A stretch of 64,000 bases of DNA from Dastarcus helophoroides. Taxonomy: Eukaryota; Arthropoda; Insecta; Coleoptera; Bothrideridae. Made by a program: the position numbers and the translations under genes. The stretch covers positions 20,674,536-20,738,535 of the forward strand of contig CM053326.1 in assembly GCA_028583605.1 (NCBI GenBank). Reading direction: 5' to 3'. Shown in pieces: positions 1 through 64,000 of the stretch (positions within the stretch are counted from its first letter, which is position 1; each line of letters starts with the position of its first letter). Below the pieces are notes generated by a model. The model did no database searches and was not told the DNA's origin. It was given only the letters and a program-made list of their open reading frames with translations.

Positions 1-504
1 GACTTTTGAAGTTTTTTTATTTAAATTTTACGTGTATTCTAGAAAGTTATATTTAATCTCAAAAAATCATTTTTTCTCGATGCGTGAAAGAAAAAATCGA
101 AATTCCGAATTTACAATTGAAATTGCGAAAAAATCCAATTTTTTATGTTTATAAACAAAACGTTTACAAAAAAAATTGTAATGTTGTTTTTTTAATAAAA
201 AAAAAAAAATATTAAAATTTCGGATAAAAAGTATGACGTCAAGTTAAAATAAAAAAAAAATAAAATGTTAACGTTTCGAAGTATACAATCAAGGTTTCAA
301 ATTCTTTCGTAGCCTTTCAACTGTAAACTTGAAGTGCGACGAGAAAAATCATATCCAAAAGTTAGATTTCGAAACAAAGGCCAAACATTTTTCATAAGTT
401 AGGAAAATTACTCTTAATGTTTTTTTTATAGAATCCGACGTATTAAGTTTTGGATTTCAAAACAACTACTTTAATAAATCATTATTATTATCTTTATCCT
501 TTTG
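1..504. other. AT-rich upstream region without a gene
   Basis: I see no open frame or recognisable element here. The DNA is AT-rich with poly-A and poly-T runs. It ends at the promoter of the small CBM14 gene. Confidence 0.5.
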
Positions 505-535
505 TATATAAATTACGTGCAACTTGCATTCAGTT
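505..535 (+). promoter_or_regulatory. TATA box and arthropod initiator of the small CBM14 gene
   Basis: TATATAAA lies at 505-512 and an arthropod-type initiator TCAGTT at 530-535. The A of the initiator is 27 bp downstream of the first T of the TATA box, the usual spacing. The ATG follows about 52 bp later at 584, giving a short 5' UTR. The motifs are seen directly; promoter use is inferred. Confidence 0.7.
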
Positions 536-583
536 GCGCACGTTACCATTTAATTTTAATTTCCACCTCAGCACTATTCCACC

Positions 584-2639
584 ATGAAACCAATTATTGT
601 TTCATTTTTGGTAAGTTTGCTTTAAGCTGACAACATTTTTATTTCACAATTCGATAATTTCTATCAGTTGGATTTTTATATTTTAGAAAAAAATATTTAC
701 ATATTTAAGACTTGTACTTGTTAAACAATTTCTTAAATTGATGGATCTTACCAACACAATTAAATACATGAAATGTGACAAATAATTATTATAATTGAGA
801 GCACTTAAAAAAAATCCAGTAAAGAAGGCTTTTCAAGCTATATTGTAGCAGAATTAGTCTCTGAGCAGAATCGATGCTGTAGTGGAATCTAAATTAGAGA
901 AGAATTGATACTGTAGTTGAATCTGTAATATTGTATCGTAGAATGGCTACTAGGGCAGAATCGATATTGTAGGGAAAATGGCTCGTGACTTTTTAAGATA
1001 GGAGGACACCAGAGTGGGGGTCCGGGGATTCATACACCAACCAAATTTTTTGCAAAATATGCTTCCACATCTTATCGAAAATTAAACACAGAAAAATATT
1101 GAAAAAAAAATTGCTCATCGTGTTGTTTTATTTAATTAACTTGTTTTAAAGTCAAATCCATTCGACATACCTGAAATGAGAGAAATAGGCAGACAAAACA
1201 GAAAAGGGCATTTTGCATTCTACCCGCACAACCAATCTGCTAAACTGTAATAGCTTCTGTCGAGCATTCTTAATGCGATTTCATCAGTTTTCGATTTACT
1301 TTCTGCTTCTTTAATTAGTAAATCTGGTGTAGGAGGACCTAGATTTTTTAATTTAATCTGAATATCATGAATCAGTGTTTTATTTCTTATCAGTTCCATT
1401 CTGTAACGAACGGAATTTATAACTGAAGTAGAGCTTAAAGCACAGAAAGTGTAATAATATTTCGCGCACGCAAAGGCTATCGTTATACGCTCCAGATTTT
1501 CGAGAATCGGGAAATGCATGGAGAGGGCCAACCGGTAACGTGACCTGCTGCATTACAGCAGCCGCGTTTTATTCATACTACTTTGCCATCGTTTCTGAAG
1601 AATTCAATCAAGGGGTTGCAGGGCTCCATGCGAGATTACTGAGACTACAGGGTCAGCTAAGGTGACAACAGACCCAGCCAAGATAACAACAGGCCCAGAC
1701 TGGATAACAACGGACTGAGATTTTTAAAGTTACACTCTGTATCTTAGTGAATAACTATTGATTTTCAATTTTTGATATGTTTGACAATAACTAGTATTTA
1801 CTATGAAATATATCAGAAAAATTAGATACAAATTAGATATTTGCAGCTGATGTACCTATTGGAAAAAAATTGTTACGAGAGTAGTGCTCCATCGCTCTCC
1901 TTGCAGCAGCCGCCACTGACTGTAGTAGTAGAATCAATGCTGCAGTATGGATTCAAATTTTAACTGAAATAAGTTCGTTGCTTCTTTTGCTAACCAATTA
2001 GATTAGGATCCTTTGTCAGTTTTGCAGACAATTTACCTATCGCCTAATTAGTGATGTAGTAAAGTGCAAAATCTTAATTTGTACCTTATTAAAAGTTATC
2101 GTATTTCAATATAACACATAGCTTAAAATCTACTACTAAACTCGAGTTCAAAATAGATTGGGTTGAAAAATTCAGACGTTCTTATTAGACCCTGGTGTTT
2201 TTTTAAAAAATTGTCCCGGTTGTTTTACTAATATCCGGTTGAATTTCAGGCGATTCTGTTTGGGGTCTACATGGTGGCATTCTCTGCGGATCCCTATACA
2301 TGCACTGTGCCCGGAAGATTTCTCAAAGCCAATGAAAGCTGCTCCAGTTATTACGCTTGCATTTCGTATCGAGGAAATTTGATAAAGAGCGATTACGTGT
2401 GTCCCAACAGGATGGTTTTCAATCCGGCCACGCAGCTTTGTTCCGCCGATGCCGTTTGCATTAATGACTACTGCAAGAAGTACGAAGATGTTTACTACCG
2501 ATACATTCCAGACCCCAATAATCCAAATGGTACCACTTACATTGATTGCTCTAATCCGGATTACCCTATAGTGCTGTGGTGCGCTTATGGGAAGTTTGTC
2601 CCTACAATCGAAATGTGTTACGATGTACCTGCAAAGTAG
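584..2639 (+). CDS. Small secreted chitin-binding (CBM14/peritrophin-A) protein, two exons
   Basis: Exon 1 is 584-610 (MKPIIVSFL) and ends at a GTAAGT donor. Exon 2 is 2250-2639, after a TTTCAG acceptor, in phase 0. The joined protein has 138 residues: a hydrophobic signal peptide (about 1-22), then a CBM14 domain with cysteines at 27, 40, 46, 60, 73 and 79. Their spacing, C-x12-C-x5-C-x13-C-x12-C-x5-C, fits the family. A second half with cysteines at 84, 109, 120 and 132 looks like a divergent, cysteine-poor second CBM14. CBM14 proteins bind chitin in the peritrophic matrix, trachea or cuticle; the tissue cannot be read here. The in-frame ATG at 2271 is internal and would miss most of the signal peptide. 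The 1.6-kb intron holds a degraded hAT element. A mariner-type element starts 23 bp after the stop. The giant mucin-like gene downstream, on the other strand, shares the CBM14 domain. Confidence 0.8.
857..972. repeat. Short degenerate tandem repeat (CAGAATCGATGCTGTAG)
   Basis: A motif close to CAGAATCGATGCTGTAG recurs about three times at irregular 35-50 bp spacing inside the intron. A related copy (AGAATCAATGCTGCAG) lies just after 1926. The hAT-like element at 973-1918 therefore appears to have inserted into this tandem repeat and split it. Confidence 0.5.
973..1918. mobile_element. Degraded hAT-type element in the intron
   Basis: The right end reads GCCGCCACTG, ending at 1918. This is the same terminus as the large hAT element at 36,538-41,480. 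The left end retains GGCTCGTGACTTTT near 980, but its first bases are decayed. The flanking octamers (near 966 and 1919-1926) match at about 6 of 8 bases. A 103-codon open frame on the minus strand (1220-1531) lies inside; I do not recognise it and cannot show it is a transposase remnant. Confidence 0.45.
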
Positions 2640-2662
2640 TTAAGTTTGGATTCTTTTAAATA

Positions 2663-3462
2663 CAAGGGTGGGCTGAAAAGTAATACACACATGCTTGTAG
2701 TACCACCAAAATGTACATTAAAGTATTTAAGCTTCAAAGTCATTTAATTTCCAGCATAGTTTTAAAGCTAACGTATTTTTCTCAAAGTGTAACAAGTTTG
2801 TTTCATTCTGTCCACGAACAATTTTTCCACTGTTCTTAAATCTAGTATTTGACAGCTATCTTCAACCTCGTCGTTCGCGGTGTAAGGATTTTTCTTGCGG
2901 TCGCTCAGGACGGAGGAAGAAAATAAAAATCGCAAGGCGAAAAATCATGGGAGTAAGGAGAATGTCAAATCGAGTAAAACTTCAGTCGACACCTTCTTTG
3001 GATATTTCAAGGTGGTTTGCGGTACGCTTTTGTGTAATTGTCGCTCATTTTGAATCGAATCGTCGACGAGATAGCGATTGTTTGTCGTGGTTACATCAAC
3101 GTCCATCTGTGGCAGCGATCAAAAATCCGCCGCGTTTCATTAACATTTATGGCTTCTTTAGACCCCCAAAGACAAAATTTTACTACTTATCGATTTGCAG
3201 TAGACCTATCAACAGCGACGGTATGTCAGTAGGAGTCACTTTTTAAGCAGTTAAAAATTCGATAACAGTACGCTGTTTATCTTGCCTTGACATAGCCCTA
3301 AAATACGTCTTTATATTTCTGCTTTTCAAAATACGCCATATGAATTCAACGACCTCAAACCTTTGCATGTGTATAAAAAGGAAACGTCACATCCTGCGCT
3401 TTTGAAGATCATTTCTTTCCTGATGTGCAAGAAAGTGTGCATTACTTTTCAGCATATCCCCG
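2663..3462. mobile_element. Non-autonomous mariner-type element (about 800 bp)
   Basis: Terminal inverted repeats share the core GCTGAAAAGTAAT followed by (A/G)CACA. The left copy is at 2663-2699 and the right copy, inverted, at about 3427-3462. Both are flanked by TA (2661-2662 and 3463-3464), the target duplication of mariner/Tc1 elements. Full-length mariners are about 1.3 kb, so this is deleted or a MITE. The two overlapping open frames inside (2947-3246 and 3038-3232) show no transposase motif I can recognise. An AATAAA at 2922-2927 could serve the upstream gene. Confidence 0.75.
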
Positions 3463-3464
3463 TA

Positions 3465-4048
3465 CTTACTCGATATGTACACAAGAATCTTGTATAAACT
3501 TAAAACTAAATTAGTTATACTTATAAGATATTCAACGACTCATTTTACGCTTTAAAATGTGATCAGTCTAATAAAAATATTGATCGAATCTAGACTCTTA
3601 TTTCTTATCATACTTGATTTAAGTAATTCCCTTACATCCAGTCCTGGAAACATTGCCTTATGATGGTTCCTTCGGTAAAACAACTAAAACAAGAACATAA
3701 TGAATATCAGTGCAAATTGCAAAACACGAAATTAAGGAACATTTGACAAAATTTAGGTTTTTGGAGGTTAGGTTTTCAATTGCGGGATTTACCCGATTAA
3801 TGCTCATATTCACTAATGCCAACCCTATAATTTTTACTATGGATCTACAATTTTTTATAATTCATCCCAGTTTCTAGTTTAATATATCCAAAATCTTCAG
3901 GTTTTTGACTTTTTATGTTGTGAAATTTGCTTCGCAACTAGGCGACGTTAATGCTCTTACATTGGAAAAGGGGTTTTAAAGCACCTTTGTTTTCAATTTT
4001 TGGGATAATCCCCATAAAATCTTTTAGATTATATTTTGAAAACAAAAA
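3465..4048. other. Intergenic, nothing recognised
   Basis: AT-rich DNA with no supportable open frame or terminal repeat. A TTAATGCTC motif near 3797 and 3948 may be an outward extension of the neighbouring inverted-repeat element. Confidence 0.4.
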
Positions 4049-5262
4049 TGGACCAGAAGTAATGGTACATAGAGCAATTGTAGATTTTTCATATAAAAAT
4101 AACGTGATTTAGCCACATTTACCTTACACCAAAAGTTGATATTAACCGAGATACAATTCAAAGTTGAAAAAAAATAGTCAAGAAATTTGGCAGAGGGGGG
4201 TTTCTTTGGTCAAGAAATTTTAATTTGCTAAGAGATTGCCAGTAATTCATAGGGGGCGCCACCTGCGCTACCCTGTATTATTCTAAAGCATCATAACTTT
4301 TTTGTGCCTCCATGTACACTTATTTTGAATAGACACTTTTATTTACCTACATTTGAATGCTAATACAGGCAACCCTTTTCAAGATGTTTGCCGTACGTTT
4401 ATTTCAAGTTATAAAAAAAGTGAAATCCTTCGGAGTAGATTTCAAAATAAAGGTAATATAACTGACTCTAAAATAGTTTATATCAAATATAACTCCACTG
4501 ACATCATTATTAGGCATATTTTTTAAATTTCTAAAGCTAATTTAAATAAAATACCAAAACAAATTTTATTTTCAAAAATAAATATTCGAAATGACCTTTG
4601 TCATGTAAAGGGATTGTACACAATTAAAAATCTGGCTGTCTTTTATTGAAATTCATATCCAAAATCTACTTTGACCACCCAATCTATTAAAATTTTCTTA
4701 TGCAGACTCAGAGATTATATCTCACAACAACTCTATGTTAGAAAATAAATTATGTCTTTATTTTTTACATTTTCTTTATTGAGATTTTCAAAATTTAGGA
4801 AGTAATATTATCATCAAAATAATATTTGACATAAATTACTTTTTTTACCTTGTTATTATTTTTTTTCAATCCTACTTCGAAAATTTAATATTTTAAGTAA
4901 TTTAAACTTTGAAGGCTAATACAGTTGCTCATATCAACTTTCAGAATTTATACCTTTTGTACGTAAAAAATATGGGGAAATTAAATTACTCATTTAAAAT
5001 TAATGCACGTTGGTATACAAAAAAAGTTAGGATGATTTAGAGTCATGCAGGATAGTGCAGGTAGCGCCCCCTTTGTGCCAAATTTCGTGCCTATATTACA
5101 ATTTATTCAATAGTTATACGAAAAAATCGAGTTTTTTTTTTTGACTTTGACACCCTGTATCTCTGTTAATATCAACTTTTGGTATAAGGTAAATGTAGCT
5201 AAATAACATTATTTTTATACGAAAAATCTACTCTTACTCTGTACACCATTACTTATGGTCCA
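4049..5262. mobile_element. Element with ~230-260 bp terminal inverted repeats
   Basis: The left arm (about 4049-4310) and right arm (about 5035-5262) are imperfect inverted repeats. Shared landmarks, outside to inside, are TGGACCA.AAGTAATGG, TTTACCTTA.ACCAAAAGTT, GATATTAAC.GAGATAC and GGGGGCGC.ACCTGC. The central ~720 bp is AT-rich and non-coding. The long arms and lack of a transposase suggest a non-autonomous DNA transposon; I cannot name the superfamily. No clean target duplication was found. Confidence 0.65.
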
Positions 5263-5674
5263 TCTTCTATATGTAAAGTTTAAAATTTAAGAAAAAATTG
5301 ACAATTCTGGGAAAAATTTGATTTTTGAATATGAACATTAAGTGTACTGTATTTTAAGAAAAATGTAAAATTTTCAAGTTCAAACAGAGTTCTAGAAAGA
5401 AACAGCGTAATTTAAGATAAAACGCTCTAATTCTCTAGCCATAAGCTCGAAAGTTTCAGTAAAAATATTTTAACAGAAACTTGAAATTTATTTTGAAAAA
5501 TGGAATTTGAATTTAAACTATCGTAATTTTAAAATAAGTTAACATTTCTAGTAAAGGTTTTCATTTTCAATATCATATTAAAATATTAGCAAAAACGTAA
5601 AAATTTGTGGCAAAAAAATTGAAGATAATTTTTTAAGTCAAATTCCAAGTTTTACGAAAGAGGTAATAGTTATT

Positions 5675-5757
5675 TATGATACAAGTGTTAAAAGTGACAT
5701 TTTATTTTGTGAGTGGGGAACGAACAAAATAAAATCACTTTTAACAAGTGTATCATA
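5675..5757. repeat. Hairpin-forming inverted repeat
   Basis: Arms at 5675-5710 and 5724-5757 pair over about 34 bp with a few mismatches and a 2-nt gap, around a GC-richer 13-nt loop. The AGTGTTAAAAGTG-type core is shared with the palindrome at 6849-6896, so both may be subterminal hairpins of one foldback-type element of roughly 1.3 kb. Confidence 0.7.
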
Positions 5758-6643
5758 CAATATTTTTTGTAAAACTGTTAAATTAAAAGAGAAAATGCTG
5801 TCCCTAAGGTTGAATTTTAGATTTCTTGTTTGCGTGTTGAATTACATATTTGACATTTACATCTGACAATCAAGTCAGGTATTGGATAAAGTGTAACTAA
5901 GTAAAACAATTGTAAGTTGTTTAATGTTAATTAGTAACCACAATTGAACCTGTCCTAAAATATTGTAGATTTTATGGCTAATAAACATGAATTTTGAAGA
6001 AAAGATTGGAAATTAAAGCAATTTTATTATTCCATCTGATGTTGAAGACTGAGATTTATTGCTCCAGAAATCGGGACAAAAATATGATGGTATGAAATAA
6101 AGAATCTAGCGGATAACTTCACTAAAAATATATTTTTGGTTTACGCCGAATGAAATTCCAAGTTTTGGAATCTCTCTATGATAAAAGCTAGTTTTTAAAT
6201 CAAACTAGGATATAAGCAAGTATTAACACCAGCGTACAAGATTTTTTTGAATGAAGCTCCAGACACCAAATATGCAGTAAAAAGTTGCGTCAGTTTTTGG
6301 ATTATTTGGAGTCTGCCGCTCTCAAGGATTTTGTAAATTAACACTGGATTATATTGAAAAATCTTTGTTTTATATTATGAAGACTAAAAGCAACATCCGT
6401 CCTGGTTTTTGCACGGATTACTTTGCATAAATACCTCTGCAATTACTTTTCAGGAAAACTAAAATAAGTAACCGTTCAGATTGTAATAGTAATATTAATA
6501 TTATAAATAAATAATTTATAACTATTTTGAATGTTTTAATGTTTGGAAACACAATATTGTTGGACCAGTCCGTTCAACCAAAAAAATATCTTTCTAATTT
6601 TACCAGTACAGCTTTCTATTTTATATTGCATATTGCTATATAT
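5758..6643. other. Interior of possible foldback element, no intact gene
   Basis: No open frame above background. A stretch around 6210-6350 reads as protein-like in shifting frames, which could be a decayed coding remnant, but I cannot assign it. Confidence 0.3.
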
Positions 6644-6840
6644 CAGTGTTTCCTAAACAGTGGGTCACAACTCGGCAGCGGACCACAAAAATAAAATACC
6701 AGGCTGTAGAATTGTCTTCATACTCACAAATGATTAGTTCTTTCCAGCATTAAGATATAATTAAAACATCTTTTAGTGGGTGGCGAAGGGAAAATATTAA
6801 AAACAACCGGGTTAGGGCAAAAAAAGTTTGGGAAACACTG
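6644..6840. mobile_element. hAT MITE (CAGTGTTTCC termini), 197 bp
   Basis: The left terminus CAGTGTTTCCTAAAC (6644-6658) and the right terminus, inverted (GTTTGGGAAACACTG, 6826-6840), match at 14 of 15 bases. This is a characteristic hAT end. The flanking octamers, 6636-6643 and 6841-6848, agree at 6 of 8 positions, as expected for an aged 8-bp target duplication. Confidence 0.75.
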
Positions 6841-6848
6841 CCATATTT

Positions 6849-6896
6849 ACTTTTAACACTAGTGCGAAAAAACTTTTTCGCACTAGTGTTAAAAGT
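6849..6896. repeat. Perfect 23-bp palindrome with 2-nt spacer
   Basis: The arm ACTTTTAACACTAGTGCGAA continues with three more A and is repeated exactly in inverted orientation at 6874-6896, with only 2 nt between the arms. It directly abuts the hAT MITE. Confidence 0.85.
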
Positions 6897-6925
6897 GTTT
6901 TTGTCACGTGTCATTATAAAAGTCA

Positions 6926-6957
6926 ATTTTTAGTTCACTTATCAATGAACTAAAAAT
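6926..6957. repeat. 12-bp inverted repeat
   Basis: ATTTTTAGTTCA at 6926-6937 and TGAACTAAAAAT at 6946-6957 form a perfect 12-bp stem with an 8-nt loop. It is followed by TGTCACTTTTAATAGCAG, related to the hairpin cores upstream, and may belong to the right end of the foldback-type element. Confidence 0.6.
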
Positions 6958-6981
6958 GTCACTTTTAATAGCAGTTTTACA

Positions 6982-8069
6982 AAAAAAAATTTTAGGATTT
7001 TCAAATTTAAAACTTTTTGTTTAAATTTCGAATTTTGTGAAAATTGTAACTAAATATTAAAACAATTAATTTTAACTTTTGATTTTAGTTTAAAACTCTG
7101 CAAAAAAAAACAAAATTTATAAATAAAAGCGAAGTTTGGAAAAATTTTAAAATTTCTAGGTTAACGTTGAATTTTTAAGTAACAAAGAAATAATTGCAAA
7201 TTTAAATTTGTTTTATCAATGATTTAACATTATTAATATAGTTTCTGATTCTAAATATTGGTCAATTACATAACTAAAAAGTAATAAAAAAAAAGATTTA
7301 AATAACAAGCAGTATTTGTTTAGAATATATTCACAAATAAAAGCGGAAAATTTTAATTTATAAAATAACAAGGTCGACCCTTAAATAAAGCCAATACCGG
7401 AACTTACTGTAATGTCGAAAAAAACACGGAAAAATTATGGATTAAACAAACTATTACAACAAATAAACCCGATAGTGTAATATAAACAAGCTCTTCACAT
7501 TTTCCAACGTTTTTTTTTTTTCATAATAATATACACAGAACGATGTAAAACAATGTCTAATATGTCTGGAATTAAAGAGCCATATAGATAAGCTTACTTT
7601 TTATGGCATCAGCAACAAGAACTAGCTTTATCTAATTTGCCAAATATAAATTTATTACTTTGTTATCACTCTATTGACACTTTAATGTAGCCTAGAATGA
7701 AGTTAAAAGTGAACAATGTTTCTCAATAAAGGTAAGATTTTTCTTTCTTCAAATGACCTACATACAATTTCTTGAATATTATTTCTTTAAAAATTTTTTT
7801 ATATTTATTGATGTGAATAAATGCGTTCCATTCCTAATCGGATTCTTGAAAAATTACACGAAAGAACGGACAGAAGCTTTTTATGAAATACAAATAATCC
7901 CATTATGTTTATCGACAAATAAAGAAATAAGAATTACGAATAAGTCAAAGGACGAAAAACTAATTAATTAATAATAAGTAATTTTTAGGGAAATATTGAA
8001 AAAAATACTAACAATCATAAATTATTTATTAGATATCTATATTTTAATACAAATGGAAAAATATTACAT
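6982..8069. other. Intergenic, nothing supported
   Basis: AT-rich DNA. The 72-codon open frame at 7753-7971 has an AT-driven composition (Phe, Ile, Lys, Asn) and no motif, so I do not call it a gene. Confidence 0.4.
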
Positions 8070-8079
8070 TTTATTTATT
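8070..8079 (-). terminator. Polyadenylation signals of the mucin-like gene
   Basis: Two overlapping AATAAA hexamers (TTTATTTATT on the plus strand) lie about 55-64 nt past the stop codon of the mucin-like gene. Confidence 0.6.
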
Positions 8080-8133
8080 TCGTTAAATACATATTAATTA
8101 TATCACAAAAACAGATCATATAAAGCAACTGGA

Positions 8134-11100
8134 TCAAACTTCTTCGGAATAATCATCGTTATCGTCATCGAAAGGACATTTTACCAAACATTCATTTCGA
8201 CATCTCTTCAACTCCCTGTCAAACAATTTGAACACGGGACAAGTTTTCACTTCCTTAACCAGTTCATCCCCAACATACTTGCAAATGTAATACTCGCGAC
8301 AGTTAGTTTCCGCTGGGAACTTCCCAGTTTCCGTACATTCGAAGGGATGGAAATCCTGCTGACACGTATCCGATTTCACGCATCTTCCCTTTTCGGCGTT
8401 AAATTCGTTAAACGCTGGACATCTGTACTGTTTAATTTCGTATCTATTATAAACAGATTTCCATGTACACTTGTAATATCTGTTGCAATCCGTTGGGTGA
8501 GGGAAAGTTCCTGATTTGGGACATTTTAAATCTGGGTCGCCGGGACATTGGACGGGATCGGTCGTACACCGTTCATTGGAAGCATCGTATTGGCTTCCTT
8601 CAGGACAGTCCATTACAACATCCACCAAGTTGAAAACGGCATTAACGCAAACATGGAATTTAGTACAGTCTGTTGGATCTGGATATTTACCGGGCTTGGT
8701 ACAATTGAAATATGGCGAAACTGTTGTACTGGAAGAAATATGTGATGTGGTAGTATGAGATGATGTGGAGAATTGAGAAGTTGTGGTATCACTATTTTGA
8801 GTTATCGTAGTAATAGATTCACCACCTGAAGGACTAGCGTTTGAAGTTGAATCAGTAACTCGGTCCGTAGGCGTTGTAACCTTTGTAGAAGTGTAAAGCC
8901 CTTTCGATGGAGTCTCTGTTTCCGAAGGCGTTGAAGTCTCGGTCCTAATTGAGGACGTTGTAATTATACCACTGTTTGACGTGCTAGTGATATCCCATTT
9001 AGTTGAATTTTCTGGCTCTGTAGGTGTAGAAGTGTCGGTTCCAACAGAAGATGGCAACGTATCCGTACCTTCCTTAGGTGTTGAAGTTTCGGTTGCACTA
9101 GATGGCACGGTGGACGTTGTTCCTTCACTTGGTGTCCTTGTAATAGGCCATTTAGTTGAACTTCTCAACTCTGACGGTATTGAACTTTCAGTTTCGACAG
9201 AGGATGTTCCTTCACTTGGTGTGCTAGTGACAAGCCATGTAGATGAACTTCCTGGCTCTGAAGATGCTACAGTATCAGTTCCAACAGAGGGTGTCGTGGT
9301 TGCTGCTCCTCCAGTTGTTGTGCTGGTAACAGGCAATGTAGATGGGGTTCCTGATTCTGAAGATATTGAACCTTCTGTTCTGGAGGATGATATTGTTGTA
9401 TTTGTTTCGTCACTCTGTGTACTCGTAACGGTCCATTTAGACGGAGTTCCTGGCTCTGAAGGGGTTAAAGTTTCATTTCCAACAGAGGATGTAGTGGAGC
9501 CCGTCCCTTCATCTCCACCCGTAACAGGCCATCTAGATGGAGTTCGCGGCTCTGAAGGTGTTGACGTTTCAGTTTCAACAGAAGGTGTAGTGGACGCTGT
9601 GTTTTCTTCTGGTGTGCTAGTTACAGACCATTTTGGTGAAGATCCTCGTTCGGTGGATGTTGAAGTTTCAGTTTCAACGGAAGGTGGAGTAGACGTCGCC
9701 TCCTCATGTGTTGTGCTACTGACAGGCCACGTAGACGAAGTTTCAGATTCTGTAGTTGTTGAAATTTCAGTTTCGACAGATGGCGTAGTATTTGCTGTTT
9801 CTTCACTTGGTGTACTAGTAGCGGGCCACGTAGATGAGGTGCCTGTCTCTGAGGGCGTTGACCCTTGTAATATAGTGGAGGTTTTTGTTGTTTTTGTTCT
9901 TTCACTCCATGTGCTAGTGGCGGTCCATTTAGACGGGGTTTCTGGCTCTATAGGACTTGATGTTTCAGTTCCCATGGTAGGTGTGGTAGAAGCCGTTCCT
10001 TCATTCGGTATGCTAGTGACAGGCCATTTAGTAGAAGTTCCTGGTTTTGAAGGTGTTAAAGTTTCAGTTCCAGCAGAGGGAGTGGTGGAACTTAATCCCT
10101 CACTTGGCGTGCTAGTGGTTGAAGTTCCTGGTTCTGTTGGTGTTGAAGTTTCAGTTCCGACAGAAGGAGTAGTAGCTGTATCTTCACTTGGTGTGCTAGT
10201 GATGGGCCATTTGGTTGATGTTATTGGCTCTGAAGAAGTTGGAGGTTCAGTTCCAACCGAAGGTGTACTAGACGCTGTTCCTTCTCTTGGTGTGCTGGTG
10301 ACAGCCCGTTTAGTTGAAGTTCCTGGTTCTGTAGGTGTTGAAATTTCAGTTCCGACAGAAGGTGTAGCAGTTGTATCTCCATTTGGTGTGCTAGTGACAG
10401 GCCATTTGGTTGATGTTATTGGCTCTGAAGAAGTCGAAGTTTCAGTTCCAAACGAAGGTGTAGTAGATTCTGTTCCTTCACTTGGTGTGCTGGTGACAGG
10501 CCATTTAGTTGAAGTTCCTGGTTCTGAAGATGTTGAAGTTTCAGTATCGATAGAAGGTGTAGTAGTTGTATCTTCACTTGGTGTGCTAGTGCCAGGCCAT
10601 TTGGTTGATGTTATTGGCTCTGAAGAAGTTGAACTTTCAGTTCCAATGGAAGGTGTAGTAGAGGTTGTTCCTTCACTTGGTGAGCTGGTAACGGGCCATT
10701 TGGTTGATGTTATTGGCTCTGAAGAAGTTGAAGTTTCAGTTCCAATCGAAGGTGTAGTAGAGGTTGTTCCTTCACTTGATGTGCTGGTGACGGGCCATTT
10801 AGTTGATGTTCCTGGTTCGGAAGGTGTTGAAGTTTCAGTTCCTACAGAAGGTGTGGTAGTTGTATCTTCACTTGGCGTGCTAGTGACAGGCCATTTGGTT
10901 GATGTTATTGACTCTGAAGAAGTCGAAGTTTCAGTTCCAACCGAAGGTGTAGTAGATTCTGTTCCTTCACTTGGTGTGCTGGTGACAGGCCCTTTAGTTG
11001 AAGTTCCTGGATCTGAAGATGTTGAAGTTTCAGTATCGATAGAAGGTGTACTAGTTGTATCTTCACTTGGTGTGCTAGTGCCAGGCCATTTGGTTGATGT

Positions 11101-14100
11101 TATTGGTTCTGAAGAAGTTGAAGATTCCGTTCCAATCGAAGGTGTAGTAGAGGTTGTTCCTTCACTTGATGTGCTGGTGACAGGCCATTTAGTTGAAGTT
11201 CCTGGTTCTGAAGATGTTGAAGTTTCAGTATCGATAGAAGGTGTAGTAGTTGTATCTTCACTTGGTGTGCTAGTGCCAGGCCATTTGGTTGATGTTATTG
11301 GCTCTGAAGAAGTCGAACCTTCAGTTCCAAACGAAGGTGTAGTTGATTCTGTCCCTTCACTTGGTGTGCTGGTGACAGGCCATTTGGTTGATGTTCCTGG
11401 TTCTGAAGGTGTTGAGGTTTCAGTTCCTACGGAAGGTGCGGTAGTTGTATCTTCACTTGGCCTGCTAGTGACAGGCCATTTGGTTGATATTATTGGCTCT
11501 GAAGAAGTCGAAGTTTCAGTTCCAACCGAAGGTGTAGTAGATTCTGTTCCTTCACTTGGTGTGCTGGTGACAGGCCATTTAGTTGATGTTCCTGGTTCGG
11601 AAGGTGTTAAAGTTTCAGTTCCTACAGTAGGAGTAGTAGTTGTATCTTCACTTGGTGTGCTAGTAACAGGCCATTTGGTTGATGTTATTGGCTCTAAAGA
11701 AGTTGAAAGTTCAGTTCCCACCGAAGCTGTATTAGACGCCGTTCCTTCACTTGGTGTGCTGGTGCCAGACCATTTAGTTGATGTTCCTGGTTCTGAAGGT
11801 ATTGAAGTTTCAGTTCCGACAGAAGGTGTAGCAGCCGTGCTACCTTCATTTGTTGTGCTAGTGACGGGCCATTTGGTTGATGTTATTGGCTCTGAAGAAG
11901 TCGAAGCTTCAGATCCAACCGAAGGTGTAGTAGAGGCTGTTCGTTCACTTGGTGTGCTAGTGACGGGCCATTTGGTTGATGTTATTGGCTCTGAAGGAGT
12001 TGAAGGTTCAGTTCCAACTGAAGGTGTAGTAGAGGTTGTTCCTTCACTTGGTGTGCTGGTGACAGGCCATTTGGTTGATGTTATTGGCTCTGAAGAAGTC
12101 GAAGTTTCAGTTCCTACAGAAGGAGTAGTAGTTGTATCTTCACTTGGTGTGGTAGTGACAGGCCATTTAGTTGAGGTTCCTGGTTCTAAAGTTGTTGAAG
12201 TTTCAGTTCCGATAGAAGGTGTAGTAGTTGTATCTTCACTTGGTGTCCCAGTGACAGGCCATTTGGTTGATGTTATTGGCTCTGAAGAAGTCGAAGTTTC
12301 AGTTCCAACCGAAGGTGTAGTAGATTCTGTTCCTTCACTTGGTGTGCTGGTGACAGGCCATTTAGTTGAAGTTCCTGGATCTGAAGATGTTGAAGTTTCA
12401 GTATCGATAGAAGGTGTACTAGTTGTAACTTCACCTGGTGTGCTAGTGCCAGGCCATTTGGTTGATGTTATTGGTTCTGAAGAAGTTGAAGATTCAGTTC
12501 CAATCGAAGGTGTAGTAGAGGTTGTTCCTTCACTTGGTGTGCTGGTGATAGGCCATTTAGTTGGAGTTCCTGGTTCTGAAGATGTTGAAGTTTCAGTATC
12601 GATAGAAGGTGCAGTAGTTGTATCTTCACTTGGTGTGCTAGTGCCAGGCCATTTGGTTGATGTTATTGGCTCTGAAGAAGTCGAACTTTCAGTTCCAAAC
12701 GAAGGTGTAGTAGATTCTGTTCCTTCACTTGGTGTGCTGGTGACAGGCCATTTGGTTGATGTTCCTGGTTCTGAATGTGTTGAAGTTTCAGTTCCTACGG
12801 AAGGTGCGGTAGTTGTATCTTCACTTGGCCTGCTAGTGACAGGCCATTTGGTTGATATTATTGGCTCTGAAGAAGTCGAAGTTTCAGTTCCAACCGAAGG
12901 TGTAGTAGATTCTGTTCCTTCACTTGGTGTGCTGGTGACAGGCCATTTAGTTGATGTTCCTGGTTCGGAAGGTGTTAAAGTTTCAGTTCCTACAGTAGGA
13001 GTAGTAGTTGTATCTTCACTTGGTGTGCTAGTGACAGGCCATTTGGTTGATGTTATTGGCTCTGAAGAAGTTGAAGGTTCAGTTGCCACCGAAGGTGTAT
13101 TAGACGTCGTTTCTTCACTTGGTGTGCTGGTGACCGGCCATTTAGTTGAAGTTCCTGGTTCTGGAGATGTTGAAGTTTCAGTTCCGACAGAAGGTGTGGT
13201 AGTTTTATCTTCACTTGGTGTGCTAGTGACGAGCCATTTGGTTGATGTTATTGGCTCTGAAGGAATTGAAGGTTCAGTTCCAACCGAAGGTGTAGTAGAC
13301 GCTGTACCTTCACTTGGTGTGCTGGTGCCAGACCATTTAGTTGATGTTCCTGGTTTTGAAGGTAGTGAAGTTTCAGTTCCGACAGAAGGTGTAGCAGCCG
13401 TGGTACCTTCATTTGTTGTGCTAGTGACAGGCCATTTGGTTGATGTTATTGGCTCTGAAAAAGTCGAAGCTTCAGATCCAACCGAAGGTGTAGTAGAGGC
13501 TGTTCCTTCACTTGGTGTGCTAGTGACGGGCCATTTGGTTGATGTTATTGGCTCTGAAGGAGTTGAAGGTTCAGTTCCAACCGAAGGTGTAGTAGACGCT
13601 GTACCTTCACTTGGTGTGCTGGTGACAGGCCATTTAGTTGAAGTTCCTGGTTCTGAAGGTGTTGAAGTTTCAGTTCCGACAGAAGGTGTAGTAGTTGTAT
13701 CTCCATTTGGCGTGTTAGTGACAGGCCATTTGGTTGATGTTATTGGCTCTGAGGAAGTTGAAGGCTCAGTTCCAACCGAAGGTGTAGAAGACGCTGTTCC
13801 TTCATTTGGTGTGCTAGTGACGGGCCATTTAGTTGATGTTTCTGGTTCTGAAGGGGTTGAAGTTTCAGTTCCGACAGAAGGTGTAGTAGTTGTATCTTTA
13901 CTTGGTGTCCCAGTGACAGGCCATTTGGTTGATATTATTGGCTCTGAAGAAGTTGAAGGTTCAGTTCCCACCGAAGGTGTAGTAGAGGCTGTTCCTTCCC
14001 TTGGTGTGCTAGTGACGGGCCATTTAGTTGATGTTCCTGATTCTGAAGGTGTTGAAGTTTCAGTTCCGACAGAAGGAGTAGTAGTTGTATCTTCACTTGG

Positions 14101-17100
14101 TGTTCTAGTGACAGGCAATTTGGTTGATGTTATTGGCTCTGAAGAAGTTGAAGGTTCAGTTGCCACCGAAGGTGTATTAGACGTCGTTTCTTCACTTGGT
14201 GTGCTGGTGACCGGCCATTTAGTTGAAGTTCCTGGTTCTGGAGATGTTGAAGTTTCAGTTCCGACAGAAGGTGAGGTAGTTTTATCTTCACTTGGGGTGC
14301 TAGTGACGAGCCATTTGGTTGATGTTATTGGCTCTGAAGGAATTGAAGGTTCAGTTCCAACCGAAGGTGTAGTAGACGCTGTACCTTCACTTGGTGTGCT
14401 GGTGCCAGACCATTTAGTTGATGTTCCTGGTTTTGAAGGTAGTGAAGTTTCAGTTCCGACAGAAGGTGTAGCAGCCGTGGTACCTTCATTTGTTGTGCTA
14501 GTGACAGGCCATTTGGTTGATGTTATTGGCTCTGAAGAAGTCGAAGCTTCAGATCCAACCGAAGGTGTAGTAGAGGCTGTTCCTTCACTTGGTGTGCTAG
14601 TGACCGGCCATTTGGTTGATGTTATTGGCTCTGAAGGAGTTGAAGGTTCAGTTCCAACCGAAGGTGTAGTAGACGCTGTACCTTCACTTGGTGTGCTGGT
14701 GACAGGCCATTTAGTTGAAGTTCCTGGTTCTGAAGGTGTTGAAGTTTCAGTTCCGACAGAAGGTGTAGTAGTTGTATCTCCATTTGGCGTGTTAGTGACA
14801 GGCCATTTGGTTGATGTTATTGGCTCTGAGGAAGTTGAAGGCTCAGTTCCAACCGAAGGTGTAGAAGACGCTGTTCCTTCATTTGGTGTGCTAGTGACGG
14901 GCCATTTAGTTGATGTTTCTGGTTCTGAAGGTGTTGAAGTTTCAGTTCCGACAGAAGGAGTAGTAGTTGTATCTTCACTTGGTGTGCTAGTGACAGGCAA
15001 TTTGGTTGATGTTATTGGCTCTGAAGAAGTTGAAGGTTCAGTTGCCACCGAAGGTGTATTAGACGTCGTTTCTTCACTTGGTGTGCTGGTGACCGGCCAT
15101 TTAGTTGAAGTTTCAGGTTCTGGAGATGTTGAAGTTTCAGTTCCGACAGAAGGTGTGATAGTTTTATCTTCACTTGGTGTGCTAGTGACGAACCATTTGG
15201 TTGATGTTATCGGCTCTGAAGAAGTCGAAGTTTCAGTTCCAACCGAAGGTGTAGTAGATTCTGTTCCTTCACTTGGTGTGCTGGTGACAGGCCATTTAGT
15301 TGAAGTTCCTGGTTCTGAAGGTATTGAAGTTTCAGTTTCGACAGAAGGTGTAGCAGCCGTGGTACCTTCATTTGTTGTGCTGGTGACAGGCCATTTGGTT
15401 GATGCTATTGGCTCTGAAGAAGTCGAAGCTTCAGATCCAACCGAAGGTGTAGTAGAGGCCGTTCCTTCACTTGGTGTGCTAGTGACGGGCCATTTAGTTG
15501 ATGTTCCTGGTTCTGAAGGTGTTGAGGTTTCAGTTCCGACAGAAGGAGTAGTAGTTGCATCTTCACTTGGTGTGCTAGTGACAGGCCATTTGGTTGATGT
15601 TATTGGCTCTGAAGGAGTTGAAGGTTCAGTCCCAACCGAAGGTGTAGTAGACGCTGTAATTTCACTTGGTGTGCTGGTGACAGGCCATTTGGTTGAAGTT
15701 CCTGGTTCTGAAGGTGTTGAAGTTTCAGTTCCGACAGAAGATGTAGTAGACGCTGTTTCTTCATTTGGTGTGCTAGTAACAGACCATTTGGTTGATGTTA
15801 TTGGCGCTGAAGAAGTTGAAGGCTCAGTTCCAGCTGAAGGTGTAGTAGACGCTGGTCCTTCACTTGGTGTGCTAGTGACGAGCCATTTAGTTGATGTTTC
15901 TGGTTCTGAAGGTGTTGAAGTTTCAGTTCCGACAGAAGGAGTAAGAGTTGTATCTTCACTTGGTGTGCTAGTGACAGGCCATTTGGTTGATGTTATTGGC
16001 TCTGAAGGAACTGAAGGTTCAGTTCCAACCGAAGGTGTAGTAGACGCTGTAATTTCACTTGGTGTGCTAGTGCCAGGCCATTTGGTTGATATTATTGGCT
16101 CTGAAGAAGTTGAAGTTCCAACCGAAGATATAGTAGACGCTGTCCCTTCACTTGATGTGCTGGTGACAGAATTTTCAGTACCGACAGAAGCTGTAGCAGA
16201 CGTAGTAACTACACTTGTTGTGCTAGTGACAGGCCATTTAGTTGATGTTATTGGCTCTGAAGAAGTTGAAGATTCAGTTCCAACCGAAGGTGTAGTAGAA
16301 GCTGTTACTTCACTTGGTGTGCTGGTGACAGACCATTTAGTTGATGTTCCTGGCTCTGAAGGCGTAGAAGTTTCAGTTCCGAGAGAAGGTGTAGCAGACG
16401 TCGTACCTTTACTTGGTGTGCTAGTGACAGGCCATTTGGTTGATGTTCCTGATTCTGAAGGAGTTGAAGTTACAGTTCCGACAGAAGATGTAGCAGACGT
16501 AGTACCTTCACTTGTTGTGCTAGTGGCGGGCCATTTGGTTGATGATATTAACTCTGAAGATGTTGAAGTTTCAGTTCCAACCGAAGGTGTAGTAGCCGCT
16601 GTTCCTTCACTAGGTGTGTTGGTGATAGGCCATTTATTTGTTGTTATTGGTTCTGAAGGAGTTGAAGTTTCAGTTCCGACAGAAGATGTAGCAGACGCTG
16701 TCCCTTCACTTGGTGTGCTAGGGACAGCCCATTCAGTTGAAGCTTTTGTCTCTAACGGTGTTGAGGGTTCAGTTCCCACAGAAGGTGGAGTGGACGCCGT
16801 TCCTTCACTTGCAGTTTCAGTTCCAACAGAAAGTGCAGTAGACGTTGTTCCATCACTTGGTGTGCTAGTAACAGGCCATTTGGTTGAAGTTCCTGGATCT
16901 GAAGGTGTTGAAGTTTCAGTGACAGGCCATTTGGATGAGGTTTCTGGCCTCAAAGGTGTCGAGGTTTCAGTTTCATCAAATTGTGTCGTCTCTGTTTCTT
17001 TCGTTGATATGCTCGAGGTAGTCCTTTTGGTAGGAGTTACTGTTTCAGGGGGTGAAGTCTCTTTGGTTCCATCAGAAGATGTTGTTGTTTTTGGGTCTTT

Positions 17101-18732
17101 TGTAGGTATGTTGGGGACAGTGCTTTCGCTTGGAGATCCTGTCTCTGCAGGTGTTGGGGTTTCAGTTTCCACATAAGGAGTTGGTGTACTTTCTTTCTTT
17201 GTTGGAGAGCTAGTGACAGTCCATTTAGGAGAAGTGTCAGTTTCTATAGGTGTAGATGGGGAACTTGTTAAGGTTTGTTGAGTTGAGTAGGAACTGGCAT
17301 TTGTAAATAAACTAGATGAGATTGTTGTGAATGGAGTAGATTCTTCGGTAGTGTGTTTAGAAGATTTTGTACCAATTTCAGTGGATGTATGAGTTCCAGT
17401 ACTTAAAGTTGATGGCGTTAAAGTGACATTATTTGATGTTTTAGTAGTACTATGAACTTCATTGGTAGAAAAGCTGGTGGCTCCAGATGACGTTGTAGGC
17501 ATGTCGGTTTTTGTACTTCTAGGTGTTAAAGCATCTGTAGTTGACGTTTCGCTACTCGGAATTGGAGTTTCTTCTGAAGGTCTATGGGTTATTGGGGTAT
17601 CTGGTGGCTCGGTTGTACTCTGAATTGTCACTGTTGAACCATTTGGTGTTTCACTCTTTGTTGTAGTTGATTTAGGCAAACTTGTTGATTCAGAAGTTGG
17701 AATGTTGCTTGCAGTGTGTGTATTAGTCGTTGCTTGTGAACTGGTTATAACATTTTTGTTTGTTGATGTCACATCTCCCGCTGCTGTTTGTGAGGATCCG
17801 GTTTCAGTTTGTTGAGTTATAATTGAAGGACTACTAGACGGTTGATATGTATTTGTTGTGCTATAGATATATTCTGGAGTAGTAATTGCGCTTGATGTAA
17901 CCGTACTTCCTGTTTTTGTTGAAAGGTCTTGAGATGTACTAGCCCAAGGGAATTTCGTCCAAGGTGTCCATGTATTGAAAGTGGGTGTTTGAATTTTGTC
18001 TGTTGGGTGTAAAGTGGTGCCACCACTTTGTTGTGAATTAGCAGTAGAGAATTTAGTTGACAAATAAGAAGTAATATCAGATGTTTGCAAGCTGCTACTG
18101 CTGAAAGGAAACTTGGAAGTACCACCTGGTGAAGATGTTATATCACTGAAAGTAAATGGTGGCCAAGGTGAACCACTTGGATCAGTTGGAAATGTACTGG
18201 GAGACGTTCCATCAGTAAACATGGTAGTACTAATAGGTGGAAATGTCTTAGTACTGAAAGAAATAGAAGATGGAAAACTAGTACTAAATGAGGAAATATC
18301 AGTTGGAGACTTATTCGAAGATGATGAAGCATCATTGGTAGTTTTCGTGTTTTGACTCTTCGTTGTAATATCAATATTAGTACTATCATCGGTGTTACAA
18401 TCAGTATCGTCATCGTCTGTTGTACTTTCAGTTTCTCCTGTGGTACTACTATTCCCATTTTGCGTCGTAGTGATTGTACTACTCGCGGGGGTCGATTTCG
18501 TTGTTATGGTCGGAGATGGGGGTGGACTAGGTGAAGTGGGATCATCCCATGGCTCGTCACATTCCAGGTCCGAATTATTATCGCAAATTAGGCCGGGAGG
18601 ACATTCTTGTGGGTCCCCAATGACCATCGTCGTATTGCCGAATTCGACGCATTGATAAAATCTGGTTTTATCGTAGCAAAGAAATCCTTTGTTTTTACAA
18701 TCAATAAATACGCGGGAGGCTGCATGATTTAC
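8134..18732 (-). CDS. Giant mucin-like peritrophin: CBM14, Thr/Ser/Pro tandem repeats, three CBM14 (5' end incomplete)
   Basis: One exon encodes about 3,530 residues. A CBM14 domain comes first (about 18,720-18,565; cysteines spaced as FIDCKNKGFLC, FYQC, QEC, LIC, LEC). Then follow about 3,280 residues rich in Thr, Ser, Pro, Gly and Glu, and the last 191 residues (8134-8709) hold three six-cysteine CBM14 domains and an acidic tail. This is the layout of insect intestinal mucins and peritrophins, in which chitin-binding ends flank an O-glycosylated spacer. The frame stays open up to 18,807, but there it begins with GTG, not ATG. A strong acceptor, TTATTTTCAG, ends at 18,733, and the preceding 25 codons look intronic. 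I therefore start the exon at 18,732. The start codon and signal peptide should lie in an upstream exon I could not identify. Stop TGA is at 8134-8136. Confidence 0.85.
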   Translation of the reverse strand, partial: VNHAASRVFIDCKNKGFLCYDKTRFYQCVEFGNTTMVIGDPQECPPGLICDNNSDLECDEPWDDPTSPSPPPSPTITTKSTPASSTITTTQNGNSSTTGETESTTDDDDTDCNTDDSTNIDITTKSQNTKTTNDASSSSNKSPTDISSFSTSFPSSISFSTKTFPPISTTMFTDGTSPSTFPTDPSGSPWPPFTFSDITSSPGGTSKFPFSSSSLQTSDITSYLSTKFSTANSQQSGGTTLHPTDKIQTPTFNTWTPWTKFPWASTSQDLSTKTGSTVTSSAITTPEYIYSTTNTYQPSSSPSIITQQTETGSSQTAAGDVTSTNKNVITSSQATTNTHTASNIPTSESTSLPKSTTTKSETPNGSTVTIQSTTEPPDTPITHRPSEETPIPSSETSTTDALTPRSTKTDMPTTSSGATSFSTNEVHSTTKTSNNVTLTPSTLSTGTHTSTEIGTKSSKHTTEESTPFTTISSSLFTNASSYSTQQTLTSSPSTPIETDTSPKWTVTSSPTKKESTPTPYVETETPTPAETGSPSESTVPNIPTKDPKTTTSSDGTKETSPPETVTPTKRTTSSISTKETETTQFDETETSTPLRPETSSKWPVTETSTPSDPGTSTKWPVTSTPSDGTTSTALSVGTETASEGTASTPPSVGTEPSTPLETKASTEWAVPSTPSEGTASATSSVGTETSTPSEPITTNKWPITNTPSEGTAATTPSVGTETSTSSELISSTKWPATSTTSEGTTSATSSVGTVTSTPSESGTSTKWPVTSTPSKGTTSATPSLGTETSTPSEPGTSTKWSVTSTPSEVTASTTPSVGTESSTSSEPITSTKWPVTSTTSVVTTSATASVGTENSVTSTSSEGTASTISSVGTSTSSEPIISTKWPGTSTPSEITASTTPSVGTEPSVPSEPITSTKWPVTSTPSEDTTLTPSVGTETSTPSEPETSTKWLVTSTPSEGPASTTPSAGTEPSTSSAPITSTKWSVTSTPNEETASTTSSVGTETSTPSEPGTSTKWPVTSTPSEITASTTPSVGTEPSTPSEPITSTKWPVTSTPSEDATTTPSVGTETSTPSEPGTSTKWPVTSTPSEGTASTTPSVGSEASTSSEPIASTKWPVTSTTNEGTTAATPSVETETSIPSEPGTSTKWPVTSTPSEGTESTTPSVGTETSTSSEPITSTKWFVTSTPSEDKTITPSVGTETSTSPEPETSTKWPVTSTPSEETTSNTPSVATEPSTSSEPITSTKLPVTSTPSEDTTTTPSVGTETSTPSEPETSTKWPVTSTPNEGTASSTPSVGTEPSTSSEPITSTKWPVTNTPNGDTTTTPSVGTETSTPSEPGTSTKWPVTSTPSEGTASTTPSVGTEPSTPSEPITSTKWPVTSTPSEGTASTTPSVGSEASTSSEPITSTKWPVTSTTNEGTTAATPSVGTETSLPSKPGTSTKWSGTSTPSEGTASTTPSVGTEPSIPSEPITSTKWLVTSTPSEDKTTSPSVGTETSTSPEPGTSTKWPVTSTPSEETTSNTPSVATEPSTSSEPITSTKLPVTRTPSEDTTTTPSVGTETSTPSESGTSTKWPVTSTPREGTASTTPSVGTEPSTSSEPIISTKWPVTGTPSKDTTTTPSVGTETSTPSEPETSTKWPVTSTPNEGTASSTPSVGTEPSTSSEPITSTKWPVTNTPNGDTTTTPSVGTETSTPSEPGTSTKWPVTSTPSEGTASTTPSVGTEPSTPSEPITSTKWPVTSTPSEGTASTTPSVGSEASTFSEPITSTKWPVTSTTNEGTTAATPSVGTETSLPSKPGTSTKWSGTSTPSEGTASTTPSVGTEPSIPSEPITSTKWLVTSTPSEDKTTTPSVGTETSTSPEPGTSTKWPVTSTPSEETTSNTPSVATEPSTSSEPITSTKWPVTSTPSEDTTTTPTVGTETLTPSEPGTSTKWPVTSTPSEGTESTTPSVGTETSTSSEPIISTKWPVTSRPSEDTTTAPSVGTETSTHSEPGTSTKWPVTSTPSEGTESTTPSFGTESSTSSEPITSTKWPGTSTPSEDTTTAPSIDTETSTSSEPGTPTKWPITSTPSEGTTSTTPSIGTESSTSSEPITSTKWPGTSTPGEVTTSTPSIDTETSTSSDPGTSTKWPVTSTPSEGTESTTPSVGTETSTSSEPITSTKWPVTGTPSEDTTTTPSIGTETSTTLEPGTSTKWPVTTTPSEDTTTTPSVGTETSTSSEPITSTKWPVTSTPSEGTTSTTPSVGTEPSTPSEPITSTKWPVTSTPSERTASTTPSVGSEASTSSEPITSTKWPVTSTTNEGSTAATPSVGTETSIPSEPGTSTKWSGTSTPSEGTASNTASVGTELSTSLEPITSTKWPVTSTPSEDTTTTPTVGTETLTPSEPGTSTKWPVTSTPSEGTESTTPSVGTETSTSSEPIISTKWPVTSRPSEDTTTAPSVGTETSTPSEPGTSTKWPVTSTPSEGTESTTPSFGTEGSTSSEPITSTKWPGTSTPSEDTTTTPSIDTETSTSSEPGTSTKWPVTSTSSEGTTSTTPSIGTESSTSSEPITSTKWPGTSTPSEDTTSTPSIDTETSTSSDPGTSTKGPVTSTPSEGTESTTPSVGTETSTSSESITSTKWPVTSTPSEDTTTTPSVGTETSTPSEPGTSTKWPVTSTSSEGTTSTTPSIGTETSTSSEPITSTKWPVTSSPSEGTTSTTPSIGTESSTSSEPITSTKWPGTSTPSEDTTTTPSIDTETSTSSEPGTSTKWPVTSTPSEGTESTTPSFGTETSTSSEPITSTKWPVTSTPNGDTTATPSVGTEISTPTEPGTSTKRAVTSTPREGTASSTPSVGTEPPTSSEPITSTKWPITSTPSEDTATTPSVGTETSTPTEPGTSTTSTPSEGLSSTTPSAGTETLTPSKPGTSTKWPVTSIPNEGTASTTPTMGTETSSPIEPETPSKWTATSTWSERTKTTKTSTILQGSTPSETGTSSTWPATSTPSEETANTTPSVETEISTTTESETSSTWPVSSTTHEEATSTPPSVETETSTSTERGSSPKWSVTSTPEENTASTTPSVETETSTPSEPRTPSRWPVTGGDEGTGSTTSSVGNETLTPSEPGTPSKWTVTSTQSDETNTTISSSRTEGSISSESGTPSTLPVTSTTTGGAATTTPSVGTDTVASSEPGSSSTWLVTSTPSEGTSSVETESSIPSELRSSTKWPITRTPSEGTTSTVPSSATETSTPKEGTDTLPSSVGTDTSTPTEPENSTKWDITSTSNSGIITTSSIRTETSTPSETETPSKGLYTSTKVTTPTDRVTDSTSNASPSGGESITTITQNSDTTTSQFSTSSHTTTSHISSSTTVSPYFNCTKPGKYPDPTDCTKFHVCVNAVFNLVDVVMDCPEGSQYDASNERCTTDPVQCPGDPDLKCPKSGTFPHPTDCNRYYKCTWKSVYNRYEIKQYRCPAFNEFNAEKGRCVKSDTCQQDFHPFECTETGKFPAETNCREYYICKYVGDELVKEVKTCPVFKLFDRELKRCRNECLVKCPFDDDNDDYSEEV
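8981..17176 (-). repeat. Coding tandem repeat of 32/33 residues (96/99 bp)
   Basis: The mucin core repeats a unit built around TKWPVTSTPSEGT, PSVGTETSTPSEP and TST. Units of 32 and 33 residues often alternate (about 195 bp per pair), for roughly 75-85 units. Higher-order copies exist: the GTTGCCACCGAAGG segment occurs at 13,082, 14,159 and 15,041, shifts of 1,077 and 882 bp, both multiples of three. Divergent units lie at both edges and near-identical ones in the middle, as expected from repeated unequal exchange. The opposite strand is also open over this whole span, which I treat as a shadow. Confidence 0.9.
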
Positions 18733-18807
18733 CTGAAAATAAGTGAATGTTGTAAGAAAAAATATTTCTGTGCTTAATAATAAGAAATTCGGTGCTAACT
18801 TTGACAC

Positions 18808-19823
18808 ATTGTATTGAAGTGTTGTTTTTATCTTAAATTTAAAGTGTTTTGTTTTGTGAATGAAAGTTGTGGTTCTGTAACTCGAATTTAAAATATTATC
18901 ATTTAGTTTCGTCGTATTGGTAATTTAGTGACGCAAAGTCATATTTAATTGAAAATAATTACTGGTAAAGTTTATTATTTATCAAGTTGATAATAAAGAT
19001 TTAATCTACATTTTACATTATTCAAAGTAGCAACATTGCTTATGTTTTAAAGATAAAAACCCATAGTTTATCAACGAATACGTAGGATAATAAATAAGGT
19101 GTCGTTGTTAGTGAAGCGAATAAAATATTCTTAATAAAAATTTACTGATGTAATTGCCATTGTTAGTAAATCCGCGAACGTTAATATTTTTAGATTTTAT
19201 CCATCGTCGGATTGTTTAGTGGATTTACCCCGCGACGTCTGTTCTAAGAAACGTTTACCTTTGGCTTAAATGATAAAGTCTTCTAACCTAGTTGTAAAAC
19301 TTTTACATTTCTCCAGAATTTGGCACAACTATCACAAGCAATGAACTTTCTGTTTATTTAAAAAAAGTTCCAATTTAAAATCCCAATTAATCCTTCGTGA
19401 TCCATTTGATAATTAACGAGAAAATTGCAGAACACTCAACCTTGAAGTTCGCCACATTTAAATCTCAACGTAAAATGTATGTAGCTAAGTTGGGTAAATA
19501 TTGAAGGAAGATTAAAGTGGAGACCTAATTTGTACAATTTATGCAATTGCTCTAACAAAAATGCTTGTTATTTATGCGGCATTACTTTCAATTTTTGAAC
19601 CAGTTACGTGTACAATTTATTTTAGAAATAATTTGATATAAAACTTGTAAAATTTTAGATTATATTGATTTTTTCTGCATATGTGTATACTAAAACACTA
19701 TACTAACATTGTAGTTTTTTAATAAAGTCCAAACAGAGGTTTTGCGTCTTTACCACATCGGTCATTGCACCGCAATTTTTTTTTTAAATCACGTATCTAT
19801 TTGAAGGAAATTTACACATTGAT
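18808..19823. other. Upstream region of the mucin-like gene
   Basis: The gene's first exon should lie here or further upstream on the minus strand. I found no ATG followed by a signal peptide and a donor in the phase needed by the 18,732 acceptor. No clear TATA plus TCAGT pair was found. Confidence 0.35.
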
Positions 19824-19866
19824 TTCAAAGAAATGCTGAACAACGAATGTTCAGCATTTCTTTGAA
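19824..19866. repeat. Perfect 18-bp hairpin at the edge of an AT-rich block
   Basis: TTCAAAGAAATGCTGAAC at 19,824-19,841 is repeated exactly in inverted orientation at 19,849-19,866, with a 7-nt loop. The decayed TTTCGA-type minisatellite starts immediately after it. Confidence 0.85.
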
Positions 19867-21253
19867 TGATCGAATTTCGATAATTTTATGCTACATTTTA
19901 AAGGTTTTTTAAAATTTCGATTTAATTCCGAATATCGGGAATTCATTAAATTCGCGAAGTTCCGAATTTTGATTTTTTACAAATTCTTCAGGTTCTTTTC
20001 ACCTCTGATTTTTGTCGTATTTCTGAAATGTTTACAAAATTTTTATATTTTTGGGGTATTTGGCAAGTTCAAGTTTTGTAAAACTGTTACATTTTCCTGC
20101 CTTGTCCATATTTCTACATTTCTAGAATTGTAACACCTTTTTGTTAATATTTTTCAAATTTTAGAGCGTGGTCTAGATTTCTACCCAATTTTGTGATTGT
20201 AATTTCTATAAAATCGTAAATTAATCAAATACAAATTTGCGGTGATTTTATCAGCAATTCTGATTTTTTATTTGTTTATTTATTTTTTGGAATATTTTAA
20301 ATTTGTAGAGTTCACTGTTTGCAGTCTTTCATTTTTTTCCAGTGTATCGATCTTTTGAAATTTTCAACCTTCGAAATATTGAACATATTTTCCAAATTTC
20401 GATTTTTTTGTGTATTAATGTTTTTTCTTTTTAGGATATTTTGCAAAATTTCAAATTTTTTTTTGCCTGTTCAATTTTTTCATTTGAGACCGATTACCAA
20501 AAATATTGGAATTTTTCAAATTGTCTTTTTGTCCAAAATTTCATTTTAGATTTGATGAGATTTTCTTTTCTATTCAACAATTTTTGTTTAATATTTATAT
20601 GAAAAGATGTTACCTTATTCGGAGTTAATTCAAAGTTTCGATTTAATTTTAATTGAGAATTTTCCAGATCATGTTCAGAATGTTGTTATAAGATTCGAAG
20701 TTTCTTAAAAAAAATCAAAATTCCGAGCCTAAAATCAAATTTCAATGTTAATAGCGAAAGTCTAAATTTTTTTCGAAATTTAAATTTTAAAGTGGCTTTG
20801 TTATTAAACTCGAAATTTCCAAAATAAAGTCAAATTTTCGAGGAAATTATGAAATTTCGATTTAAAATTCCAAGTTTTCTCGAAATTTTTAATTTTAACT
20901 CTGGAAAAATATTGAAATTTGCTCTTTAATTATAGGGTGATGATCTGTCGTCAATATAAATCTTGAGGGTCTGGAATCGATTATCGATCTAATGCAAGAG
21001 ATAAAAAATCGGTTTTACGATTAATCGATCTCAGATTGACATACTTAGAAAATTGGATATGACTTTAATTAGATGCATCTTTTGCACATCTTCCGATATG
21101 CCAAAACGAATATTGAAAACACAGAGAAATTTATAGGGCAAGTTGAACACCTCATGGAACAGTTTTAAACAAAACTTGAAATCTTGCACTTACTTTGTTT
21201 TTAACTAATGAAATTTATTAGAATTTGGGGATTTAAACAGTTATAATACATTA

Positions 21254-21649
21254 CCTTTGTTAAGATAACAACAATGAATAATAAATACAACGAAGAGGTT
21301 ATAAAAACAAGAAATTAACAACTTTTAGAACTTAAAGCTTGGAAAGTTAACACAACTAATACTTCTTTTTGGTATATTATTGGTTGCATAACTATAGCCA
21401 TCTTGGTGTTTCAGTAATGAAAAATTTATAGTTAAATTATGGCTAAATCCTTTGTTAAATTAACAACAATGAATAATAAATATAAGGAAGAGGTTATAAA
21501 AACGAGAAATTAGCAACTTTTAGAATTTGAAGCTTGGGAAGTTAACACAACTAATACTTCTCTTTGGTTTATTATTGGTTGCATAACTATAGCCATCCTG
21601 ATGTTCAAGTTCACGTCAAGAAAAATTTATAGTTAAATTATGGCTAAAT
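21254..21649. repeat. Tandem duplication, 195-bp unit, two copies
   Basis: Copy 1 is at 21,254-21,448 and copy 2 at 21,449-21,649. They share long near-identical stretches such as AGTTAACACAACTAATACTT and TTATTGGTTGCATAACTATA. The unit differs from the surrounding minisatellite, and I do not recognise it. Confidence 0.85.
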
Positions 21650-23089
21650 CTATTCAGAGATATAAATAAATAAAGGAACTTTTCAACAAAAAAATCAAAA
21701 TACCCTAGTTCAAAGTGACCTTGAAATTTCGATAAAAAAGTCATAATTTTGAAATTAAATTAGGATTTTGAAAATAAGCCGATATCTTTAGAAAAAATGG
21801 TAAATTAAGTTTGAAAGCGAAATTTTAGCTACGCGGAATCGAATTCTGTAAATGAACTCATAATTTACATGAAATTTTTTTTAAATTTTGAAATTAATGT
21901 GAAAATTGGCAGATAATTTATAAATTGGAAAACATCTAGTTAAAGTTCAAAGAGAAATTTTAAAAAATAATTAGGTTTTTGAGTTTCTTGATCGAAATAT
22001 CGAAAAAAAAGTTCAAAGTTAAAACTGCGTAGTGGAGATTTCAGAAAAAATTAATAGTGTGAATTATTATAAGAATGTTGCCTAAAAAAATCGTCAATTT
22101 TACAAGAAAAAATTAAAATTTCTACAAAAAATCCGAAATTTGGAGATTGAAGACGAAATTCCAAGAAAATAATTTTTCTTTTTTTGTTATTCAATATCCA
22201 ATTATTAGAATGAAAATAGAAATTAAAAACATGTAGTTACCAAGCAGGCTATTTGTGAAAAAAAAACGAAATTTGAAAAATACTTGAAATCTGTAAAAAA
22301 AATCGCTGATTTTGGTTTAGAGTTAGATATTTCGAATCAACAAAAATTCGAAATCTTTAATTTGAAATTAAAATTTTACCGAAGAATTCTAGAAATTGAC
22401 AGTTAAGAAGTTTCAACTATTTTTAAAATTTCGCTCATTTTAAATTTCGACTTTTTTAGAAATTTCGAATTTTCTTTCCTTTCCTTGTGATTTCGATCGT
22501 TATAAATCTAAAAATTACAACATTTTTTTAAACACCGCTTAAAATTTTAAATTGAAAGTCGAAATTTTAAGAGTTTTTCAAATCACTGTTAATTTTTTCA
22601 AAACATCGCTTCTGGAATTATTTTAATTTCAGTTCTTTTTGTTTGGAGTTTGAACTGTATATTTCTAGAGATTTGGATTTATGTTTCCAAACATCGACCA
22701 TAACTTCGACCCTCCGAAATTTTTGAAAAGTCAAATTTGTAAAAAACCAAATTTTCGGAAAAGTCGTAATTTTCAAATAAGTAGAATTTAGAAGTGATTT
22801 CCAACTTTGTAAAGTTGGAAATTTAAAAAGTAATTAAAATTTTGGAAAAGGTCGACAGTTTCAAAATAATTTGAAAAAATGACGAAATTATCAAAATTGT
22901 TTTTATAAATACTCGAAAATAGTTAAGCATTTCAAATAAACTTAGTCAACAATTTGAAAGTGGAAATTTTCAAAATAATTGAAAGTTTGCAAAAAAGTCA
23001 AAATTTTGAAAAATAGTTGAAGTCTTAGAATATTGAAATTTTCAATTAAAATCGATATTTTCCAAACATTTTAATTTTCAAAAAAAGTC

Positions 23090-25130
23090 GAAAATTTTGA
23101 AAATATGAGGAAATGTTTAAAATGTCATAATATTTTAAAAAAGCAGACATTTTTGAAAGAAATCTAACTGTCGAGATTTTAAAAATAAAAATTGAAATTT
23201 TCAAGAAAGTAGAAATGTTCAAAACGATTGAATTTTCCAAAAAAAGTTGATATATTCGAATAAAGTAGAAATTTCGAAAGTCGAAATTTTGAGAAAAGCA
23301 CAATCTTTAAAAAATGAAAATTTTGACTTCTTGTCAAAATTTCGATTTTTGACAAGAAGTTAAAATTTCGTTTTTTGACAAGAAGTTAAAATTTCGTTTT
23401 TTGACAAGAAGTTAAAATTCTGAAAAAAGGCCTGAATTTGGAAATACAATCGATATTTTGAAAAAATACAACCTTTCCAAAAATTCGAGGTTATCAAAAA
23501 AAATTGGAATTACGAAAAACGAAGATTTCAAGGTAAAGAGGTTTTCAAAGTGATCCAGCTTTCAAAAACTTTTTCAAAAAAAAGTATAAATTTTCAAGAA
23601 GTGGAAATAATCGAAAATAATCAAAAATTTCAAAAAAGGTCAATATTTTGAAAGTGGTCAAAACTTTGAAAAATAGTTGTTTTAAAAAGTCGAAATTTTT
23701 AAGGAAAGTGGAAATTTTCAAAACATTTTTATTTTCAAAAGTCGAAATAAAAAAAATTAACTTTGGAAAAAAGAGGAATTTTGGAAAAATTCACAAATTT
23801 AAAAATGAAGTCGAAATTTTGACAAGTCACTCTTTCAATGAGCTCACCTTTTTAAAAAGCCTATGAATTTTCAAGAAACGTAAATTTTGAAAATACGTGG
23901 AAATTTTCAAAAAGTCATAATATTTAAAAAAGCCGAAATTTTTGAAAGAAATCTAAACATCGAGGTTGTGAAAATAAAAATGGAAATTTTCAAGAAAGTA
24001 GAAATTTTCAACACGATCCAATTTTCCAAAATAGTTCAAATTCAAAAAGTAGAAATTTCGAAAGTCGAAATTTTGAGAAATGTACAATCTTTAAAAAAAA
24101 TCAACATTTTGACTTCTTATTAAAATTTGGATTTTTGACAAGAAGTCAAAATTTTGAAAAAAGTTTGAATTTGGAAATACAACCGAAATTTAAAAAAAAT
24201 ACAACTTTTATAAATATTCGACAATATCAAAAAAAGTTGGAAGTAAAAAAAACGAAGTTTTCAAGTTGAAGAGGTTTTGAAAAAAATCCAACTTTTAAAA
24301 ACCGTGATATTTTCAAAAAAAAATATGACTGTTCAAAAAGTGGAAATTTTATAAAAATGTCGAGTTTCAAAAAAATTTTAAAAAAATAATCGAAAATAGT
24401 CAAAAAGTCAATATTTTGAAAGTGGTCAAAATTTTGAAAAATAGTTGAAATTTTAAAAAGTCAAAATTTTTAAGGAAAGTGGAAATTTTCAAAACATTTT
24501 AATTTTCAAAAGTCTAAATCTTGAAAAAACAACGAAATTTTGGAATAAAAGAAAAATTTTGAAAAAGTTACAAATTTAAAAATAACGTCGAAATTTTGAC
24601 AAGTCACTCTTTCAGAAAGCTCACTTATTTAAAAAGCCTATGAATTTTTAAGAAGCGTAAATTTTGTAAATATGTGGAAATTTCCATAAGTCATAATATT
24701 AAAAAAAAAACCGAAATTTTTTAAAGAAATCTAAACTTCTAAAAGTCGGGGTTTTCGAAATAAAAAACAAAATTTTTAGGAAAGTGGAAATTTTCAAAAC
24801 AATCAAATATTTCAAAAAAATCTGGAATATTCAAGAAAAGTAGAAATTTTGAAAATTGAAATTTTGAGAAAACGATGGTCTTTAAAAAGTCGAAATTTTG
24901 ACAAGAAGTCAAAATTTTGAAAGGCGTCTGCATTTGGAAATACAATCGAAATTTTGAAAAAAGAGCAACCTTTCAAAAAATTCGACATTATCAAAAAAAA
25001 GTTGAATTTAAAAAAGGCGCAGATTTCAAGATAAAAAAGTTTTGAAAAAGGTGCAGGTTTTAGAAACCGTGACATTTTCAAAAAAAATTATGAATTTTCA
25101 AGAAGTGGATATTTTATAAAAATGTCGGAT
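23090..25130. repeat. Higher-order tandem repeat, ~780-bp unit
   Basis: The landmark GTCATAATATT follows a ...TGGAAATTT... context near 23,100, 23,891 and 24,669, giving periods of about 791 and 778 bp. The flanking order is preserved, including GTCACTCTTTC, AGCCTATGAATTTT and GTGGAAATTTTATAAAAATG. The AT-rich minisatellite has therefore been duplicated in large blocks after it decayed. Confidence 0.75.
23325..23420. repeat. 26-bp tandem repeat (GACAAGAAGTTAAAATTTCG) with inverted first copy
   Basis: GACAAGAAGTTAAAATT starts at 23,351, 23,377 and 23,403, a period of 26 bp. An inverted copy (GACTTCTTGTC) at 23,325-23,335 can pair with the first direct copy. A shorter version recurs near 24,110-24,150 and 24,890-24,915. 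Confidence 0.7.
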
Positions 25131-25164
25131 TTGAAATATAATTTCGAATCGAATTTTTCTTTAG

Positions 25165-25275
25165 GCATTCCTGATTAAACCAAGAATTGAAGAATTCTTC
25201 GATAGAAGAACAAACCCACCTCTACCAGAAGCTTTTGATCAAACATGGATTAGCAATACAGAATATTTGGTTTAA
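25165..25275 (+). CDS. Candidate orphan terminal exon (36 residues)
   Basis: A T-rich acceptor, TTTTTCTTTAG, precedes an open frame of 36 codons ending at TAA 25,273-25,275. The translation begins AFLIKPRIEEFFDRRTNP and ends SNTEYLV. Its composition (Arg, Pro, Trp, Glu, Asp) is protein-like and unlike the AT-driven frames around it. I do not recognise the family. Upstream exons would have to lie across the minisatellite block to the left. Alternatively this is a stray fragment captured by a repeat. The motif GAATTCTTCGATAGAA occurs once inside the exon and again just after its stop. Confidence 0.35.
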   Translation, partial: AFLIKPRIEEFFDRRTNPPLPEAFDQTWISNTEYLV

Positions 25276-26205
25276 AGAATTCTTCGATAGAATTGTCGAA
25301 ATTTTCAAATATTTTCAAAAAAAATTAAACTTCGAGTCGTTTTCGATAAGTTAGCATGTATGCTTATCCACTAAACGATTCAAATTTTCACATCACACGT
25401 TTTATCGAGCTAAGTTTCTTTCTTAAATGTTTGTTATGTATTTAACTAGTTCCGCAGAAAAGCTTCGTTTGGTTGATGAACTACTGTTCTATATTGATTG
25501 TTTTTCTTTCCCCTTATTATTTCACTTTCACTTCAGAAGAGTTTTATATGTGATATGATTAACACGCACACACCTATCGTGCCCATCTGTCTTGAATTTT
25601 GGTTTTTTATTCCAGAGTCTTAACTGTTCAGCTAAATTTTTCTGTAAAATTGAAGACCTTCCTTCATATTAATTGTGTTTTCTTCCTGATTTCGTTCTTG
25701 ACTTCAAAAGAGTTTCTCTTTGGTATGATTGCTTTGCTCTTTTATCATAAATTTTGTTTCGTTACATCATTGTCTCTGTAAAAGAATTTTGGCTGCTGGT
25801 AGTTGACAAATTGTAAATGCTCTTCTATGATCAGGGTTACCCTCGTTTTGTTAATATGCCACATTCCCTTCAGAAGAGTTTCTCTTCTGATGTAGGGCAT
25901 ACTGAATTAAGTTGTTATTCTCTCTTGAATTTTGTTTTTGCTCTTGATAATCACTCTTCTCTTCGTTTCACTTTCATTTCAAAATACCTTCTCTCCCGAA
26001 AGAGAATATACTCACAATGAGTTGTTTTATTCTTCCTTGAATTCTATTTTGCTTTACTCTTAGAGAATCACCAATGACCAAAGGTGAAAGTTCAAGCATT
26101 TTAAATAGTTCTTTAATTCGGTCCAATCTAATACTTACCATGTAATGTTTCATGTTGAATTGTTTTAAAGCTTATATCCCTCTGACAGAATTCCAATGCA
26201 CGGGC
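25276..26205. other. Pyrimidine-biased non-coding DNA with loose repeats
   Basis: Degenerate repeats of CTTCA(G/A)AAGAGTTT occur at about 25,533, 25,702 and 25,869. They are followed by TCTCTT and TTGAATTTTG-like stretches, suggesting an old tandem repeat of about 165 bp. No gene is supported. Confidence 0.4.
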
Positions 26206-26330
26206 AGGTTGAGATATTGATTAAATTCGCTGGTGTGAATCTTAGACCGATAAGGATTTTATTTGGTCTCGTCAGTTTGCATCCCCAACTTAAATTGAAC
26301 GCTAATCCTTCCATAATTCAGATAAATTAC
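26206..26330 (-). mobile_element. Decayed hammerhead-family monomer
   Basis: On the minus strand this aligns with the intact monomers: ATTAGC.TTC.A, GTTGG, then CAAACTGACGAGA.C, as in copies at 33.6 and 38.6-39.4 kb. CUGACGA is kept (plus 26,269-26,275) and a GACC/GGTC pairing can be drawn. The GAAAC box is replaced by CTTAT at the aligned position, so the ribozyme should be inactive. Confidence 0.5.
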
Positions 26331-26354
26331 TTACTTTTTATGCTTGAACAATTA

Positions 26355-26428
26355 ATAATGGCCCATAGTTCATAATGGTCCATGATCCATAATGGTTCAT
26401 GGTCCAAAATGGTCCATGGTCCATGGCA
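26355..26428. repeat. TGGTCCAT minisatellite
   Basis: ATAATGGTCCATG-like units of 8-14 bp repeat about six times, with variants such as GGCCCATAG and GGTTCATGG. Confidence 0.8.
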
Positions 26429-26462
26429 CTGAACCAGTGCTAAGTGCCAAAAAGGCGAATAA

Positions 26463-26669
26463 CTTTCAAGAGACAACCTCAGGAAACTTGCAAGGATTTG
26501 GACTGATCTCCGTCGATTCAATGACAAAGTTTTCGAAGAAAAAGTGATCTTTGACTGCGTGGTGATCAACACCAACCAAAGGAACCACGTGAGGAGCCTC
26601 TGGACTAGTGTTATCGATTTACGCATGGCACATCCAAAAAAATTTTTCGGTTTCTCAACGATAAATTAA
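26463..26669 (+). pseudogene. Unassigned protein-like open frame
   Basis: A 68-codon open frame has no ATG near its start. It contains the stretch RDNLRKLARIWTDLRRFND and later VRSLWTSVIDLRMAHP, and stops at TAA 26,667-26,669. The composition is protein-like with three Trp or Cys residues, unlike its AT-rich surroundings. I cannot identify the family. It may be an exon or a transposon fragment. Confidence 0.25.
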
Positions 26670-26754
26670 TTATCAAGAACACCTCTACCACGAAGTGCCC
26701 AAATCTACTCTAAATCAAAAGTCATCTTGTGTAGTAAGTAGTAGAATTAAAAAT

Positions 26755-26840
26755 GTTGATCTGCGCGATCGGGTATCGAACCCAGAACCTTTCACGTAAC
26801 AAACAAATTGTGTCACCGTTGTGCCACCGCATATCATCAC
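26755..26840 (-). mobile_element. tRNA-derived SINE head or tRNA pseudogene
   Basis: On the minus strand an A box, TGGCACAACGGT, is followed about 45 nt later by a strong B box, GGTTCGATACCC. Together they form an internal pol III promoter. The flanks do not fold into a convincing acceptor stem or anticodon arm, so a functional tRNA is unlikely. Confidence 0.55.
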
Positions 26841-26892
26841 TTTTTTAACATCACTTACCTACTCTCGGTACCTTCGGTACCTTTTTATATTG

Positions 26893-27026
26893 TGGGGCAT
26901 TTATTTGTATTCCTTCAATTCTGAGTTACCAGCTTGCAAATCGCTCAGCAAAGACAATCATCTGGCAGAGCCCATATCACATTGAACCTAGTCGAGTGCA
27001 GAACCATCCAGCAAATAAATGCCCCA
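26893..27026. repeat. 15-bp inverted repeat
   Basis: TGGGGCATTTATTTG at 26,893-26,907 recurs exactly inverted at 27,012-27,026. It may mark the ends of a short element of about 134 bp. No target duplication was found. Confidence 0.6.
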
Positions 27027-27029
27027 TTA

Positions 27030-28200
27030 CATTGGGGGGAGGGGTCTATATTCCTTCTCTTTATGTTTCTAAAATTTCAGTACCCACCACTTCGAAATAT
27101 TATTTGATCACAGTTTTTAAATATTGGCACATTTTTGAAGAGTTTTGGATTCAGTTAATTGATGGCCACTTAATGTTGGACGTGACAATCTCATTTGTTT
27201 CTCTATCTACTTAAAACTTACCAAATAGCTGAAAATCAAGAGTTCTAATTTCATCGTCTTGCCACCACAAATTAAAGTTATACTAAATTATTTTTATACC
27301 CCTCCTCATTTATCTACAGTGCAAAGTTATCTTGCTACTGTGTTACAATAAATCATAATAAGAAATTTGAATTGTTTTTTGTCAAACAATATTTACCTTA
27401 AATTTATGCTTATCAGATTTATTTGTCCAAGGATTAATAGAAAAAAACATTTATTTATTTATATCATTTATATAGCGGCTGGGAATCGGTTTCCTGTTTT
27501 AAAATAACAAGTAAAAAAGGTGCACCAGAAGAGAAAAATATGCCGAAAATTTGCATTCGGCATTAAAACGTTGTAAAATGTATCAACACGAGGACAAATA
27601 TTTTGCATGTAACGACTCCGGTGGTATTTATTTGTAGCGTTTCCCAACATAATCATGTAGAACTGCAGGGGACACCTAAAGCGCCTTTCGAATTTGACGT
27701 AAACCTTAGCCTTACGTAATATTAGCCAACAATGATGTGACATAATTGATCAAAATATGAAGCCCCATTTAGACGGTTTGGGGTCAAATGATTTAGTCTG
27801 TTCACCTGTCAAATAATTTTGACAATTGATAATGACATTTCTAATGAACTTAGAGAATCCTATTGTCCAATGCTTCTCAATCATTTTACTCCCGTGTCAC
27901 ATTTTGTCCCAAAATTGTTTAAGTATTTTGGATTTTTTTGCGAGATTATCATAGTTTTGTCTAAAAAATTTATTTTCACAAATTTCCAGTGTTTTTCTCA
28001 AGCTCTCGACTCTTTCGAGAAATTTTAATTTCTCTTTTTAGAAATGTCGGGTTATTAATTGTGATTTTTTTTGTTTAAGTTTTGACTCAAAAATAACCTG
28101 TTTTCGTAGAAATTCCAATTTTTCTCAAAGAGAAATGTCAACATTTTCTTAGAGAAAACACCCTAGGCTTTCTTTTTAGTGCTAAAAAGTACTTCACATC
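27030..28200. other. Intergenic, nothing supported
   Basis: No recognisable element. The 91-codon minus-strand frame at 27,468-27,743 has a reasonable composition but no family motif and no splice or promoter support. Confidence 0.35.
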
Positions 28201-28204
28201 TCAT

Positions 28205-28673
28205 CAGCTACTCAATTATACAAAGCTCAAGACACTAGAATACTATTTTCATGTTTGGAGTTCAGCCCCAAATCACACTCTAGCTCTTTTGGATTCGATT
28301 CAAGGAAGGGCGACTCGCCTAATTGATGACGAGAGTTTGACTGATTCTCTCGAAACACTAGAGCACAGGCGGATGGTTGGTGATTTATCTCTTTTCTACA
28401 AGTACTTTCATGGGAGATGCTCACAGGAACTAATAGGATTGATCCCGCCAACGGCAAGATTTTTTAGGCGTAGAAGACAGTCGGAGACAACAAATTCCTG
28501 TGCGGTCCAGCTTGACATAATGGGGACTTTTGTCTACGAAGACTTCTTTTTCTATAGAACTTCCAAGCTATGGAATTTTCCCCAAAAATTACAACCTATC
28601 CTTGTTTAACAAGGCGGTTCATCGCCATCTATCCTTGTTTCCGCATCCTACTCACGGTGCTTTGAAGGCATAA
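28205..28673 (+). pseudogene. Non-LTR retrotransposon reverse transcriptase, C-terminal fragment (broken)
   Basis: The translation contains LEYYFHVWSSAPNHTLALLD, followed by SIQGRATRLIDD, then RRMVGDLSLFYKYFHGRCS and later RTSKLWNFP. These are hallmarks of the C-terminal part of insect Jockey/CR1-like reverse transcriptases. At least two frameshifts are seen. One is before LEYYF, where the expected LYKAQ is read in another frame. The other is near 28,577-28,590, after which NLSLFNKAVHRHLSLFPHP continues to a stop at 28,671-28,673. The 5' part, including the endonuclease and RT core, is missing, as is usual for 5'-truncated copies. Confidence 0.85.
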
Positions 28674-28699
28674 TTTGTGAGTGGATTGAACATAAAAAA

Positions 28700-31600
28700 A
28701 TCATAACAACTTTAAATTGTATAAAGAAACCTTTTAACTTCTATAAAAACATTTTTTAAAAGTCGTGATTTCTTGGAAAATGATATTTTTAAAAAAATCG
28801 AATTTCTCAGAAAAATGCAAAAAGTAGGAACTTCGAAACTAAAACCAAAGTTCTAAATGACAGTCAAAATATTGAGAAAAAAACTGAATTCCCTTTTAAA
28901 AAGTATTGCTGTAAAAAATTACATAAACTAAGTTTCATCAAAAATCTTGAAATTTATAAAGAAAAATCGAAAATATCGCGCAAGGTTCTAGATTGTTGTT
29001 GAAATATGGGTTTTATCTTGAACGTCTTTCGTAAAATTGGGATTTTTCTTTGTAATATTTTGCTTAATTTGAAAATATATTTCAAATAAAAAATAGAACA
29101 TTTTTATGAAAATCCGATATTTTCTGGAAATTTCGCGACAGTGACATTTTGAGAACAAAAACTTCTCTTCTTAAAATGTTTACGCTTTCCTTCAGTTTGT
29201 TTTTTTTGGAATTTTGGCTTTTTTTAAATATTTTTTTTAAATGTCGAGTTTTTACTTTTTTTCTAAGTGTTGACTTTTCCTTGAAACTACTTTTGCTTAA
29301 AACTACTTTTCCCTAAATAGGTTGTTTATACGTAAAAACTTCAAGATTTTCAGTTATTTTCCCAAACAACATTTTCGCATAAATTTCGAATTCTCTCCCA
29401 AAATTTCGACATTTTTCACAAAAATTTGATTTTTCTGTATTTATTTATAGACACTATTTTTAGACCAATTTCCAGTTTTTGCCAATGATTTCAATTTTTC
29501 TAGTTTAAAATTTTCTCTAAAAAATCATGTTTATAGAAATTTCGCCAAAAGATGGTTTTTAAACACAAATAACAAATTTAAGAAAAAAAAGGAAATTTTA
29601 AAAAACCTTAAAAGTACAAAAATCAGACAAACGCAAAAATTTCCAGAAGAAGGTCGAGTTTTAGAAAGAAAGGTAATTTTTCACTGATATTTTTTGGGGA
29701 AAGCTGGAATTTCGTGAAAAAAAAATCGAAATTTTAGGAAAAAACATGAAACTGTAATTTTGAGAAACTTTTTCCAAATTTCTCTTTTGTGAAGTTATAA
29801 ATTTTTGTAGACATTTTTTTAAAAGAAAGTTTTTCTTGAAATTTTCTCGAAATTACAACTCTTTCCTAAAAATATAGAAATTAAGGGTTTTGTTCCCGCC
29901 ATTACGAAATTTTGAGAAAAAATATGAAACTTTAATTTCGAGAAACTTTTTTTTAATATAGTTTTTCCACATTTGTCTTTTGTGAGGTTATAAATTTTTG
30001 TAGGCATTTTTTTAAAAAGAAATTCGAAGTCTTTCTTAAACAGTTCTCGAAATTACAACTCTCCCTTAGAAAATATAGAAACTAAGGTTTTTGTTCCTGT
30101 GATTACGAAATTTTAAAAAAAGACCTGAAACTTTAATTTCGAGAAGCTTTTTTTTAATAAAGTTTTGCCAAATTTGTCTTTGGTGAAGGTATGAATTTTT
30201 TTAGGCATTACTTTAAAAGAAAGTTTTTCTTGAAATTTTCTCGAAATTACAACTCTCTCCTAAAAAAATATAGAAATTAGAGGTTTTGTTCCCGTGATTA
30301 CCCTAATAAACTTTTAAAAGGAAGAAATTCCATTTAGTTGCACAATTTCAGTTTTTTGAAATTTCAAAATTTCAAAATTTTTATTCAACGGTTCTTATCT
30401 AAAAAAATAGAGCAACCGGAATTCAGTCTCTATAAGTATGTAGACTTTTTTTGCCAAATTTTAATTTTTCGCTAAAGGAGTTCTTTATAGAAATATCGAA
30501 TTATTTCTAAAATTTCAACTATTCCAGAAATTTCGAATTTTCTCTAAAAAGTTGTCAAAATCAGAGAAAGATGAAAATCTCGTATTGTAAAACATTTTTT
30601 AACGAATGGTTAAAATTTAGAAACCAAAATTTCTAAAAAATACTGGAATATTCTTTACAATTGTTTAATGAAAAAATTGCAATTTCGACTTATTTGTCAA
30701 ATAGCGACGTTTTTGTGGTTTCCGATTTTTATTTAGAAACATTGCGGCGCCGCTTTGATCGAAATTTAGAGCTTATTTAAAACATTTTAAACATTTTCAC
30801 GAAATGTAAAATTTTCCCTAGATTTTGTTCTACTTTTTTCTCCAAATTTCTACATTTTGGCAGGAAAAAATTTTTACGCAAACTTTGTGTTTATTTGCCA
30901 CATTTCGACTTTTATCTCGAATTTTTCATTTTATTTTATTAAATCGCTAAAATATGCTTTTCAGAAAATTTGCTTTTCGCGAAATTTCTACTTTTTGGTA
31001 GGAACATTTTTTACAAATTTGCCAAATTTCGACTTTTGTTTCGAGTTTTTCATTTCATATTTTTAAACCACTAAAAGATGCTTTTTTTAGAAATGTTGAT
31101 TTGTTTCGAGAAATTTTCAATTTTCTTTATAAAAATTTATCTTTCTCTTGAAATAAAGATCTTTCTTTCGAAACATTTTTCTTAAATAAATTTCGATTTT
31201 TTCCCAAATTTGTCTTAAATAGATTTAAACTTTTTTTTCCACATGACGATTTCTTGAAAAAATTTAACATGGTTTCGAGTTTTTTCTTGAAATGTTTCCC
31301 TTTTTACGAAGGTTCCATTTTTAAAAACTTTTAAATCGATTTGCTTTTGCCCAGATTAATGTTTATATTAATTTCGAGCTTTTCTTGAAAGTTCGATATT
31401 TTCCTATTCTTCAAACACTTTTTTGTACTTTTTTATTCAAATAATGACTTTCCTTTAAAAAAAATTAACCACATTTTGAGTGTCTTTCTTAATTTGGATT
31501 TTTTTTGCAAACTAACGAATTTTTTCACGAAATATTTTTTTTTACTGCGTTTCTTTTAATTTTAACTTTTTCTCGAATATTTGACCTTCCAAATGAATTT

Positions 31601-33460
31601 TTATAGTGATTTGGAGATTTTTATCGCTTTGAAAGCATAATGGGGTTATCCATTGCGAGTGGACTGAATATTAAAAAAAAATTCTCTAAAAGACTTATTT
31701 TTCTTTAACATTTTTTTAGTAGAATTGCAACGTTTCTCTTAAAATGTCTGTTTTCGCCCAACATTTTAACATTATTCGCCAAATTTGGACTTTTATTTTG
31801 AAAATATTTCTACTCAAATTTCGAGATTGTATCGAATTTCGACTTTATGTTCGTATATTTAATTTTTGTTTATTGATAAGAAAAAATTATTTTTTACAAT
31901 GATTTCGATTTGTCTTTCAAAATATCGATTTTTTTGCAAAATTTCCAAATTTCTCCAAAAATTTAGTTTTCTCGAAGTATCGAATTTGCAAAAGAAAATG
32001 ATCCTAGAGTTTTTTCAAAATTTCTAGAAATTCTGAGTTTTTTCGCCAAATTTTTACTTTTTTGTCAAAATTTCTTATTGTCTATGAACAATTATTTTAC
32101 ACTACATATTAATTTTATTTCAAATTATTTATCGAATTTCAATGTCGAATTAAGATTTTAAAGCGGACAATTCCAGAATTTTAGAGGGACTTTTTTCACA
32201 AAACAAATTTTCATTAAAATTTTCTTATGGATTTCGAAATTTTCTAAAATTTTCAATTTTTTATCCAAATATTGACTTTTCTTTTAATTTTTTTACCGAT
32301 ATTTTGAGTCTTTTCTCAACACTTTCTGGTGAAATTTTTATTTTTATTTTACAAAATTTTGACATTTCTGTATAAAATAAAAGTTGCACAATTTTTTTTC
32401 TTCAAATTTCTATCTTTTTGTCAATATTTTGACTTTTTTGCAAGATTTCAAGACTTTTCTCGTAAGTTTATTTTTATTTTTCCTAATTACGATTTTTCTA
32501 TATGTATTTTCTTGACAGAATTTTCGAGTTTTTGCTGAATTGTTTTAGCAAATTTAATTTTTTTGTAAAAAATATAAAAAAACAGCAATTTTATATTGTG
32601 CGACGTACTGTTGTGAGTAATAAACTTGATGACGAACAATTTGAATTTGCGCAAAGAAGCTTAATATCTCAACAACAAAAACTTGGAGAAAAGTCGAATG
32701 AATCTTCCAGGAAAAATTGAAATTCGAACGAAAAGTCAAAATTTTTTTTAAAAAAATTTAGAAAAAAATAATAATTGTGCGTATATCAAAATTTTGAAAA
32801 AAAGTCCAACGAGAAGTTTCTCAATTTTGAGAAAGTTTTCATCGAAATTTTTGTTCTAAAAAAGGTTCGAAGTTTTATAATTTTTTTCCGAAGTCTTGAT
32901 TTTACAAGACATTGATACGACAAAATAATCGATTTTTGCGAGAAAAATTGAGAAAAGTCAGAAATTGAAGAATTAATTCGAAATTTTGAAAAAAAGTCGA
33001 AAGAGAAGACTCTAATTTTAGAAAAGGTTTTCTTGGAAGTTTCTCTTTAAAAAACCTTTGAAATTCTATATATATATATATATATATATATTCTATTTTT
33101 TTTTTAATGAAAAATCTTGATTTCGGGAAGAAATTGATATGTCAAAAAAAATCATCTATTGCGCGAAAAATTGGAAAAAGTAGAAATATTAAATCGAAAT
33201 TTCGAATAAGAACTCATTTTTTGAAGAATTTCAAAATGGTTCTTAAAAAGAAACCTAAAATAATTAAATTAAATTTTTTATAGGGGAATCGAAATTTCGC
33301 AACAAACCTAAAGTTCTCTCTAAACTTTGGTTTTTAGCCCGAACAATTTTATTTTTTCGCCATTTCGTAAAATTTCCATACTTTGATGAAAAAATGTTGT
33401 AGAAATTTGTAGGTTTTCCCAAAAATTTAAGTTTTTTCTCAAAGTTCCTTCTATAAAGAC
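28700..33460. repeat. Decayed AT-rich minisatellite block
   Basis: Mostly T-rich on the plus strand (CTCGAAATTTTC, TTTCGACTTTTT), with A-rich inverted patches at about 29,570-29,760 and 32,700-33,300. Locally there is a repeat of about 170-200 bp between 29,740 and 30,300, carrying the landmarks GGTTTTGTTCC and CGAAATTACAACTCT. No gene is supported. Confidence 0.75.
33067..33090. repeat. (TA)12 microsatellite
   Basis: Twelve uninterrupted TA dinucleotides. Confidence 0.95.
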
Positions 33461-33466
33461 TTTTAG

Positions 33467-33728
33467 AATTTGTAGTCTAGGTTGCATTCTACTTGCATAC
33501 GACATTGTCGGCGATGGCCATAGTTTCTCTATGGACCAATAGGTGAGGGTAGTACTAGGAAGTCACACGTTTGACGTCCGTGAATTCTTTAGTATTTATT
33601 TGTCGGAACATTTGTTAGCATTCGAGTTGGATATACCAAACTGATGAGATCTAACAAGATCGAAACCGGTATTTGGTTTCCAAACTTCGAATCTAATAAA
33701 TGTTCAAACCTATTGGTCTGTGCATTAG
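33467..33728 (+). mobile_element. Single retrozyme-like monomer (partial)
   Basis: This ~262-bp segment matches most of the 377-bp monomer of the array at 38.6-39.6 kb, in the opposite orientation. It runs from AATTTGTAGTCTAGGTTGCA to GGTCTGTGCATTA. It is flanked by the 12-mers at 33,455-33,466 and 33,729-33,740, which agree at 10 of 12 positions and fit an aged target duplication. It interrupts AT-rich minisatellite DNA. It carries a complete hammerhead ribozyme and no open frame. Confidence 0.7.
33620..33692 (+). ncRNA. Type I hammerhead self-cleaving ribozyme
   Basis: The core CTGATGA is at 33,641-33,647. Stem II GATC/GATC (33,648-33,651 with 33,658-33,661) closes a TAACAA loop, and GAAA is at 33,662-33,665. 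Stem III is the minimal ACC/GGT (33,665-33,670), with A at 33,671 as the nucleotide before the cut. Stem I pairs ACCAAA (33,635-33,640) with TTTGGT (33,672-33,677) and continues past an internal loop to ATTCGA/TCGAAT. All core bases fit the hammerhead consensus. The predicted cut is between 33,671 and 33,672. Because stem III has no loop, cleavage may need dimers or tandem transcripts. Confidence 0.85.
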
Positions 33729-34041
33729 AAAGACATTTTGCTCAAAATTTTCCTCTTTTGTCAAAATCTGTTTTTGTTGAAACTTCAACTTTTTTTGTTA
33801 GCACATTTTTACAGAGGCTGATGAAGTTCTGTGAGCAATATGGCTTTGCCTCCTCATAGGGTGCTAGCCTGGTTTGGAGGGGGTTTCTTCTTTCCGCTTC
33901 TCTACCTGAACACTCTCTCATCCCACCCGGGTTGGTTACTCTGATCTTCAGAGAGAAGTATCCAGGCCCGGGGTGCACCAACAAGGAGGTGCAGATAGGA
34001 ACTGACAGAAGAAGCTTTATGAGACGCATACACTGCCCTTT

Positions 34042-34193
34042 TGGCCCCAAGCGAAAATATTGAAACCAACAGGAAAAAGAACACAAGGAAGACCGATGAA
34101 AAGATGGAAGAAGAGGCTTGAAGACCAGAACAGTTTGAGAAACCTACCTCAGAGAATAAAGAAGAAGAAGAAGAAGAAGAAAAAGAAGACATG
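34042..34193 (+). mobile_element. RTE-like non-LTR retrotransposon 3' tail
   Basis: The translation contains KPTGKRTQGRPMKRWKKRLE, the GRP.KRW end of RTE/BovB-type reverse transcriptases, followed by an (AAG)n microsatellite tail. Most of the element is missing. A second copy lies at 48,886-49,254. The moderately GC-rich DNA just upstream (33,840-34,040) may belong to the same insertion, but I could not read a consistent frame. Confidence 0.6.
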
Positions 34194-34292
34194 TTTATAG
34201 AAATTTCAATTTTTTCGAGACCTTATTGTTTTTTCTAAAAACTGTCTTTACAGAAACTTCAAGTTTTTTCTCATGTCCACTTTTTTCAGTCT

Positions 34293-34395
34293 CTCTGAAA
34301 ATGATAGCTTGGCTACCGAAACGCGTTAAAGTAACTGTTGTTATGTTTCTTAATCTTTCTTGGTTTCAAGCGACAAGATTTGTATATCAATTTTT
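34293..34395. mobile_element. Truncated MITE related to 48,931-49,124
   Basis: The core CGAAACGCGTTA and the terminal CAAGATTTGTAT.TCAA match the inverse of the copy at 48,978-49,120. One terminal arm is missing. Confidence 0.6.
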
Positions 34396-34399
34396 GTCC

Positions 34400-35935
34400 T
34401 GAAGTTAGGAAATTTCTCTAAAATTTTCTGTATGGAAATTTCAAGGTATTGATCATGATTTGGACAATTTCTTAATTTTTAAATTTTCCCTGCTTTATAC
34501 AATTAATAACAAGTCAATATTTTAAGAAATATGAAATTTCGACAACAGATTTGCTTATAAATTTTGGAATATCTTGAAAATTTTCAATTTTTTCTCGAAA
34601 ATTCGATTTTTGGGCAGTTTTTACCATCAACTTTCATCCTAACATTTTTTATTAAAAATCAATAATTAGATAATGCTTTGCAGTTTCCAAAACCCTCATT
34701 GCATTTTCTGTATCATCATTATTTCACGAGTTATTGATTAGATTAGATACTTATGATTACCAAAGGCAAAAATGCCTCATTTACTTTGAATGACAATAAC
34801 TCGGCGAAAAATCATCTTACAAGGCTCGTAGACCAGCCAAATTAAAAACAATTAAATAATCTAGAAGTGCATTATGATGGGAACCCTGGAAAAAAATTAT
34901 TGAAGTCCGTGAACCATTTCAGAATTAAGCAAAAATTTGAAAAAATTTTTGACCGACGATTTTTTCGCAATTGTTCTAAAACTGCTGAAGCTAAAAAACT
35001 TTGAAATTAAGACCTGAAAACTAGAAACTTGAAGCTTTAATTTGCTTTTTTATTTTTCTCTACACTTTGAGTTACATCATTTTGAAAGTCACCTAACAAT
35101 CTGTTTTATAGTCCCTTAATTTCCTTGCCTTGGGCATGATTTTTTACTTCGTTATTTCAACTTCGTTAACAGTTCGTATATTCAATTAAAGCTTTTTGTA
35201 AAATTGGTTATAACGTTATAACATTTCACGTTTCTGGTAACGACAGTGTAGAACTTTGCTGACGTATTTTCCGCTTATAATTTTCGTCGAAACGAATTTC
35301 CACAACGTTAGCGAGAAATTCAACTAACGTTAAAAGCTTAAACCATGCTAGCCCTATTATCCATTTAATATGTACATAAGATTACACGATTAAATAGCAA
35401 TAATTTTCTTAATTCACCCTGACATATCCTAATGCACTTGTGACACCGTCATCAGTCTACTACATAGTAATAATGCAACCAGATCTGTTCCAGTGTAATT
35501 ATTTTCACCTTGCCGTCCTACATAGACTGAAAACCTTTTTGAAAATTACGTCGTATTGACATTGACGCAATTTTGTCTCTAAAGATCAAAAAACCCGACT
35601 TCTCAACTGAACGTATGCATTTAAAACAAACGAAAACAATGCGAAAGGTTATTTGATTGTCTTCATCGGCTTTTAAAAATTGTTTGCACTCGTTCTATAA
35701 ATATCCGTGGAACGAGATTTTCTTTCAAGCTAAAATTCAAACAAAAGATCATAATATTTTTCCAAAGTGTTATTGTTAACGGCGGAATGTTTGTTTATAA
35801 TTGTTAAAAAACAGAAGTGTGGCGGCTGCTGTTATCATGCGACGATTTCATGCTTAAAATATTAACGTATTTCACTGTAATAAGGATATTAGAAGATTTA
35901 AATATAAGAAATAGTTTAAAAGAAATTGTAAACAC
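34400..35935. other. Mostly unique AT-rich DNA
   Basis: No open frame or repeat of note. It leads to the tRNA-Cys gene. Confidence 0.4.
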
Positions 35936-35943
35936 AAAAAAAA
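35936..35943 (-). terminator. Pol III terminator of tRNA-Cys
   Basis: Eight T on the minus strand, 9-16 nt past the tRNA 3' end. Confidence 0.8.
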
Positions 35944-35951
35944 TATTACAG

Positions 35952-36023
35952 AGGGGGCACCCGGGTTTGAACCGGGGACCTCTCGATCTGCAGTCGAATG
36001 CTCTACCACTGAGCTATACCCCC
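35952..36023 (-). tRNA. tRNA-Cys (anticodon GCA)
   Basis: The 72-nt gene folds as a standard cloverleaf. The acceptor is GGGGGTA with TGCCCCC and U73. The D arm is GCTC/GAGC, the anticodon loop CTGCAGA has GCA at plus 35,989-35,991, and the T arm is CCCGG-TTCAAAC-CCGGG. A and B boxes are canonical (TAGCTCAGTGG and GGTTCAAACCC). CCA is not encoded, as expected for a nuclear gene. It looks intact. Confidence 0.97.
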
Positions 36024-36029
36024 TTGGAA

Positions 36030-36529
36030 CTTCTGATGAGTTATTTAGTATATTGTACTACTGTCATCAAATATTAATAAATTGTTTCATATTTAAGATT
36101 ATATAACTAATAATTTAATCATATTAAACCATTGAGCGAATGAATCTTTTGTGCTTCAGTTCAAGGGCTGTTGATTTCCATAAACCATTATGCCGACTTT
36201 TTTCCTTTCATGTCTATGAAGTTTTTTCTTTTATTGTACATTTCCCATAATTTTTTAGTTCTTTTAAAACACATGGTTTAAAAAATCATTTTTCTTAGGT
36301 TACCATTACATTATAAAGTTAATATATTTTAAAAGCACTATAAACTAAAACATTTTTTGAATATTAAGGCGCTTTTTAGTATCAAATTCTGCAACTATCT
36401 GTTTGCATACGAGTATTATAAGTTGCCTATTGCTACATATTTATTTATACAGTCACCAAATTTAAAATCTTACGAACATAAACATATCTGTACATATATA
36501 CTTACGAACGTTATTTATTGAAGATTATG
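36030..36529. other. Intergenic, nothing supported
   Basis: AT-rich unique DNA between the tRNA gene and the large hAT element. Confidence 0.4.
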
Positions 36530-38612
36530 GTTGCTACCAGTGGCGGCTCGCCTTAGGCACTATGGAACTGCAGCACCCCCAATTTCGCTTAAGAGTTTTT
36601 TCTCAAAATTTTCCGAAGACTTTTCATTAAACAATTTTAATTTTTCTCTAATTTCTTTTTATAGAAATGTCAAGTTTCTTTTACGAAGTTACGGGAACTT
36701 AAAATCTATTTAAATTTTTTTTTCTAATATTTGTAAAAATTTTGAGAAAATAATTAAAATTTCAAAATAAAATCTGAATCCAACTATTCTTGCATTTTAA
36801 TATTAATAATTTATTAGCGAATATTCGAGTTATTACCTGAAATTTCAATTTCATCTTTTTTGTAAAAAAATGTTGAGGTTCTTCTAGATATTTCGATTTA
36901 TTTAAGAAAATTAATTTTTTTTCTGCGAAGCTTCCATTTTTTAAAAATATTTTATAAAAAGAATTTTTTTATGAATTCCTATTTTTTCTGAAAATTTTGT
37001 GCTTAAAATTTTTTCTGAAAATTTCAAGTTCTCCAGATTATTTATGGTTCTCTAATTTGCTTTAAAAATGTCAAGTTTTTTTACTAGACTTTGATATTTC
37101 ATAGTTCATTTTATTTTCTAATTTTGATAAAAATGTTTCGCAAAAAACCCTAAAATTTCAATAAAAATGTCAATATTTTGGAAAAAACGAAGAAATTTTA
37201 AGAAAAAATTTAATTTCAAACTGTTTTCGCCTTTCTGAAATAACCGTCTTGAATTATTTTGTAAAGATATTTCAAATTTTTCTCAAATTTCGATTTTCGC
37301 TAAAAAAAATTTGATTTTTTTTTCCCATGAAATTTGTGTTTTTCTTTAAACATTTGATACAAAGAATTTCTTTTACAATTTCGTCTTTTGCTGCAGATTT
37401 TGTCTTTAAAATATTTTTTCTTGTAAAAATTTTGATTTCTCTAATTTGTTTTAGAAATATTAAAGTTTTTCACGAAAAGTTCCTTTTATTTGGTAATTTT
37501 GATAAGAAAATAAAAATTAGTAATTACAAGCTGGCCCTGGCGTACTTGGTGCCACCTCAGAACTAATAAATATTGTGTTAACTCATTAGTTGAATTAAAT
37601 TTTACATTAAAATATTTAATACGCTCGTCCGCTAAGAACGGGCCATAATCAAAACAGATACAGTGCCATCTACTGGAAATTGAATACAACACATTTACCG
37701 TTAGTGTAGATTGCAGTACATTTCTGTCATGTTCCTATTATGAATTAGAGATGGCGCTGTTCACGGATTCCTTATAAAACATGTGAATTTTTTCAATATT
37801 TTAGTCTTCATTCTGCTATTCGAGGCCGAGACAAATCCAACAAAGCAAAGAACATAAAAATCCGTTCAGCCGTTTTGGAATTATAAATGGTGTAACTAAC
37901 ACGACTTTGTTTTATGTATGTAGATAAATTTAAAGAAAATAAACTCCAAATTTGCATAAAAATAAGAAAATTTTAAGAAAAATATTGAAACTTTAAGAAA
38001 AAATGAACTTTGTAAATTTCAACATTTGTTGCAATTTGATTTTCTCTAAAAAATTACTACTACTGTAGGACGAAAGAAAATTCTGATACGAAATTTCCAA
38101 TTTTTCTAAAAATGTTAAATTTATTCTTGAAATTCTCAAGTTCGAATTTAAAGATTAAGAGCAAATTTTGAAGAAAAGGCAGACAATATTTCTAGGAAAA
38201 GTTGAAATTTCTTATTTGTATGCAATATTTTTGGAATTATGTAACAATTTAGGAATCGAAGAAAAAAAACAATATTTAAAAATAAATTAATTGTCAAAAA
38301 TATTCTTAAAATCTCGACTTTTAAAACGGAAATTATTGACATTTTCGAGAAAAAGAGTCAACATTTCAAGAAAAGTCTCATAAATTTCGAAATTAAAAGA
38401 AATCAAAATGTTGCAAAAAATAAATCAACAATTTAATGCTTGAAGTCAATATTTTGAGATTAAAATTTAAATTTTGACATTTTATTTGTACATAAACTGC
38501 AAGTTTTTTTTCGAAATTTGTTTTAAAGCGTCGCACATTTTTAAAAATCGAAATGTTTGTTACTGAAAGTAATTCTATAATGCGCAGACCAATAGGTTTG
38601 AACATTTATTAG

Positions 38613-38685
38613 ATTCGAAGTTTGGAAACCAAATACCGGTTTCGATCTTGTTAGATCTCGTCAGTTTGGTATATCCAACCCGAAT
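38613..38685 (-). ncRNA. Hammerhead ribozyme, array copy 1
   Basis: On the minus strand: CTGACGA (plus 38,658-38,664), stem II GATC/GATC with loop TAACAA, GAAA, stem III ACC/GGT and stem I ACCAAA/TTTGGT with the outer helix. All core positions are intact. The predicted cut lies between plus 38,634 and 38,633. Confidence 0.85.
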
Positions 38686-38988
38686 GCTAACAAATGTTCC
38701 GACAAGTAAGTACTAAAACATTCACAGGCGTCAAGCGAGTGACTCTTAGTACTACCACCTATTGGTCCATGGAGAAACTATGGCCATCGCCAACAATGTC
38801 GTATGCAAGAAGAATGCAACCCAGACTACAAATTCATGCAGCCCTCCAGGCGTGTATAGTGAATCATAGGTAGCTGAACTACCAACAGTTGAAACACTGC
38901 CACCTAGCGAAGCGGTTGCTCTCTAGGAGAGTTCCCAGAAGACAAGGATTCTATAATGCACAGACCAATAGGTTTGAACATTTATTAG

Positions 38989-39061
38989 ATTCGAAGTTTG
39001 GAAACCAAATACCGGTTTCGATCTTGTTAGATCTCGTCAGTTTGGTATATCCAACTCGAAT
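38989..39061 (-). ncRNA. Hammerhead ribozyme, array copy 2
   Basis: Same core as copy 1, with CTGACGA at plus 39,034-39,040 and the predicted cut between plus 39,010 and 39,009, 376 nt from copy 1. The outer stem I reads ATTCGAGTTGG, as in the 33.6-kb copy. Confidence 0.85.
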
Positions 39062-39365
39062 GCTAATAAATGTTCCGACAAGTAAGTACTAAAACATTCA
39101 CAGGCGTCGAGCGAGTGACTTTTTAGTACTACCACCTATTGGTCCATAGAGAAACTATGGCCATCGCCAACAATGTCGTATGCAAGAAGAATGCAACCTA
39201 GACTACAAATTCATGCAGCCCTCCAGGCGTGTATAGTGAATCATAGGTAGCTGAACTACCAACAGTTGAAACACTGCCACCTAGCGAAGCGGTTGCTCTC
39301 TAGGAGAGTTCCCAGAAGACAAGGATTCTATAATGCACAGACCAATAGGTTTGAACATTTATTAG

Positions 39366-39438
39366 ATTCGAAGTTTGGAAACCAAATACCGGTTTCCATC
39401 TTGTTAGATCTCGTCAGTTTGGTATATCCAACTCGAAT
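39366..39438 (-). ncRNA. Hammerhead ribozyme, array copy 3, with a damaged stem II
   Basis: CTGACGA is at plus 39,411-39,417. The base before GAAA (plus 39,397) is changed from C to G on the minus strand. This breaks the conserved first G-C pair of stem II (GATC now faces GATG). The rest of the core is intact, so activity should be reduced or lost. Confidence 0.75.
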
Positions 39439-41489
39439 GCTAACAAATGTTCCGACAAGTAAGTAGAGAGCAACCGCTTCGCTAGGTGGCAGTGTTTCAA
39501 CTGTTGGTAGTTCAGCTACCTATGATTCACTATACACGCCTGGAGGGCTGCATGAATTTGTAGTCTGGGTTGCATTCTACTTGCATACTGAAAGTAATAT
39601 TTATTTTAATATAATATTAAATAAATAATAAATATAATAATAATAATAATACTAAAAAATTTAAATTTAAAAGGAAAAATTACCAGTTACACAAAATAAA
39701 GCCAAAATTATCAGAAAAGCCGAAATTTTGGAAAAAAGTGGAATTATTATAAATTTCGAAATTTTCATAGAAAGTCAAATTTCCAAAGGAAAATAAGGAT
39801 TTTGAAAAAAGTTAATATTTTGAAAACAAATTTTAAATTTTTAAAATTGTTGATATTTTCAATAATTTTGAAAATGGAAAAAGGCAATATTTTGGATAAA
39901 TATCGACATTTAAAATAAATTGCAGAATTTTTAATTAAATTTTCAGAGAAGATAAATTTTTGAATGTTGGTGAAAACTCAAAATAATTAAAAAATTCGTA
40001 ATTATCAAAAAGATTGAAATTTTGAAAAGATAAAATTCTGGAAAAAGTCGAAATTTTGAATAGTTATAATTCAAAATAAAAACTCAATTTTTTTAAAAGT
40101 TGAAGATTTAATTGGGAATGTTCAAACATAAATTATAAATAATATTTTGAAAAAAGTTCGGACTTTTAAAAAAAAAGTCAAATTTTCAAAAAGAGTCGAA
40201 ATTTTGAAAATAAAGTCGATCTTTTGAAATGGAATCGAAATTTTTAGAAAAATTCGAAATTGAGTTGAAAATTTCAAAATAAGGTTTTACGAAATATCTC
40301 ACTTAAAAGAAAAATCAAAATTTTCAAATAAAGGATCGACAGTTTGCAAAGAATATCGAAATTTTGAAAATAGTTTAAATTAAAAAAATAGTCGAAATTT
40401 TTAAGTTTTCCAAACATTTTTAATTTTGAAAAATGGCTAAAATTTTGAAAAATTCGAATATTTGAAAAAACCGAAATTTTCAACAAAGGGGGAATTAAAA
40501 AAAATCGAAAATTTTAGAAAAGTGCGGATTTAAGAAAAGGCTAAAATTTTCAAGAAAAGACCAAAATTTTTTGACACTTTGATCTTTCTAAATTTTGAGA
40601 AATATACGAAATATATAAAAAATTTAAGAATAAGGCAAAAATTTTCAAAAACTTTTAAATTCCAAAAGAAGTCAAAATTTTGAAAATGAAGAACTTTTCA
40701 AACAAATAAATCGAAATTTTATAGTCGAAATTAAAAAAAAATATATCAAAACTTTGAAAAAGTAGACACATTCAAAAGAAATTTTTGGTAGTTACAATTT
40801 TGAATCAAAGTTGAAGATTTTTTACAAAAAGATTGAAATTTTAGGTCACCAAAATAAAAATTTTGAAAAAATGTTAAACGTCAAGATTTAAAAAAAACGA
40901 AATTTAAAAAAAAATCGGAAATTAAAAAGAAGTAAAAATTCAAAAAATAGTCGAAAATGTGAAAAAGTCAACAATTTATAAAATTTCTCCATTTCAAAGG
41001 ATCGAAACTTTGCAAAAAAGTCGCAATTTTGAAAAATGGTTGACATTAAAAAAATCGAAACTTTCAATAAAAATACTAAAATTTCTCAAAAAAAAGATGA
41101 AATTTTGAAAAAGTCAAAAAAAGTTTAAATATTTTCGAAAATAGAGATATTTTTAAAAGAGTATACACAGATTTTCGGAAAAGTCAATACTTAAAAATAA
41201 ATTAAAGTTGAAATTATAAGAAAAAAGTCTAAATTTTGGAATGCAATCGAAATTTGAAAAAATCCGATCTTTCAAAAAACGCCACATTATTAAAAAATTT
41301 TCATTGTCAAGTTTTCTAAGAAATCTAAAATTTTCGAAAGGCTACATTTTGAAAATGTCGAAATTTTTAGTCGAAATTTTAAAAAGTTGAAATTTTGAAG
41401 AAATCGAACTTTTGGATCAAACATAAAACGCTAAACATTGTCGCAGCACCCCCATTAGTTTTGGCTACGAGCCGCCACTGGTTGCTAAA

Positions 41490-42095
41490 ATAAATAATAA
41501 AGCCATACGTCTTAAATTTTGGTATACATTATCTATTTTCTTTCTTTACATTTTAAAAACTAGTACACGTAGAGGCTTTAACTTCCGTGTGTGACTATTT
41601 CTTAGTTTATTTCCCAAAATTTCGACAATTTTAACTGTTTTCTTTCAAAAAGTTCTACCTTTTCCTCGAAGTTTCGGCTTTTTAAAAAAAAATATATATT
41701 GGATTTTAAAATAGTTTAAAGTTTCGAGTTGTATCTTAAAAAGTTTACTGCCTTTGTTAAAAATTTCGTTATTGCAATCAAAACTAGTCATTTTTAATTA
41801 TAGATTTTGGAAAAAAATCGATCGATTTTTTTCTCATAATTCTAAATTTAAACTTGAAATGTTTACTGCTTTTTCTAAAGGCAAGATGATAAACTCGAAA
41901 TGTTGGAAAAAAAATTGGGGAGTTATGGGGACTGCCGTCAGAAGTGAAAACTTATAATTATGATATAATAAATTGCAAGATATTTCAAAAAAAATCTTTT
42001 TTTCCGAAATTTCAGGAGATTCTCTCAGTTGAAAAGTACAAATAATTGAGAGTGACAACTAACATCCATACGTCCCCTCCCCATATAACCACCGT
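41490..42095. other. AT-rich DNA after the hAT element
   Basis: Minisatellite-like T-rich motifs at 41,600-41,900. No gene. Confidence 0.4.
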
Positions 42096-42099
42096 GACC

Positions 42100-42405
42100 C
42101 CGAATTTTTCTTTTTTATATATTTTTATTTCAACCCCTCCATTTTTTCTTTTTTTATATATTTTCATTTTGCCCCCCATTTTTGTTGCCCCCCAATTTTT
42201 CTTTTTCAGATATTTTCATTTTGCCCCCTCAATTTTTTTGCCTCTCCCTAATTTTTATTTTTCATATATTTTCATTTTGCCCCCCCTCTTTTGCCCCCAT
42301 TTTTCTTTTTTATATATTTTCATTTTTTTCCTCCCCCATTTTTTGCCCCTCCAATTATTGCCCCCTAATTTTCCTTTTTTAAATATTTTCATTTTGATTT
42401 TTACA
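42100..42405. repeat. C-run/T-run minisatellite
   Basis: Irregular units of about 40-70 bp carry a poly-C stretch (GCCCCCC), a poly-T stretch and TATATTTTCATTTT, repeated about six times. The 150-codon open frame across it (Phe/Pro/Leu/Ile runs) is a by-product of the repeat. Confidence 0.8.
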
Positions 42406-42463
42406 CTTTCACCCGGATTCGCTGGTGCCGGATCAGCCGGATGTCGGATAGTTCGAGTGTTGG

Positions 42464-42557
42464 AAAGGATTAAAAGTCGGATTAAAGTGTCGAACTAAAA
42501 ATATCGGATTAAAAGTGTCGGATTAAAAGTTTCGGATTAAAAGTGTCAAATTAGAGG
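42464..42557. repeat. 14-bp tandem repeat (CGGATTAAAAGTGT)
   Basis: CGGATTAAAAGT(G/T)T recurs at exact 14-bp steps (42,505, 42,519, 42,533), with looser copies on both sides. Confidence 0.85.
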
Positions 42558-42559
42558 TG

Positions 42560-43685
42560 ACAGCTAATTTAAACAATTATAGTATACACATTTAGGCATA
42601 TTAAATTTAATTTTGGACAATTTTTTCGTCAAATTGTAAATTCATCTAATTCTGCGGAGGAAGTCGCGAGTGATAATAGTAGAAACTAAATACCTGGGAC
42701 CCCCATTGACAGTTCCACGGGGTTACCTTCCTCTACACAAAGGTTACTAACTAACCTATTTAAGAAGAGCAAGGAGGAAGATAACAAAAATACGAAAATT
42801 GTAAATGAGTTTGACAACTTTTACTCAATAACAATTTTGAGTACTTCCAGTTAACGCCTCAACATCTCAACAACCGACTGATTCATATTCAATTAAATTT
42901 AAACTCGGTTCGATACTCGCTCAATAAAGTTTCTAAAATCTTCAAATAATTTCACGGGATATAACTCAAGTCCTCCCCCGGTTGCTTTCGAAAAGTTCCT
43001 CCGATAAATCATTCTTTTCCAATGGCAGTCCAAAACAAAAAAAAAAGTTCAGGGCGCGCTTTATTACACGTTAAGTAACTTTAGTTTCGGGGCATTATGT
43101 CGAAGTTCTAAGCTAACAGCAGCGGAATTTTACAGCTGCGCGCCAAAGCGCTTTTAGTTAATAATCCCGTAAAAGTTACAGATCTGCGATGGGTTTTATT
43201 TGGTCGAATTTCAGCAAGCTCGATATTAGCCGTCGAAAGAGTTTAAGAGCTCGAGTAAACGAAGGGTGACTTTTAAACTACTTCGAGAGAGGTAAATAGG
43301 CACTTGTACGTTCTGTTTGATTAACTTTGTTGAAGTTGCAGCCACTCAACTTACTTTATGCTAAGCAAGTTGAAAAAGTGTACCCGCCCAGCTTGGCAAT
43401 AAAATGCAGACATTTGGAGGTAATCGGATTTTCTCGTTAAAAAAATGTCAACAAAAATATTTCAAGAATAAGGGTTGAGTAAAACTATTTTTACGATGTT
43501 TTATCTTAAGCTACAAAAATAGCAGTTGCAACCTGCCGCACACGATTTTTCTCTGGAAAATAAATTCTTTTTATCGGAGGTCAGTAGTGCTTCGGCCGCC
43601 GCTTCAACTAATTGCTATGTCGTGCAGTTTGGTTTTTACTGTTTGAAATACAAATAAATACAGGTTGAAAACAAGAGAGTTTTGG
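42560..43685. other. Unique, less AT-rich region
   Basis: Base composition rises, with CpG-containing stretches at 43,050-43,260 (GCGCGC, GCTGCGCGCC). No frame or RNA gene is recognised. It could be conserved non-coding or regulatory DNA of a gene outside the window. Confidence 0.35.
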
Positions 43686-43689
43686 CTTA

Positions 43690-44200
43690 AAAAAACAGAT
43701 CCTTTAATTTCAACTTCTGTAGAATTTTTTTTTAAGTTCAATTCTCTCGCAAAGGGCAATCCCATTATGTCGACTTATTTCAAACCTTCGTCTGTTTTGG
43801 AAATTTGATCTATTTTAAGAATTTCAACCACTTTTAAATATTTCAATTTTTTGTTGTTGAATCGATTTTTTTGCAACCTTTCGCCTTAATTGAAAATATC
43901 GACTTTTATTGAAAATTTATACTTTCTTAGAAATTTCGACTTTTTCTCAAAATTCCATTTTTTTGAAGAATCCAAATTTTATTTAAATTTCGACTTGACT
44001 TTTTGTTGAAAATTTCACCATTTAACGATTCCCATTTTTTTCAACATTTCAATGTTTTCTTAATGTTTGCTTAATTTATGAAAAGTTCTACCCTCAAAAT
44101 TTCGACTATTTTTCGTAATTTTGACCTCTTTTGATAATTTTAAATTTCTTCCAAAATGGCTTTCTCGAAAACTAATTTTGTCAAAGTTTTAACTGAAAAA
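43690..44200. repeat. Decayed AT-rich minisatellite, left part
   Basis: T-rich TTTCGACTTTTT motifs run up to the LTR element and resume after it at 48,743, so the LTR element inserted into this block. Confidence 0.75.
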
Positions 44201-44204
44201 TTTA

Positions 44205-44405
44205 TGTTAGAAACTTTATATATCTTTTGAATTTGGCGCATTAAAGCAATTAAGAGCATCGAACAATCAGTCATTGATGCGTGGGTCTTACGCGTCGACT
44301 GAGTGTACGAGAGCTAGACGTAAAACTCTTCAAACTGTTCATGCGCAACTCTGTTCCATCAACAGACCAGCCGCGAAGCTTAAATATTTTTAAGAGAATC
44401 TAACA
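44205..44405. repeat. Left LTR (201 bp)
   Basis: TG...CA ends with 7-bp terminal inverted repeats (TGTTAGA/TCTAACA). I see no difference from the right LTR. It contains ATCAGTCATTG, an arthropod-type initiator on the plus strand, and CTCAGTCGAC on the minus strand. Confidence 0.85.
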
Positions 44406-45189
44406 CGGCCAAACTGACAACATTCCGCTCTCGGAATGCCCTAAAGACTTTCTTAGCTGTAAAAGAAAACATTATGCACATGAACATAAGCAAATACTTT
44501 TATTTGCCATCATAAAAAAATAGAAGAAAACAAAATCAAACAAACAACAAAACCATAAATACTTAAGCTGGTAAAACATGTAAGCAATAAACAAATTGAC
44601 AAACGAGTAAACTAAATCGGAACAATAAATTTTCTTATCGTTCAGCTTTGGGTGCATCCATCATCTCTCTCGTCACGATGTCTACCAGTAAAATTACTTT
44701 GCTGAAACAAATCAGCAATGTTTGATCTGTTTTAAATTTGCAGAATTTAGGAAACCCAAAGGCTTTAAATGTTCTCTATTGTGATACAAACAAAATAAAA
44801 CATTATTCCAGAGCACGATGGAAATACTAGGTCTTAGAGATGTGAACACTCCGTTGCGCCGCGCAATTGCGCCAATTCGCTTCATTGCGTCGACTGAGTC
44901 AACACACATTTTAAATGCGCTACAGCGCACAACTCATTTGAAGGAGTACCGATGCGAGGTGCGAAAGCAAGTGAGTTAACTTATTGTTAGTGCACCAAAA
45001 TACTCTGTTGCGTTTGAGTTACTGAGTTAACTTAACAAATTTCTAGGTATATTCAGAATGGCTCTTTTTAATTTTTCTCTTCAAAGATACGATGGGAGCC
45101 TTACTTTAGAGCAATTGCGCTTACGATTGAACCTCCTTTTAAAACAAAACATAAAAAAATATTGATGCTGATATAAACACGCTAGAGGC

Positions 45190-45790
45190 ACTTGGTTACG
45201 AAGGATTAACATCAATTAGATTAGCTGTTGACGCGATGGAGGCACTGGCCTGCGATGGGTCAACACTAATCCACTTTGATGTAGACACGATGGAGGCACT
45301 CGCCTGCGATGGGTCAAACATCAATTAGATTAGCTGTTGACGCGATGGAGGCACTCGCCTGCGATCGGTCAACACTATTTTGTTTTGATGTAGACACGAT
45401 GGAGGCACTCGCCTGCGATGGGTCAAACATCAATTAGATTAGCTGTTGACGCGATGGAGGCACTCGCCTGCGATGGGTCAACACTAATCCACCTAGATGT
45501 AGACACGATGGAGGCACTCGCCTGCGATGGGTCAAACATCAATTAGATCAGCTGTTGACGCGATGGAGGCACTCGCCTGCGATGGGTCAACACCAATCCG
45601 CTTAGATGTAGACACGATGGAGGCACTCGCCTGCGATGGGTCAAACATCAATTAGATTAGCTGTTGACGCGATGGAGGCAGTCACCTACGATGGGTCAAC
45701 ATTAACTAGTTTTCATAAATAAAAAACAATTATTGATGTAAACACGATGGAGGCACTCGCCTACGATGGGTTTAACATCAATTAGTTTTT
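45190..45790. repeat. 109-bp minisatellite inside the LTR element
   Basis: GTTGACGCGATGGAGGCA recurs at exact 109-bp steps (the A of GAC at 45,231, 45,340, 45,449, 45,558 and 45,667). Each unit contains two half-units, both with GATGGAGGCACTCGCCTGCG. 109 is not a multiple of three and each unit contains stops, so it is non-coding. Confidence 0.9.
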
Positions 45791-48537
45791 AGGTAACATT
45801 TCCGGCAATCGAATTATGCAATACCATAAAATTATAACTCGATGGAATACCTTCAAATTTTCGGTGGGTTATATGAATCGATATATAAAATGGCTACAAG
45901 ACAGATAACACCAACATCTAACACGGTATGGTGTCTCCACAGCATTTCAATCGTATCAAAACTAGATAAAAATTACATTTGGCAATGACAAAAGGCGTAC
46001 TGCTGTTTAAACATGAAAGGAAAATCATCTCATCATCATCATCTGAAGTTTTTAACTGATGGATTTGATCGGAAGGTGAAATATGTGCGTTAGTGGAAAA
46101 CATGATATTTGGCATGTGACGATCCAAATACGCAGATCAAACCATTACGGATTAAATTCCCAGATCAGATTCGTTGGTGTATGACCTGCGAATTATTTCA
46201 TCGTTTCACGTTTTCGGCAATTATCAGTTTATCAACATTGGCTTGTACTATGAAGAATATCCATGTGATCCACTGAAACTAGTATGGAGGCTGATGGAGG
46301 TAAATCAGCTAAAATAGTTCGAATTTAATATACGTGCACTTCCTTTCCAAACACCAATTTAATTGGAAAGAAAAGAACCTGTAGTTCTGTGATATTAATT
46401 ATACGAATTGAATCTTTAAAAGTTCGGTCATCCTGACGATTCATCGATTTCAATATAAAGAAGCTTGATAAGAGCAGTAATGTTCGATTTGATCGTTTTT
46501 CCTATGTATGTATATCATACGTTACTTGCACTGATTGATTTAAAAATAGCACACTGAAAAATTACGATTGTTTGTGTAACAATCCACAACATAAATTTTA
46601 GGGGTACCATAACAAGAAATGTATTTGTGCAACCTCTTTAGCGCTGCATGTAACCAAGCATGGTGAGGAATTCTGCATTGAATTCTCGTAGCGATTTAAA
46701 AAATTAGCAAATTTTAACCAAGATGCTTTAAGACAGTGTTGAAAAGACATAGTTGGAATCCCGAAAATGGGCACAGCATGGGGCAATTTGGTTTCAAATA
46801 AGTATACACGTAAATTGGGAATAACAAGCGTTTCAAGTTCGTATGTGTGATTGTTGGATTTGGCTTTCCAGCTGTGCTAGCTAAGAGCACTACCTTAGTC
46901 TGATGAGCCTATTTCTGAAGAGAAAAAAAAAGAAGTTATATCGCCACATACTTTTTTTTTTACATCCTTGTACCCATCTAGGTGTCTATTGAGAGGTTGA
47001 GACAAAAAACATGAACATGTCTGTATGTAGAACAAGACCAAAAATAATTAGGTCATTAAAGAATAGCAGGGCCCAATATAAAGGTCACATGAGTGGTTTA
47101 CCTTTATCCCATGCTTTTAAGTTCAGCTTTTCGGCTGTTTGTTTACTTTAGAAGGAAACCGATAATATGTCGTAACTAGACAAAATATTCGGTACTCACA
47201 AAAATAAAATCGAGTTCTATACTCACTTCAAGAAATTCGATAAATACTTTTCTACAATGAAATGTGTTGAAAATGGGGTGTATGAACGATTCAGTTCAAT
47301 AAAATAGCACACTTTAATTATAGGGCCTTTGTTTTCATAAGAGGCCTCGGAAGGTGTGTATTGTGTCGACAAAATTTATCACCAATTTGTCTTCGAAGCA
47401 AAATCTTTGTCGTGATTATTTCCAAATACATCTGGTCCATTTTACAACACACAAATTGATTCAAAACAAAAAATTATATTGAGTCTATCTTAAACGGGTG
47501 TTGAGTCCGTTGAGTTAGGTAATTATGTTCCTTTTCTAAATACATCGAGCCAAAGCGATAAAGCTTTCAGCGTTTATGAAGGGACGGACGAGGGCAGCTA
47601 GCGATGGCATATTCTCGATGTCGCGTCGCCCAAGAATTCAAGAGTGTTTACATTAGTCCCAGTTGAAGTTTCTAAAACTATCGAATTACATTCGAGGGTG
47701 TCTAATATTTTACTTTAAGATAAACACCGAAAGATTTCCACTTTCACGCTTTAAACGTGATTTTCAATAAAATGAATTTCGTGGACCACTATAATGATGT
47801 AAAATGTAAGATTTAGTTCTTTAAAGTAACAATCTGTTATCAACCGAGGGTACTCGCACAAGGTCAGCGATCTCAGGGGTCAAGTACGATAGGAATGCTG
47901 AGGGTAAAAAATTCTGGCAATGCACCGAAATGCGGCGGCTGGGTTGAGGCATTCTTTCGGGGTGATTCATTGGGAATGTGTGGGCTCGGCTAGCAATCGC
48001 TAACATTGATGGTTAAATGTTTCATTTCTATCAGCTCGAATTTTTAAATACATAATTAAACAAAATTACAATTAAATCATCAACAAATGCTGTAAAGCCA
48101 GAATTATCAAAAACTGCCGTACGCATCGCTAATTCATATTTCGAATAAGCAATTATTTTAGTCAAACAATCAGAAGAATTAGGCGTAAAAATTCAAATTT
48201 TCCATTCTGGCATATTTGACAATTCGACATTTCAGTAGTACAACGGTACATAATCATGTGTTTCCAAAATTTAAAAACTTGGTGCGTCAGCTTGTAGTTG
48301 CGTTCTATAAAACAACTCCAGGTTTCTTCTGCAAGTTACCAGGCGGCAAAAATAAATGATTAAGCTCTACTTACAGTTTCTCTGTCAGACAAACCAAACT
48401 TATTTTTACACCCCTCGGTGCTCACCAACCAAGCATCTGAATCAAATCTGAGAAATGCCAAAATCTAGGAGTTGTATAACTTTCATTCACAATAAAAGTT
48501 TATAAGCACAAAAACGACACGTTGACCCCACACCTGA

Positions 48538-48738
48538 TGTTAGAAACTTTATATATCTTTTGAATTTGGCGCATTAAAGCAATTAAGAGCATCGAACAAT
48601 CAGTCATTGATGCGTGGGTCTTACGCGTCGACTGAGTGTACGAGAGCTAGACGTAAAACTCTTCAAACTGTTCATGCGCAACTCTGTTCCATCAACAGAC
48701 CAGCCGCGAAGCTTAAATATTTTTAAGAGAATCTAACA
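48538..48738. repeat. Right LTR (201 bp)
   Basis: Identical by eye to 44,205-44,405, followed by TTTA. Confidence 0.85.
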
Positions 48739-48885
48739 TTTAGCTTGTTTTTAATTTGTAGATTTTTGAAAATTTTTACTTTCTCCAATTTTGACTTTTT
48801 TGGATAATTTATAATTTTAATTTAAAAATGTCGAAGAAAATACTGGAACCAGCACATCGAAAGAATGAATCAAAATAGAATGATC

Positions 48886-49254
48886 AAATAAGCAAAGATA
48901 CTGAAACCAACAGGAAAAAGAACACAAGGAACCCATAATTTTGGTGGAACAGACTGGTCCTTGGTTATCTTCAAAAATTGAAATACAAATCTGGTCCCCT
49001 GAAACCAAGAATGATTAAAAATACAACAAAGGTTGCTCTAACGCGTTTCGACAGCCGAGTTATCATCTTAAGAGAGATACTAATCTTTCTTGGGTTCAGG
49101 GGACAAGATTTGTATTTCAACATGAGGAAGACCAAGAAAAAGATGCAAAGAATGCTGGACATCAGAAGAACAAGAAGCTTGAAGACCAGAGCAGGTTGAA
49201 ATTCCAACCTCAGAGAAACCTACCTCAGAGAATAAAGAAGGAGAAAAAGAAGAC
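48886..49254 (+). mobile_element. Second RTE-like 3' tail, interrupted by a MITE
   Basis: CTGAAACCAACAGGAAAAAG starts a segment like that at 34,060. The match breaks after ACACAAGGA at 48,930 and resumes with AGGAAGACCAAGAAAAAG at 49,125. It ends in GAAGGAGAAAAAGAAGAC like the first copy. Confidence 0.65.
48931..49124. mobile_element. 194-bp MITE with 40-bp inverted arms
   Basis: Inner arms 48,978-49,017 and 49,081-49,120 pair at 37 of 40 positions (TTGAAATACAAATCTGGTCC and its complement). AGGA at 48,927-48,930 and 49,125-49,128 may be the target duplication. It sits exactly in the RTE tail. Related pieces lie at 34,293-34,395 and 56,396-56,472. Confidence 0.75.
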
Positions 49255-49259
49255 TTTTT

Positions 49260-52200
49260 TAGAAATTTGACCTACAAATTTTAAAAATTTCAACCCAGTT
49301 CGAAAATTTTCACCTTTTTGTTCTGAAAATTTCTTTTATTTTTAAATCGATATTTTTTTATGAAAAAAAGACTCCTTTTTGAAAATTTCGACTTCATTGA
49401 AAATTGCTACTGTGATTTTCTTTAAATTAGACTTTATTTCTAATTAGATTTCTACTTTTCTTTTAATTTTCACTTTGACTAATTTTTAAAATTTGGATAT
49501 TTTAAGATTTCCATGTTTTTTCCAAATTTCGACAGTTTCTCAAATTTTGCTTCATTTATGAAAAATTCGACTTTCAAATTATCGACTTTAGTCGAAATTT
49601 TGAAATTTTTTGATAATTTAAATTTCTTTAAAATGACCTCCTCGAAAACAAATTTGTACATTTCATTTTTTCAAAATTTTACCATTTTTTCGAAATTTGT
49701 TCATGATTTTGAAAATTTTGACTCTCAAAATCTCAAATTTTTCGAAATTTCGAATTTTTCTGAAAATTCCACTTTTTTGAAGAGTTCGACTTTTTTCTTA
49801 AATTTTAAGTTGTTTGAAAATTTGGAATTCGCTTTTTTAATAAGTTTGACGTTTTACGCTAACATTTTTCAAAATTTTCATTTTTTTTTAAATTCTACCA
49901 TTTTCTCGAAATTTGTTCATGATTTATGAAAACTTCGACTCTCAAAATTTCGACTTTTTGGAAATTTTGACTTTTCTTTTAAATTTTGAGTCGTTTGAAA
50001 ATGGGAATTCACTTTTTTGATAAGTTCGACATTTTAAGTTTACATTTTTCAAAATTTTCACATTTTTCAAAATTTTACCATTTTCTCGAAATTTGTTCAT
50101 GATTTACGAAAACTTCAACTCTCAAAATTTCGACTTTTTCGAAATTTCAACTTTTTCAGAAAATTCCACTTTTTTGAAGAGTTCGACTTTTTTTTTTAAT
50201 TTGGAGTTGTTTGAAAATTGGAGTTTGCTTTTTTGATAAGTTCGACATTGTACGTTATCAACATTTTCCAAAATTTTCACTTTCTTCAAAATTTTACCAT
50301 TTTCTCGAAATTTGTTCATGATTTATGAAAATTTCGACTCTCAAAATTTCGACTTTCGAAATTACGACTTTTTCTCGAAATTCCACTTTTTTGAAGAATT
50401 TGACTTGTTTTTTAATTTTAAGTTGTTTAAAAATTGAAACTTGCGTTTTTAATTTCTTTATTTTAAATATTTGACTTTTTTCAAAATTTTCACTTTTTTA
50501 AAATTTTGGCATTTTCTCGAAAATTTTTCATATTCGACTCTCGAAATCCCGACTTTTTCGAAATTTAGAATTTCGACTTCTTTGATTTGTTTTGAAATCT
50601 ACACTCTTTTAAAATTTAGACTTTTTTAAAAAGTTTGAATGTATTTTAAAATTTCGACTATTTAGAAAAATTGATTTTTCCAAAATTTTGGATTATTGCT
50701 TAAAATTCTGACTTCAATTATCTTATCTTTTTCTTGATATTGGTTCTAGTAGTCAAAAATAAAAAAAAATAGAAATATCCAATTGAAACTAGACATTACG
50801 AGGAAATTGTCGAAATAACGATTAGGAGAAAATGCTCAAAACTTCTGAATATTTTTGTTTTTTAAATCTCCATTTTTTCCGAAATTTCTAATTTTTTGGT
50901 AAAATTAGAAATGTAAACTGCAAATTTTTAATTTTTTCCTTAAAATTATAAAATTTCAGCTTTAATGGCTAATTTTCGACTATTTAGAAAATTTGGTTTT
51001 TACTAAAATTTTGGATTATTTCTCAAAATTCTGACTTTAATTTGCAAATATCGACTTTCTTGATATTGATCCTAGTAGTCAAAAATTAAAAAAGAAATAG
51101 AAATATCCAATTTAAACTGGACATTACGCGAAAATTGTCGAAATAACGATTAGGACGAAAGGCTCAAAACCTGTGAATATTTTTGCTTTATAAATCTCCA
51201 CTTTTCCGAAATTTCTAATGTTTTGGTAAGATTAGAAACGTTAACCTTATATTTTTAATTTTTTTCTTAAAACTATAAAATTTCAGTTTCAATGGTGAAT
51301 TTTCGACCTTGAATCAATATTTTTGACCTTTTGTTTATTAATTTTTATTTTTTGTTAATTAATAAACATAATGTTTCCGACCAATAAGAGTCCACCATAA
51401 ACAATTTTTGACTTTGTTCCCAAAATTTGTAGTACAAATTCAAAATATTTTAAATATAGTAACAATTTCAAAGACAATTAGAAATTTCAAGAAAAAGTAG
51501 AAATTTCGAAAAAAAACTCAAAGTTTTGAGATTTCCTTGAAATTTGGAGATCAAAATCGAAATTTAGCGAATAAATTTAAAACTTAAAGAATAATTCGAA
51601 GCTTGAAATTAACTTATTAGATATATTCGGTGTTTGTTTTAATAAATAGTTTTTCCTCGAAATTTGAAATTCATATTTTAATATAGCGTGTTCAAAATGA
51701 ACTTGGCACTATTGCTAACTTTCTTTTTATTAAAAATAGTTGATTTTAGTTGTACAATGATCCTCGTCTAGTAGAACAAATTAATAAAGATACTACGTCA
51801 CCTCCGCCCCAGATCTCTCCTGATATATCTACTTCAGTTTATATTCAGTGTATGTCGGACTATTGACATCGGACTGTTGACATTCGTTTTCTTGGCCTAC
51901 TAAGCTAATTTCGAATTCAATTTTCAAATTATTATGACACAGTTATAGCTCGGTTATTAATTCAGCCTGAAAGTGGGGCTTTCAACATTAAATTCAAACT
52001 CTCAACTTTTTCCATGACATGTATAAAGTCAAAATTTCGTGAAGAACTAAAAACTTCAGTATTAAAGTAATTTTGAGAAAAAAAATTGTCGAGTAAAGAG
52101 TCGAGCTTGTAAAATCAAAATTGAAATTTTGAGATTAACAGAATAATTACGAGACATTTCCTTGGAAAAAATATGAAATATTAAAGTTGAAATAAATTTT

Positions 52201-53780
52201 CAGAGAAAAACAAATCGACAAAAAACAAAAATGAAACAAAAGACTTTTTGAAATTTGTAGAAGAAATTTGAGGTTAAGTCGTTGCATTTTCTAACAATTT
52301 GTAAATGTATGTCATGTTGAGTCTGTTATGTAAATACGAGACATTTTTAAAATTGTTACGACTTTTTCTTGAAGTGATTGTGTGTAGTGGGCTGTTTTTA
52401 AAATTAATTTTAGCTAAATAAGTCAAAAGTTTTTATCTTCCTAATTAGAAAGACTAATTTTCGAATCAACAGTAAAAATGTTCAAATAAAAACCAAACAA
52501 TTTTAAAAATTTCGACCAGACTTTCCAAATTAAAAATTTTCTAGAAATTATCAGTTTTTAAGTAAAAAGTCCTACATATTAAAAATGTATCAAAATTCCG
52601 CGAGTTATACTTGAAAATGGCGTATTTTTGTAATTTTAAATTTTTTTCAAAATCTAGAATCTTTTCCAAAACATTTTTTACTAAATTAAATTTCATAAAT
52701 TTTATGTTTTTCTCGAAAGTTGAAATTGTTTTAAATATTACGCTTCAAGTAATCTTTAAAACTCGAAGATTCTAGAATTTTTTACAAATGTTTGAGATTA
52801 ATTGCGATAGAAATTATTGTTCAAATTTTAAGTTTAACAGTCAAAGTTTAACAGTCAAATAATGACGTTTTCCCTGTATGTATACTACTGTAATCTCTAA
52901 ATATCGACATTTTTAACAATTTAAAGCTTCAAACGACATTTGGAGGCAAAAAGAAAATAGAAAAATTCTAGTCTTAGCAAAATTGCAAATTTGAAAGAGT
53001 CAGTTTTTTTAAGAAAAACTTGTTTTACGTAAATTTCAACGTTTTGATTTTATTTTTCTAATTTCGCATTTTAATTCGGAACTTTAAGGAAAAAATCGAA
53101 ATTTCCAACATTTTGAAAAAAGTCCAATTTTCGAGTCAACAGTAAAAGTTTTCAAGTAAAAACCAAAACACAATTCTCAAAATGACGAACCTAACTCCAA
53201 ATTTCAAATATCTGAGTTGTAATTTTAAAATTTTTGACTTTAAAGTCGAAATTTAGACTTTTTTTCGAAATTTAGACTGTAACCTGGAAATCTCGACTTG
53301 TTTCGTTTCTCAAAATTGCAAGATTGCATAACAAATTTCGACCTTCATCTTAAAATTTCGACTTTAATTCAGAAATTTCGACTTTAATTCGGAAATTTCG
53401 ACTTTAAATCGAAAATTTTGATTTTCAATTCAAAATTTCGACTTTTTTCTAGAGATTTCGACTTTAATCTCGAATTCTGACTTGAATCTAGAAATTTCGA
53501 GAAAAAAGTCAAAATTTTAGCTATGAACAGTATAAATTACTGCACCCACCCTACTGTCAACTATCAAGCGCAGCTTTCATCTGCCTTAATCTAACTACAG
53601 AGTATAAAAATTTCGAGATTAAGATCGAAATTTCGATTTTTTTTCGAATTTTTGAATAAAATCTCGAAGTTTTGAGGAATAAAGTCGAAATTGCGAGATT
53701 AAAGTCGAAATTTTGACTTTAATCTCGGAATTTCGAGAAAAAAGTTGAAATTTAAACTTTAAATCCGGAATTTCTAAAAC
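49260..53780. repeat. Decayed AT-rich minisatellite block
   Basis: T-rich from 49,260 to about 51,400, with a ~200-bp higher-order repeat carrying TTTTACCATTTTCTCGAAAT and TTGTTCATGATTTA(T/C)GAAAA near 49,675, 49,895, 50,080 and 50,290. A second duplication, with landmarks CGAAATAACGATTAGGA and TTTGGATTATT, is at 50,690-50,970 and 51,000-51,300. It is A-rich from about 51,470. A less repetitive patch lies at 51,690-51,960. No gene. Confidence 0.75.
53321..53500. repeat. Best-preserved 20-bp minisatellite (ACTTTAATTCGGAAATTTCG)
   Basis: The ATTTCG end of each unit falls at 53,340, 53,360, 53,380, 53,400, 53,440 and 53,460 (53,420 reads ATTTTG), an exact 20-bp period. It looks like the least-decayed form of the AT-rich blocks. 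An inverted version follows at 53,610-53,780. Confidence 0.85.
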
Positions 53781-53784
53781 TTTT

Positions 53785-54829
53785 TTTAAATTGATGTCCT
53801 TTCAACACCTTTGTCATTTTGACTTCTTAAACTCGCATTTAAGTATTATTTAAAAAACATGCGAAAAAGATCGATGTATTGTTACCGGGTTCCGATGTTT
53901 GAGGCGTCAATGTTTCATTAAAAAAAATCGATATTCTTTTTTGAATGATCTTACATCAACGACCATTGATTCAACAATAAAATGAATTAGTTTCTGCTGA
54001 GCTCCACGGCTACAACGGGTATTGATTTGATATAAAAAACCTAATTACAACGTAGCTGTTTGTTACTATTAAGCCGCTAACGTGAACAATAAATAACATT
54101 TGTCTTAAATAACCGGGAACCGTAAGGAAATTCACGCTTCAGTGTTACTTTCTACAACGTTAATTTTTCGTTCTTTCCATTATCGCTGCTGCTACCGGGA
54201 TATGCAACGAAAGGTCTGAAAGCAACACTTTTAGAAAATGTGTATACAAAAATTGCATTTGTTTGGAACACAAAGTCCCATTAAAGTCCCAAATTACGTA
54301 TTCCCGTCAAATTACAGACATTCAGCAAAAACACCTCTTGCCTTTTTCGATGTATTCCATCTGCGCGAACGTTCCCGATATAAAAACGAACGACCCATTT
54401 CGGGGCGCAATTATGCAAAAAGTTTTTACGACGGCCGCCTTCCCAGAAACACACGCCTTTTATATTGTTCCCCTCGATTTCGCAACGTAATAACCGCGGA
54501 AAGGGTTTGTATCCCAGCAGTTCTGGCCTCCAGTTAAATACCGCGTGAAATCCAGCCGCAATTATCAGATAGGTCTGAGGTCCCTCGGGAAATTTAAAAC
54601 TGGGGGCGCCGGAAATTAAAACTGCCTTTAATCGCCAGCACGCATGAACACAGAAATTAAAATGATAATAAGTCAATACAAGCACTGTTTTAAACCAAAT
54701 AATATATAAATAAAAAAAAATCGAAAAAAGGGCAATTTTGAGATTTCTACCAAAATATTCGAAACATGACGTTAAGCAGTAATCTTTTTAGTCCCTTAAT
54801 TTTTAGTCCCATCATTAGAAGCGAAGTTT
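53785..54829. other. Unique region, no supported gene
   Basis: Overlapping open frames on both strands at 54,238-54,685 reflect a moderately GC-rich stretch. None carries a recognisable domain or start context. Confidence 0.35.
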
Positions 54830-55330
54830 CTGAAAGTCGTTGGAGTAGACGAAAATCAGCGATGACATTGCTGGAGACTTTTCCCTAAAGCGGAGACGTG
54901 GAGCAACACAAGGTGAGTCCTTAATCGTAATTCCTTTGAACGGCGGCCGGAGGACTTTGGAAATCGCCGGCGAGCTTTTATCGCAATCTTGAAAAGTGCA
55001 ACTATTTATCTTATTGGAGGACGATGGTCGGAAAGTTCGCGACCTTTTAAGCGGGCATAGAGTTTTGATGTTTTGGCGACGCGCGAGATAGCGATCGGGC
55101 CGCAGCTTGTTTCATTCGTGAGACCGCGTCGAGGTCGATAGGTGCGGAGACTGCGCGGCGGCCAATTTCGCGTGCTATTGGACAGGTTATGGTTATGCCA
55201 AACATAGCCGACACAGATGTGCTTTGTTTTTGACGAAGCGAGAGAGTTAAGAGCGGTTTGCTGTTGTACGCCGTTTTCCAAACATGTGTGTGCCGTTATC
55301 ACGTTGATGTTAACGTTAAAATACAGGTGT
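54830..55330. promoter_or_regulatory. GC-rich, CpG-containing island; candidate promoter or 5' exon
   Basis: The densest GC stretch outside the mucin gene contains CGGCGGCCGGAGGA, GGCGACGCGCGAGATAGCG and CTGCGCGGCGGCC. CACAAG|GTGAGT at about 54,912-54,923 is a good splice donor on the plus strand, so a non-coding first exon is possible. No ORF is convincing. Confidence 0.3.
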
Positions 55331-55334
55331 CAGT

Positions 55335-55739
55335 AACAGGTAACAGGTGAGTGTTGCTTATTTTGGATCAACAGCGCTTATATTTGAATGGGAGGTTACG
55401 TTTTCGCATAATTGTTGTCATTTAAGACGTTTCATTACGTCTGTTTCTATAACGGGGTGTAAGGTACAATACAAATCATTGGTTTCTAAAGTTTGTGACA
55501 CGCATATTCTATGTTCTTGGTTTTTCAAAACTAGCCATTTCCGAGTCTGACAGATGTTGCTATAAATCAAGATTTCAAGAATGTTTAAATAACAAATAAA
55601 TTACTCGCAAATACAAAGACATCTACTAAGTAAGTGTCAACTGTTGATTATGTCGATATTTTTGGAAATTCTTTCTATGAATCATAAATTTAAAAATCTT
55701 ATTATTCTATTTTGTTAAGGAATCCAAGTAGTATATTAA
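55335..55739. other. Intergenic, nothing supported
   Basis: Unique AT-rich DNA. The 67-codon frame at 55,347-55,550 has no motif. Confidence 0.35.
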
Positions 55740-56900
55740 ATAATTAGTGTTATGTTTTCAGAGTCTTTAGTGAACATTTTTTCCCTAAATTTTGCAATAT
55801 TTCTCAAAAATTCTGCTATATTCTGAAAATTTGGACTTATTTCTAAATTATTGAAATTTCGACTTTTTTGATTCTCAAAATTCTTCGTTTTCTCATGATT
55901 TCGACCCCTATCTCAAATTTCAGTCTTTTTTCTTGAAATTTCGTATTTTTCAGTATTTAAAATTTTTCAAATTTCGTCGTTTTATAAAATCGTCTTTTTT
56001 CGAAATTCAAAGTTCGATTTTTTCTCAAAATATAGTTTTCTGAAAAATGTCCACGTTTTCTTCAAGTTTCAAAATTACGATTTTTTTTCACGAAATTTTA
56101 ATTTTTTCTCAAAATTGCACATTTTTTGTCTAAAATTTCTCCTTTCGAAAATTTTCCATTTGTCTCAAAATTGAGCTCTTTGTAAAAATTTTAACTTTTA
56201 CTTTAAATATCGACTACTTTCTAGAAATTTTGTCTGAAAAATTCGTCCTTTTTCTTGATATTTCGTGTGGAAAATTCGTCTTTTTCTTGAAATTTCGCCT
56301 GAAAGTTCGTCTTTTTTTTTGAAATTTCGTGTAAAAATTAGACTTTTTTCTTGAAATTTCGACCTTACTCCTTCCCCAAAACTCCACATTTTTGATGGAA
56401 CGGACTGGTCCTTCGTTATCTTCAAAAATTGGAATACAAATCAATACAAGATTTGTATTCCAATTTTTTTACATTTTTGCTCAAAATTTGACTTTTAGAA
56501 ATTAAGACCTTCTCTCAATTCCAACTTTTTTCTAGTTATATTATTGATATTATTTTCCCTCCAAATTTCGGCTTTTTTAATTTCACGATATTTGTCAAAG
56601 AATTTTTTTCCAGAAAATGTCGACTTTTAGTTGAATCGATTTTTCAAAAATTTCAATTTGCTTCTCAAAATTCGAAAATTTTATTTTCAAAATTCAGCTT
56701 CTTTCTCAAAATTTGAACTTCTCTGGGAACTTTCGTCTTTCTTCTTGCGATTTTTTTGATATTAAAGTCGAAATTTTGAATTCGAGTCGAAATTTTGACT
56801 TTGTAAGTTTTTCTTTTCTAAACTGAAATTTCTAAATCCGAAAGAAGTTAATAAATGTTCTTATAAGTCATAACATCATATTTCTAAGAAGTCAGTATTT
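55740..56900. repeat. Decayed AT-rich minisatellite block
   Basis: T-rich TTTCTTGAAATTTCG and TTTTCTCAAAATT motifs. A ~30-35 bp repeat at 56,210-56,370 contains TTTTTCTTGAAATTTCG. No gene. Confidence 0.7.
56396..56472. mobile_element. Collapsed copy of the 194-bp MITE
   Basis: ACGGACTGGTCCTTCGTTAT leads into AATTGGAATACAAAT. After six bases the arm is repeated inverted (AAGATTTGTATTCCAATT). The interior is lost and only the arms remain. Confidence 0.65.
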
Positions 56901-56931
56901 TGACGTTATACTTTACTATAATTTTCCATAC

Positions 56932-57208
56932 ATGTAATACTTCTATATGGCGTGTTTTGTCCCTTTGTTTGTGTCAAAAAGGCGAGATGGATTTATATGT
57001 TTGTCTTTTTCGAGGACAGAATATATTAACCAATCCCAAAGTTTACTTCACATATCCCTCTTCTCGGCAGTCGTCATTGTTATCATTCATTTATTAGTCT
57101 TGAATGCTTGTCCTCGGAAGAGTACGACCTATACTTTCATCTCATCTTTTTGATAAATCATTTTGCAGAGCCGATTATACACAACACGCCATATAGAAGT
57201 ATTACATA
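56932..57208. mobile_element. 277-bp MITE with ~27-bp inverted ends
   Basis: ATGTAATACTTCTATATGGC at 56,932 continues with GTGTT. The segment recurs inverted at 57,182-57,208. No open frame is credible inside. The superfamily is unknown; the ends lie in TA-rich sequence, so a target duplication is hard to define. Confidence 0.7.
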
Positions 57209-57209
57209 T

Positions 57210-57950
57210 ATGTAATTTTCAGATGCACACTTAATTTTCAGTCCACCATTGAAATGTTAACAAAAAGTAGGTATATGATTTTGACATAAACGTTTCTTTA
57301 AGTTTAAATTGGAAATGTTGAGGTGAAGGTCGAAATTTAAAAAGGAAATTCGAGAAATATACAATTTTTAAACAATAGTGGAAATTTGGAGATTATCGTT
57401 TGACATTTTTATTGAAAATAAAGTCAACACCGTCAGATGCAGAGTCGATATTACGGCGAGAAAACGGCGGAAATTTTGAGGTTAACGCCAAATTAAAAAA
57501 AACATTGTTTTTGATTCGTTGCTGCGCGTGTAAAAGGAGTTATGGTAGTACTGTCTATACTGCTAGAGTCAAAACCACATCAAAAGTATACATTGTCTCA
57601 TTTGATTAACGTAGTATTTAGACTAGATAACGTGCGCTATGAAATAAAAGACAGAGAACTTTTATGACTGAAGAGTGTCATCATTAAAATCATTCAATCA
57701 TAATAAAGAAATATTTCATTGGAAAAATAAAAGAGTAAGTTAAAAAATATTAGAAAACTGGCTCCAGCAGGTTGAATTGACAAATTAGTTAACGGGCAGT
57801 CCTGAAAAGATTGACACATAACTTTAAAACAGAAGTAAATAATAGTGATTCATTCTATGGAAGCTCACTGAATCGTTCATATAAAAGCAACATTGCCATA
57901 TTTAATAAACTACGGAAGCGGAAGAAGTAGGATAAAAAATAAATTTTTGA
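57210..57950. other. Intergenic, nothing supported
   Basis: Unique AT-rich DNA. The 69-codon frame at 57,400-57,609 has no recognisable motif. Confidence 0.35.
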
Positions 57951-57953
57951 TAT

Positions 57954-58248
57954 TGTTGCGCGTTATCGGTTCGACTGATTAACACTTGCTGAACTGTAAG
58001 CACTTTATTTTAAAAGTGAACTCTGAACACTACAATTACAATTCACTAACACTGTTTAATGAATTGACTTATTCATTGAATTCTAACTAACTTGACTGAG
58101 GGAAAAGTGACCGCCTTATATAGGTCCCGGTCCGGGTTCTAGAAGAATTTGGCGGATATCTGCTGTTTGATTCTTTATCGCGGCCGCTTTCCCTTGTCAA
58201 ATTTTCTAGAAAATTCCCAATTAAACTTTTTAATTACATTTTGTTACA
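57954..58248 (-). mobile_element. Candidate solo LTR (~295 bp)
   Basis: On the minus strand the segment begins TGTAACAAAATG and ends ACGCGCAACA. It has TATATAAG (plus 58,115-58,122), an initiator CTCAGTCAAG 25 bp downstream (A at plus 58,097), and AATAAA (plus 58,004-58,009). This is the TATA, Inr and poly(A) order of an insect LTR. No second copy or internal region is in the window. I could not find a matching target duplication, so the exact borders are uncertain. Confidence 0.5.
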
Positions 58249-58560
58249 ATCTTTATTCACTAATTACTTCTATCATATGCTCTAAAGCTGTACTTCGAAG
58301 TATCTAAAATGTTTTATATTTTATTTTTCATCGTTTTCTTCCTTTTTACGAAAATGGTACTTTTTGTAACATATGATTAAACCGTTGGCTTCTTACAAAG
58401 CTCAATGTTAAGAGCGTGAAATTTCAAGTGTCAACAACTTTTTACTGGTTCTCTGTAGCTCTTCAAAAATTTAACTGGATCATTATCTTACTATAATCTA
58501 CCAATATGTCCAGTTTCATGAAATTCTGAACGGTAATTCTAAAACCGACAGGACTACCTT

Positions 58561-59556
58561 CAGTGGCGTGCATACAATGAAGGCGAAAAGGCATTGCCTA
58601 CCCTGGCAAAATCAGAAAAGAAAATATATTTATTCCTAAATAAAATTAATTTTTCAGCAGACGCATTGTTTCGCTTTATTAATACTTTGTTTCCCTTTTC
58701 CATCATTAAAAAAGGGTACAAACTTTTAAAATTAATTCAAAGCTATTGCAAAGTTAACACGAATGCGTTAATATTCCAGTGAACAGTCACACTCCATCAC
58801 AATATTCCCCTGTAGGTGGCCCATAAGCCAAAGGCATAGGCAGATAACAACAATACCATAGCGCTTATATGGAGATGTAAAGGCAGCACCTTTTATTTGC
58901 TAATGTGTATATTGTAGCGACATCTTTGTTATAGTGGAGGTACATTACATTAGAACTTTCCATTTTGGAAAATCCCGTGGATATTAACTTATAATGCAAT
59001 TTGTTAGTCTTGTTGTCAACGTCTACGTGTGTGTTTTGTAGTGTTTATTTAGTACACACGAATTCATTCGTTGTATTTTTTAACAAACTTTATTCAAGAT
59101 ATTTAATATATACATAGTGTTGAACTGTTCTGTTACTGTTACTGTTAATTTATTGGACTGGTAGTGACAAAAATGCAGTGAAAATGCGATCACGGTGAAA
59201 ACTGCTTACATGGCTAAAAAACTTTCATTGGTGTTCATAAACACGAAATTACCGCGACAGGACGTCTTATTCTACTTAAACTTGTGTTTGGATATTTTGG
59301 TAAAAAAATTTATGACAATTACAAATGGATTATTATTTTCAAAAGAATAAAATACGTGGACTGAAAAGTTTTATAATTCATAAAGTTTGGTTCCACTTTC
59401 AAACGTGCAAATAGGATTCTTGCAACGACTTTCTGCTGTGTAAGTACACGATAATTTTTGCTACATTACATTTACTCCAACGTTTACTTTTGTCTGTGTC
59501 GAAATCATCGGATATCTATTTGCCTACCCTGTCTCAAATGACACTGCACGCCACTG
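58561..59556. mobile_element. hAT-type MITE (CAGTGGCGTGCA), 996 bp
   Basis: Perfect 12-bp inverted ends CAGTGGCGTGCA/TGCACGCCACTG. Flanking octamers ACTACCTT (58,553-58,560) and ACTACCAA (59,557-59,564) share 6 of 8 bases. GCATTGCCTACC near the left end and TTTGCCTACC near the right end extend the inverted relationship. There is no transposase frame. Confidence 0.75.
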
Positions 59557-59564
59557 ACTACCAA

Positions 59565-60451
59565 AATAAATAAAATTCGAGATAACAACATTACTTAGTT
59601 TGCACATGATCTCAGACTTAAATTTTTGACTTTTGAGTGACGAGCACAATTATATAGGTTATATTCCAAATAACTTAGCTTTCAAAATTAATGGGAAAAT
59701 CGCTTAAACTCATTTTTACGAAATTTGACTTAACCCCTTTTACGAGTGCAGCAGCGAATGAAAGTCGACATTTTGACCAAAAACTCAAAATTTCAACGTT
59801 ACAATCTAATTGGCGAAAATGCTGAAGTTTGAAGCTCAAAGTTAACTTTTTCTGAAATAAAATTCGGGTTCATATTCTGAGGTGATAACTTAACCAAAGA
59901 TCCAAATGGGTGCCTATTTGGGGATACTTTCGCCATCCTTATCCCGTTGCTATTTTCTGAAAATTCAAAATTTATTTTTTACCAAAGATTTCAAATTTTG
60001 ATTACGCATTTAATTTTTCATTTTTAAGTCGAAATTTTGGGGAAAAATATTTAAGAATATTTTAGGAAAAAATTCAAATTTCAAGAAATATAAATTGCCA
60101 CAAAATAATCGATATTTTCAGCTCGACGATGATTTTTTTCGAAAAAAAGTCGATGTTTGTTGGTTCAAAATCGATGTTATGAAAAAAATGACCATTTGAG
60201 GTTAACATCAACATTTTAAGGAAAAAGTTATTCATTTAAATTAAAATACATATTTCGAGAAATTTCACTTAAAAATAATTTTAACGAAAATGTTGAAATT
60301 ACGACGCCGACTTTTTAAGGAATAAATTCGAAAAAACAACTCCACGTTGTTGTTTTTCATAAAACTGTGACGTGAAATGTAAAATTTTGATTCGAAATAT
60401 GCACTTTAACTGGAATTATTGACGTTTTCACGAAGTTTCGAAGGTCTTTCA
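59565..60451. repeat. AT-rich DNA with minisatellite traces
   Basis: TTTCGA-type motifs at 59,950-60,330. No gene. Confidence 0.45.
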
Positions 60452-60640
60452 CAGTGGCGTGCGTACAATGAAGGCAAAAAGGCATTGCTTACCTTACCAA
60501 AATCAAAATAGAAAATGTAAAGGTACACCTACTCGTATTAAAAATATTTTTTACTATAAAGAGACAAGATTTCCTTTTAATAATACTTCGTTTCCCTTTT
60601 CGACCATTAACAAAATTCACAGATTTCGCAATCCTTGCAA
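60452..60640. mobile_element. Truncated copy of the 58,561 hAT-type MITE
   Basis: CAGTGGCGTGCGTACAATGA and GGCATTGCTTACC match the left end of the 58,561 element. Similarity continues through TAATACTTCGTTTCCCTTTT. The right end is missing. Confidence 0.7.
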
Positions 60641-60659
60641 CCAACGGAGTCATTGGAAA

Positions 60660-60947
60660 TGATAACACCAAATAGAAACATAATTAACACTTTATTTAAC
60701 ATACAAGGTTACACCACATGTACATTTCAGAAATTTGTCATTTCGACAAGTGGTTCCACGTGTCTTAGATATTCTGTCATCCCTATTTTTTGCAAGTTTA
60801 AGGATCATTTTATTGACACTGAATGTACCTCGCCCATTTTTCCTTCCTTTTTGAAAGGCAACGTTACAATGAATAGACCACAGGGTGTTCGTAAGTAGTA
60901 ATTGTCTTGAAAGTGTTATTCCGGGCCTTTTTTTCTTGGGATAATAG
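60660..60947. other. Probable transposon remnant
   Basis: CAGGGTGTTCGTAAGTA near 60,881 resembles a common insect DNA-transposon end. The minus-strand frame at 60,692-61,021 runs into the neighbouring element's inverted repeat and shows no domain, so I do not call it a gene. Confidence 0.3.
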
Positions 60948-60949
60948 TA

Positions 60950-63650
60950 CAGGGTCTTCATTAATGTCCGAGTCTCACGTGACTCGATCTTGTAGGCAAC
61001 CAAACATACACTTATGCACAAAATAAATAATAAAATCCCTAACTATCAGCTATTCAATATTCCCTGCCTGCCAGTGGCGTTTCATTCTTGGGGGCACTGG
61101 GATTAAATAAAGATATATTTAAACGTGGCCTTTAAGATTATTGGTTAGTAGACATAAAATATTCACTTTACTAAAATGAATATTGTTTCTGATAGGCCTA
61201 GCAGGACCTCTTTAGGTTGAAACTGTTTCATAGTAACATCTTTTAATGTCTTTTGAATACTAATTTTAGATTACTGACTGCAAACTCTTGTTCGAAATTT
61301 AGAAAATTTTAGTAAAAGGGTGAAAGAACTTTTGCGCTATATTGAAAAATAGTTTTAATATTATTTGGTATTAAATAGTTTTAATATTGTTTTAAAAACT
61401 GCAAATACTGTTAATATTTCAAATAATGTGTTACTACTCTTCTTTAATGGTTACAAATTGTAGAAATACATAACTTTTGAATGTTTGTTGCTGCACAATT
61501 TAATTGAGTTTTTTGCAGCTTGTTCTTAATTACTAGGAAAAAGTCTGAAAGTAGATAATTTATGAAATTGCCTAATTTCACAGCTGCCCAATCGATAGTT
61601 GTTTGATTTAAAATTGAACGCTATAACTAATCCTACCGAAAATTAAAAATTGACAGAACTCACAAGTTGCCACTTATTAAAACCTTTTATGAACAAAAAA
61701 AATTTGAAAACAAGGGGAAAGACGTGGAAAAACAATTTCAGTTTTCAATTTTGGTCAAATGGGAGAGTAGTTCGTCTTATTAGATCGAACAAAAAGTGAT
61801 TGAGCAGCTGCTTGTCCTAAACAATTAAATAAATTATCTGTTTTCGGGTTTTTTTCCTGATAATCAAGAACAGGACACAAAAAACTCAAATTGTGTTTAC
61901 ATACGAATAAAAGTTTCAGCAACTTAATTGCCCATTACATAAAATATGAAAAAAGTTTGGAAATAAAAAAAGACAGTAATGATTTTAGCATTTCATTTAT
62001 TTCAAGGAGTCAATTACTCATAAGAAAACCAAACAGAAACAAAGTTAAAAAAAACAGTATCTACTCTACAGAAATATGCATTTTCAATTATATACTATAC
62101 AACATTTAAATAATTATCAACCAACAATTATCTACTGATAAAAAAGGCTCTTTTAAACTAAAGAAGATGTTCAAAGTGTCCACCTTCATTTTGTAAACAT
62201 AAATTTACGCTACGTTTCATGCAATCAAAAACATGTTGCAGTTCAATTGGTGATATACAGTCTATTTCATGCTGAACTGCAACTTCTGGTTCTTCAATTG
62301 TGTGCAAATGATTTTTAAATACATTATGTTTAATGCGACCGAACAGATAAAAATCTAAAGGTGTTAGATCAGGACTTCGTGCAGGCCATAAACCTCTACT
62401 GATTAAACGATCATCATAAAATTCTTTCAAATATCTTAACATTTGTGCCGAAGTATGTGCTGTAGCTGCATCTTGTTGGAAGTATCCAAGTTGCAGTTCA
62501 TCATTATGCATAATCTCCAGAGCTTGTTGTAAAATGGCCCAGTATCGTTCTCCATTTATTGTGTCTCGAAAAAAAAATGGTCCTATTATCCTTCTTCTTG
62601 AAATTGCTACCCATACACCAATCTTCTGGGGATGTAAAGGTGTTTCAATAAAATTATGTGGATTTTCTGTACCCCAAATTCTATAGTTTTGACTATTCAC
62701 ATTACCAGACAAATGTACCCAGGCTTCATCGAAAAAAAAAAGTCAAGTCTAATATATCATTATTGTTTAAATTTTCATTAAACCAATGACAAAACTGAAC
62801 TCGTTGATTATAATCTAGTGGTTTTAACTCTTGAACGACAGTCATTTTATAGGGATGCATATGTAACTGCTTCGTTAATGCTTTGTGACAAGTTCCAATT
62901 GACAGACCTATAAAAAAAATTAGAAAATAAATTTTAGTTGCAGCATTACATTTCTTCATGAAAATCTTATTGCTTACAAAAAATGTGTATGTGCTTTTAA
63001 AGTTATCAATAATTAAATCAATATTTATAATACGTACCTGTCTGGATAGATAACTGTGAAATAGATTTTTTAGGACTTTGTTGCATGCGCTGTCGAATAT
63101 TTTCAACATTTTCTGTTAAAATTGGTCATCTACCTGTAGACTTGCCCTTGCAAATGCAATGTTTCTCCTCATAAGGTTTAATGAGCACTAATCTGTGGTT
63201 CTTAAAAATATCATATGGAATGTCAGCATCTGGAAACCTTTCGTTGAATTGTTCAATACAGGATTTCAATGAGTAAAACCAGCTTTCATTTGGATTCCGT
63301 GTACCACTGCGAAAATGCGCCATCAAAATAAAGGCGTCTTGTTCTGGCGTAAAAGGCATGTTTAGAAAACCAAGCCTAAAACACGTAAAATATTAAGCAC
63401 AACCTTAAAATAGCTGTACTTATAACTTACCCAAAGTTTTGATAAAAACTTTTTCTTTATTTTACACAAATTATTATTATATCATGTAAAATTTGGCATA
63501 AATTATGAGCACAAAACGCCCATGAACTGTCAGAATTTTTAGTCACTAGATTGTCCTGTCATATTCTCGCACCAAACCTCTAGAAATTAAAATCACTAGG
63601 ACAGAGAAGCGATGCGGTCACGTGGGATTCGGACATTAATGAAGACCCTG
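60950..63650 (-). mobile_element. Mariner-superfamily transposon, complete ends, 2.7 kb
   Basis: The 34-bp terminal inverted repeats begin CAGGGTCTTCATTAATGTCC (60,950-60,983; inverted at 63,617-63,650) and differ at two positions. TA flanks both ends (60,948-60,949 and 63,651-63,652). A broken transposase gene occupies the right part on the minus strand. The left 1.1 kb (61,030-62,150) is non-coding. It includes an isolated CAGTGGCGT hAT-like start at 61,075 without a partner. Confidence 0.85.
62158..63359 (-). pseudogene. Broken IS630/Tc1/mariner-type transposase with one intron
   Basis: Exon 1 is 63,359-63,038: an N-terminal region starting MPFTPEQDAFILMAHFRSG, with CICKGKSTGR. A 130-bp intron (63,037-62,908, GTACGT...TATAG) follows, then exon 2 at 62,907-62,158. 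Exon 2 contains FDEAWVHLSGN, IGVWVAISRRRIIGP, YFQQDAATAH and SPDLTPLDFYLFG, the three catalytic Asp regions. By my count 38 residues separate the second and third Asp. Two lesions break it: an in-frame TGA at 63,126-63,128, and a one-base excess in a run of ten A (plus 62,732-62,741) just before the first catalytic Asp. Transposases of this type cut and paste at TA sites. The gene is dead as read, unless the A10 run is a sequencing error. Confidence 0.85.
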
Positions 63651-63652
63651 TA

Positions 63653-64000
63653 TTTTGTTTTCAGTTTCCTCTTGATCCTAAAATTTATTTCCCCGGTCAT
63701 AAAATTGTTCTTCCTGACAAGAATTTATGGTCTTTGAATTACATGTCATATTTTGTTTCTTTAAATGGACTTTTAAATGACCAGCTGCATTCACCCAATT
63801 TGGTTTCCTGAAAATGAAGTTAATTTTTTCTAATTTCAATGGAATTTGTAATTACTCCCAAAATAAACTTGTTTCAGTTAATAAATCTATTTAGATTATT
63901 TCGCATTGAAATCAGGATCATCGAAAAAAACATAAGAGGGCAGTTGAATGGCAAATTTATCAATCTTAAAAATTGAGGTTGGTTCTGTGATTTTGTTTAT
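63653..64000. other. Flank of the mariner-type element, nothing supported
   Basis: AT-rich DNA. A short open stretch on the plus strand near 63,653-63,810 reads as protein-like (FPLDPKIYFPGHKI). It could be a fragment of another gene but is too short to assign. Confidence 0.3.

Follow-up and report, generated by a model that had tools for sequence, protein, structure and literature searches.

Metazoan non-LTR retrozymes have been described as non-coding tandem repeats of 150–450 bp that carry type I hammerheads, have a GC content <50% and come with target duplications >4 bp, self-paired RNA and Penelope-like elements in the genome (Cervera and de la Pena 2020, PMC7229834, in the portions available). 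According to the same portions, helix III is usable in most invertebrate hammerheads, and the hammerhead stays free in the metazoan circles; the newt/axolotl retrozyme hammerhead Amex1, from a 330-bp unit, has a helix III of one pair with a palindromic tetraloop and needs dimers. Penelope-like elements with hammerheads in their pLTRs have a minimal type I hammerhead and encode RT and GIY-YIG (PMC7761336, in part), and plant LTR retrozymes have type III hammerheads in their LTRs and 4-bp duplications (Cervera et al. 2016, PMC4918200, in part). The enzyme that moves metazoan retrozymes is left open in the available text of both PMC7229834 and the review PMC7761336, where the circle is the likely template. 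Genomic copies bear on both the enzyme and the template question.

Here, we describe a hammerhead-bearing repeat in a 64,000-nt stretch of DNA from the coleopteran Dastarcus helophoroides, referred to in the following as the window (Table 1). The first-pass annotation had read the repeat as an animal retrozyme, and this reading is supported by its fit to the published description: as far as the available part of PMC7229834 goes, the locus resembles metazoan non-LTR retrozymes in its non-coding 376/377-bp units, type I hammerheads, GC of 0.39–0.44, duplications >4 bp (here 12–13 bp), self-paired RNA and genomic Penelope-like elements. We consider it probable that the repeat is a metazoan retrozyme of the non-autonomous kind, and that a single RNA circle was the template for its insertion, by double-ended target-primed reverse transcription.

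Array and hammerheads in the window

The ≈377-bp monomers at 376/377-bp spacing that had been claimed were recovered by Tandem Repeats Finder (period 377, 2.4 copies, 98% matches, 38572–39465). The stretch 38574–39586 had been taken as a tandem array throughout; this is true of its left part, but the right part (39464–39588) is inverted, so that the array is made up of two 376/377-bp units, a partial third and an inverted 125-bp terminal piece. This piece, the B-arm, shares 99.2% identity with unit 1 once the latter is reverse-complemented; 2 nt of it also belong to unit 3, and 3 nt (TAC) to the right duplication. Relative to unit 2, unit 1 has seven substitutions and one deletion, and three of these changes recur in other insertions. 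The direct repeat at the borders is exact, as annotated, but 13 bp long (TACTGAAAGTAAT) rather than 12. Among 200,000 random placements, three had an exact 13-mer match at a comparable offset; under a looser control, any 13-mer common to two 40-nt stretches 1 kb apart, the figure was 394 of 20,000. The array had been reported to have no open frame, and no stop-to-stop frame of ≥85 aa, and with it no RT/GIY-YIG frame, was found over it; the frames that overlap it are shorter, with at most 72 codons. GC content is 0.44 in unit 1, 0.42 in unit 2 and 0.39 in a second copy in the window, compared to 0.20–0.27 in the flanks.

Table 1. Position of the array, its parts and related features (window coordinates, except for the source DNA).
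Feature	Position	Strand	Remark
Source DNA, GCA_028583605.1, contig CM053326.1	20,674,536–20,738,535	forward	64,000-nt window
Old diverged relative	26193–26305	-	hammerhead region and end A (monomer 261–374); core GAAA lost
Second insertion, one arm	33466–33730	+	monomer about 114–376, end A; hammerhead CTGATGA at 33641
Target-site duplication, left copy	38561–38573	.	13 bp
Unit 1, A-arm	38574–38949	-	376 bp; outer end A (monomer 377) at its left edge
Unit 1 hammerhead	38611–38682	-	HH9 34.8 bits; predicted cleavage after A38634
Unit 2, reference monomer 1–377	38950–39326	-	377 bp
Site A in unit 2	38950–38962	-	monomer 365–377; predicted pairing partner of site B
Hairpin enclosing unit 2 hammerhead	38971–39080	-	110 nt; 33-pair stem I
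Unit 2 hammerhead	38987–39058	-	HH9 34.4 bits; predicted cleavage after A39010 (monomer 317)
Site B in unit 2	39179–39192	-	monomer 135–148
Partial unit 3, A-arm inner end	39327–39465	-	monomer 239–377
Unit 3 hammerhead	39364–39435	-	HH9 26.3 bits; first stem II pair lost; predicted cleavage after A39387
B-arm, inverted piece	39464–39588	+	125 bp; monomer 25–149; outer end is end B
Target-site duplication, right copy	39586–39598	.	13 bp

The core pattern CTGANGA/stem II/GAAACCGGTH matched four times in the window, three times in the array and once in the separate second copy, and never in 100 shuffles. When the hammerheads were checked with covariance models, Rfam HH9 (RF02275) matched all three in the array, with E-values of 1e-6 to 6e-4 for the 1.4 kb searched and 5e-5 to 0.03 for the whole window, but no score reached the curated cut-off of 52, and with gathering thresholds Rfam returned only a tRNA from the whole window. 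HH9 is the best match, below the curators' cut-off. The topology is that of type I, with all core bases present despite these scores. Two other elements of the annotated ribozyme, the long stem I on the minus strand and the ACC/GGT stem III, were found as described; the GATC/GATC stem II exists in units 1 and 2 but reads GATG in unit 3, where the G10.1–C11.1 pair is broken. Stem III is a loopless palindrome, so a lone hammerhead is unable to close all three of its pairs.

The second copy scores 37.2 bits with HH9 at 33623–33694, also below the cut-off of 52, and is flanked by a probable 10–11-bp duplication, AAAGAC(A)TTTT with a 1-nt indel; this flank match was equalled in 86 of 5000 random placements. 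The hammerhead region is the more alike part of the two inserts (2/110 vs. 14/150 differing sites, p = 0.016; in a second comparison, 2/110 vs. 13/151, p = 0.028), a difference on which the model below does not draw. The older relative at 26.2 kb was detected by nhmmer (E = 2.8e-6, 21.1 bits vs. a best score of 3.9 bits in 10 shuffled windows) and gave no Rfam hammerhead. Hammerhead pattern scans elsewhere gave 2 prokaryote and 13 viral-contig matches, which were dropped because none combined ≥4 pairs in both stems with an allowed cleavage-site base; one match (L001) had 4 and 5 stem pairs, but a G at the cleavage site. The strict pattern gave no match on the viral contigs.

Insertion ends and target sites across the genome

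The 539-Mb genome has at least 413 candidate places for the monomer. We sampled the 40 best scored of these 413 (39 regions and the window), a choice that favors young copies, and obtained 44 clusters. Units of 376/377 bp occur in this sample as well, and among the listed genome matches were 18 further full-length units identical to unit 2. Most outer ends of the clusters fell at two fixed sites, A and B. In 32 clusters, the two arms stand back to back with one outer end at A and the other at B; there were no A+A or B+B clusters, and the remaining 12 of 44 had A with another end (six), B with another end (five) or neither (one). The exact hammerhead core is kept in 93 of 106 covering units of the 32 A+B insertions, and 60 of their 64 arms traverse the predicted cleavage point, with 2/64 inner ends lying within 5 nt of it. 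Junctions between the arms often have an overlap of 1–5 nt.

Target duplications were clear in 29 of the 32 A+B insertions (12 bp in 21, 13 bp in seven and 10 bp in one); the other three were without a clear duplication. At 31 oriented sites, the duplication is preceded by T-N-R-N-Y (19, 25 and 28 sites for T, R and Y) and followed by R-N-Y-N-A (27 sites each for R, Y and A), a near-palindromic motif. As judged from these copies, this is a young, non-coding, mobile hammerhead family in this genome. The annotation had also proposed that the RNA is reinserted. Plain tandem insertion does not describe the genome copies; what they display instead is double-ended insertion, with 32 of 44 clusters of the A+B type. 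The available text of PMC7229834 makes no mention of an inverted repeat, opposite orientation or head-to-head arrangement, and the two-armed, fixed-end anatomy may be in print elsewhere.

The tandem arrangement by itself would also suit a satellite that expands through unequal crossing over and in which the inversion arose later by accident, and the mosaic units in the window would suit gene conversion. However, a satellite is hard to reconcile with numerous short insertions at scattered places, each of which has a duplication of its own and the identical two ends; these dispersed duplications already contradict it, and we give it almost no credence. Twin priming of the LINE type is a known process, in which the first end lies at the 3' end of the RNA and the second anywhere inside it. 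It would account for an inverted second arm and small junction overlaps, but in all 32 two-ended clusters the second outer end lies at B and is not scattered, the duplications are nearly constant at 12–13 bp, and the target is near-palindromic. From these sequences, LINE twin priming is already contradicted for the sampled insertions, and we regard it as very unlikely. A random 5' inversion, our first view from the window alone, was dropped once the other outer end proved to lie constantly at B.

The proposed RNA template

The monomer RNA folded with a z-score of −8.15, no shuffle out of 100 being equally stable, and had 68–70% of its bases paired, slightly less than the "above 70%" in the available part of PMC4918200. 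In the circular fold, sites A and B paired over eight pairs with a probability of 0.72–0.82, compared to a lower 0.23–0.60 in the linear fold, and the stability of the A:B duplex was equalled by 19 of 2000 shuffled duplexes. According to this prediction, made from one sequence without covariation, A and B would be opposite strands of one short helix in the circle. In the single-form fold, core bases C3, U4 and G5 were unpaired with a probability of 0.01–0.03, and the lone hammerhead in the circle is predicted to be locked, its core pairing with its own stem III. A double hammerhead came to −35.3 kcal/mol vs. −35.6 for the best dimer, and imposing the stem III duplex on the 753-nt tandem dimer cost 4.3 kcal/mol.

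With its minimal helix III and a hammerhead predicted to be blocked in the circle, the repeat differs from the metazoan retrozymes of PMC7229834, as represented in the available text. There, a counterpart of the stem is found in Amex1, likewise minimal, palindromic and dimer-dependent in helix III, although from an amphibian and 330 bp long, whereas the present host is an arthropod and the unit 377 bp. Plant LTR retrozymes, in the accessible part of PMC4918200, are alike in their hammerhead-bounded units, proposed circular RNA intermediate and blocked hammerhead in the circle, but have type III hammerheads and 4-bp duplications, rather than type I and 12–13 bp.

Counting only positions that at least two units of the same A+B insertion cover, there are 83 substitutions. 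Twelve of these, in 12 insertions, are found in every covering unit and always in both arms, compared to a mean of 0.158 and a maximum of 2 in unit shuffles (n = 1000). Seven of the 12 recur elsewhere (231A in three insertions; 301T, 217C and 19A in two each), leaving five private ones. Four variants are mixed among units in three insertions: L028, L030 and the window array, which has two. Variants of this arm-wide kind suggest that each insertion was copied from a single template molecule, and they give indirect support to the circle step. A uniform linear multimer would be able to yield the same pattern. The mixed units of the window array are an exception to the homogeneity of units within insertions; they had been considered as an argument for a multimeric template, but this was set aside, since shared variants elsewhere are mostly uniform.

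Double-ended priming might indeed have occurred with no circle, if the template was a linear multimer, either whole or cut in part, that had been transcribed from an array of uniform units. The arrays, and hence their transcripts, are nearly uniform, and the window units are mixed, both of which would fit. However, hammerheads would be expected to cut such transcripts, the source arrays are inverted and two-armed, and in one insertion (L048) the arms total 7.5 units, five full ones lying in the same orientation, which exceeds the length of the other arrays seen. We consider the linear multimer possible, but doubtful.

Penelope-like elements and a model for insertion

Inverted pLTRs occur in Penelope copies. 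The present genome encodes Penelope-like proteins with RVT_1 and GIY-YIG in one frame, and we read nine copies, all of one family. Three of the nine (L065, L069 and L071) are two-armed with fixed ends, A' and B', and L065 has a perfect 12-bp duplication with five of the six motif positions. A fourth copy, L063, has a 12-bp repeat without the flank motif and ends about 27 nt beyond A'. The L063 ORF had no match in the window and matched 2 of the 39 fetched retrozyme regions, outside the arrays; at 41–46% identity, these are, by sequence, other Penelope families.

It had been foreseen in the annotation that the copies might always belong to Penelope pLTRs beside an RT gene. Instead, the ORF matched only those two regions, and the monomer had no match in any of the nine Penelope loci. 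The repeats might still be derived pLTRs that lost the coding part, a deletion form rather than a retrozyme of separate origin: the minimal stem III is as in Penelope hammerheads (PMC7761336, in part), and the insertion anatomy matches that of the Penelope-like elements of this genome. Against this stand the absence of the monomer from all nine loci, which are of one family, and the lack of a hammerhead in seven loci by motif scan, two of which (L063 and L064) were also scanned with Rfam. This derivation seems unlikely to us. A minimal type I hammerhead is common to both kinds of element, and here also the two-armed anatomy and the 12-bp duplication, but Penelope-like elements encode RT and GIY-YIG (PMC7761336, in part), whereas the monomer is non-coding and absent from the nine copies read.

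Alternatively, double-ended priming might be carried out by an enzyme from another non-LTR retrotransposon. The evidence for Penelope comes from nine copies of one family, in a comparison limited to Penelope-like elements; the L063 repeat is without the flank motif; and the likeness of retrozyme ends to Penelope ends, not significant with 162 (A) and 312 (B) of 2900 20-mers scoring as high, was dropped. On the other hand, the matching two-armed A'+B' anatomy of three Penelope copies and the duplication and motif of L065 argue against another enzyme, which we consider rather unlikely.

For double-ended priming on a circle, we propose the following series of events. The array transcript would be cut after monomer position 317 by two hammerheads cooperating through the palindromic stem III, ACCGGU, as suggested by sequence and folding. 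The 377-nt RNA would then be closed into a circle, which the locked lone hammerhead is predicted to keep closed, and in which sites A and B would face each other in one short helix. As read from the duplications and flank motif, an enzyme would cut the roughly palindromic target with a 12-bp stagger. One DNA 3' end would begin copying at A and the other at B, the positions of the observed outer ends, and both copies would run around the same RNA, often for more than one round, as supported by the variants in all units of both arms. The two cDNAs would finally be joined back to back, often with the 1–5-nt overlaps observed at the junctions. Judging from few copies of one family, the enzyme most likely comes in trans from an endonuclease-bearing Penelope-like element.

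More generally, we see an even case for retrozymes and their helper Penelope-like elements sharing a mode of insertion, in which a symmetric cut with a 12-bp stagger would leave two 3' ends that prime at two fixed, facing sites of an RNA helix, with both retrozyme arms rolled off one circular RNA, kept closed by a partner-dependent hammerhead. If true, this would be a route of retrotransposition that uses a single RNA circle as the template for priming from both DNA ends. Two fixed ends, the 12–13-bp duplication and the near-palindromic target together make up a signature that can be searched for in any retrozyme or Penelope-like element.

Hammerheads and structure of the array

Analysis with Tandem Repeats Finder gave a 377-bp period over 38572–39465, confirming the tandem hammerhead array described in the first-pass annotation. 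A type I core was present on the minus strand in units 1–3, as had been claimed for every unit, except that stem II of unit 3 lacked its first pair. The strict core pattern matched four times in the window and not once in 100 shuffled windows. In the covariance-model search, Rfam HH9 aligned end to end with the hammerhead of each unit, but all scores fell under the curated cut-off of 52 bits. The stem III loop is absent from the array hammerheads in this alignment, which we read as the cause of the low scores. Cleavage is predicted after A38634, A39010 and A39387, which would yield 376- and 377-nt RNAs.

The border repeat, put at 12 bp in the first-pass annotation, does bound the whole insertion, but is 13 bp long. 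The insertion ends in an inverted monomer piece that had been overlooked. It is a mosaic. Unit 2 has the young-type sequence that recurs unchanged in many young copies; units 1 and 3 and the inverted piece carry older-type variants that older copies share. Gene conversion or template switching may account for the mixture. Elsewhere in the window, the 3,595-codon frame with its three chitin-binding stretches and the DDE_3 match, which is under its cut-off, point to an arthropod host.

Features located in the window
Feature	Position	Strand	Observation
Unit 1	38574–38949	−	HH9 34.8 bits
Unit 2	38950–39326	−	HH9 34.4 bits
Partial unit 3	39327–39465	−	HH9 26.3 bits
Inverted monomer piece	39464–39588		125 bp; B-arm of the array
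Second retrozyme copy	33466–33730	+	One arm
Old relative	26193–26305	−	Core without GAAA
Open frame	8134–18921	−	3,595 codons; mucin-like peritrophin with Ser/Thr/Pro-rich repeats and, close to the end of the frame, three CBM_14 (peritrophin-type chitin-binding) stretches
tRNA gene	35952–36023	−	Rfam 69.6 bits
Tandem array	45208–45709		54/109-bp units; 80–93% matches
Transposase-like frame	62158–62742	−	DDE_3 match under curated cut-off

Paired arms, fixed ends and target sites

When unit 2 was run against the 539-Mb genome (50 contigs), 413 candidate places were found, of which the best 40 were scored, giving 162 matches. At least 19 of the places listed, query included, were full-length and identical, several of them sharing one array. 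The 39 regions fetched and the window yielded 44 clusters longer than 150 bp, a sample biased to young copies because the best-scored places were taken.

In 32 of the 44 clusters, including the window array, a minus and a plus arm stood back to back between two fixed outer ends: A, at monomer 370 or later (...GTGCATTATAGA), and B, at monomer 140–156, mostly 147–148 (...CTTCTTGCAT; numbering on unit 2). Neither A+A nor B+B occurred among the 44; the remainder combined A (6) or B (5) with another end, or had neither (1). About nine nucleotides of B-arm were visible by eye ahead of the duplication in L050, a region scored as A with another end. In the 32 A+B insertions, A-arms measured 107–2057 bp and B-arms 31–1894 bp, the A-arm being the longer in 15. 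Their inner junctions were scattered, with, in raw counts, overlaps of 1–5 nt in 20, larger in 2 and zero in 2, and gaps of 1–20 nt in 8. In regions L030 (~3111–3139) and L062 (~3166–3190), both arms began, at the inner junction, at one monomer position (184/184 and 181/181, respectively); a small additional segment separates the arms and resembles a fold-back of one cDNA onto the other. Jumps within arms of L037 (3072–3133, monomer 1–62 adjoining 141–377) and L061 (2217–2548, 202 to 247) are what template jumps would leave.

The genome copies also bore the target duplications that the first-pass annotation had proposed to look for, with at least 9 bp in 29 of the 32 A+B insertions (12 bp in 21, 13 bp in 7 and 10 bp in 1). 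Flanking sequences at 31 oriented sites (single-armed in two cases) followed T-N-R-N-Y / duplication / R-N-Y-N-A (T 19, R 25, Y 28; then R 27, Y 27, A 27), a near-symmetric motif of the kind predicted for cleavage of the two strands by similar enzyme units. A lone exact monomer (1–377) with a 14-bp duplication, at 2523–2899 of L058, represents a one-arm, one-turn case.

Template and RNA folding

The 32 A+B insertions (153 units) contained 83 substitutions at positions covered by at least two units of one insertion. Twelve, in 12 insertions, were present in every covering unit, always in both arms (5/5 in L025 and L026; 4/4 in L027, L042 and L051; 3/3 in L047 and L052; 2/2 in L033, L043, L046, L053 and L056). 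Sixty-seven were confined to one unit, and four were mixed, of which two lay in the window array and one each in L028 and L030. Shuffling units among insertions 1000 times gave a mean of 0.158 fully shared variants and a maximum of 2. The predicted cleavage point (monomer 317/318) was traversed by 60 of the 64 arms, and 2 of 64 inner ends fell within 5 nt of it; the template was therefore joined there. A circular RNA serving both arms would be the simplest explanation. The main rival is a uniform linear multimer: five of the 12 shared variants were private to one insertion, but seven recurred in others, so that the uniformity is partly inherited from source elements, a point in favor of the multimer.

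When the monomer was folded as a circle, positions 137–139 and 143–147 paired with 375–377 and 366–370 at probabilities of 0.72–0.82; the linear fold gave the same pairs at about 0.23–0.60. Equally good pairing arose in 242 of 20,000 draws of random 12-mer pairs, and 19 of 2000 shuffled duplexes were equally stable. These folding predictions, made without covariation, suggest that sites A and B may base-pair with each other.

Stem III of the hammerhead is a loopless ACCGGU. Judging from this sequence, a single molecule would be unable to form three stem III pairs, and two molecules or two units could form a six-pair duplex. The best single fold of the 60-nt hammerhead (−16.6 kcal/mol) engaged the core C, U and G in pairs with bases of stem III, compared to −13.0 kcal/mol with the core held open; a double hammerhead reached −35.3 kcal/mol, close to the best two-molecule fold (−35.6). 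In a 110-nt hairpin, the three core bases were unpaired with a probability of 0.01–0.03. Forcing the stem III duplex inside a 753-nt tandem dimer cost 4.3 kcal/mol, which counts against a paired hammerhead. Stem I has 33 pairs, and pairing is kept at both variable positions through A-U/G-U exchange; the monomer RNA shows strong self-pairing (z −8.15). The stem III arrangement, one pair and a palindromic tetraloop, is the same as that described for helix III of the axolotl Amex1 hammerhead (PMC7229834).

A likely Penelope-like helper

The genome copies were not always parts of Penelope pLTRs next to an RT gene: a Penelope ORF match was found in 2 of the 39 regions, both from other families. GIY-YIG gave at least 91 matches over the cut-off among those listed (best 150 of 1070 candidates scored). 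Two proteins scanned carried RVT_1 and GIY-YIG in a single frame, as Penelope-like elements with an endonuclease do.

Nine copies of one Penelope family, picked by their GIY-YIG match, were compared in the coordinates of L063 reversed, and the monomer was found in none of these loci. Three (L065, L069 and L071) were two-armed, with outer ends A' (about 5275) and B' (5233–5234). L066 had B' and L068 had A', each with an internal second end, and one arm was visible in L063, L064, L067 and L070. Neither A'+A' nor B'+B' occurred among the nine. L065 had a perfect 12-bp duplication with 5/6 flank-motif positions, and L071 a duplication of ~12–14 bp with a mismatch and AAC ahead of it; L069 had an imperfect duplication only, and L063 a 12-bp repeat without the flank motif. 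Sequence likeness of the retrozyme ends to the Penelope ends was not significant. A Penelope-like element is the likely source of the enzyme that would help the retrozyme to insert.
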